37,076 nucleotides of DNA from Pseudobdellovibrionaceae bacterium (GTDB taxonomy: Bacteria > Bdellovibrionota > FAC87 > UBA2466), in contig JAHFAF010000014.1 of NCBI GenBank assembly GCA_023250715.1, positions 1-37,076 on the forward strand. Reading direction: 5' to 3'. Positions 1-37,076 of this stretch are shown here, one piece after another. The notes beneath the pieces are model-generated. The model saw nothing but the letters and a program-made list of their open reading frames with translations, was not told the DNA's origin and searched no databases. Both the position numbers and the translations under genes were made by a program. Position 1 is the first letter of the stretch. Each line of letters starts with the position of its first letter.

Positions 1-1
1 G

Positions 2-1201
2 AGCTGGGAATTGCAGGGGAGCTGGCAGGAGGGGTCCATCGAAGGCTACCGGTACGGCATTGCCCAGGGGGAAACGAGTCAAGTATCCTGCGATAGAAGT
101 GCGGTATCCGCCATGCGCTCTTTGCATTTTTCGGGACTCCATCCCGACACGGCTTATTCCATCGTTGTCTGCGCCATTAATGGAAACGTTCCTCCTGATT
201 CCGGGGCCAGTCAAATTTTCATCGCGAGAACTCCTAATCTCGCCTATCTGGATCGTCAGTATTACCTGGCACGAAATCCCGATGCGACGGCAGCGATCGC
301 CCAGGGAGAAAGTACTTCGCCCTTGGATCATCTTTACCAGGTCGGGTACCTAAACAAATATCGAGACGTCTCTCCGCTCTTTGATGTTTCCTTCTACTTG
401 GCGTTCAATAGCGATCTGCGAACGAATATCCTCAGCTACGATCTCGGCCCGTTCCTCCATTACTATAATGAAACTCAAGCTGTGAATCGCCAAGCTTCCC
501 CGTACTTTGATCCGACATTCTATCGGACGCGTTACCCGGAAGTGCCGGCACTGATCGGAAGTGTTTATCAGACTCTCGCCCATCATTTTTGGATAGCCGG
601 ACTAGGCGAGCGACGGCGCGGATCTTGGGAATTCGACGAGGCCTATTATCTGGACACTTACCCCGATGTCGCAGGTGCGGTTGCAGACCACACTTTCGGA
701 TCAGGTCTCGTTCACTACCTTCTCTACGGAAAAAGCGAAGGGCGATTCGCGGCACGGCCCGGGGAAAAGGGCGACATGTTTCGCGCTTATAATCCGGGCG
801 CGGATTACCATTTTTTCACCACTCGCCAGAGCGAATACGATAATGCCGTGGCCCACGGCTACCAAGCAGAAGGGGCTCCATTTCAGGTCTTCCTCCACTC
901 CGAAGTGGGTCTGTCACCACTTTATCGCCTCTACAACTTAAGTAACGGCCGCCACTATTACACGGCCGCAGCCGGGGAAAAAGATTCTCTCGTCAGCGCG
1001 GGGTGGCGTCTAGAGCGTATCGAAGGGTACGTCGCTCCTGAGCCAAGAGCCGGTCTTACGGAACTTTTTCGTCTGTACAATAGAAACAGCGGGACGCATT
1101 TATTCACGACCAACGCGCAGGAAAAGGACATCGTGCTGACTCAATTTGGTTTCGCTTGGGAACAGCATGCGAGTGTGGGGTATGTGCCCTTGCGTCAGTA
1201 A
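2..1201 (+). CDS. C-terminal part of a surface/adhesin-like protein (partial FnIII-like segment, four FDxxYYLxxxPDV-type repeats, three DUF5648-like repeats); 5' end truncated by the window
   Basis: Frame is open to the window edge (agc tgg gaa ttg cag...). Repeats FDVSFYLAFNSDL, FDPTFYRTRYPEV, FDEAYYLDTYPDV, and FRAYNPGADYHFFTT / YRLYNLSNGRHYYTA / FRLYNRNSGTHLFTT followed by EK/E-Y motifs. Confidence 0.8.
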   Translation, partial: SWELQGSWQEGSIEGYRYGIAQGETSQVSCDRSAVSAMRSLHFSGLHPDTAYSIVVCAINGNVPPDSGASQIFIARTPNLAYLDRQYYLARNPDATAAIAQGESTSPLDHLYQVGYLNKYRDVSPLFDVSFYLAFNSDLRTNILSYDLGPFLHYYNETQAVNRQASPYFDPTFYRTRYPEVPALIGSVYQTLAHHFWIAGLGERRRGSWEFDEAYYLDTYPDVAGAVADHTFGSGLVHYLLYGKSEGRFAARPGEKGDMFRAYNPGADYHFFTTRQSEYDNAVAHGYQAEGAPFQVFLHSEVGLSPLYRLYNLSNGRHYYTAAAGEKDSLVSAGWRLERIEGYVAPEPRAGLTELFRLYNRNSGTHLFTTNAQEKDIVLTQFGFAWEQHASVGYVPLRQ

Positions 1202-1278
1202 TTGAAGCGGGCAGATATTCAATCAGCCGTCGGCGAATGCTCTTGTCCCAGAGGGCTTGCTGAGTGCATTGACCTCCC

Positions 1279-2136
1279 TTACTTACTTTTCTTCACGACT
1301 CGCTTTAGGCAATCTAGGAAGAAAGCTTCATTCCATAGTTCCAGAGTCTTCACGTCAACCGGCCTTAAAAATCTTTGAACATCGGCTTTGGCTTTCTCCC
1401 AATCCACTTCCCTAATTCGCCGAGACATCTGCTTCCCATACCAATCGATGTCGGCCCTCAGCCCTTTGCCTTTCCACGGACCCAGTTGCCCCAGGGCGTT
1501 GGATAAGAATTTGACATTTGGAGAGGCTTTTTGACCTACGTACCAGAGAAAATCAAACCAGTCTCTTCCTTTGATATAGTCGCGACAAAGGAGAGCGTGG
1601 CTTTTGCCAGCAAAGAGACTTGGGACATCATATGCAGTTACCGAGAAATTAATCGGAAACATTAGAAACCTTATTTCCGTCTTGGCTCCGGCCGGTGGGT
1701 TCGTATCAACTTCAAGCTTGATCTTTAACGAGCGCTTCGGACCATCGGCCTTTGGGTATTGGACTCTTAACAATCTTCCTAACGAATCGTCCTTCAAGAA
1801 GGTACTCTGGACAGCATTCGCGTAGGAGCGTCCCTCCACTCTTACGTCATAACCGAAGGCCTTCAGCTCGGCATTCATGGAGGAAAGGTAGGAGTTAAGA
1901 TCGAACTTCTTATCCGGTTCGTGAAGGGCGAAATCCAAGTCTTCTGAAAATCGCATGAGGCCGTGAAGGATTCGAAGTGCGGTTCCCCCTTGAAATGCCG
2001 CCCTCTTGAAGAATCCAGAATTGTAGAGCGAGTTCAATACAAGCTCCTGAGTGATCTCCTTTAGGGCATGGTCCTCCTCCTGCGCCGATTGGCACTGGTA
2101 ACCATCCAACTTATCTTGAATGATCTTTACGCTCAT
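1279..2136 (-). CDS. abiEii: Nucleotidyl transferase AbiEii/AbiGii-family toxin
   Basis: GFFKRAAFQGGTALRILHGLMRFSEDLDFAL matches the AbiEii nucleotidyltransferase GGTALR...RFSEDLDF signature; overlaps the upstream antitoxin gene by 4 bp. Confidence 0.88.
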   Translation of the reverse strand: MSVKIIQDKLDGYQCQSAQEEDHALKEITQELVLNSLYNSGFFKRAAFQGGTALRILHGLMRFSEDLDFALHEPDKKFDLNSYLSSMNAELKAFGYDVRVEGRSYANAVQSTFLKDDSLGRLLRVQYPKADGPKRSLKIKLEVDTNPPAGAKTEIRFLMFPINFSVTAYDVPSLFAGKSHALLCRDYIKGRDWFDFLWYVGQKASPNVKFLSNALGQLGPWKGKGLRADIDWYGKQMSRRIREVDWEKAKADVQRFLRPVDVKTLELWNEAFFLDCLKRVVKKSK

Positions 2137-2762
2137 AGCTCGCTACTCTTTCTGAACGCCCGCAAGAAAGCCCTAAGGCGAGTGTTTCGGTAGCTCTCTG
2201 CAATTTCGGTAAGAAGCTTATGGGAGATCTGTTTCCAGGACTCCTCCTCGATCCGCAAGAACTTCTTCAGTTCTTTGGGCTCTAGGTCCACCTTATGGGT
2301 AACAATGTAGTCAGCGAGCGCTTTTGTCGGGCTTGCGATCAAATGCACCGTTCTTCCGGCCGCCTCCCTTTCCACCCCGATGAAATTGAATCTAGGAATT
2401 CTCGCATAACTGAAATTCCCCAGTGGGGTTTTAAAACAGGTCGACCTCTTCAGGCTGACACTTGTGACCGTGTAAACAGCTTCGGGAATCCAGCCGCTAT
2501 GAGAGAGGGCGGATTCCAGACTTACATAAGAGGGGGCGTAAATTTTTTGAGCAAGTTCAAACTGATCTATTGGCTCTCGTTGAAAGATTTTACCCAGGCA
2601 ATAGACTCCTCGACGAAGTTGGATTAGGTCGCCCGCTGCGATCGCGCGTTTAACGAGCCCGTAGCGCCGATTAGGCGATCCTTCCAACAGATTCACCACC
2701 TCCGTATCTGTAAAGATGTCTGTCGGAAGTTCTTCTCTAAGTTTGAATGCAAGAGTGCTCAT
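2133..2762 (-). CDS. abiEi: AbiEi-type antitoxin (winged-helix N-terminus)
   Basis: RYGLVKRAIAAGDLIQLRRGVYCLGKIF...YVSLESALSHSGWIPEAVYTVTSVS is typical of AbiEi antitoxins; adjacent to the toxin gene. ATG at 2762 preferred over the TTG at 2768. Confidence 0.85.
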   Translation of the reverse strand: MSTLAFKLREELPTDIFTDTEVVNLLEGSPNRRYGLVKRAIAAGDLIQLRRGVYCLGKIFQREPIDQFELAQKIYAPSYVSLESALSHSGWIPEAVYTVTSVSLKRSTCFKTPLGNFSYARIPRFNFIGVEREAAGRTVHLIASPTKALADYIVTHKVDLEPKELKKFLRIEEESWKQISHKLLTEIAESYRNTRLRAFLRAFRKSSEL

Positions 2763-2780
2763 AAGCAAAAATATAACAAG

Positions 2781-2803
2781 ATACTGTCTTATTATGACAG
2801 TAT
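2781..2803. promoter_or_regulatory. Inverted repeat 1, candidate AbiEi operator
   Basis: ATACTGTC-ttattat-GACAGTAT, perfect 8-bp arms, 19 bp upstream of the antitoxin ATG. Confidence 0.75.
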
Positions 2804-2838
2804 TTAACTTATATTTCAGTATATGTTTAAAATAGTCA

Positions 2839-2865
2839 TAATACTGTCATTTTACGACAGTATTA
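2839..2865. promoter_or_regulatory. Inverted repeat 2, candidate AbiEi operator
   Basis: TAATACTGTC-attttac-GACAGTATTA; same ATACTGTC-N7-GACAGTAT core as repeat 1, centre 60 bp away. Confidence 0.75.
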
Positions 2866-2938
2866 AGTCGTAATTATTAAAAGAGCAGTCAAAGGAATCG
2901 TAAATCATCGTAAATCATGGTCGAAAAAGCATACGATT

Positions 2939-3157
2939 GTGTCGAGCCAAGAACCTATTTACGCTACCGAGAGCGACGAAGGGCCGCGGGCGGGAATTCT
3001 AGATAGGCTCACACTTGCCAATGGCCCTCGTCGAGAAATTGGACCGGAATTCAAAGAACGTAAATTTGAGAACGTTGCGTGGGGAATTTTGGAGCTGCCG
3101 CCTGATATCGGAAAGTTTGAAATAGGAGTCGTTTGCGTTTTGGAGGAAAAATCATGA
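2939..3157 (+). CDS. Possible small protein of unknown function (GTG start)
   Basis: 72-codon ORF whose TGA overlaps the ATG of the next gene; no recognisable family and no clear RBS. Confidence 0.25.
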   Translation: MSSQEPIYATESDEGPRAGILDRLTLANGPRREIGPEFKERKFENVAWGILELPPDIGKFEIGVVCVLEEKS

Positions 3158-3888
3158 GCGTAAGATTCTGTGTTCTTTTTCTGTGTCTAGGGGCCTCTTC
3201 AGTACGAGGAGAGAGCGAAATAGCCAGGGAGTTATATGACGATTTTAAAACAGCGGCGGACTTGCCTTTAAAACTCAAGGAGCTCAGGCCCAAGCGCCCA
3301 GATGAGCCCTGGAAGTGCGATGTCGCCACTGCCGTGAAAGATTCTGATCCCGCGGTGTTTCAGGCCGACGTGGTGATGGATTCGGCCTTCGGTGGCCGAC
3401 AGATAAGGGCTTCTATTCAAGGGAAAGAACGAAAGGAGATCGATGGTACTTACGGGCTTTCTGCTTCCAAGCACAAGCAAGGATTGCTTGGTAGGTCCAG
3501 TTACGAAGTTGTGTGGAGGGGGACATCGAAGAAGACGGTTGTTGTGGGACACAAACTGGAAGACGGTGCGGATCCCGACAGGCATGCCGAATCGTATGAA
3601 GATGCCACGACGCCGTATGAATTGTCCTATTGGCATCCGGTTACCCAAGTACAAACATCTCCCGTCACTCAAGTAAGACTCGGAACCGTTTGTCTAAGAA
3701 AGCTCGGGGAGGAGATCCTCATCGAAGTTGCGGCGGCGTACTTTAGCGAAACAGGGGAAGCGATAAGAAACTACAAGAATCACGCCTCCCTTGATCTCAC
3801 CTCGAATGAGATCGCGCTCAGAAAAAATGGCCTTCCCTCCCAATGTTTCGAGAACACCAGAGTGGAATGGCTTATGTTGTGTCACTAG
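3154..3888 (+). CDS. Exported protein of unknown function
   Basis: ATG at 3154 with upstream GGAGG; N-terminus MSVRFCVLFLCLGASSVRGES reads as a signal peptide. Confidence 0.65.
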   Translation: MSVRFCVLFLCLGASSVRGESEIARELYDDFKTAADLPLKLKELRPKRPDEPWKCDVATAVKDSDPAVFQADVVMDSAFGGRQIRASIQGKERKEIDGTYGLSASKHKQGLLGRSSYEVVWRGTSKKTVVVGHKLEDGADPDRHAESYEDATTPYELSYWHPVTQVQTSPVTQVRLGTVCLRKLGEEILIEVAAAYFSETGEAIRNYKNHASLDLTSNEIALRKNGLPSQCFENTRVEWLMLCH

Positions 3889-3924
3889 CGCGATGGCCAC
3901 GCACTAATATTATTTGAGGACCCC

Positions 3925-4257
3925 ATGCGAAGAGTAATATTGTTTTTGGCCTTACTTAATTCCGACGTCGTCAGAGCGGAAGCGAATCTACATAAGCAAA
4001 TCGACGAGTGCGACCTCACGCGAGATGCGAAATGCCTCGGCGATATTCTTCATCAACTCACCCGTGGCATCACCGCGCAAACCGCAAAGGGGCGAATTGT
4101 CACTTACTGGTGCATCTGTAAGGACTCTAGTATTTACCTAGCCAGAGTACTGCCAGATGGAACGAAAGCGTGGGATAAACTAGGCGTTTTGGGTAGCGAC
4201 GTACAATGCACTGCCCAATTGTTGCCCGGGGTTCGTAAGGAATGTCATCCGCAGTAG
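3925..4257 (+). CDS. Small exported Cys-containing protein of unknown function
   Basis: N-terminus MRRVILFLALLNSDVVRAEA is signal-peptide-like; several Cys residues in the mature part. Confidence 0.55.
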   Translation: MRRVILFLALLNSDVVRAEANLHKQIDECDLTRDAKCLGDILHQLTRGITAQTAKGRIVTYWCICKDSSIYLARVLPDGTKAWDKLGVLGSDVQCTAQLLPGVRKECHPQ

Positions 4258-4292
4258 AAGAGTGGTACTTTCTCCGAATTAGGGAGGAATGG

Positions 4293-6362
4293 ATGCGGCT
4301 CTTTCTGTTTGGTTTGCTTATCGCGCCCGGACTTTGGGCGCACAATCCTATTCAACTTGAAAATCTGAAGCCTGGTAGTCGCGATTGGGGCCTGCGAAAT
4401 CGAGCGCCGAACAGCGAAGTGGCGGCCTATGCTTCGCCCGTAAACGTTAAGAGAGGAAAGGACGTCCAATTCTTTGTTACCTCGACTGATGGTGACGTAA
4501 CCCTAGAGATCTTTCGCATGGGTTGGTACGAAGGCCTTGGGGGACGGCGCGTTTGGGGGCCTAGCACGTACCCAGGTATTGTCCAACCCGAACCGATTAT
4601 CACCCTAGAGACTCGCACGGTGGAGTGCCCATGGAAAGATCCCATTCTCGTTCGCGCGCAGTGGTTGAGCGGCATTTATCTGGCCAAATTTACCACCGCT
4701 AAGAATGGCTATGAGACTTACGCTCAGTTCGTCGTGACGGAAGACTCGCGCCCCGCAGATATTTTTTTCCAGCGAAGCATCACCACGGATCAGGCGTACA
4801 ACTCGTGGGGTGGCTGGAGTGCGTACGGCCCTGCAAAATTTGAGGAGAGAGCTTTCAAGCTTTCTTTCAATCGACCCTTCTTCAATTGGGGTGCCGGGAA
4901 TTTTCTACCCAACACCACGGATCTCGCCGGCAACTATCTGCAGTCCGGTTGGGAGTACAGCATGCTTCGATGGCTCGAGCGCGAAGGGTATGACGTCACC
5001 TATGGCACGAACTTGGATGTACATGAGTCTTCCGAGCTATTGACTCGTCACAAGGCATTTCTTTCCGTCGGGCACGATGAGTATTGGAGCCGGCCGATGC
5101 GAGAGAATGTAGCGCGTGCTAGAGATAGCGGTGTAAATCTCGCCTTTTTCTCCGCGAACACGGCCTATTGGCAGGTTCGACTCGAGCCCAGCGCTGTAAC
5201 GGGCGAAGAGAATCATACACTGGTCATCTATAAGGATAAGACTCTCGATCCGGTAAAAGATCAGCTGGCCACCACGGTATGGCGCGATCCATTTCTCAAT
5301 AGCCCCGAAGAGATGTTGCTGGGAGTGATGTACGATAATGTCCCGCCTATTGCTGACATGCTCGTAGAGAACACGGCACATTGGATTTTCGAAAAAGCCG
5401 GTTTGCGTAATGGGGATCGGATTCCGGGAATCCTTGGCTATGAAGTGGATCGCATTTTCGAGCGCAGCCCTGAAGGGCTTCGTCGTATTACCCACTCCCC
5501 CTTCCAGCTGGAAGGGACGAGGCACTATTCCGACTCCACTCTCTACCAGGCTAAGAGTGGCGCTTGGGTGTATGCCGGGGGAACGATTCGTTATGGATTT
5601 GGGCTGGATGATTTCGGTGTGCCGCTGTCTCGATCGAGTGTGCTAAGCGTGCCGTTACAGCAAATGACTCGCAACCTACTAGCTCGCTTTAAACATCCCC
5701 TTAAGGCACCAAAGGTATTTGGTCCCGAGACCCCTCTCACCCGACTTTCTTTCGAGAATTCTGACCGGGGATTTTATCGAGATACGTCAGGGCGAGAAAA
5801 TCACGGCTATTCCTATGCGGACTCTCTTCCCCTCTCCGGAGTAGAAGGAAAGGTGGGTAAAGCAATTCAATTCAACGGATTCGGCCAGCAGATAGCGCTC
5901 GGACGAGAGGCCTCTATCGTTGGGACTGGCCCGTTCACTGTTTCATTCTGGACTCGTACTACCGACAAACGTCGACAGGTTCTTATCTCCCAGCGCGATG
6001 ATGATGATTTTCAAGGACGAGACTGGGACTTTTCCTCTTCTCTATATGGGTACGACGGGCAATATCAAATCGAGATCTCCGAGGAAGGAAAAATTCAATT
6101 CTGGGAATATAACCGCGCAATGCTGTATCCATTTCAGCTGCAATCCAAGACTGTAATCCGGGACGGAAACTGGCATCGCATCGTTTCCAAGCGGCTCAAG
6201 GATGGAACGGGCGAATTATGGATAGATGAAAAACTAGAAGCAACGCAGAACGCGCCCTTATTGGATCTCAAACCGCACACGGTGTTTATCGGCGCCGACG
6301 GCCGCGACCGGATTCATTTCTTTTCAGGGGACATCGACGAGCTCGTTATTCGAAATAATTAG
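4293..6362 (+). CDS. Exported N,N-dimethylformamidase beta-subunit-like domain protein with a C-terminal LamG/concanavalin A-like domain
   Basis: YSMLRWLEREGYDVTYGTNLDVHESSELLTRHKAFLSVGHDEYWSRPMRENVARARDSGVNLAFFSANTAYWQVR is the DMFase large-subunit-like signature; C-terminal KAIQFNGFGQQIALG...GPFTVSFWTRTT and DGNWHRIVSKRLKDGTGELWIDEKL are LamG-like. ATG at 4293 with AGGGAGGA and a signal peptide. Confidence 0.78.
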   Translation: MRLFLFGLLIAPGLWAHNPIQLENLKPGSRDWGLRNRAPNSEVAAYASPVNVKRGKDVQFFVTSTDGDVTLEIFRMGWYEGLGGRRVWGPSTYPGIVQPEPIITLETRTVECPWKDPILVRAQWLSGIYLAKFTTAKNGYETYAQFVVTEDSRPADIFFQRSITTDQAYNSWGGWSAYGPAKFEERAFKLSFNRPFFNWGAGNFLPNTTDLAGNYLQSGWEYSMLRWLEREGYDVTYGTNLDVHESSELLTRHKAFLSVGHDEYWSRPMRENVARARDSGVNLAFFSANTAYWQVRLEPSAVTGEENHTLVIYKDKTLDPVKDQLATTVWRDPFLNSPEEMLLGVMYDNVPPIADMLVENTAHWIFEKAGLRNGDRIPGILGYEVDRIFERSPEGLRRITHSPFQLEGTRHYSDSTLYQAKSGAWVYAGGTIRYGFGLDDFGVPLSRSSVLSVPLQQMTRNLLARFKHPLKAPKVFGPETPLTRLSFENSDRGFYRDTSGRENHGYSYADSLPLSGVEGKVGKAIQFNGFGQQIALGREASIVGTGPFTVSFWTRTTDKRRQVLISQRDDDDFQGRDWDFSSSLYGYDGQYQIEISEEGKIQFWEYNRAMLYPFQLQSKTVIRDGNWHRIVSKRLKDGTGELWIDEKLEATQNAPLLDLKPHTVFIGADGRDRIHFFSGDIDELVIRNN

Positions 6363-6398
6363 AAAAACAGTTGTTTCAAAATATAAAACCACGTCAGT

Positions 6399-6431
6399 AG
6401 CGCCCAGCGCTGGTTTCTAAAATTGAAACCA
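6399..6431. other. Paired inverted repeats (AGCGC-cca-GCGCT and TGGTTTC-n7-GAAACCA) in an intergenic region
   Basis: Read directly: 6399-6411 and 6411-6431. A related imperfect copy (TTGTTTCAAAATATAAAACCAC) lies upstream at about 6371-6392. Confidence 0.5.
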
Positions 6432-6548
6432 CAATAATGCGATCGGCTATTTTTCTACTAGAGTCCATTCCGCCCGTGGTGTACCTGAAGGCCAACACCA
6501 AGAGCGATTCCCGAAGTCTGTATTCACTTAACATTGAAAAGAGGAGCT

Positions 6549-7181
6549 ATGAAAATTTGCCTAGTAGCTTTTATGCTTGCATCCGGCATAGCTCTCGGAG
6601 AGTCCGATCCATTACTTGGAAATTGGGAGGTAGAAAGTACCCAGCAAAGCCTGCGCCGTTTCTTCACCGACTCCAATAGCTATTATTACTACCCTCTACC
6701 CACGATACTCGTCATCGAACCTTCCTTAGATAAGAGACATCAATACTTTGTACATTGGTTGGCCAACTGGAAACCCGGCAAAGTGCAGCAGGCTTTTACT
6801 TTTTGGTGTGATGGGAACGAAACTCACTTCCGGTGTGTCGATAGGGGGATTGCTTCCAAACATTCCTTCAAATTGGAGTTTCTCACGCCGTTTAGTGCGG
6901 AAATCCAGGATGTCTCCGTGGGCTTTCTTCAAAATAGTTATGGCTCCAATTACAGCAAGATTCACACCATGGTGAAAGGCGCTTCTCAATGGTTGAAGTT
7001 ACCATCGGACTTGTACACGGATATTTCGAAGCACGCGCAAGACGAGAAGCAATCGGTCGACGAATGGGTGACAAAAACCTTGAAGGCCCTTTCGGATCTC
7101 ATGAAATTGCCCGGAGCAAAAGGCAGAGGCGCCACTTACATTATCGATCAAAGCAGAAATTATTACGGCGATAAGAAGTAA
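6549..7181 (+). CDS. Exported protein of unknown function
   Basis: ATG at 6549 preceded by GAGGAGCT; N-terminus MKICLVAFMLASGIALGES is signal-peptide-like. Confidence 0.65.
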   Translation: MKICLVAFMLASGIALGESDPLLGNWEVESTQQSLRRFFTDSNSYYYYPLPTILVIEPSLDKRHQYFVHWLANWKPGKVQQAFTFWCDGNETHFRCVDRGIASKHSFKLEFLTPFSAEIQDVSVGFLQNSYGSNYSKIHTMVKGASQWLKLPSDLYTDISKHAQDEKQSVDEWVTKTLKALSDLMKLPGAKGRGATYIIDQSRNYYGDKK

Positions 7182-7183
7182 CT

Positions 7184-7259
7184 CTACCTAGAACATCCTA
7201 AAAGGAAGTGGGTACCTAAAGCTACCTAGAACATCCTAAAAGGAAGTGGGTACCTAAAG
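7184..7259. repeat. Two perfect tandem copies of a 38-bp unit
   Basis: CTACCTAGAACATCCTAAAAGGAAGTGGGTACCTAAAG at 7184-7221 and again at 7222-7259. Confidence 0.97.
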
Positions 7260-10200
7260 AAAGACGTGGACGGCGTGACGTTTTCCATCGTCCACCAACA
7301 AAATATCTTGCGATTCCATTCTCACACCGTCCAATTCGACATAGCGTTCGGAGTTGGAAGTTTGATTGGTCACGATGATGGAATAGGTAGACGTTCCCCG
7401 CTGATAGACCATTTCAAATCCTCGCCAGGCTTTTGGGATACAGGGACTTATCCTCAATCGATCCGCACGCAACTCGAAACCCAAGATTGATTCGAGACCT
7501 GCCCGGTACATCCAGCTCGCAGAGCCGGTGTACCAGGTCCAGCCGCCGCGACCGATATGAGGGAACATGCCGTAGACATCGGCTGCGACAACATAGGGCT
7601 CGACCTTGTATTTGTTTAAGCCAGCACGAGAGGAAGAATGATTGATGGGGTTGAGCAATCCATAGAGCTCGCCAGCGCGGTCTCCATCTCCCTGTTGAGC
7701 AAACGCCATTAATGTCCAAATAGCCGCGTGAGTGTATTGGCCGCCATTTTCACGTACGCCAGGGACGTAGCCTTTTATATAGCCAGGGTCAGTCGGGCTC
7801 TTATCAAATGGCGGGGTAAATAACTTTACCAGGCCCTCTCCCCGATCGATTAGAAATTGATCGACCGCCGCCATCGCATGCTTCGCTCTTTGTGGATTGC
7901 CGGCTCCCGAGAGTACGGCCCAGGATTGCGCGATGGAATCAATTCGGCATTCTTGGCTTGTCGCGGATCCTAGAGGAGTTCCATCGTCAAAATAGGCACG
8001 ACGGTACCAATCGCCGTCCCAAGCATTCTCCTCAATCGCCTTTCTTAGCTTCTCCATGTGCGCACGGTAAACGCTAGCGCGATTTTTTTCAGACTCTCCC
8101 ATTAGACCAATAAATTTTTCAAGTGTTGTGTGAAGAAACCAGGCGACCCAAACACTTTCCCCCTTACCCTCGTGGCCAACTCGGTTCATGCCGTCATTCC
8201 AGTCACCCGTGCCCATCAAGGGTAAACCATGACTTCCCACTTTCAGGCTGCGATCGAGCGCACGCACACAGTGCTCCAGGACCGTGGCTTTTTCCTTGGA
8301 AAGAGTAGGCTGAAGATAGGCGCTATCCAACGCAAGATCCAATGGTGGGCCTTCGATGAAGGGAACTAACTCGCGCAAAATGCTGTGATCTCCCGTTTTT
8401 TCGACGTAGAAACTCGTTACGAACGGGAGCCACAATAAATCGTCGGAGAAGTGAGTGCGCACTCCCCTTCCCGTGGGTGGATGCCACCAATGTTGGACGT
8501 CACCCTCTTCAAATTGCCTCGCAGCCGCTGTAAGAATTTGAGCTCTTGCGATCTGGGGTTTGGAGTACGTAAGCGCCATTACGTCTTGCAATTGATCTCT
8601 AAACCCATAGGCGCCACCAGATTGATAAAAGGCAGAACGTGCCCATACCCGACAGGAGAGAGTCTGGTAAAGGAGCCAACGATTCATCAGGGTGTTCATC
8701 GCAATATCCGGCGTTTTGATTTCGATCGTTCCCAGAACTTCGTCCCAGTACGCCGTAACTTGATTGAAAGCAGCTCTCACATTTGTTGTGCTATCGAATC
8801 GGCGGGTCAACTCGCGGGCCTCCTCGATGTGATTTACTTGGCCAAGCACAATTAAAACTTCGCGTTCTTCCCCTGGGGCTAGAGCGAACTTCTTTTGCAA
8901 AGCCGCGCACGGATCGAGGCCAGCACCCGAAAGACCCGATAATGACTCTCGACCTAATCCCGCAGGACGGGCAGGACTTCGGTTTCTACCGAGAAATGCC
9001 TTTCTATCGCAGGTAAAGCTCTCGGGAGTGCCACTCATGAAGCTGAATGCCAGTCGGTCGTGAAACTCATTGTTATATCGATTTCGTGCGAGAAGCATTC
9101 CAGAGTCAGGATCTCTTTCAGTCAAAACGTGCGCCGAAGAAAAATCGCGTTGAGAACCTAACACCCATTCGAGGTAACTAGTGACCGACAATTGGCGCGT
9201 AAAAGTGCTTGTGTTCTTAAGACGCAGATAGCTCAGCTTCACTTCCGCATCCAGTGGAACGAAGATCTGTAGCTCCGATGAGATCCCATGACTCGAGTGC
9301 TCGAATTGACTGTAACCTTGGCCGTGCTTGATAACGAAGGTTCCCTTCCCTCGAATCGGAAGTGGAGTGGGAGTCCAGTACTCGCCCGTCTCTTCGTCTC
9401 TAATATAGATCGCTTCGCTTATGGGATCGGTAACTGCATCGTTGGACCAAGCAGTTAGTCGGTTCTCGCGGCTATTTACAGACCAGGTATAGCCCGCGCC
9501 GGATTCGGAAATGATGAATCCGAAATCTTTTTCATTAGCAATAACGTTAATCCACGGGGCCGGCGTCCACTGCCCTTCGTTGAGCACCGTAACATAATGA
9601 CGACCTCCCTCCGTAAAACCTCCAAGGCCATTGAAAAATTCCAGCGGCGCAATTATGGGTGCGATGGCCGGTTCCTGATGTTTTGCCCGCGTAGGGATCA
9701 GGGGATCGGGCAAAACCTCTTCGATAGATCGTCTTTTTATTTGTTCCTGCAGAGTCCCCTTTTCAGAATTTATGTCAACGCGGGCAACCGCCTTTAAGAG
9801 CGTAATATCCTCTTTTGGAATGATATCGGCTCGGCGGACGAACACTCCCCCCGGCTTGTCCACCAAGGCCTGGGAGCCGCTCATTCTGATCTGCTTTTGC
9901 ATCTCCTCCTGTAGCGCCTGCAAGTAGCTCGGGGCTGTCTCGTTGAGTAGAACAAGATCGAAAGTAAGTCCCTTGAGCCGCAAGTACTCGTGTGCATGCA
10001 GTAACTCACGAACCATCCTCATATCTTTTTCGTTATTGATCCGGGCTAATACAATAGGGAGATCACCGCTGATTCCGTATGCCCACAGTCCCGCTTGAGT
10101 CTTGTTGTTCAGCGCTAGAGTGTGCGGACGTGCCCGCAGAGACGGATCGGAATAGATTACTCGCCCCGCCAAGCGCTGGAACGTATGGGCTTCGTCGCTC

Positions 10201-13200
10201 GAAATATTCATGTGGCGTAGTTGCACTCGAGATTTTGTCCAGGCGAGCTCCGTCCCGCGCGTGAAAATATGGATGTCGTGGTATTTATCGGCGAGGCGCA
10301 ATGCCTCATCGCGAGACTGCGCCACCCCCGTGACGAAGCTCACTCGAGCTGTTTCTCCAGGATTGATGCGAATGGATTGCCTGAGTGAAAAAATGGGATC
10401 AAGAACGGAACCGACCGTGTCGGAAAGTGGGCGATCTTCGGTAATGACGAATGCGTTCGAAGGATTGCGGCCTCTTCCTAGGAATCGAGCCCTGTCCGTT
10501 TCGTATTGGACGGAGCCGACTGACTCCCCCTCGGTAACGACCCCGTGAAATCCCCAAATCTGCGCCTCGGCGTCGGATCGCTGTCGCCTGGTCGCAAGAA
10601 GAGTCTCCTCGACCGGCAGAAATTCGGTTTGAACGAAAAGATTGCTGAACGCTGGATGAGCGAGGTCATCTTGCGGTAATGCCAAAACAACTTCCATAAA
10701 ACTCGTGACCTCGTACTCCCTTACATCGGGGGAGTTATTCGTCAAAGAGATGCGACGGATTTCGACATTATCTTCAGGCGAGACGATAATTTCGCTGTGG
10801 GTGATCGTTCGTCCGTCCCTGCGCAGAAACTCGACCTTATCCTCTGAGAAAGTTACCTCATATTTTCTCGGGGAAATTCCGGCTGGGTGGTAACTCGTCG
10901 ACCAGACCAATCCAGTCGCACGGTTTCTTACATAAAAGTACTGCCCCCAATGATCTCGGGTGACATCTTCCCGCCAGCGGCTCACAGCGTAGGCACCGGA
11001 GCGCGAATACCCGGAGCCAGCAGTTGTGATCATGACCGAGTAGGTGCCATTGGAGAGCAGCTGCGTTCTAGGCGTCGGGAGATCGACGTCGGCGAAGACT
11101 CTGGGGTTCCAGTCCGTCGAAAAGCGCGTGCCCTGGTAGTGCACTTCCTCCGCCCTCGGTCGCGAAATAGTCACTCTCTGGGGAATGCGCTCCTGCAAAA
11201 GAAGCTGAGTTGCCTTTACCAAAGGCTCCGAATGAAAGCGCCTTTGCATGGGGTTGTCGTTCAAAAGATTGTTCATTGAAACCAGACTCATCCCTTGATG
11301 GTGCGCCATGAACGATCGCAGGATGAAGCTCTTCTGGTTTTTCGGGAGGCGCTCCGGTGTGTAGTCAATCGACTCGTAAAAGCCGTAACGGGAAAATGCG
11401 CCCTTCTCTTCCAGGTCTCGCAAGTTAGAAAGCGAACCCAAGGGATCGATAGGGGCGGCCAGCATCGTAGAGTAGGGGGAAACCACTAGATCGTCGCTCA
11501 AGCCACGCTTCAATCCCAGTCCAGGAATTCCGAAAGGGCCATACTGATAGATGAGCTGCAAATCGCGTGCATTAAAGCCAGCTTCAGAAACCCCCCACGG
11601 AACCCCTTGCTCTCTGCCATACTCGATTTGGCGGGACACGACAGCCTGATAAGTTTGATCGAGCAGTGTATCGGCGTAACGTCGCATCACCAGCAAAGGC
11701 ATAAGGTACTCGAACATCGTGCCGGTCCACGAGATCAAAGAGCGACCACCTTTTACCGATGTCATCTGTCGACCGAGCTTGAACCAATGTTCTTGTGGAA
11801 TATCGCCCTTGGCGATGGCCACGAAGCTCGTCAACCGTGACTCGGACGCCAGCAAATCATAGTAAGAATTATCGGGCCTGCCGTCACCGACGTTAAAACC
11901 AATGATGAAAAGCTTTCGCTGCTCATCGAATAAAAACTTAAAATCCATTGCAAGCGCCATCTCGTCGCATTTTTCAATAAGGTTTAATTGGCGATTGCGC
12001 AGGTCATCCGCGTTTTGCGTGGAGTCGTCCGACCAGGACGCAAGCTTCAAGAGATCGCGCTCGAATTCGTTCACTTGACGGAGTGCTGCATTTAGCCACA
12101 CGCGGACTTCCCGAAAAGGCTGGTCCGTGGCTTCTACCAACAAAGCATTCAGGATATCGTCGATATCCATCAAATTTTTCTTTACCGTGTGCAGAGAGCT
12201 GTCGTAGGAGATCAACGATTCCCAGGGACTTGCCTTCACAATATCGAGAGTTTCCCTCACAGCTCTCTGAAATTGCTGAAGACTGACCACGCCCGCGCTA
12301 TGCGCAACATTTTGAACTCGACTGGCCTCTACATTGAGTAGGTCCAGTGTATCGGCGAGGCCCTCTTGCGCTCGGGGATTGGTTGGAAAGTTATTTTCGC
12401 CAAGTTCGGAAATAGCCTGCTTGAGAGTGAGTAAATGCCCCGCCAGGTTTCCACTATCGACCGTGGAAACATACCGAGGCCTTAACGGCTCCAGAGTTTG
12501 CGTGTCATACCAGTTAAAGAAATGCCCGTGCTTGCGCTCGAGTTTTGCCAGAGTCGAAAACGTTTTTTCGATGGACTCGATGAATTCCAGAAGGCCTATA
12601 TAGCCTAGGTCATAGGCGGAGCTCAAAGAAAGTAACTGCAATCCGATATTGGTGGGGGACGTGCGGTGGGCCACCACCGGTTGCGGCTCTTCTTGAAAGT
12701 TATCCGGGGCCAGATAGTTATCCTGCTTAGTAACGAAGGTCTCGAAGAAATGCCATGTGCGTCGGGCGTAGAATCGAAAAGCTGCGACTTCAGCGGCTCC
12801 CAATGGACGCCTACGTTTTGTTGGTCTTTGCTTAATCCAAACTTTCAGAAATGGATTGCCGAGCCATGCAACAAGAAAGGGAGCCGCGACACCAAAGGCC
12901 TCGGGCCTACGAAATAAAATGAGCAGACTTGCCAGCCCAGCAACGATCGGGCCGGGACCCAGAGTATTCCTCCAGGATCTTGATTTGATCTTGCCTTCCT
13001 CTTGCGTCTCTTGCGACTCCGAGAAGCTTTTCCATTCCAGAAGTTTTTTATGACTAACAAACGTACGATAAAAGACGCGAACGATTGCGTCGATTTGATT
13101 CCACGCCTGCTCAGCCATGAAGACTAGCATTAGGAAAATTTGTTGTGCCTGGACCGTGGCCCCAGCCCAACTGTGTCCGATGTGTCCGCGCCAGGATACG

Positions 13201-15830
13201 CCTTGGCGGTGATGGAAAATATTGTTAGTGACCGTAGCGTAAACGGGAAAGGCAAAGAGAATCACTATCATCAACGTCCAGATGAGGGGCGATCCTGGAA
13301 GCACGGTCCATGCTAGGAGCAACCAAAGGAGAGCTGCGGTTGGCTCGAGACTGCGGCGGAGGTTGTCCAAAATTTTCCACTTAGAAAAGAGAGAGAGCGT
13401 ATTTTTGGCGAAAGCCGAGCGTGCGGTTGGAACATACGGAAATAGCCAGCGTGCGATTTGCCAATCGCCACGAATCCAACGGTGCTGTCTTCCCGAATAG
13501 GTCTCGTAGTCCGATGGGTAATCATCGAATAGTTCCACGTCGGAGACCAAGGCCGAGCGGGCAAAGCAACCCTCGAAGAGATCGTGACTCAAAAGGGTAT
13601 TCTCAGGAGCCCGGGCCTCTAGCGAGGCCTCGAAGGCATCGACTACATACAGTGCCTTACCTGTGTAACTGCCCTCTCCAAATAGATCCTGATACACATC
13701 CGAACAGGCCGTAGTGTACGGATCGAGGCCTGTGCTTCCCGAGAAGAGATGAGCGAAGCGAGTACGGCTGGCGCTTACCAACGATACACTAGCTCGCGGC
13801 TGCAAGATGCCGTAACCACGAACCACTCGCCTCTTCTCCGTGCTGAATTCAGGTTGATTGAGCGGATGAAGGATCGTTCCTATGAGCTGATGGGCTGCCC
13901 CTCTCGGAAGCTGAGTGTCGGAATCTAGCGTGATCACGTACTTTATCTTCGACAGAAACTCAGGCTCAGCAGTTGGGTCGAGGAAAGTAGTGTCGGTGGC
14001 GCGTCTTAACAGACGATTCAGCTCGTGCAGCTTTCCGCGCTTTCGCTCGTAGCCCATCCACTTGCCTTCGCAAGCATTGAATTTCCGGTGCCTGTGGAAA
14101 AGGAAAAAACGCTTTTCATTTTTGGTCCCATATTTTTCATTGAGTACGTCGATACCTTTGCGGGCCATCTTCAACAGCGCCGCGTCCTCGGGTAGCCGTT
14201 CCTGGTCCGCATCGCTAAAGTCGCCCAAGAGAGCGAAGTAAATATAAGGATCTTGGTTCGCAAGATAGTGGACTTCCAGTCCTTCGAGAAGGACCTGAAC
14301 GACACTCGCCTTCGAGAGAAGTGTCGGGACCACCACCATCGTCGCAGCCTCTTCAGGAATTCCTTCTTCCGTATCGAGCTTCGGCAGGGGTTTTGGCTTG
14401 AGAAGAAAGGCGACGCTGTGGTTGAGAATACTCAAGGCAAATTCGCTCGCAGGAATTAGCGCAAGCAAACAAAAAAGTAGACCTGCGAAAAAATCCCCCC
14501 CGGCATCCCTGAAATATTTCAGAACGGGCAACAAGAGCAGGAGTGTGAGTGCCGCGAGTGATACTAGGTAGACGAAAGTCGGGCGGCGCAGTACCCAGCG
14601 CGTAAGACGCTCCTCCAGGCGCGGCTGGTATTGAATGGACTTCTCGAAATCAACGCCGCCGTCTCCTATCAGGTAGTAGCCAACGTGAGACGACTTTTTG
14701 TGCTCGGCTTCCTTCGCGGCCTCAACGACACGTCGAACCACTTCGATCTCGCTCAACTTCGATCGCTTGGAGAGCCGCTCGACCGAATGCCGGTAGCGAT
14801 CTCTCGTCGCAAAATCCATCAGCCCGTACATCCCGGCCGGGTCTTCGTCCAAGATTGGATCGACCAAGCTCACGCTTTCGACAAAATCACGCCAGTCGAG
14901 AGCGGACAAAAGTCGCATACTCGAGATGATATTGCCCACCGTTACCTGGGCCGTGGCCTGCCGTTTGTGCTCTAGTTGAGTGACCTGCTCGGTGTGGGTG
15001 TCGTGGTGCTCTGCAAGCTGTTTTTCGAGCCAATCGAAGGCAGGTAATATGTCCGGATCTTGATCGCGCAGGCGCTGAGTCAGCTGCACAATGAAAGCAC
15101 GATCGAACTGACGAGGTTCTCCGACTTGAACCCGAAGGATCCTCAGCACGTCTTCAGTTTCGAGATCGGGCTGAACCGCTAGGGCTAAAAGCTCATCTGC
15201 TAGCGCATCCGCCTCGGCCCTCTTCTGCCTCGCGTTTACGATTCTTAGTGCCAGCGGAGTCAAGTGCTCAACGAGTGCGATACGCAGAGTGATCGCCGTG
15301 GCCCATAACTCACCGATGGTAAGAGGGGACTTACTTTGAAAAGAACGCAGGAAACGTTTTAGCGTCTCCACATCGAGTCGGCTGTCGGTGTGAGCGATAA
15401 TTGCAAGCGCTACCGCGTACACCCGTGGGTACCCTTGTAACTCTCCCGAAATGAGCTTCGGAAGCTCATCGTAATAACCCTTCGGCAGGTCTTGTTTGAT
15501 TTCCCGAAGCTGGTCTTCGACGATGTGAAAATTATCCACGAACCATTCGGCCGCAGGAGATACCTGCTCTTTGTCGCGGATAGCCTCTGTTAATTTCAGA
15601 TAGGCCGAAAGCAGCTGTCGCCCATTCTCCTTGAGCTGCGGCAAGATGAATCGCCCACGCTTAGGGGTGGGACTGACGTTGAGCTCGCCTGCCAAGTACG
15701 CTGCATATTGCTCGAGCCGTTCGATACTGAAGAACTCATCGCGAATGGGATCTTCATTCAGCAAATCGGTGGAACGCCGTAAAATCTGCAAGAAGTTGGC
15801 GTAAGTACGGTTGGTTTCAGCACTCAGCAT
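7254..15830 (-). CDS. ndvB: Cyclic beta-1,2-glucan synthase (NdvB/ChvB-like; GT84-type glycosyltransferase plus GH94-type phosphorylase region)
   Basis: 2858 aa. Glycosyltransferase part contains ...VITLDSDTQLPRGAAHQLIGTILHP... and RQHRWIRGDWQIARWL; C-terminal part contains GYTWSVNSRENRLTAWSNDAVTDPISEAIYIRDEETGEYWTPTPLP, GDWNDGMNRVGHEGKGESVWVAWFL, YPGVRENGGQYTHAAIW-like and GGWTWYTGSASWMYR motifs. Confidence 0.93.
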   Translation of the reverse strand: MLSAETNRTYANFLQILRRSTDLLNEDPIRDEFFSIERLEQYAAYLAGELNVSPTPKRGRFILPQLKENGRQLLSAYLKLTEAIRDKEQVSPAAEWFVDNFHIVEDQLREIKQDLPKGYYDELPKLISGELQGYPRVYAVALAIIAHTDSRLDVETLKRFLRSFQSKSPLTIGELWATAITLRIALVEHLTPLALRIVNARQKRAEADALADELLALAVQPDLETEDVLRILRVQVGEPRQFDRAFIVQLTQRLRDQDPDILPAFDWLEKQLAEHHDTHTEQVTQLEHKRQATAQVTVGNIISSMRLLSALDWRDFVESVSLVDPILDEDPAGMYGLMDFATRDRYRHSVERLSKRSKLSEIEVVRRVVEAAKEAEHKKSSHVGYYLIGDGGVDFEKSIQYQPRLEERLTRWVLRRPTFVYLVSLAALTLLLLLPVLKYFRDAGGDFFAGLLFCLLALIPASEFALSILNHSVAFLLKPKPLPKLDTEEGIPEEAATMVVVPTLLSKASVVQVLLEGLEVHYLANQDPYIYFALLGDFSDADQERLPEDAALLKMARKGIDVLNEKYGTKNEKRFFLFHRHRKFNACEGKWMGYERKRGKLHELNRLLRRATDTTFLDPTAEPEFLSKIKYVITLDSDTQLPRGAAHQLIGTILHPLNQPEFSTEKRRVVRGYGILQPRASVSLVSASRTRFAHLFSGSTGLDPYTTACSDVYQDLFGEGSYTGKALYVVDAFEASLEARAPENTLLSHDLFEGCFARSALVSDVELFDDYPSDYETYSGRQHRWIRGDWQIARWLFPYVPTARSAFAKNTLSLFSKWKILDNLRRSLEPTAALLWLLLAWTVLPGSPLIWTLMIVILFAFPVYATVTNNIFHHRQGVSWRGHIGHSWAGATVQAQQIFLMLVFMAEQAWNQIDAIVRVFYRTFVSHKKLLEWKSFSESQETQEEGKIKSRSWRNTLGPGPIVAGLASLLILFRRPEAFGVAAPFLVAWLGNPFLKVWIKQRPTKRRRPLGAAEVAAFRFYARRTWHFFETFVTKQDNYLAPDNFQEEPQPVVAHRTSPTNIGLQLLSLSSAYDLGYIGLLEFIESIEKTFSTLAKLERKHGHFFNWYDTQTLEPLRPRYVSTVDSGNLAGHLLTLKQAISELGENNFPTNPRAQEGLADTLDLLNVEASRVQNVAHSAGVVSLQQFQRAVRETLDIVKASPWESLISYDSSLHTVKKNLMDIDDILNALLVEATDQPFREVRVWLNAALRQVNEFERDLLKLASWSDDSTQNADDLRNRQLNLIEKCDEMALAMDFKFLFDEQRKLFIIGFNVGDGRPDNSYYDLLASESRLTSFVAIAKGDIPQEHWFKLGRQMTSVKGGRSLISWTGTMFEYLMPLLVMRRYADTLLDQTYQAVVSRQIEYGREQGVPWGVSEAGFNARDLQLIYQYGPFGIPGLGLKRGLSDDLVVSPYSTMLAAPIDPLGSLSNLRDLEEKGAFSRYGFYESIDYTPERLPKNQKSFILRSFMAHHQGMSLVSMNNLLNDNPMQRRFHSEPLVKATQLLLQERIPQRVTISRPRAEEVHYQGTRFSTDWNPRVFADVDLPTPRTQLLSNGTYSVMITTAGSGYSRSGAYAVSRWREDVTRDHWGQYFYVRNRATGLVWSTSYHPAGISPRKYEVTFSEDKVEFLRRDGRTITHSEIIVSPEDNVEIRRISLTNNSPDVREYEVTSFMEVVLALPQDDLAHPAFSNLFVQTEFLPVEETLLATRRQRSDAEAQIWGFHGVVTEGESVGSVQYETDRARFLGRGRNPSNAFVITEDRPLSDTVGSVLDPIFSLRQSIRINPGETARVSFVTGVAQSRDEALRLADKYHDIHIFTRGTELAWTKSRVQLRHMNISSDEAHTFQRLAGRVIYSDPSLRARPHTLALNNKTQAGLWAYGISGDLPIVLARINNEKDMRMVRELLHAHEYLRLKGLTFDLVLLNETAPSYLQALQEEMQKQIRMSGSQALVDKPGGVFVRRADIIPKEDITLLKAVARVDINSEKGTLQEQIKRRSIEEVLPDPLIPTRAKHQEPAIAPIIAPLEFFNGLGGFTEGGRHYVTVLNEGQWTPAPWINVIANEKDFGFIISESGAGYTWSVNSRENRLTAWSNDAVTDPISEAIYIRDEETGEYWTPTPLPIRGKGTFVIKHGQGYSQFEHSSHGISSELQIFVPLDAEVKLSYLRLKNTSTFTRQLSVTSYLEWVLGSQRDFSSAHVLTERDPDSGMLLARNRYNNEFHDRLAFSFMSGTPESFTCDRKAFLGRNRSPARPAGLGRESLSGLSGAGLDPCAALQKKFALAPGEEREVLIVLGQVNHIEEARELTRRFDSTTNVRAAFNQVTAYWDEVLGTIEIKTPDIAMNTLMNRWLLYQTLSCRVWARSAFYQSGGAYGFRDQLQDVMALTYSKPQIARAQILTAAARQFEEGDVQHWWHPPTGRGVRTHFSDDLLWLPFVTSFYVEKTGDHSILRELVPFIEGPPLDLALDSAYLQPTLSKEKATVLEHCVRALDRSLKVGSHGLPLMGTGDWNDGMNRVGHEGKGESVWVAWFLHTTLEKFIGLMGESEKNRASVYRAHMEKLRKAIEENAWDGDWYRRAYFDDGTPLGSATSQECRIDSIAQSWAVLSGAGNPQRAKHAMAAVDQFLIDRGEGLVKLFTPPFDKSPTDPGYIKGYVPGVRENGGQYTHAAIWTLMAFAQQGDGDRAGELYGLLNPINHSSSRAGLNKYKVEPYVVAADVYGMFPHIGRGGWTWYTGSASWMYRAGLESILGFELRADRLRISPCIPKAWRGFEMVYQRGTSTYSIIVTNQTSNSERYVELDGVRMESQDILLVDDGKRHAVHVFL

Positions 15831-15869
15831 TGCTCGTTTAACTTACGTCGCAACTGCTGAAGATACGAG

Positions 15870-16295
15870 CTAATAGAATGGGTGAAGTTTTTTATCGGCA
15901 ACGATTTTTATTACTTGTTCTTGATTCATCTTTCCATCCCGGAGCGCGACATACAGCTGCATCTCTAAGTTCGGTCTTAGGGCTTTCACTGCCTTGTGCT
16001 CCGGCCATAAATTGTCGGGTTGATTGGTTCCCCCAAGAGACAGTGGAATGAAGTGATCGATGGTGTAGTCCTTTCGCTCGGCTTTGGGAATTTCATACTC
16101 TTCGTAGATGCGCGTCTTTAGAGACGTGCTCACATTTCGCTCGCAATAGGGGATTTCTTCTTCGTATCGATACTCGAAGAAGTCTGCGTCTTCCTCCGTG
16201 CAAAGACTGCCCGAAGTGATGTCCTCTTCCGGCGTGAGAGGATAGGCTAATGCCCAGAACGGCACACAGAGGACGAACAGAAGAACAAGCTTCAT
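15870..16295 (-). CDS. Exported HNH endonuclease-like protein
   Basis: Signal peptide MKLVLLFVLCVPFWALA; YTIDHFIPLSLGGTNQPDNLWPEH is the DHxxPLxxGGtn...NLWPxxH HNH signature. Confidence 0.8.
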   Translation of the reverse strand: MKLVLLFVLCVPFWALAYPLTPEEDITSGSLCTEEDADFFEYRYEEEIPYCERNVSTSLKTRIYEEYEIPKAERKDYTIDHFIPLSLGGTNQPDNLWPEHKAVKALRPNLEMQLYVALRDGKMNQEQVIKIVADKKLHPFY

Positions 16296-16396
16296 ATCTC
16301 CCCCAGTGGAATCAAAATTTAATCGGAATAAGACCTGCGTAAGACGAGAAGAGTGAATTATATCACTCTAGCCCTAAGATTCTAGGCGGATCCGCC

Positions 16397-18403
16397 TTAC
16401 CTGTAGTAACCACCCCAGAAAGGTGCTGCGCTTTCCAAAGTATCCGCGCCAAAGGTTTCGATCTTCAAATCCTTCGTGATCCGCCAGGGCTGTTCTACAT
16501 AGCCGGCATTGATTTTCAAAGGCACGCCACGCTTGATGATGGCTTGCGCCCAATCGGTATCGATCTGTTTTAGATCGGCATACTTAGTAAAGAGGGCTAT
16601 CACCCCTTGAGCGTCTCGATTGGCCTTTAAGGTCTGGAGTTGCCCCAGAAGCTCGACCGCGACGGAATGAAAGAGATCATAATCTTTTACAGCTAGGACT
16701 TGATTCTCAACCGTAAGGGGGCTTTGCCCATCTTTCGCCTGCCAAACAATAGCGCCCTTTTCCAAAAGCAAATTAATAAAGACCTGATGCCCGCGCTGGT
16801 GGGGTTCCGTGAAAGTCCGAAGCTTGGAGAGCCTCCTAAGAAAATCCCCTATATAGAAATCGTACATCAAATTTCGCAAACGGATTAGGTCCGCTTTATC
16901 CTTGGCCATCCCAAGGTCGATCCATTTTTCATCCCCGGCAAAAACCAGAGCCGCTTGGTCGGCACGCTGTTCTTCGAGAGCTCCCGCTAATCCATTCGTG
17001 TCCTTACCTAATGCGCCGATAGGATCTATCTTCCCAGGGTATTTTTCTTCGTCATAAGTCCCCGAGCCGTGTCCGATGATCTCGTGCATGAGCACCAACA
17101 TCTGCCAAACTTTATCCTGTTCTGCAGTCGCCTCATCCACTTTGTTAGCCGGCAAGTACTCTAGATTCGCCTCTTTTCGAATTGCTAGGAGCTGAGGATC
17201 GGAGGCAGTTCCCGGGAGGGGCAAACGAATGACATTCTTCGCTCCATAATCGCGACGAATATCGTCGTAATTGGGGAGGTTGTATCCTCCGGAACGGGCA
17301 TCCGCAATTTCTTGAAAGTAATAGACCATAATTGCCGGCGGGGCATAATCCGCAGGAAATTTCTTTTTCCACTGCCCGTACGGCATATTGTCTTCAAAGT
17401 GCTGGGCACCCTTTGCCAAGTTTTGCGCGATCTTACTCACCTCGGGATCCACGACCTGTACGTAGGACTCCCAAGAACCGATGGAAGATTGCCAGTCATC
17501 GTATACTTCCACCCAGCCCATCATGAAGTCCACGGTAGAATCAGCGCGATCCTTCACCCATTCGATGTTGAAGTTTCGAAAATCTTGTTCGTCGCCAAAA
17601 GTGAAATAACGTACGAGCGCTTCAATTTGTTTCCGCTGGTGCTCCGTGCTCGAATAAATCTTAGCGAGGGAAAGCTCCGATACGACCGCGCGCAAGGTTT
17701 TTCCAACTACTCCCGGGGAAGAGATCGTCATGATATCGCAACCCAGACTATCCGAGCGGCGCACTACGCGGCAGTTGAGCTTCGGCACGAATCCGGCAGC
17801 GATTGCGTCCTTTACTTCCCGACTCGTAATTCCACGTTCGTAAATATTGCCGCCGGCATCCTTCAGATCGTCACTTTCATCCTCTGGGGATCTTTGCAGC
17901 TCGAAATCGGGGTTCGTTAGGAGTTGGGTGATCTCAAAGGCCGAGTCGATTGTTTCTGGCGCATAAATACGAATCAGCTCGAGAACCAATTGCGGCGTAA
18001 CTTGAGACAATACAAATTTGCGGTTCGCATTAGTATAAGGACCGCCTTGGTTTAGAAAGGAGGCGCAATAGGTGAGGTATTCCTTGAAACCTGGCTCTCC
18101 CAAAAGTTGCAGAGTCTCTCCAATATTTTCCGCAGCGAGAGACTTCACCATAAAATCGCGAATAGCGAGAGAGTGCCGGTGGCTTTGATAAAAAATAAAT
18201 GTACGGCCAAGACTTGCCGCTCGGCCGAGGTGATACGCAAGTTTCTTTTGTTTTTCGGTTAGGTTCTCCCACACCTTATTCAGAGGCTGGGAGCTATCCA
18301 CTCGGAGCCCCTTAGGAAGAGCAGCCGGAGTCTTAGCGACGCCGTAAGATACAGCAGTAAAAACAACGAAAAAGACCGAAAACCATCTCAAGTTCTTCAT
18401 CAC
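16397..18403 (-). CDS. Dipeptidyl peptidase III family (M49) metallopeptidase, exported
   Basis: HEIIGHGSGTYDEEKYPG (HExxGH) and LEEQRADQAALVF (second zinc-ligand Glu motif) are typical of M49; signal peptide MKNLRWFSVFFVVFTAVSYGVAK. Confidence 0.85.
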   Translation of the reverse strand: MMKNLRWFSVFFVVFTAVSYGVAKTPAALPKGLRVDSSQPLNKVWENLTEKQKKLAYHLGRAASLGRTFIFYQSHRHSLAIRDFMVKSLAAENIGETLQLLGEPGFKEYLTYCASFLNQGGPYTNANRKFVLSQVTPQLVLELIRIYAPETIDSAFEITQLLTNPDFELQRSPEDESDDLKDAGGNIYERGITSREVKDAIAAGFVPKLNCRVVRRSDSLGCDIMTISSPGVVGKTLRAVVSELSLAKIYSSTEHQRKQIEALVRYFTFGDEQDFRNFNIEWVKDRADSTVDFMMGWVEVYDDWQSSIGSWESYVQVVDPEVSKIAQNLAKGAQHFEDNMPYGQWKKKFPADYAPPAIMVYYFQEIADARSGGYNLPNYDDIRRDYGAKNVIRLPLPGTASDPQLLAIRKEANLEYLPANKVDEATAEQDKVWQMLVLMHEIIGHGSGTYDEEKYPGKIDPIGALGKDTNGLAGALEEQRADQAALVFAGDEKWIDLGMAKDKADLIRLRNLMYDFYIGDFLRRLSKLRTFTEPHQRGHQVFINLLLEKGAIVWQAKDGQSPLTVENQVLAVKDYDLFHSVAVELLGQLQTLKANRDAQGVIALFTKYADLKQIDTDWAQAIIKRGVPLKINAGYVEQPWRITKDLKIETFGADTLESAAPFWGGYYR

Positions 18404-18469
18404 TTTTCTCTACCATGATGGATTTATGCCGTACATGCCTTCATTGAAAACAGTTATAAGACTCAGACT

Positions 18470-19183
18470 TTACAGAAGATCCGATAGGTCCGATCCGGTA
18501 GAACGATCTTCGGATGGCTGACCTTTGCGGAAAATGCGGCAGAAAGAAGTGCCTCGTAAAGAGGCTCTATTTCCTTCGATTCGCAAAATGCTTCCCTCCG
18601 TAAGTCCAACCACTACTGTGTCGTTCATCTCGTGAAACTCACGCAGGCGATCATCACGAGTTTCCCCTCCATATTTAGTAAGTCCCGCAGGCGACTCGTA
18701 GTGCACAGCGCCTGTAAAATAGTGGGGATTGATCTGAAAAGGGATGAAACCTAGTGCACCCAAGGAAGGAGGGTAGGTAATCGGCATATCGTTTGTCGTT
18801 TTCATCGTCGGGCAGGCCATATTGGTGCCGGCACTAATTCCAAGGTAAGGTATTCCCGCCCGTACACGCTCTTGAATCGCGCCAAGCAAGTTGAGGCGAT
18901 AAAGATCCGCCAATAATCGGAAGGAATTTCCTCCGCCGACAAAAATGCATTCTGCTTTGACGATTTCCGCTAGCAGGTTTTTTGCTTCGTGCAACCCTTC
19001 CACTTTTCTACCCGCCGCGAGATCCAGCTCCGCCACCCTTTTCATGTACGCCGTGTAATCCCCGCCTGCATAAGGTAAGAAAGTGACCCTTGAAATCGCG
19101 CCGAGAAAGTCGTTCAGCTCGTTTTTCCATGCTTCCCGACGCTCTGGAGTAATAAGGCCCCCACTTCCTAAGAGTAAGCGCAT
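18470..19183 (-). CDS. pepE: Peptidase E-like alpha-aspartyl dipeptidase (S51)
   Basis: ECIFVGGGNSFRLLADLYRLNL and PYLGISAGTNMACPTMKTTNDMPI match the PepE nucleophile region. Confidence 0.88.
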   Translation of the reverse strand: MRLLLGSGGLITPERREAWKNELNDFLGAISRVTFLPYAGGDYTAYMKRVAELDLAAGRKVEGLHEAKNLLAEIVKAECIFVGGGNSFRLLADLYRLNLLGAIQERVRAGIPYLGISAGTNMACPTMKTTNDMPITYPPSLGALGFIPFQINPHYFTGAVHYESPAGLTKYGGETRDDRLREFHEMNDTVVVGLTEGSILRIEGNRASLRGTSFCRIFRKGQPSEDRSTGSDLSDLL

Positions 19184-19231
19184 TGAAGTAAGGTGGTGGC
19201 GGGAGAAAGTGAAGTCAACACATAGGTATTC

Positions 19232-20512
19232 TTAGCGGTGCAAATTCCTCCACTCCCGCTCTAACGATTCCCGATCATCAGGATGCGCAAGTAGAATGAG
19301 ACTCTTCGCACGCTCGCTAAGTGTTTTTCCGTAGAGATCCGCAATTCCGTATTCCGTTACTACATAATGAACGTGAGCTCGCGTGGTAACAACGCCCGCG
19401 CCAGGAATAAGTTGGGAGACAAGGCGTGATTTCCCCTTTTTGGTTCGCGCGGTAATGGCGATGATAGGTTTTCCCCCTTCTGATAGTGAAGCACCACGAA
19501 TGAAATCCATCTGGCCGCCCACGCCGGAAATGATGGCGTGCCCAATCGAATCGGCACAGACCTGTCCGGTGAGATCCACTTCGACGGCTGAATTAATAGC
19601 CACAACTTTAGGATTTCTAGAAATGACCTCGGGTGAGTTTACGTATCCCGCATCGAGTTGGATGACAGAAGTATTGTCATGAATGAAATCGTAGGTAGCT
19701 CGGGAGCCTATTATAAAACTCGAAACCGATCGCCCTGGATGCACACGCTTTTTGGAATTATCGACCACACCGGACTCAATCAAAGCCCGCATCCCGTCCG
19801 ACCAGGTTTCTGTGTGTACGCCCAAATGGCGGTGTCCCGACAAGGCCGATAAAACCGCGTTTGGAAGTGTGCCGACTCCCACCTGAAGCGTGGCCCCCTC
19901 CTCTACCAAGGAAGCCACATGCCGCCCGATCTTGATTTCCGCTTCGTTCGGCAAAGCATCCACACGTTCCGGAAGAATGTCCTCGCAATCTACAAAACAA
20001 TCGATTTCATCGAAAGCAAGAATTCCATCCCCGTGCACCCGGGGCATGTGAGGATTCACCTGAGCAATGATCGTGGATGCCGATTCCACAGCAGCTTTTG
20101 CGATATCTACACTTACCCCCAAGGAGCAAAGACCATGAGAGTCGGGAGGAGAAACGTGAATCAACGCTACATCGATCGGGCGCTTGCGGGATCGAAAGAG
20201 TTGGGGGACTTCGGAGAGAAAGCAGGGAAGATAATCCACCCGATCGTAATCCATTTTCTTCCGTAGATTTGAGCCGACAAAGAGGCTCGCGATACGAAAA
20301 GAGCTCCGATACGCCTCGTCGGAATACCCTATTTCGCCTTCCGTATGAAGGTGAATGAGCTCCACATTCTTTAGCCTGGAAGCATGGGACAATAAGCCTC
20401 GAATTAACGTATGTGGCGTGGCGGCACCCCCCTGAACAAATACTCTTTGCTCAGATTGAACCCGCTGCAACGCCTCCTCGGCGGAGACTCCCATCTGTTT
20501 TGTGAACTCCAT
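19232..20512 (-). CDS. Acetyl-CoA hydrolase/transferase family protein (4-hydroxybutyrate CoA-transferase-like)
   Basis: FVQGGAATPHTLIRGLLSHASRLKNVELIHLHTEGEIGY; HLGVHTETWSDGMRALIESG; ISGVGGQMDFIRGASLSEGGKPIIAITART; VVTEYGIADLYGKTLSERAKSLI. Confidence 0.88.
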   Translation of the reverse strand: MEFTKQMGVSAEEALQRVQSEQRVFVQGGAATPHTLIRGLLSHASRLKNVELIHLHTEGEIGYSDEAYRSSFRIASLFVGSNLRKKMDYDRVDYLPCFLSEVPQLFRSRKRPIDVALIHVSPPDSHGLCSLGVSVDIAKAAVESASTIIAQVNPHMPRVHGDGILAFDEIDCFVDCEDILPERVDALPNEAEIKIGRHVASLVEEGATLQVGVGTLPNAVLSALSGHRHLGVHTETWSDGMRALIESGVVDNSKKRVHPGRSVSSFIIGSRATYDFIHDNTSVIQLDAGYVNSPEVISRNPKVVAINSAVEVDLTGQVCADSIGHAIISGVGGQMDFIRGASLSEGGKPIIAITARTKKGKSRLVSQLIPGAGVVTTRAHVHYVVTEYGIADLYGKTLSERAKSLILLAHPDDRESLEREWRNLHR

Positions 20513-20583
20513 ACCGTACTTTCACCTAACCGACGGAAAAGGGGAAATATTTTCTAGCCTAACTCCCTCGACAGATGCATGCG

Positions 20584-20597
20584 CACTTTCTAAAGTG
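20584..20597. promoter_or_regulatory. Inverted repeat CACTTT-ct-AAAGTG just upstream of the first hydrogenase operon ORF
   Basis: Read directly; perfect 6-bp arms, ending 7 bp before the ATG at 20605. Confidence 0.4.
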
Positions 20598-20604
20598 GTG
20601 GGCT

Positions 20605-21084
20605 ATGGAAGTGCATGGATTAGACACAATCTTACGCGATCACCCTTTCTTCAAAGGCCTCCCCGAATCTTTCTTAAAAACAGTCACCGGTTGCGCGAAG
20701 ACGGTGCGTTTTAAGGAGGGGGAATTTCTATTTCGTGAAAAGGGAAGCGCGAACGAATTCTATTTACTGCGAGAGGGGCAAATTGTCCTCGAAGTAAACT
20801 CTCCTAAATTCGGCCCTCTTCCGATTCAAACGCTCCACGAAGGCGAAGTAGTGGGTTGGGCGTGGCTCTTTCCACCCTACGAATGGTATTTCGATGCCCG
20901 AGTACAAAAGCCTCTCAGGGCCATCTCCATAGATGGTGCTTGCCTTCGAACCAAATGCGAAAAAGATCCCGCACTCGGGTATGAGCTCATGAAGCGTTTT
21001 GCCGGCATCATGATTCGCAACATGCAATCCACTCGGCTGCAATATCTCGACGCCGTCGAAGAATGCAGGGAACGGCATGGCTAA
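20605..21084 (+). CDS. Cyclic nucleotide-binding (Crp-type cNMP) domain protein, no apparent HTH domain
   Basis: HPFFKGLPESFLKTVTGCAKTVRFKEGEFLFREKGSANEFYLLREGQIVL is a cNMP-domain N-terminus; only 159 aa, ending before a DNA-binding domain. Confidence 0.82.
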   Translation: MEVHGLDTILRDHPFFKGLPESFLKTVTGCAKTVRFKEGEFLFREKGSANEFYLLREGQIVLEVNSPKFGPLPIQTLHEGEVVGWAWLFPPYEWYFDARVQKPLRAISIDGACLRTKCEKDPALGYELMKRFAGIMIRNMQSTRLQYLDAVEECRERHG

Positions 21085-22207
21085 AGACTTCCAACGCCTC
21101 GAAATCAAGCGATCCGACTTCAGGAATCTTTTTGAGATCCTTAAGGATAGAGGTTTTTCAATCATCGGACCGACCGTGCACGAAGGCGTAATCATTTATG
21201 ACGAGCTAAAAAGCGTCGACGATTTGCCCATCGGTTGGACGGATGTTCAGGAACCCGGAAAATACCGCTTGGAAAAGCGTGGCGATGAAGCACTCTTTGG
21301 ATTTACTGTAGGACCCCATTCTTGGAAAAAGTATCTCTTTCCTCCCGAGCGGCGGCTTTGGCAGGCCAATCGACAGGGAAGGTCTATCGATATCACGAGT
21401 GAGCCGTTGCCGAAGACGAAGTATGCCTTCCTGGGCGTTCGCGCCTGCGAGCTTCATGCGCTCCTTATTCAAGATAAGGTATTTTTAGAAGGGGATTCGA
21501 CGGATCCCTATTACGCGCAGATTCGAAAGAATAGCTTGGTCATTGGAATCCATTGCGGGCAATCCGGAAACACCTGTTTCTGCGTCTCCATGAACACAGG
21601 TCCGCGAGTTTCATTAGGCTACGATCTCGTCCTCACGGAAGTGCTGACCTCTTCTTCGCATAGTTTTTATCTCGAAGCGGGCAGCGAAAAAGGAAGCACG
21701 ATTACCAAAGCCTTGAAAGCTCCTCTCGCGCCCAGGCTTTCAGATAAGACAATTGACGATATTGTCCAAAATGCCGTGGCGGGAATGAAGCGAAGCCTCA
21801 ATACCGATGGCATCAAGCAATTGCTTTATACCAATATGGCTAATCCTAGATGGGAGGAAGTCGCGCAAAAGTGTCTTTCCTGCGCCAACTGCACGATGGC
21901 ATGCCCCACCTGCTTCTGCAGTACGGTGGAAGAGACTAGCGATCTCAGCGGCGATCATGCCGAGAGATGGAAGAAGTGGGATTCCTGTTTTACATCGGAT
22001 TTTTCTTACGTCCACGGCGGTTCGGTTCGAACATCGACGATGTCCCGGTACCGGCAGTGGATGACCCACAAGCTCGCCTCCTGGCAGGATCAATTTGATA
22101 CCTCGGGTTGCGTGGGATGTGGCCGGTGTATCACCTGGTGTCCGGTCGGAATTGATATCACCGAAGAGGCGAATGCCATCCGCCTAAACCCTGTGGCGGA
22201 GAGGTAG
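21077..22207 (+). CDS. hyhB: Group 3b-type hydrogenase/sulfhydrogenase beta subunit (4Fe-4S, AsrA-like)
   Basis: CLSCANCTMACPTCFC and CVGCGRCITWCP ferredoxin motifs; first electron-transfer gene in a HyhBGSL-order operon. Confidence 0.87.
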   Translation: MAKDFQRLEIKRSDFRNLFEILKDRGFSIIGPTVHEGVIIYDELKSVDDLPIGWTDVQEPGKYRLEKRGDEALFGFTVGPHSWKKYLFPPERRLWQANRQGRSIDITSEPLPKTKYAFLGVRACELHALLIQDKVFLEGDSTDPYYAQIRKNSLVIGIHCGQSGNTCFCVSMNTGPRVSLGYDLVLTEVLTSSSHSFYLEAGSEKGSTITKALKAPLAPRLSDKTIDDIVQNAVAGMKRSLNTDGIKQLLYTNMANPRWEEVAQKCLSCANCTMACPTCFCSTVEETSDLSGDHAERWKKWDSCFTSDFSYVHGGSVRTSTMSRYRQWMTHKLASWQDQFDTSGCVGCGRCITWCPVGIDITEEANAIRLNPVAER

Positions 22208-22209
22208 CA

Positions 22210-23040
22210 GTGCCACCTCGGGAGCCCATGCAACCTGAATTTTGTCGCATCAAGAAACGATCGCAGGAGTCGGATGATGTGTTTACACTCGAATTAGACC
22301 TACCCAGAAAATCAGCGAAAGCACGATTTGTTCCCGGTCAATTTAATATGCTCTATGCCTTTGGTATAGGAGAAGTGGCTATTTCGATTAGCGGGAATCC
22401 GCACGACAAAAGGCGTTGGGTCCATACCATTCGCTCCGTGGGCGCCACCACTCATGCTATTTCTAAATTGAAGGTAGGCGATCCCCTGGGGGTTCGGGGT
22501 CCTTACGGTACGGGATGGCCCATTGAAGAAGCGAAGGGCTCCGATATTATTTTTGTCGCGGGCGGCCTGGGCCTAGCTCCGCTTCGCCCCGCTATTCATC
22601 ACGTGAAAGAGCATCGAAAGAAATACGGCAGCATCACAGTTCTTTACGGAGCGCGATCCTATCGCGACTTACTTTTTCAAAAAGAGATCCCTCAGTGGAG
22701 GAAGGCTGGAATTGATGTATTCGTTGCCCTAAGCCAGGCGGATCGGAAATGGAAGGGAACGGTAGGACACATTACGAGACTCCTCGAACGAATCAATATT
22801 TTCCCTGAAAAGACCTCCGCCTTTCTCTGTGGGCCTGAAATTATGATGCGCTTCGGAACCAGCGGACTGGAACAGCGGGGTGTTTCGGCTTCACGAATGT
22901 TTCTATCCATGGAGAGGAACATGAAATGTGCGATAGGATTTTGCGGGCACTGCCAGCTTGGACCTGCTTTTATCTGTAAGGATGGCCCCGTTTTGTCCTA
23001 TGAAAAATTGGAGCCCTTGATGCGGGTGCGCGAGCTATGA
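22210..23040 (+). CDS. hyhG: Hydrogenase/sulfhydrogenase gamma subunit (FAD/NAD(P)-binding)
   Basis: [18 protein letters not shown] nucleotide-binding motif and C-terminal [17 protein letters not shown] 2Fe-2S motif (PyrK/HyhG-like). Confidence 0.88.
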
Positions 23041-23819
23041 AAAGGCGTAAACCAAAACTCGCTGTTTGGAAATTTGCCTCCTGTGATGGCTGCCAGCTCA
23101 CTTTGCTCGATTGCGAAGATCATTTGCTTGCCGTTGCACAGGAAATAGAAATCGCCAATTTTCCGGAAGCGTCTAGAGCCGTGGTAGCGGGGCCTTACGA
23201 TCTATCACTCGTCGAAGGGTCTATCACCACCCCGCACGACAAAGAGAGAATCCACGAGATTCGAAAGCAGTCCAAGTTTCTCATCACGATTGGCGCATGT
23301 GCCACCTCAGGCGGCATTCAGGCATTACGCAATTTCAAGGACGTAAAGGAGTTCACTTCGATCGTTTACGCGAAACCTGAGTACATCAGTACCCTGGCGA
23401 CTTCCACCGCCATTTCCGATCACATTAAAGTCGATTTCGAATTGCGGGGCTGCCCCATCGATAAAAAGCAACTCATCGAAGTCATCACGGCCTATCTTTG
23501 GCACCGAAAGCCGCAAGTTGTGGCCGATTCCGTGTGCATCGAGTGCAAACGAAAAGGGAATGTCTGTGTCATGGTGGCCCACGGAACGCCTTGCTTAGGG
23601 CCCGTGACCCACGCCGGGTGCAACGCTCTTTGCCCTACTTACGATCGCGGTTGTTACGCATGCTTTGGGCCGAAGGAAAACAGTAATCCCGAATCTCTTG
23701 CTCGACACCTTCAAAAGGAATTTCGCATTCCCACTCCCGAGGCGATACGTGCTTTAAGATCCTTTAATTGCTGGGCGGAGCCCTTTCGAAAAGCAAGTCA
23801 GGGACTGGAATCGCCATGA
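23037..23819 (+). CDS. hyhS: [NiFe] hydrogenase small (delta) subunit
   Basis: [42 protein letters not shown] and [17 protein letters not shown] cluster ligand motifs. Confidence 0.92.
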
Positions 23820-25117
23820 GCAAGAAAATTATCGAAGTAAAATACTTGGCGCGAGTGGAGGGGGAAGGCGGCCTTCGAATCTCTATAGAGAACAAAAAAA
23901 TCAAAGATCTCGAGCTTCGGATTTTCGAGCCACCGCGATTCTTCGAAGCGTTTTTGCAAGGGCGTTCTTTCAACGAAGCGCCCGATATCACCTCGCGTAT
24001 TTGCGGAATCTGTCCCGTCGCCTATCAGACGAGTGCCGCAAGTGCCATCGAAGATGCCTGTCAGTTTTCGATCAGTGAATCCACGCGGACTTTGCGTCGC
24101 CTTCTCTATCTGGGCGAGTGGATCGAAAGCCATTCACTTCACATGTACATGCTGCACGCGCCGGATTTTCTTGGGTACGAGAGCGGCATACACATGGCGA
24201 AGGACTATCCGAAGGAAGTGAAACAGGGGTTAGAGCTCAAAAAAATTGGGAATGAGCTTATGTCGCTGGTGGGAGGAAGAGAAATCCATCCCATTAATAT
24301 GAAAGTGGGTGGCTTTTATCGCTTTCCCAGGAAGAGGGAATTGGAGAATTTTCTCCCCCGACTAGAAAAGGCGCAAGAACTAGCCGAAAAAACGGTGAAG
24401 CTCGTGAGCACCTTTCCCTTTCCGGACTTCACGCGGGATTATGAGTATGTCTCCCTACGATCCCCGCATAACGAGTATCCTGTCGAGGGTGGAAGGGTGG
24501 TTTCTAATCGTGGACTCGACATTGATGTCTCAGACTATGAAAAGCACTTTGAAGAGATCCATGTGCCGCATTCGACGGCACTACATTCCGTACACAAGGG
24601 ATTCGGTTCCTACCATGTCGGCCCCTTGGCTCGGCTCGCGTTGAATTTCGATAGATTGACTCCGAAGGCCCGCGAGCTCGCGGAAAAAGTAGGGTGGAAT
24701 CCGAAAAATCAAAATCCCTTCCGCAGTATCGTAGCCCGTGCGATTGAGGTGCTCTACGCTTGCGAGGAAGGAATCCGACTCGCTGGGGCGTACGTTGAAC
24801 CTAGCTCTGAAATGAAGGCAAGAGTCGTGCAGGCAAGGCCCGCAACGGGGATGGGAATCTCGGAAGCCCCGCGGGGAATACTCTACCATCGGTACCGCTT
24901 GAACGCGGACGGAACGATCGCGGAAGCCAAGATCACGCCACCTACTTCACAGAATCAAAGCTGCATCGAGACCGACCTCCGGGAATTGGTGAGCGCTCGC
25001 ATGTCGTGGGGCAAAGACAAGATCACGCGCCTTTGCGAGCAAGCCATTCGTAACTATGATCCTTGTATCTCTTGTTCCACCCATTTCTTAAAGGTGACTT
25101 GGGAGGAAAAACAATGA
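23816..25117 (+). CDS. hyhL: [NiFe] hydrogenase large (alpha) subunit, group 3b-like
   Basis: L1 motif [14 protein letters not shown] and L2 motif [10 protein letters not shown], followed by a short C-terminal peptide LKVTWEEKQ. Confidence 0.95.
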
Positions 25118-25566
25118 CTCTAGTCATAGGCGTTGGAAACACACTACGATCGGATGATGGACTTGGGGTAAGAGTCGCCGAAGAGATTCAAAAGCTTAAA
25201 TTGAAGGATGTCGAAGTCCTTACTTCCCGAGGGGAAAATATCGATCTTTTGACACTCTGGAAAGGGTATCGGCGCGTTGTAATACTGGATGCGATGGAAT
25301 CGCATTCCAAGGAGCCGGTGAAAGTATTTTTTGCTCATGCGGAGCCGTTGCCTGCGGCTTTCGAAAAGACATCCACTCACGGCATGGGTCCACTCGAGTG
25401 CATTGAGCTGGCCCGCGCATTGGGAGAACTTCCTCCCTATCTTGCGGTAATCGGTATCGCCGGGAAAAACTTTGAAATCGGAGAAAGCTTGACGGAGAAA
25501 GCTACCCAAGCGATTCCCAAAGCAATTCAAATATTTTCTACTCTCCTCGGAGGCACCCATGCATGA
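25114..25566 (+). CDS. Hydrogenase maturation endopeptidase (HycI/HyaD family)
   Basis: [25 protein letters not shown] and VVILDAMESH are typical of the M52 protease; ATGA overlap with hyhL. Confidence 0.9.
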   Translation: MTLVIGVGNTLRSDDGLGVRVAEEIQKLKLKDVEVLTSRGENIDLLTLWKGYRRVVILDAMESHSKEPVKVFFAHAEPLPAAFEKTSTHGMGPLECIELARALGELPPYLAVIGIAGKNFEIGESLTEKATQAIPKAIQIFSTLLGGTHA

Positions 25567-25822
25567 AGCCCATTTGATTACCGATCTGATTAAGAAAGTC
25601 GAAGCAATCGCGTCCGAAAACGGAGTTAAAAAAGTGACCAAAATCAAAGTGAAGTTAGGGGCACTCTCACATTTTACCCCCGAACACTTTCAGGAACATT
25701 TTGATTTTGCCTCTCCCGGGACTTTGGCAGCTGGCGCAGCCCTTGAGATGACTCTTTCGCCAGACATGGAAGATCCCGAAGCACAAAACGTTTACTTGGA
25801 AAGTATCGAGGTAGAAGAGTAA
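25559..25822 (+). CDS. hypA: Short HypA-like nickel maturation protein lacking the zinc-binding CxxC pairs
   Basis: MHEAHLITDLIKKVEAIASENGVKKVTKIKVKLGALSHFTPEHFQEHFD matches the HypA N-terminal domain (MHE nickel motif kept); the 87-aa ORF contains no cysteine. Confidence 0.75.
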   Translation: MHEAHLITDLIKKVEAIASENGVKKVTKIKVKLGALSHFTPEHFQEHFDFASPGTLAAGAALEMTLSPDMEDPEAQNVYLESIEVEE

Positions 25823-28024
25823 ATGCAGCGACGACGGCTGGAAATCTCCGGTGACGTACAGGGTCGCGGCTTTCGCCCGTTATTTTATCGGCTAGCGAAA
25901 AGACATGCCCTTTCGGGTTGGGTAAAGAACGCCCAACATCAAGTGCTCGTCGAAGTGCAGGGGGAAATCAATTCGCTCGAGAACTTTGAAATGCAAGCCC
26001 GTGAGCTCTTTTCTCAAGGCGCTGAAATTACTTCCTCCCCTCGCCCGGTAGAGGCTTCGACAAATGCTTTTTCGATTACTTCATCGGAAACGGGCTTTTC
26101 TCGAATTGGGGATCTGCCCGTAGATATTGCCACCTGCCCCGAGTGCCTAGATGAACTGAACGACCCGGCGAATCGCAGGTTCCATTACCCATTTATCAAC
26201 TGTGCAGCGTGCGGGCCTAGATATTCGATCACCGAAGCGATGCCCTACGATCGGGTGCGAACTTCCATGAGTGACTTTCCCTTGTGCTCGAGTTGCCTGT
26301 CCGAGTATGAAAATGAGAGCGATCGCCGTTTTCACGCCGAGACAATCTCCTGTTGGGACTGTGGTCCTACACTTGAGTTATGGGACAAAGAAAGTTGCAG
26401 CTTGAGTAAGAAAGCGGGAGCCTTGACTCAAGCTGTAGAGTTGCTCGAGGCCGGCAAGATCATTGCCGTAAAGGGCGTGGGGGGCTTTCACCTTATGGTG
26501 GACCCAGAGAATAGAGCCTCAGTGGAAAACCTCAGACAAAGAAAAACACGACCGCACAAGCCGTTCGCTGTTCTCTTTCCCAACCTGAGTTCGTTAATGG
26601 AAGTCACTCACGCTTCAGACGATGAAAAAAGAGAACTCTTATCTTCGGCCGCCCCGATCGTCCTATTGAATGCCAAGTCCGAGGGAAAACTCGCCTCAGC
26701 CATGGTGCCCGGCGGAAATTTGATCGGAGCTTTTCTTCCCTCTAATTCCCTTCACCATTTGCTTTGCGCCAGATTTTCTCGCCCCCTCATCGCCACGAGC
26801 GCAAATCGAAAGGGAGAGCCACTGTGTTTTGATGAGCGGAGCGCGGTGAAGCAATTGAATGGAATTGCTGATTACTTTTTGGTTCATAATCGATCCATTC
26901 TTCGTCCTGTAGATGATTCCATCTTGCGCTGGATGGGAAGCCATCGGACACTTTTGCGAAGAGCACGCGGCTATTCATCCCGAATTTCAAATCTCGAAAG
27001 CAAGGAAGCGCACTTTGGAGCCGGGAGTTTTCTAAAAAATACCTGCGCCTGGACAGAAAAAGGCTCTCTTTTCTTGAGTCCGCATTTAGGCGACATGGAG
27101 CATCCTGAGACCCATCGACTTTGGAACAGACGCTACGAAGAAACATTCAACGGTGAGGAGAACACAGTAGTACTCGATCTTCACCCCGATTATCCCGGTC
27201 ATTCTCTTAAAAATAAACAGATTCGAGTCCAGCATCACAAGGCCCATGTCCTATCGGGTATGGTCGACCAACGCCTCTCGCCGCCTTTTTTAGGAGTAGC
27301 ATGGGACGGTTCCGGGCTCGGCGATGATGGCAAGCTCTGGGGCGGTGAATTTTTTGAAGTGGAGCGAGGAAACATAGATCGAGTTGCAAGCTTTCGACCT
27401 TTTCCGCTTTTAGGGGGCGAAAGAGCAGTGCGCGATCCCCGTAGAGTGGCTCTTAGTCTTTTATGGGAATCGGAAGTTCCTTCCCCGCAACTTGAATACT
27501 CTGAACGAGAATTAGATGTACTGCGGGGAATGTTTGATAAACAAATTCAGAGCCCTCTCTGTAGCAGTGTCGGAAGAATATTCGATGGTCTGGCGGCAAT
27601 TACGGGGATCTCTCTGCAAAATTCGTTTGAAGGGCATGCGGCGAGCTTGGTCGAAGCAAAAGGTTCTCGCTGGCACGAGCAGGAGGAGCCCTATGTTTTT
27701 CTTCAAGAAGAACAACTTTTGGATTGGCGCCCCATGATTCGCGAGATCTCGCGCGAAGTGATCCATGGGATTGCGATAGAAAGAATCTGCTATCGCTTTC
27801 ACTTGACCCTAGCCGACATGATCGTGGCGATAGCCCGCCAGCATAACCAAAGAAGAGTCCTTCTCACGGGCGGCTGTTTTCAAAACGCAGTACTCACCCG
27901 ATTGGCAGTGCAGCGGCTGGAAGAAAATGGGATCACCCCTTACTGGCATAGCGAAATCCCGCCCAACGACGGTGGGCTTTCCGTAGGTCAGGTCATAGCG
28001 GGACTGGAGGGACTATGTGTCTAG
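25823..28024 (+). CDS. hypF: Carbamoyltransferase HypF
   Basis: Acylphosphatase motif GDVQGRGFRPLFYRLA; zinc fingers CPECLDELN...CAACGPRYSI and CSSCLSEY...CWDCGP; VQHHKAHVLSGM Kae1-like domain; GGCFQNAVL. Confidence 0.95.
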   Translation: MQRRRLEISGDVQGRGFRPLFYRLAKRHALSGWVKNAQHQVLVEVQGEINSLENFEMQARELFSQGAEITSSPRPVEASTNAFSITSSETGFSRIGDLPVDIATCPECLDELNDPANRRFHYPFINCAACGPRYSITEAMPYDRVRTSMSDFPLCSSCLSEYENESDRRFHAETISCWDCGPTLELWDKESCSLSKKAGALTQAVELLEAGKIIAVKGVGGFHLMVDPENRASVENLRQRKTRPHKPFAVLFPNLSSLMEVTHASDDEKRELLSSAAPIVLLNAKSEGKLASAMVPGGNLIGAFLPSNSLHHLLCARFSRPLIATSANRKGEPLCFDERSAVKQLNGIADYFLVHNRSILRPVDDSILRWMGSHRTLLRRARGYSSRISNLESKEAHFGAGSFLKNTCAWTEKGSLFLSPHLGDMEHPETHRLWNRRYEETFNGEENTVVLDLHPDYPGHSLKNKQIRVQHHKAHVLSGMVDQRLSPPFLGVAWDGSGLGDDGKLWGGEFFEVERGNIDRVASFRPFPLLGGERAVRDPRRVALSLLWESEVPSPQLEYSERELDVLRGMFDKQIQSPLCSSVGRIFDGLAAITGISLQNSFEGHAASLVEAKGSRWHEQEEPYVFLQEEQLLDWRPMIREISREVIHGIAIERICYRFHLTLADMIVAIARQHNQRRVLLTGGCFQNAVLTRLAVQRLEENGITPYWHSEIPPNDGGLSVGQVIAGLEGLCV

Positions 28025-28242
28025 CAATTCCTGGAAAAATCTTAAATCTCGACGACAATGCTCCCCCGTTCCGCGTGGGAAAAGTGGAGTTTGGCGAATT
28101 GGTTAAGGAGATCAATTTGTCTTTCGTTCCTGAGGCAAAAATCGGGGATTACATCATTGCCCACGTTGGCGTTGCGATTCAGCTTATCGATCAGGGGGAA
28201 GCCCGGCGCACCTTACAGCTCATCGAAGAGGCGATGAAGTGA
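28015..28242 (+). CDS. hypC: Hydrogenase maturation chaperone HypC
   Basis: [11 protein letters not shown]-terminus and [16 protein letters not shown]. Confidence 0.95.
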
Positions 28243-29339
28243 AATACGTCGACGAATTTCGAGACAAAGATCGTGTAGCAGGTTTAGCTTCCACCATCGC
28301 GAGAGAGGCTCGACACCCCTGGCGCCTCATGGAAGTCTGCGGCGGGCAGACGCACTCCATTATGAAATATGGGATTGGGGAACTACTTCCCGAGAACGTG
28401 GAACTTTTGCACGGTCCTGGTTGTCCCGTTTGCGTTACTCCCATTGCCTGGATAGACAAGGCGATTGAGATTGGACAGTTACCAAACACCATTCTCGCTT
28501 CCTTCGGGGATATGTTGCGGGTTCCCGGCTCCCGCACGGATCTTTTGCAAGCAAAGGCGAAGGGGGGCGATATTCGTATCGTCTATTCTCCCTTGGATGT
28601 TTTAGCGATTGCGCAAAGTAATCCTGATATCGAAGTAGTTTTTTTCAGCGTGGGGTTTGAAACCACGGCACCCGCGACAGCAGCCCTTTTACTCCAAGCC
28701 AAATTAAAGAAAATTCCCAACCTTTCCTTGCTGGTTTGCCACGTGCTTGTCCCTCCCGCACTGAGAGCTTTATTGGATTCCGCGGATTGCCGCGTGGATG
28801 GATTCTTAGCGGCGGGCCATGTTTGTACCGTCATGGGCTATGAAGAGTATCTGCCGATTGCGGCCCGCTACCAGGTTCCCATTGTGGTCACGGGGTTTGA
28901 ACCGGTGGATATTTTGGAAGGAATTTTATCTTGTGTTCGGCAATTGGAAACTGGACGCTTTGAGGTAGAAAACCAGTATGCCCGAGCCGTACGCAAAGAG
29001 GGAAACACCCACGCTCTTTCATTAATGAAGGAGGTCTTTCAGTCCACAAACCGCTCGTGGCGGGGCATGGGCGAAATTGCGGAAAGTGGTCTTTCTCTGC
29101 AACCGGCCTACGCAATGTTCGATGCGGAAAAGCGATTCGGGCCCGTCTTGCCTTTTGACGAAGTCTCCTCGGGCTGTATCAGCGGTCTTGTTTTACAGGG
29201 AGTAAAAAAGCCGCCCGAATGCCAGGAGTTCGGGAAAAAGTGTCGCCCCGAAAATCCCCTTGGAGCGCCCATGGTTTCGACAGAAGGGGCTTGTTCCGCC
29301 TATTTCCGCTATCAAAAAAGAGAGAGTCTCCATGGATGA
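28239..29339 (+). CDS. hypD: Hydrogenase maturation protein HypD
   Basis: [64 protein letters not shown]. Confidence 0.96.
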
Positions 29340-30369
29340 ATTTCTCTGTCCCCTCCCTTTTGGTTCCCCCTCTCACATCGTCATGGGGCACGGTGCGGGC
29401 GGGCGAATGACACAAACTCTTATTCGAGAGATTTTTTTGAGAGCCCTTGGAAACCCGAACGAAGAAGGACATGACTCCGAGGTATTTTCTCCAGAATCCT
29501 CTCGCCTTGCCATTACGACGGATGGGTTTGTGGTGCGGCCATTGTTCTTTCCAGGTGGGGACATCGGTTCCTTGGCTGTTTTCGGAACGATAAACGACTT
29601 AGCCATGAGCGGAGCAGTGCCTCGTCACCTTACCGCGAGTTTTATTCTCGAAGAGGGACTTCCCCTAGAGACTTTGAGCAAAATTGTTTTTTCGATGAAG
29701 CGCGCGCTTGAAACGACGGGCGCACGTCTCATCGCCGGAGACACTAAGGTGGTCGAGAAAGGAAAAGGAGATGGGTTATATCTTTCCATGAGCGGTGTCG
29801 GCGAGATTCATCATTCTTTAAAAATCGCAGCGAGCTCAATTCAGGCGCGGGATTGCATTTTGATTACGGGGGATGTGGGACGCCATGGAATTGCCGTGAT
29901 GAACGCACGTGAGAAACTTTTTCCTGAGACTGAAATCCTTTCAGATTGCGCAGCCCTCTCGGCACCTGTTCAAGCCCTCATTCAAGCGGGCGTTGAGGTA
30001 CATTGCTTGAGAGATCTCACTCGGGGGGGATTAGCCACAGCACTTGTGGAACTGGCGGAGGCGAGCGGATATGAGTTCGCGATTGAGGAAGAAAGGATAG
30101 TAGTCGCCTCCCAGGTCCGTTCGGCTTGCGAACTCTTAGGCCTCGATCCCTGTTATGTCGCGAATGAAGGGCGCTTTATCGCTATCCTTCCCGAGCAACA
30201 AGCGGAGCAGGCTCTTTGGACTCTAAGAGAATTCGAAGTCACTCGTGGGGCGACAGTCATCGGCCGCGTGCAAAATCGTCGTACCCATTCTGTGGTGCTA
30301 AAAACCGCCTATGGAACCGAGAGAATGTTGGATCGCCTAAGCGGCGATATGCTGCCTCGGATTTGTTAA
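29332..30369 (+). CDS. hypE: Hydrogenase maturation protein HypE
   Basis: [43 protein letters not shown]-terminal PRIC. Confidence 0.96.
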
Positions 30370-30373
30370 TCCT

Positions 30374-32038
30374 TTACTTCAGCCCGAGTATATTTCCGTT
30401 TTCGTCCACCGAAATATTCCAGGCTGATGGGTTTGGCGGAAGGCCTGGCATCGTTAGAATCGTCCCACTCAATGCATAGAGGAAACCCGCCCCGGCGTAC
30501 GGTCCAATTTCTCGAATGGGAAAGATGAAATCTCTTGGACGTCCCAGAAGCTCCGGATCATGTGAAAATGAATATTGTGTCTTCGCAATACATACCGGCA
30601 AACTTCCCATTCCTAACCGAGTAAGCTCCGCCACCTGCTCCTGGGCTTTTGAGCTCAGTTCAATTCCTCTTGCCCCGTAAATTTTTACCGCCAATTTATT
30701 GAGTTTTTCTTCGATGATATCTTCGAGGTCGTAGAGGGCTCTTGCGACACTTTTCTTTTCACTGGCCTTTGCCACTGCCTCCGCCAGCGCCACGGAGCCA
30801 GCCCCACCCTCGGTAAAGCCTTTACACAGGGCAACGCCTTCGACACCGTTTTGCATTGCGATGTCACGAATAGCCTGAAGCTCTTCCTCGGTGTCGGTTG
30901 GAAATTGATTGATCGCTACCACGATCGGAACTCCAAACTGCTTCAGATTTTCAATGTGCCCGATAAGATTCACGGAGCCATTTTTCACGGCTTCTAAATC
31001 CGGCTCATTCAGATGGGCCATAAGATGCGCTGTCGAAGATTTCGTTCCGAATTTTCCGCTATGCCATTTTAGCGCGCGAACCGTGCAAACCAATACTTCG
31101 ACGTTTGGGCTCAACCCGGATTGGCGGCACTTGATATGAAAAAACTTCTCAGCTCCGCAATCCGATCCAAAACCGCTCTCGGTAACCACGTAGTCGACAA
31201 GGGTGAGAGCAAGACGATCGGCAACCACGGAACTATTCCCCTGTCCTATGTTAGCAAAAGGACCAGCATGCAAAAGCGCCGGCGTTCCCTCGATGGTTTG
31301 GACGAGATTTGGACGGAAAGCATCGCGCATGACTGCGGCAATGGCACCACTTGCGCGAATGTCCTTTGCGCTCACGGGCACGCCGTCGGGAGTTTTCCCC
31401 ACCTGGATTTTCTCGAGTCTTTGAATCAGATCTGGAAAGGATTTAGCCAGCGCAAGAATGGCCATGATTTCACTTGCCGCCGTGAGGTCGAACCCCGTTT
31501 CGCGGCGGGGCCCGTGGAAGCCTCCATCGAGTCCTACTTCGATATGGGAAAGTGCTTTATCACTGACATCCATGGCGCGTCGCCAGGAAATGGATCCCAT
31601 TTCTATCGGGGGAGTTAGCTTTCTTTTGACGTGATTATCGATCAAGGCGGCAAGAAGATTATTTGCCGCCGTCACCGCGTGAAGATCGCCCGTAAAATGT
31701 AAATTCAAATCCTCCAATGGAACCAACGATGCTTTTCCTCCCCCGGCTCCCCCACCCTTAACTCCAAATACGGGAGCCATCGAGGGCTGGCGTAAAGCCA
31801 CGATGGAGGAACGGCCCGTTTTCCACAGCCCCATCGACAAAGAAATCGAGGTCACTGTCTTTCCCTCGCCAAAGGGAGTGGGCGAGATGGCCGTGACATT
31901 GATATATTTTGCGCCTGCTCGAGGCGGAGGCAACCGAGACAAAAATTCTAGCGTGAATTTACCGCGGTGCCAGCCATACGGCTCCACAGCATCGGGGCCT
32001 AATCCAAGCTTACGAGTGAGCTCTTCAATACGAAGCAC
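30374..32038 (-). CDS. fhs: Formate-tetrahydrofolate ligase
   Basis: VTAISPTPFGEGKTVTSISLSMGL, RQPSMAPVFGVKGGGAGGGKASLVPLEDLNLHFTGDLHAVTAANNLLAALIDNH, EIGPYAGAGFLYALSGTILTMPGLPPNPSA. Confidence 0.96.
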   Translation of the reverse strand: MLRIEELTRKLGLGPDAVEPYGWHRGKFTLEFLSRLPPPRAGAKYINVTAISPTPFGEGKTVTSISLSMGLWKTGRSSIVALRQPSMAPVFGVKGGGAGGGKASLVPLEDLNLHFTGDLHAVTAANNLLAALIDNHVKRKLTPPIEMGSISWRRAMDVSDKALSHIEVGLDGGFHGPRRETGFDLTAASEIMAILALAKSFPDLIQRLEKIQVGKTPDGVPVSAKDIRASGAIAAVMRDAFRPNLVQTIEGTPALLHAGPFANIGQGNSSVVADRLALTLVDYVVTESGFGSDCGAEKFFHIKCRQSGLSPNVEVLVCTVRALKWHSGKFGTKSSTAHLMAHLNEPDLEAVKNGSVNLIGHIENLKQFGVPIVVAINQFPTDTEEELQAIRDIAMQNGVEGVALCKGFTEGGAGSVALAEAVAKASEKKSVARALYDLEDIIEEKLNKLAVKIYGARGIELSSKAQEQVAELTRLGMGSLPVCIAKTQYSFSHDPELLGRPRDFIFPIREIGPYAGAGFLYALSGTILTMPGLPPNPSAWNISVDENGNILGLK

Positions 32039-32185
32039 TGGAACCTGATTTCGTTATAATTTTTAGATTCACGGTAAGAGTATCTCAATTAGTTCCCTGG
32101 AAGTCAGCGCTTTAGGTGTTTACAGTTGCTAAGTGAAAGACCCTCCCTGACGCTTAGGCGTTTCTGGGCACGTTATGCTGAATGC

Positions 32186-32698
32186 ATGAAACACATATTT
32201 CTCTTTCACACCATTCTTTCATCAGCCACGATATTCGCTACGAACGGTTTACAATCCCATTTCGAGTGCAAAGCCCAAGGTGGCTCGGGCAATCGTCCTT
32301 ATTACTTGCAAGTGGTGGGGGACGGCACCTCTTTTAAGGACTACAGCCAAACCCCGAAGGGTCTTCTCGGGCAAAATCCGATGGGCTCGCTTGAAGAATG
32401 CCAGAGAGCCGTCGAAGCTTCAAACGCCGAGTTCGGCGTGATCTGTAGTCGCACCGGTTTGGATGGATGGAAACCCACAATTTACACGGGAACGGTTCCG
32501 GGACGACCCGACTTTGGTTATCTCGGCGGATCTTCCATCATGAAGTTCGAGGACTGTTTGAAGGCGACGAAGTATTCAAGCCAAGAAGGGGTCTGCTTCT
32601 GGGGAGGCTCCGAATGGTACGTGTCTCCCATCGACAAGGAGGGCGTGACGATGGGTCCGTATTCCTCAATCGATGAATGCGTTACTCACACTTTTTAG
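32186..32698 (+). CDS. Small exported Cys-containing protein with internal repeats, unknown function
   Basis: Signal peptide MKHIFLFHTILSSATIFA; repeated pattern SLEECQRAVEASNAEFGVIC / KFEDCLKATKYSSQEGVC / SIDEC. Confidence 0.65.
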   Translation: MKHIFLFHTILSSATIFATNGLQSHFECKAQGGSGNRPYYLQVVGDGTSFKDYSQTPKGLLGQNPMGSLEECQRAVEASNAEFGVICSRTGLDGWKPTIYTGTVPGRPDFGYLGGSSIMKFEDCLKATKYSSQEGVCFWGGSEWYVSPIDKEGVTMGPYSSIDECVTHTF

Positions 32699-32703
32699 GG
32701 TAC

Positions 32704-34299
32704 CTAAGGGAGGTTTTCTCGGAATTTGGCGGTTAAGACTTGGCGGGCACTGACGATGGTTTCTTTGGCGGCGCCGCGGGAGCTGGTGATTTGCTGTTCG
32801 ACCAGCTCGCGGCGCTTTTGCGGCAACGCATTTAAGAAAACTTTCACTGCTTCTCCATCACATGAGACCATGGCCAAGCTCAAGAGTTCGTTGTCGACGT
32901 CGTTGAATACCTTTTCCGAGATCTCCACGCCCAGCTGAGCGGCATCCTCGAGCTTGAATTTCAACTTTTTCAATTGAGGCAGCATATCGGACTGGGTCTT
33001 CTCGAGAGTTTCGACAAGCTTATCCTGCTCCTTCGACTCGCCAACCACCTGGCCCCAAAAGGCGGAGTCTTCCGAACCAAGTGCAAAAAAATGATTGGGA
33101 AGATGCCGTATCGAGCTTCTCACCTGAGCTTCAATCGAAGCGATTTCCGAAAAGGCTGATGATTTCAAAGCGGGAACATGGGAGAGAATTTCCAGTTGCT
33201 TCTCTTTCGGGAAATTATCCAAAATAGTGGCTGCCTGCCCCGGCTTCATGAATCGAAGCATAAGGCATACTGTCTTCGAATCTTCGTGTTGAGCAAGCGC
33301 GGCGAGTTGCTCGTCCGTAAGATAGGTAAGAAAGCCGAAGAGTTGCTTGTCCTGCCAATTGCTCATCTCGACGAATTCCTCGAAATTCTTCTCATGCCAG
33401 AGAATGCGATCCCGTTTTACCTCTTCACTCACCCCAGCTTGCGCCTTTGGAATCCCCAAGCCGAGTCTCTCGAGAACACTCTCGAAAGCGGGCCCTTTGA
33501 GAAAGGAATAGATCTCCAAGCGATGCTCCGGAGCCAAGCGAGAGTAATATCCCCGAAAACAGTCCCCTCGAAGTACGATTTGGCTTAAAAGCATTTTTCG
33601 AGTCTCTTCACTCTCCTGGATCGAAAAGAAGTCTTTTATTTCATTCGAGCTCTCAGGAGGAGGAGTCGGTTTCGCGATTTCGGGAGCAGGTGAAACAGCG
33701 GCGGGAATCGTTAGAAACTGTTTAGAATTACCTCGGCGGATCATTAAGAACATCAAAAGACAGGCGCTTGCGAGCCAACCGAGCCATTGATTAGTGGGAA
33801 TTTCTCGTTCCCACCACTCAGGCTTCAGCATCGTAACTTCTGTCACTCGGACCGTGCCTAACTCGGAATAATTCGTATTAATGTAAGCACCCGCAAGCGC
33901 GCGGGCCTGATTCAAGACATTTTCGGGGAGTTTATCGTCGACTTGGATCTGGACACGAATTGCTTCCAAGGTAGGAGTTTCGACAAAACGATAGACCTGC
34001 CGTTCTTCTTTCGTAGGTGAGGTGCTTTTTACTTCCGGCTCCGGGACGAATCCTGCCGTCACTTCGGCGGCAGGCCGTCTAGTTACTTCGGCATTCGATC
34101 CGACCGTCGTTTCCGCTTCGAACATTTTCTTTGAGGAATGGGTACTGACTTCAACGTTTACCTGAACAAGATATTGATTCTTGCGAATGATACGAGAGAG
34201 ACTGCTCTCTAAGTCCGCCTTTACTTTGGTCTCAACGAGATAAGGATCCCCGCTCGTCGCAAAAGCTAGGGAAGAGAAGAGAAGGAAGAGCGCCTTCAT
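32704..34299 (-). CDS. FliF (RBM3/YscJ_FliF_C-like)-TM-FliG-like chimeric membrane protein
   Basis: Signal peptide MKALFLLFSSLAFA; FliF-like VKADLESSLSRIIRKNQYLVQVNVEV and EAIRVQIQVDDKL...ALAGAYINTNYSELGTVRVTEVTM; TM WLGWLASACLLMFLMIRR; FliG-like LAALAQHEDSKTVCLMLRFMKPGQAATILDNFPKEKQLEILSHV and VFNDVDNELLSLAMVSCDGEAVKVFLNALPQKRRELVEQQI. Confidence 0.7.
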   Translation of the reverse strand: MKALFLLFSSLAFATSGDPYLVETKVKADLESSLSRIIRKNQYLVQVNVEVSTHSSKKMFEAETTVGSNAEVTRRPAAEVTAGFVPEPEVKSTSPTKEERQVYRFVETPTLEAIRVQIQVDDKLPENVLNQARALAGAYINTNYSELGTVRVTEVTMLKPEWWEREIPTNQWLGWLASACLLMFLMIRRGNSKQFLTIPAAVSPAPEIAKPTPPPESSNEIKDFFSIQESEETRKMLLSQIVLRGDCFRGYYSRLAPEHRLEIYSFLKGPAFESVLERLGLGIPKAQAGVSEEVKRDRILWHEKNFEEFVEMSNWQDKQLFGFLTYLTDEQLAALAQHEDSKTVCLMLRFMKPGQAATILDNFPKEKQLEILSHVPALKSSAFSEIASIEAQVRSSIRHLPNHFFALGSEDSAFWGQVVGESKEQDKLVETLEKTQSDMLPQLKKLKFKLEDAAQLGVEISEKVFNDVDNELLSLAMVSCDGEAVKVFLNALPQKRRELVEQQITSSRGAAKETIVSARQVLTAKFRENLP

Positions 34300-34916
34300 T
34301 TCACCTTCTCCAATAGCCGCTTCACTTGTTTGTCTTGCTCCGACAAGGAGTAGGCCTTTTCCCACGCGTTTTTCGCCAGGTCTTTAAAGCCTTGCACGTA
34401 GAAAAGCGTTCCTTTCATCACCCAACCACGGGTGAGCTTCGGGTTTCGCTTCAATAACTCATCCACTTTAACGGTCGCCGTAAAGTAATCCCCTCGATTG
34501 AAAAGATGATTCGCTTCCAGGATTAGCCGATCGGAATCGTCATATTGAGCCACTCCTAACGGCTCTTCCGGAGGAAGAGAGGCCGCCCTTCTATCCGCCT
34601 TTTCAAGCTCCGCGGTGGCGATGGAATTGGGAGTGGGCGTCGGGCTTGCTTCCACGACAGGAGGGACGGGATTTGTCGGCGCCATGCTAGTTTCCGGAAC
34701 GACTGATGGGTTCGGAGTCGGTGGCGGGGGCCTAAGATCTGCGACCGGAATTTGAATCCGATAGCTTTTCGGGCGTTCTTCGGAGCCAGGATCGAAAACG
34801 ATGGTCTTTTCTCCCGTTGGCGTCACGATCGCCAAAGCATCGGGAGGTGTTTTCATACGAAATTCCTCCGCCTGTAATGCGGGGGTAAGGAGCAAAATGA
34901 GGATCGAAAATTTCAT
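34296..34916 (-). CDS. Exported Pro-rich protein with C-terminal TPR-like repeats
   Basis: Signal peptide MKFSILILLLTPALQA; PPPPTPNPSVVPETSMAPTNPVPPVVEASPTPTP linker; LILEANHLFNRGDYFTATVKVDELLKRNPKLTRGWVMKGTLFYVQGFKDLAKNAWEKAYSL TPR pattern. 4-bp overlap with the downstream gene. Confidence 0.7.
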   Translation of the reverse strand: MKFSILILLLTPALQAEEFRMKTPPDALAIVTPTGEKTIVFDPGSEERPKSYRIQIPVADLRPPPPTPNPSVVPETSMAPTNPVPPVVEASPTPTPNSIATAELEKADRRAASLPPEEPLGVAQYDDSDRLILEANHLFNRGDYFTATVKVDELLKRNPKLTRGWVMKGTLFYVQGFKDLAKNAWEKAYSLSEQDKQVKRLLEKVK

Positions 34917-34920
34917 TTTC

Positions 34921-35862
34921 CTAACGTCCAAAGGCAATCCCCACGTGGAAACCGGCATAAGAAGGAATTGCTGGCTTCGTGGAACCCGAGCTCACGACAT
35001 AATTTCCTTCGACTCCAAAGACAGCCCACGATCCCCAAAAGATCTCAAATGAAATTCTGGTGTCGAGCCCCTTAAATCCGCCGACAAATCCGTATCCAAG
35101 TCCTGGCATGAGCGCATAGGACATTCCGGAATTTCCAAAATGTCCTCGAAAAGAGATTGTTGGAACCACATAGATTAAGGTGCCTAGGGTGGAGGAAATG
35201 ACAGCACCCGTAGTAAGGCCCGCTTTTGCAAAACCCACTTCTTCTAAGAGGGAGGCATTTCCGCAGGGAGTAAAATCTTGAGGGCCTGAATTCGGAAGGA
35301 CCATTCCCGCCCCGAAAGTCAGAAGAATTTGCGCGGAAGAATCCGAAAGATTTAACGCCGGAACGGAGAAACGCTCCACCCCCAGCATGTCCCCACTCTG
35401 GGCATCGAGGAGTTGTCCTTGGGCCTCCATCCGAAGTTTCGTTCGATATAAATCGATGATGAGAAAAGCCTGAACGGGCTGCTTGCCGGCGACTCGCTTG
35501 AGAGTCTCCGCATCAGCAACACCAGCGCTCACAATCACCTTGTCGTCCTTCACGGTAACGTAGGGATTTCTGCATTCCATGCAGGTCTGCACTTTGTTGA
35601 TCCCCCGATCGGAGAGACCTTTTCTGAGCTCCGTTTCAAAATAGCGAGAGTGCTCCGGATCGAGCGGGCCGCTTAAATTAATGGCGAATATGGATAGGCT
35701 TTCTGGCTTGATGCCGTCGATCCAAGAAGCCATCTGCTCACCCAAATAGTGCATCGCCACGAGCTCGGCCTCTTCCGGCGCTTTCCCAAAGGCAGACGAC
35801 GCAAAGGTGAGGAAAAAACTCAGCGCCACCACCGCAAAAATGAGAGGACGGAAACCCTTCAC
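34921..35862 (-). CDS. Exported CsgG/FlgO-like N-terminal domain protein with probable outer-membrane-type C-terminus
   Basis: Signal peptide; RYFETELRKGLSDRGINKVQT...ADAETLKRVAGKQPVQAFLIIDLYRTKLRMEAQGQLLDAQSGDML resembles the CsgG/FlgO alpha-beta fold; Gly/aromatic-rich C-terminus ending AGFHVGIAFGR. Confidence 0.5.
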   Translation of the reverse strand: MKGFRPLIFAVVALSFFLTFASSAFGKAPEEAELVAMHYLGEQMASWIDGIKPESLSIFAINLSGPLDPEHSRYFETELRKGLSDRGINKVQTCMECRNPYVTVKDDKVIVSAGVADAETLKRVAGKQPVQAFLIIDLYRTKLRMEAQGQLLDAQSGDMLGVERFSVPALNLSDSSAQILLTFGAGMVLPNSGPQDFTPCGNASLLEEVGFAKAGLTTGAVISSTLGTLIYVVPTISFRGHFGNSGMSYALMPGLGYGFVGGFKGLDTRISFEIFWGSWAVFGVEGNYVVSSGSTKPAIPSYAGFHVGIAFGR

Positions 35863-36045
35863 AATAATACCGCACCGTTTAAATGGAGATCAGTCTCCGA
35901 AGGTCTTATCGGTCGAAAGGTTGCTTTAGGTTAGAAGTACTTAACACTTCTAGTCATAAGAATTTTCTGGACTGAGCAAAGGCCAGAAAGGAGAATCTAG
36001 CCTTCAAATCTTTATATTCTTTTTTGCCAAAATTAAGGAGCCTTC

Positions 36046-36957
36046 ATGAAAACACTCAATGGTGTTCTTGCATTAGGAGTATTTCTTCTTGCGGGGTGCG
36101 GTGGAAGCAGCAGCACCCAGAAGCCCACGGCAGCGGAAGGGGAAATCAGTTCGACCTCCGCCGCCACATTCAAAAGCAGTTCGGGCGATCAGGTCATCTC
36201 TACAGCCCAGCCGAAACCGGATGCGGGCACTTTGGGAGCTAATCCTTCTTCCACTCGAAGATCTTCTCCCCTCATGCTGATTCCGGAATACCGAAATATC
36301 GCCCGTTTCTTCCGCACGGACGATTGCGAGCCCACGAAAAGCAGCACCACAGACGCGGACAGCGACGGAATACCCGCAGAAGCTACCTGGACCTTCTCCT
36401 GCGACACAACTACCGGAGGCGGATTCACGTTAACCGCATCCGGTTCCATCGCCATTAAGGACGGAGATGATGCCGACAAGAAGTCCGGCTTCACTTTCAA
36501 GATCAATAATGTGAGTTTCCACATCACGGGCTCCATTGCTGGAAAGTCTTACGATATTACCGCCACCATTACCGGAGACTTTGCGGTCACGGTATCCAGC
36601 ACAACCATTACGTCGAGTGGCAATGTCCAGGTTTCGGTTTCGTCGGATGGAAAAACCACTTCGTTCGGATACTGGGGCGATGTCACCGCGACGGGCACTA
36701 GCGCGGAAGATCCCTTCGCGGCCGGCACGATCACATTGGACAACTGGTATCGGTTCGAGCTTGAGAGCACCAAGTATGTGCTCCACATCACCTCGACCGA
36801 CCTCACGTACGGCTCTTGCACACGCGAAGACGGCCGGACTGAAGTTAGTCTGAACGGCGGAAAGCTCACGATCGTCGATGGTAAGCCGAACACGCTGACG
36901 GTGACTTTCAATGCCGCTTGCACCGCCACGTGGACTTATAACGGCGAGACCCTTTAA
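36046..36957 (+). CDS. Lipoprotein of unknown function
   Basis: Lipobox LLAGC in MKTLNGVLALGVFLLAGCGGSSS; AAGGAG RBS upstream; Thr/Ser-rich beta-type sequence. Confidence 0.75.
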   Translation: MKTLNGVLALGVFLLAGCGGSSSTQKPTAAEGEISSTSAATFKSSSGDQVISTAQPKPDAGTLGANPSSTRRSSPLMLIPEYRNIARFFRTDDCEPTKSSTTDADSDGIPAEATWTFSCDTTTGGGFTLTASGSIAIKDGDDADKKSGFTFKINNVSFHITGSIAGKSYDITATITGDFAVTVSSTTITSSGNVQVSVSSDGKTTSFGYWGDVTATGTSAEDPFAAGTITLDNWYRFELESTKYVLHITSTDLTYGSCTREDGRTEVSLNGGKLTIVDGKPNTLTVTFNAACTATWTYNGETL

Positions 36958-36983
36958 TTCGTTAGAGGGGCCCTTATTCTTTC

Positions 36984-37018
36984 AAACCCGCGCCGGGATT
37001 CCTGGTGCGGGTTTTTTT
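36984..37018 (+). terminator. Rho-independent terminator after the lipoprotein gene
   Basis: AAACCCGCgCC-gggattcct-GGtGCGGGTTT followed by TTTT, about 27 bp after the stop codon. Confidence 0.85.
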
Positions 37019-37076
37019 GTTTGTGGTAACTAATTAAATATTCGAAAATACTACGCATTTTAGCATCTCCTGATAG

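Follow-up and report, generated by a model that had tools for sequence, protein, structure and literature searches.

The described systems closest to the locus reported here are the flagellar rotor with its MotAB stators and the 5:2 motors ExbBD, TolQR, AglRQS, GldLM, and ZorAB. In the relevant sections of PMC9389320 and PMC12505986, none of these five motors is named as driving a FliG ring. A 2025 survey (PMC12199754) records that rotor proteins also occur where the genome encodes no filament, and asks whether these proteins serve some other function. In the open-access literature searched, neither a FliG-driven rotary machine outside the flagellum nor a published description of a system such as the present one was found, and a description that escaped us remains possible. 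How the flagellar motor arose from simpler parts has long been asked. A minimal unit of rotor, stator, and outer-membrane protein makes this question directly testable, and the presence of a relative in a cultured predator, presumed to be Bdellovibrio bacteriovorus HD100, adds to the testability.

The locus is a trio of genes on the minus strand of the window, which is the whole analysed stretch of 37,076 nucleotides. All three ORFs are intact: gene 1 at 34921-35862 (a predicted outer-membrane protein of 313 aa), gene 2 at 34296-34916 (a putative periplasmic protein of 206 aa), and gene 3 at 32704-34299 (a rotor-like protein of 531 aa). Genes 2 and 3 share 4 bp (34296-34299), each of the three proteins has a signal-peptide-like start, and the codon-position G+C is normal, being close to that of the neighbouring genes. 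Most of the remaining ORFs of the window were scanned against protein families, and no further flagellar gene was detected among them. These scans gave no genes for the export apparatus, rod, hook, or filament, and none was recognised in the clusters of relatives. The window trio has no adjoining motA or motB, and no motAB remnants are present in the window. We favour, with moderate confidence, the reading that the trio supplies a rotor, together with its partners in the envelope, for a small rotary machine powered by MotAB and distinct from the flagellum.

Other genes fill the remainder of the window. A NiFe hydrogenase cluster with hypF, hypC, hypD, hypE, and a HycI-type protease lies at 20575-30369, and a gene at 7254-15830 encodes a protein of 2858 aa that combines GH94 with glucoamylase domains and resembles cyclic beta-1,2-glucan synthase. 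An AbiEii-type nucleotidyltransferase and its neighbour at 1279-2768 are a possible type IV toxin-antitoxin pair. The window also encodes a formate-THF ligase.

Gene 3 consists of a signal peptide, an RBM3-like domain, a short hydrophobic segment, FliG_M, and FliG_C, in this order. The two FliG domains (about residues 329-526; 32719-33315, minus strand) pass the Pfam cut-offs with E values of 1.8e-9 and 8.3e-12, respectively, and a profile built from six members of the gene 3 family matches 1lkv, the structure of the FliG middle and C-terminal domains, with E 4.5e-25. No Pfam match to FliG_N was obtained. FliG_N is the domain that binds FliF, and gene 3 carries its own membrane anchor. The hydrophobic segment follows the RBM3-like domain at about residues 173-189, has RR directly behind it, and is weaker than in some relatives.

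The assignment of an RBM3-like ring domain to gene 3 (residues ~19-160; 33820-34245, minus strand) rests on AF2, Foldseek, and a chain of hhalign comparisons. The N-terminus has no match to Pfam YscJ_FliF or FliF_C, and RBM1, RBM2, and the N-terminal TM of FliF were not detected; the only YscJ_FliF match in the source genome is the canonical FliF. The AF2 model, with five input sequences and a mean pLDDT of 67.7, places a helix, a strand, a long loop, a strand, a helix, and a strand in the same order as in FliF RBM3, followed by a helix and then the FliG helices. When this model is searched against the PDB with Foldseek, FliG is at the top (best E 4e-8), a block of FliF RBM3 rings comes after it (E 5e-4 to 3e-3, prob 1.00), and SpoIIIAG is next as a weak match. 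The direct sequence-profile match of the N-terminus to FliF (E 0.02) is too weak on its own, and thus the fold search was combined with a chain through the type-2 family described below. The N-terminal domain of gene 3 aligns with the type-2 N-terminus at an hhalign score of 35.3 (shuffles at most 15.6), and the type-2 family aligns with FliF RBM3, including the C-terminal GD motif, at 35.9 (shuffles at most 22.7). All 60 shuffles used as controls fell below the real scores.

The conserved charges of the FliG torque helix (K264, R281, D288/D289, and R297) are not kept as a set in the seven family sequences. Only position 281 is mostly basic (five of seven), with a neighbouring Arg in all seven. 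D288/D289 and R297 are lost, and therefore any contact with MotA would have changed. On the MotA side, the alignment at R90 and E98 is not reliable. This partial retention of residues that are known to meet MotA counts against the machine reading.

Gene 1 is predicted to have a signal peptide, an N-terminal alpha/beta domain (about residues 29-170), and an 8-strand beta-barrel (about residues 177-312), with a mean AF2 pLDDT of 72.9. In Foldseek searches, the periplasmic domain is closest to LpoB (C-domain, E 3e-5), GNA1162, and TolB-N, and the barrel half is closest to the barrels of NspA, OprF, and OmpA; no single solved structure matched both halves. Orthologues in relatives are 38-44% identical. 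The model thus predicts an outer-membrane protein with an LpoB/TolB-N/CsgG-like domain and an 8-strand barrel. The models of both gene 1 and gene 3 come from few sequences and are of medium confidence, which is a further point against the machine reading. A CsgG secretion channel, which would have a CsgG domain and a large shared barrel, does not fit the predicted 8-strand barrel and the lack of a Pfam CsgG match. Gene 2 comprises a signal peptide, a conserved N-terminal segment, a Pro-rich linker, and a C-terminal TPR region. Its Pfam TPR_2 match (E 0.0015) is under the curated cut-off, and its orthologues are found at the same place in relatives.

An earlier note, made from the sequence alone, had anticipated much of this. 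Its three minus-strand genes with signal peptides and a 4-bp overlap of the last two held on re-checking the ORFs, and its statement that the window has no further flagellar genes held within the scans mentioned above. The FliG-like M and C segments, the Pro-rich TPR protein, the barrel-like C-terminus of gene 1, and the lack of RBM1/RBM2 and the usual N-terminal TM of FliF were likewise borne out. The claimed resemblance of the gene 3 N-terminus to the ring-building C-terminal part of FliF is supported by fold and hhalign chain without a Pfam match, and the structural and profile matches to FliF RBM3 and FliG leave the reading unrefuted. The single TM helix that it assigned to gene 3 is present as the hydrophobic segment, in the weaker form noted above. 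The description of gene 1 as a CsgG/FlgO-like exported protein held only in part, as the domain matches LpoB/TolB-N and not CsgG itself. The LpoB/TolB-N and CsgG folds are related.

The trio is conserved in the same order in other genera of the family, namely in genomes G001, G003, G004, and G006 (contigs JACQOU010000225, JALHPX010000279, JACPWY010000019, and JAIEOG010000156 are listed for them), with gene 1 of G006 on a separate contig. A second copy in the source genome is divided between contigs C539 and C278, which we infer to join into one copy. Their composition fits the source genome, and contamination, estimated at 8.6%, is not excluded. In the four relatives and in this second copy, the rotor gene is directly followed by genes for MotA (~258 aa) and MotB (~212 aa); the contig of G003 ends inside motB. 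Downstream of the trio, motA and motB are present in every full relative and missing from the window copy, which is the most divergent member of its set. The operon MotA matches PF01618 (E ~1e-20) and groups on the MotA side in a clade distinct from the E. coli-type flagellar MotA of the source genome. The operon MotB has a plug and an OmpA domain; the Asp of the plug and the cell-wall motif GHTD/NW/R are both kept. The expected stator features, a channel domain in MotA and a plug, channel Asp, and OmpA cell-wall domain in MotB, are present in the relatives and the second copy and not in the window. All five genes are also present in the same order in G172 (locus L101), a member of another family, even though its rotor protein is only ~20% identical. 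A genome scan with a single protein as query gave no match, and an alignment that includes the L101 protein leaves no segment with enough conservation for such a scan.

Gene content, domains, and a gene order conserved with motAB in relatives are thus shown. This conservation of the trio outside the source genome is again no refutation of the earlier note, which had omitted MotA and MotB; its reading held but was incomplete. With stator genes beside the trio in relatives, the trans-envelope complex that it proposed becomes a probable rotary motor, and this suggests that the envelope houses a second rotary machine in addition to the flagellum. On the other side, the five genes are rarely found in their tight form (in 6 of 369 Bdellovibrionota genomes), and adjoining motAB genes are lacking in the window copy, in G004:C21, and in a few type-2 loci.

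The absence from the window copy bears on a rival reading, in which RBM3 and FliG form a static ring of a non-rotary envelope scaffold or sensor and the window copy is a diverging or decaying paralogue. The loss of D288/D289 and R297 favours it, as do the divergence, weak membrane segment, and missing motAB of the window copy. Against it stand the motAB genes downstream of all other full copies, the three intact ORFs with normal codon-position G+C, and the invariant residues of the trio proteins, which are kept across genera. The static scaffold is considered very unlikely.

Several other loci with FliG or MotAB components were observed in these genomes. The G004:C21 locus (L043:9949-10764) encodes a protein of 271 aa in which a membrane helix at the N-terminus is combined with FliG_M/FliG_C, and RBM3 is lacking. 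Contig C112 of the source genome (L037:12238-15948) has genes for a 672-aa signal/TM protein with a weak FliG_C, MotA, MotB, and a HAMP-SpoIIE protein. In two further clusters of G003 (L146:3903-8557 and L141:3827-7632), MotA and MotB are accompanied by TPR or lipoprotein partners, and a FliG was not recognised in either. A stand-alone FliG_C protein of ~145 aa is present in many Bdellovibrionota (L153, L154, and L155; e.g., L153:4507-4938), with an epimerase-like neighbour in three loci.

Looser forms of the cluster are more widespread. In G041 (L150), from a third family, the order is a barrel-like protein, a TPR protein, a 766-aa TM/FliG protein, a cNMP-binding protein, MotA, and MotB. The cyclic-nucleotide-binding protein between the FliG-like gene and motA (L150:7547-8116) suggests nucleotide control of that motor. 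Type-2 proteins occur in 26 of the 369 genomes of the phylum, in five families, and their genes are often near those for MotA, MotB, and a TPR lipoprotein. Similar to the window trio family, the type-2 clusters contain a protein with a signal peptide, an RBM3-like domain, a TM, and FliG_M/C, together with a TPR protein, MotA, and MotB. In contrast, their gene order is different, the TPR protein is lipoprotein-like, and small barrel-like proteins replace the LpoB-barrel protein. One type-2 gene is located at ~2.914 Mb of a 3,782,950-base genome, which we take to be that of B. bacteriovorus HD100, with a motB-motA pair ~3 kb away. We take this pair to be Bd3020/Bd3021, as order and place fit; it is probably motA2/motB2 (PMC11323537), which an earlier study reportedly found to contribute to swimming.

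The carriers tested also have flagellar genes. The source genome has a canonical FliF-FliG pair on another contig, plus FlhA, and the tight-cluster relatives have FliF and FlhA elsewhere in the genome. By PF08345, these relatives have one FliF per genome and none at the clusters. FlhA also occurs in another 24 genomes that carry type-2 or looser clusters. The only genome without it, G173, is incomplete and has no more of the cluster than a lone gene-1 relative. Since the flagellar genes are elsewhere in the carriers, the trio system is an extra system beside the flagellum. A remnant of a degraded flagellar locus might be suggested by flagellar-type domains in a window without other flagellar genes, and the earlier note had named such decay of a nearby locus as grounds for giving up its reading. 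The canonical FliF/FliG on another contig, the FlhA, and a multi-gene order kept across genera and families all but exclude it, and the remnant reading is rejected.

A flagellar accessory module is a more serious rival. In this reading, the proteins would add a ring, a scaffold, and alternative stators to the flagellar basal body, much like the TPR and outer-membrane disk proteins of the Campylobacter and Vibrio motors. All rotor carriers tested have FlhA, which favours it, and its TPR protein and LpoB-like outer-membrane protein are reminiscent of PflA and FlgO. The flagellar operons of B. bacteriovorus encode a protein with a PflA-like architecture (PMC5758724), and the type-2 cluster of the presumed HD100 is near the motAB pair that reportedly aids swimming. 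On the contrary, the trio supplies a membrane-anchored FliG and an RBM3 of its own, parts that a flagellum already possesses, and its genes are distant from the flagellar clusters. Moreover, the operon MotA clade is distinct from flagellar MotA, and the module is absent from most flagellated genomes of the phylum. The accessory module is judged unlikely. Independence from the flagellum is nevertheless unproven: every rotor carrier tested is flagellated, which leaves room for a role at the flagellum.

In the preferred rotary-machine reading, gene 3 would form a ring with the RBM3-like domain in the periplasm, one helix across the inner membrane, and the FliG domains in the cytoplasm. By analogy with the flagellum, ion-driven MotA5B2 units held to the cell wall by the OmpA domain of MotB would push the FliG ring, and the periplasmic RBM3 ring would turn together with it. 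The TPR protein may transmit the motion to the outer-membrane barrel protein or brace the ring against it. Because the cluster is without genes for an export apparatus, rod, hook, or filament, the machine probably delivers its output inside the envelope, with work done there or on the outer membrane. Lacking motAB, the window copy may borrow the stators of the second copy or of the flagellum, or it may be a diverging paralogue. Ring formation, torque and rotation, contacts among the proteins, the output, and action apart from the flagellum are all inferred. The earlier proposal of a reduced inner-ring/C-ring-like protein with partners in a non-flagellar envelope complex is largely supported, with ring formation and independence still inferences. 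A bolder reading, which could as readily prove wrong as right, is a non-flagellar rotary motor, complete in itself, that uses MotAB stators and a rotor of the FliF/FliG type and acts on the outer membrane, with several variants across Bdellovibrionota and one in the cultured Bdellovibrio lineage.

A Zorya-like defence system, with the long ZorA tail and ZorC/D/E, was also considered and rejected: the ZorB match reflects MotB only, the ZorA match has E 0.046, and the trio has no PADLOC match.

When compared to known systems, the trio system shares folds with several of them. SpoIIIAG and the injectisome ring proteins have ring-building RBM folds outside flagella, with no FliG part and no MotAB. 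Outer-membrane and periplasmic proteins such as LpoB, the TolB N-domain, and CsgG, and the OmpA-like 8-strand barrels, have the folds predicted for the two halves of gene 1. The 5:2 motors are similar in being ion-driven units of the MotA/B family on the envelope; in contrast to them, the operon MotB has the OmpA-type domain of flagellar stators. The flagellar rotor of FliF RBM3 and FliG with MotAB has the RBM3 fold, the membrane helix, FliG_M/FliG_C, and MotA/MotB with plug and OmpA cell-wall domain in common with the trio system. In contrast to the flagellum, the trio cluster lacks FliM/FliN and the export apparatus, rod, hook, and filament, the torque-helix acidic residues are lost, and the rotor is one fused protein with a signal peptide, without RBM1/RBM2 or a detected FliG_N.
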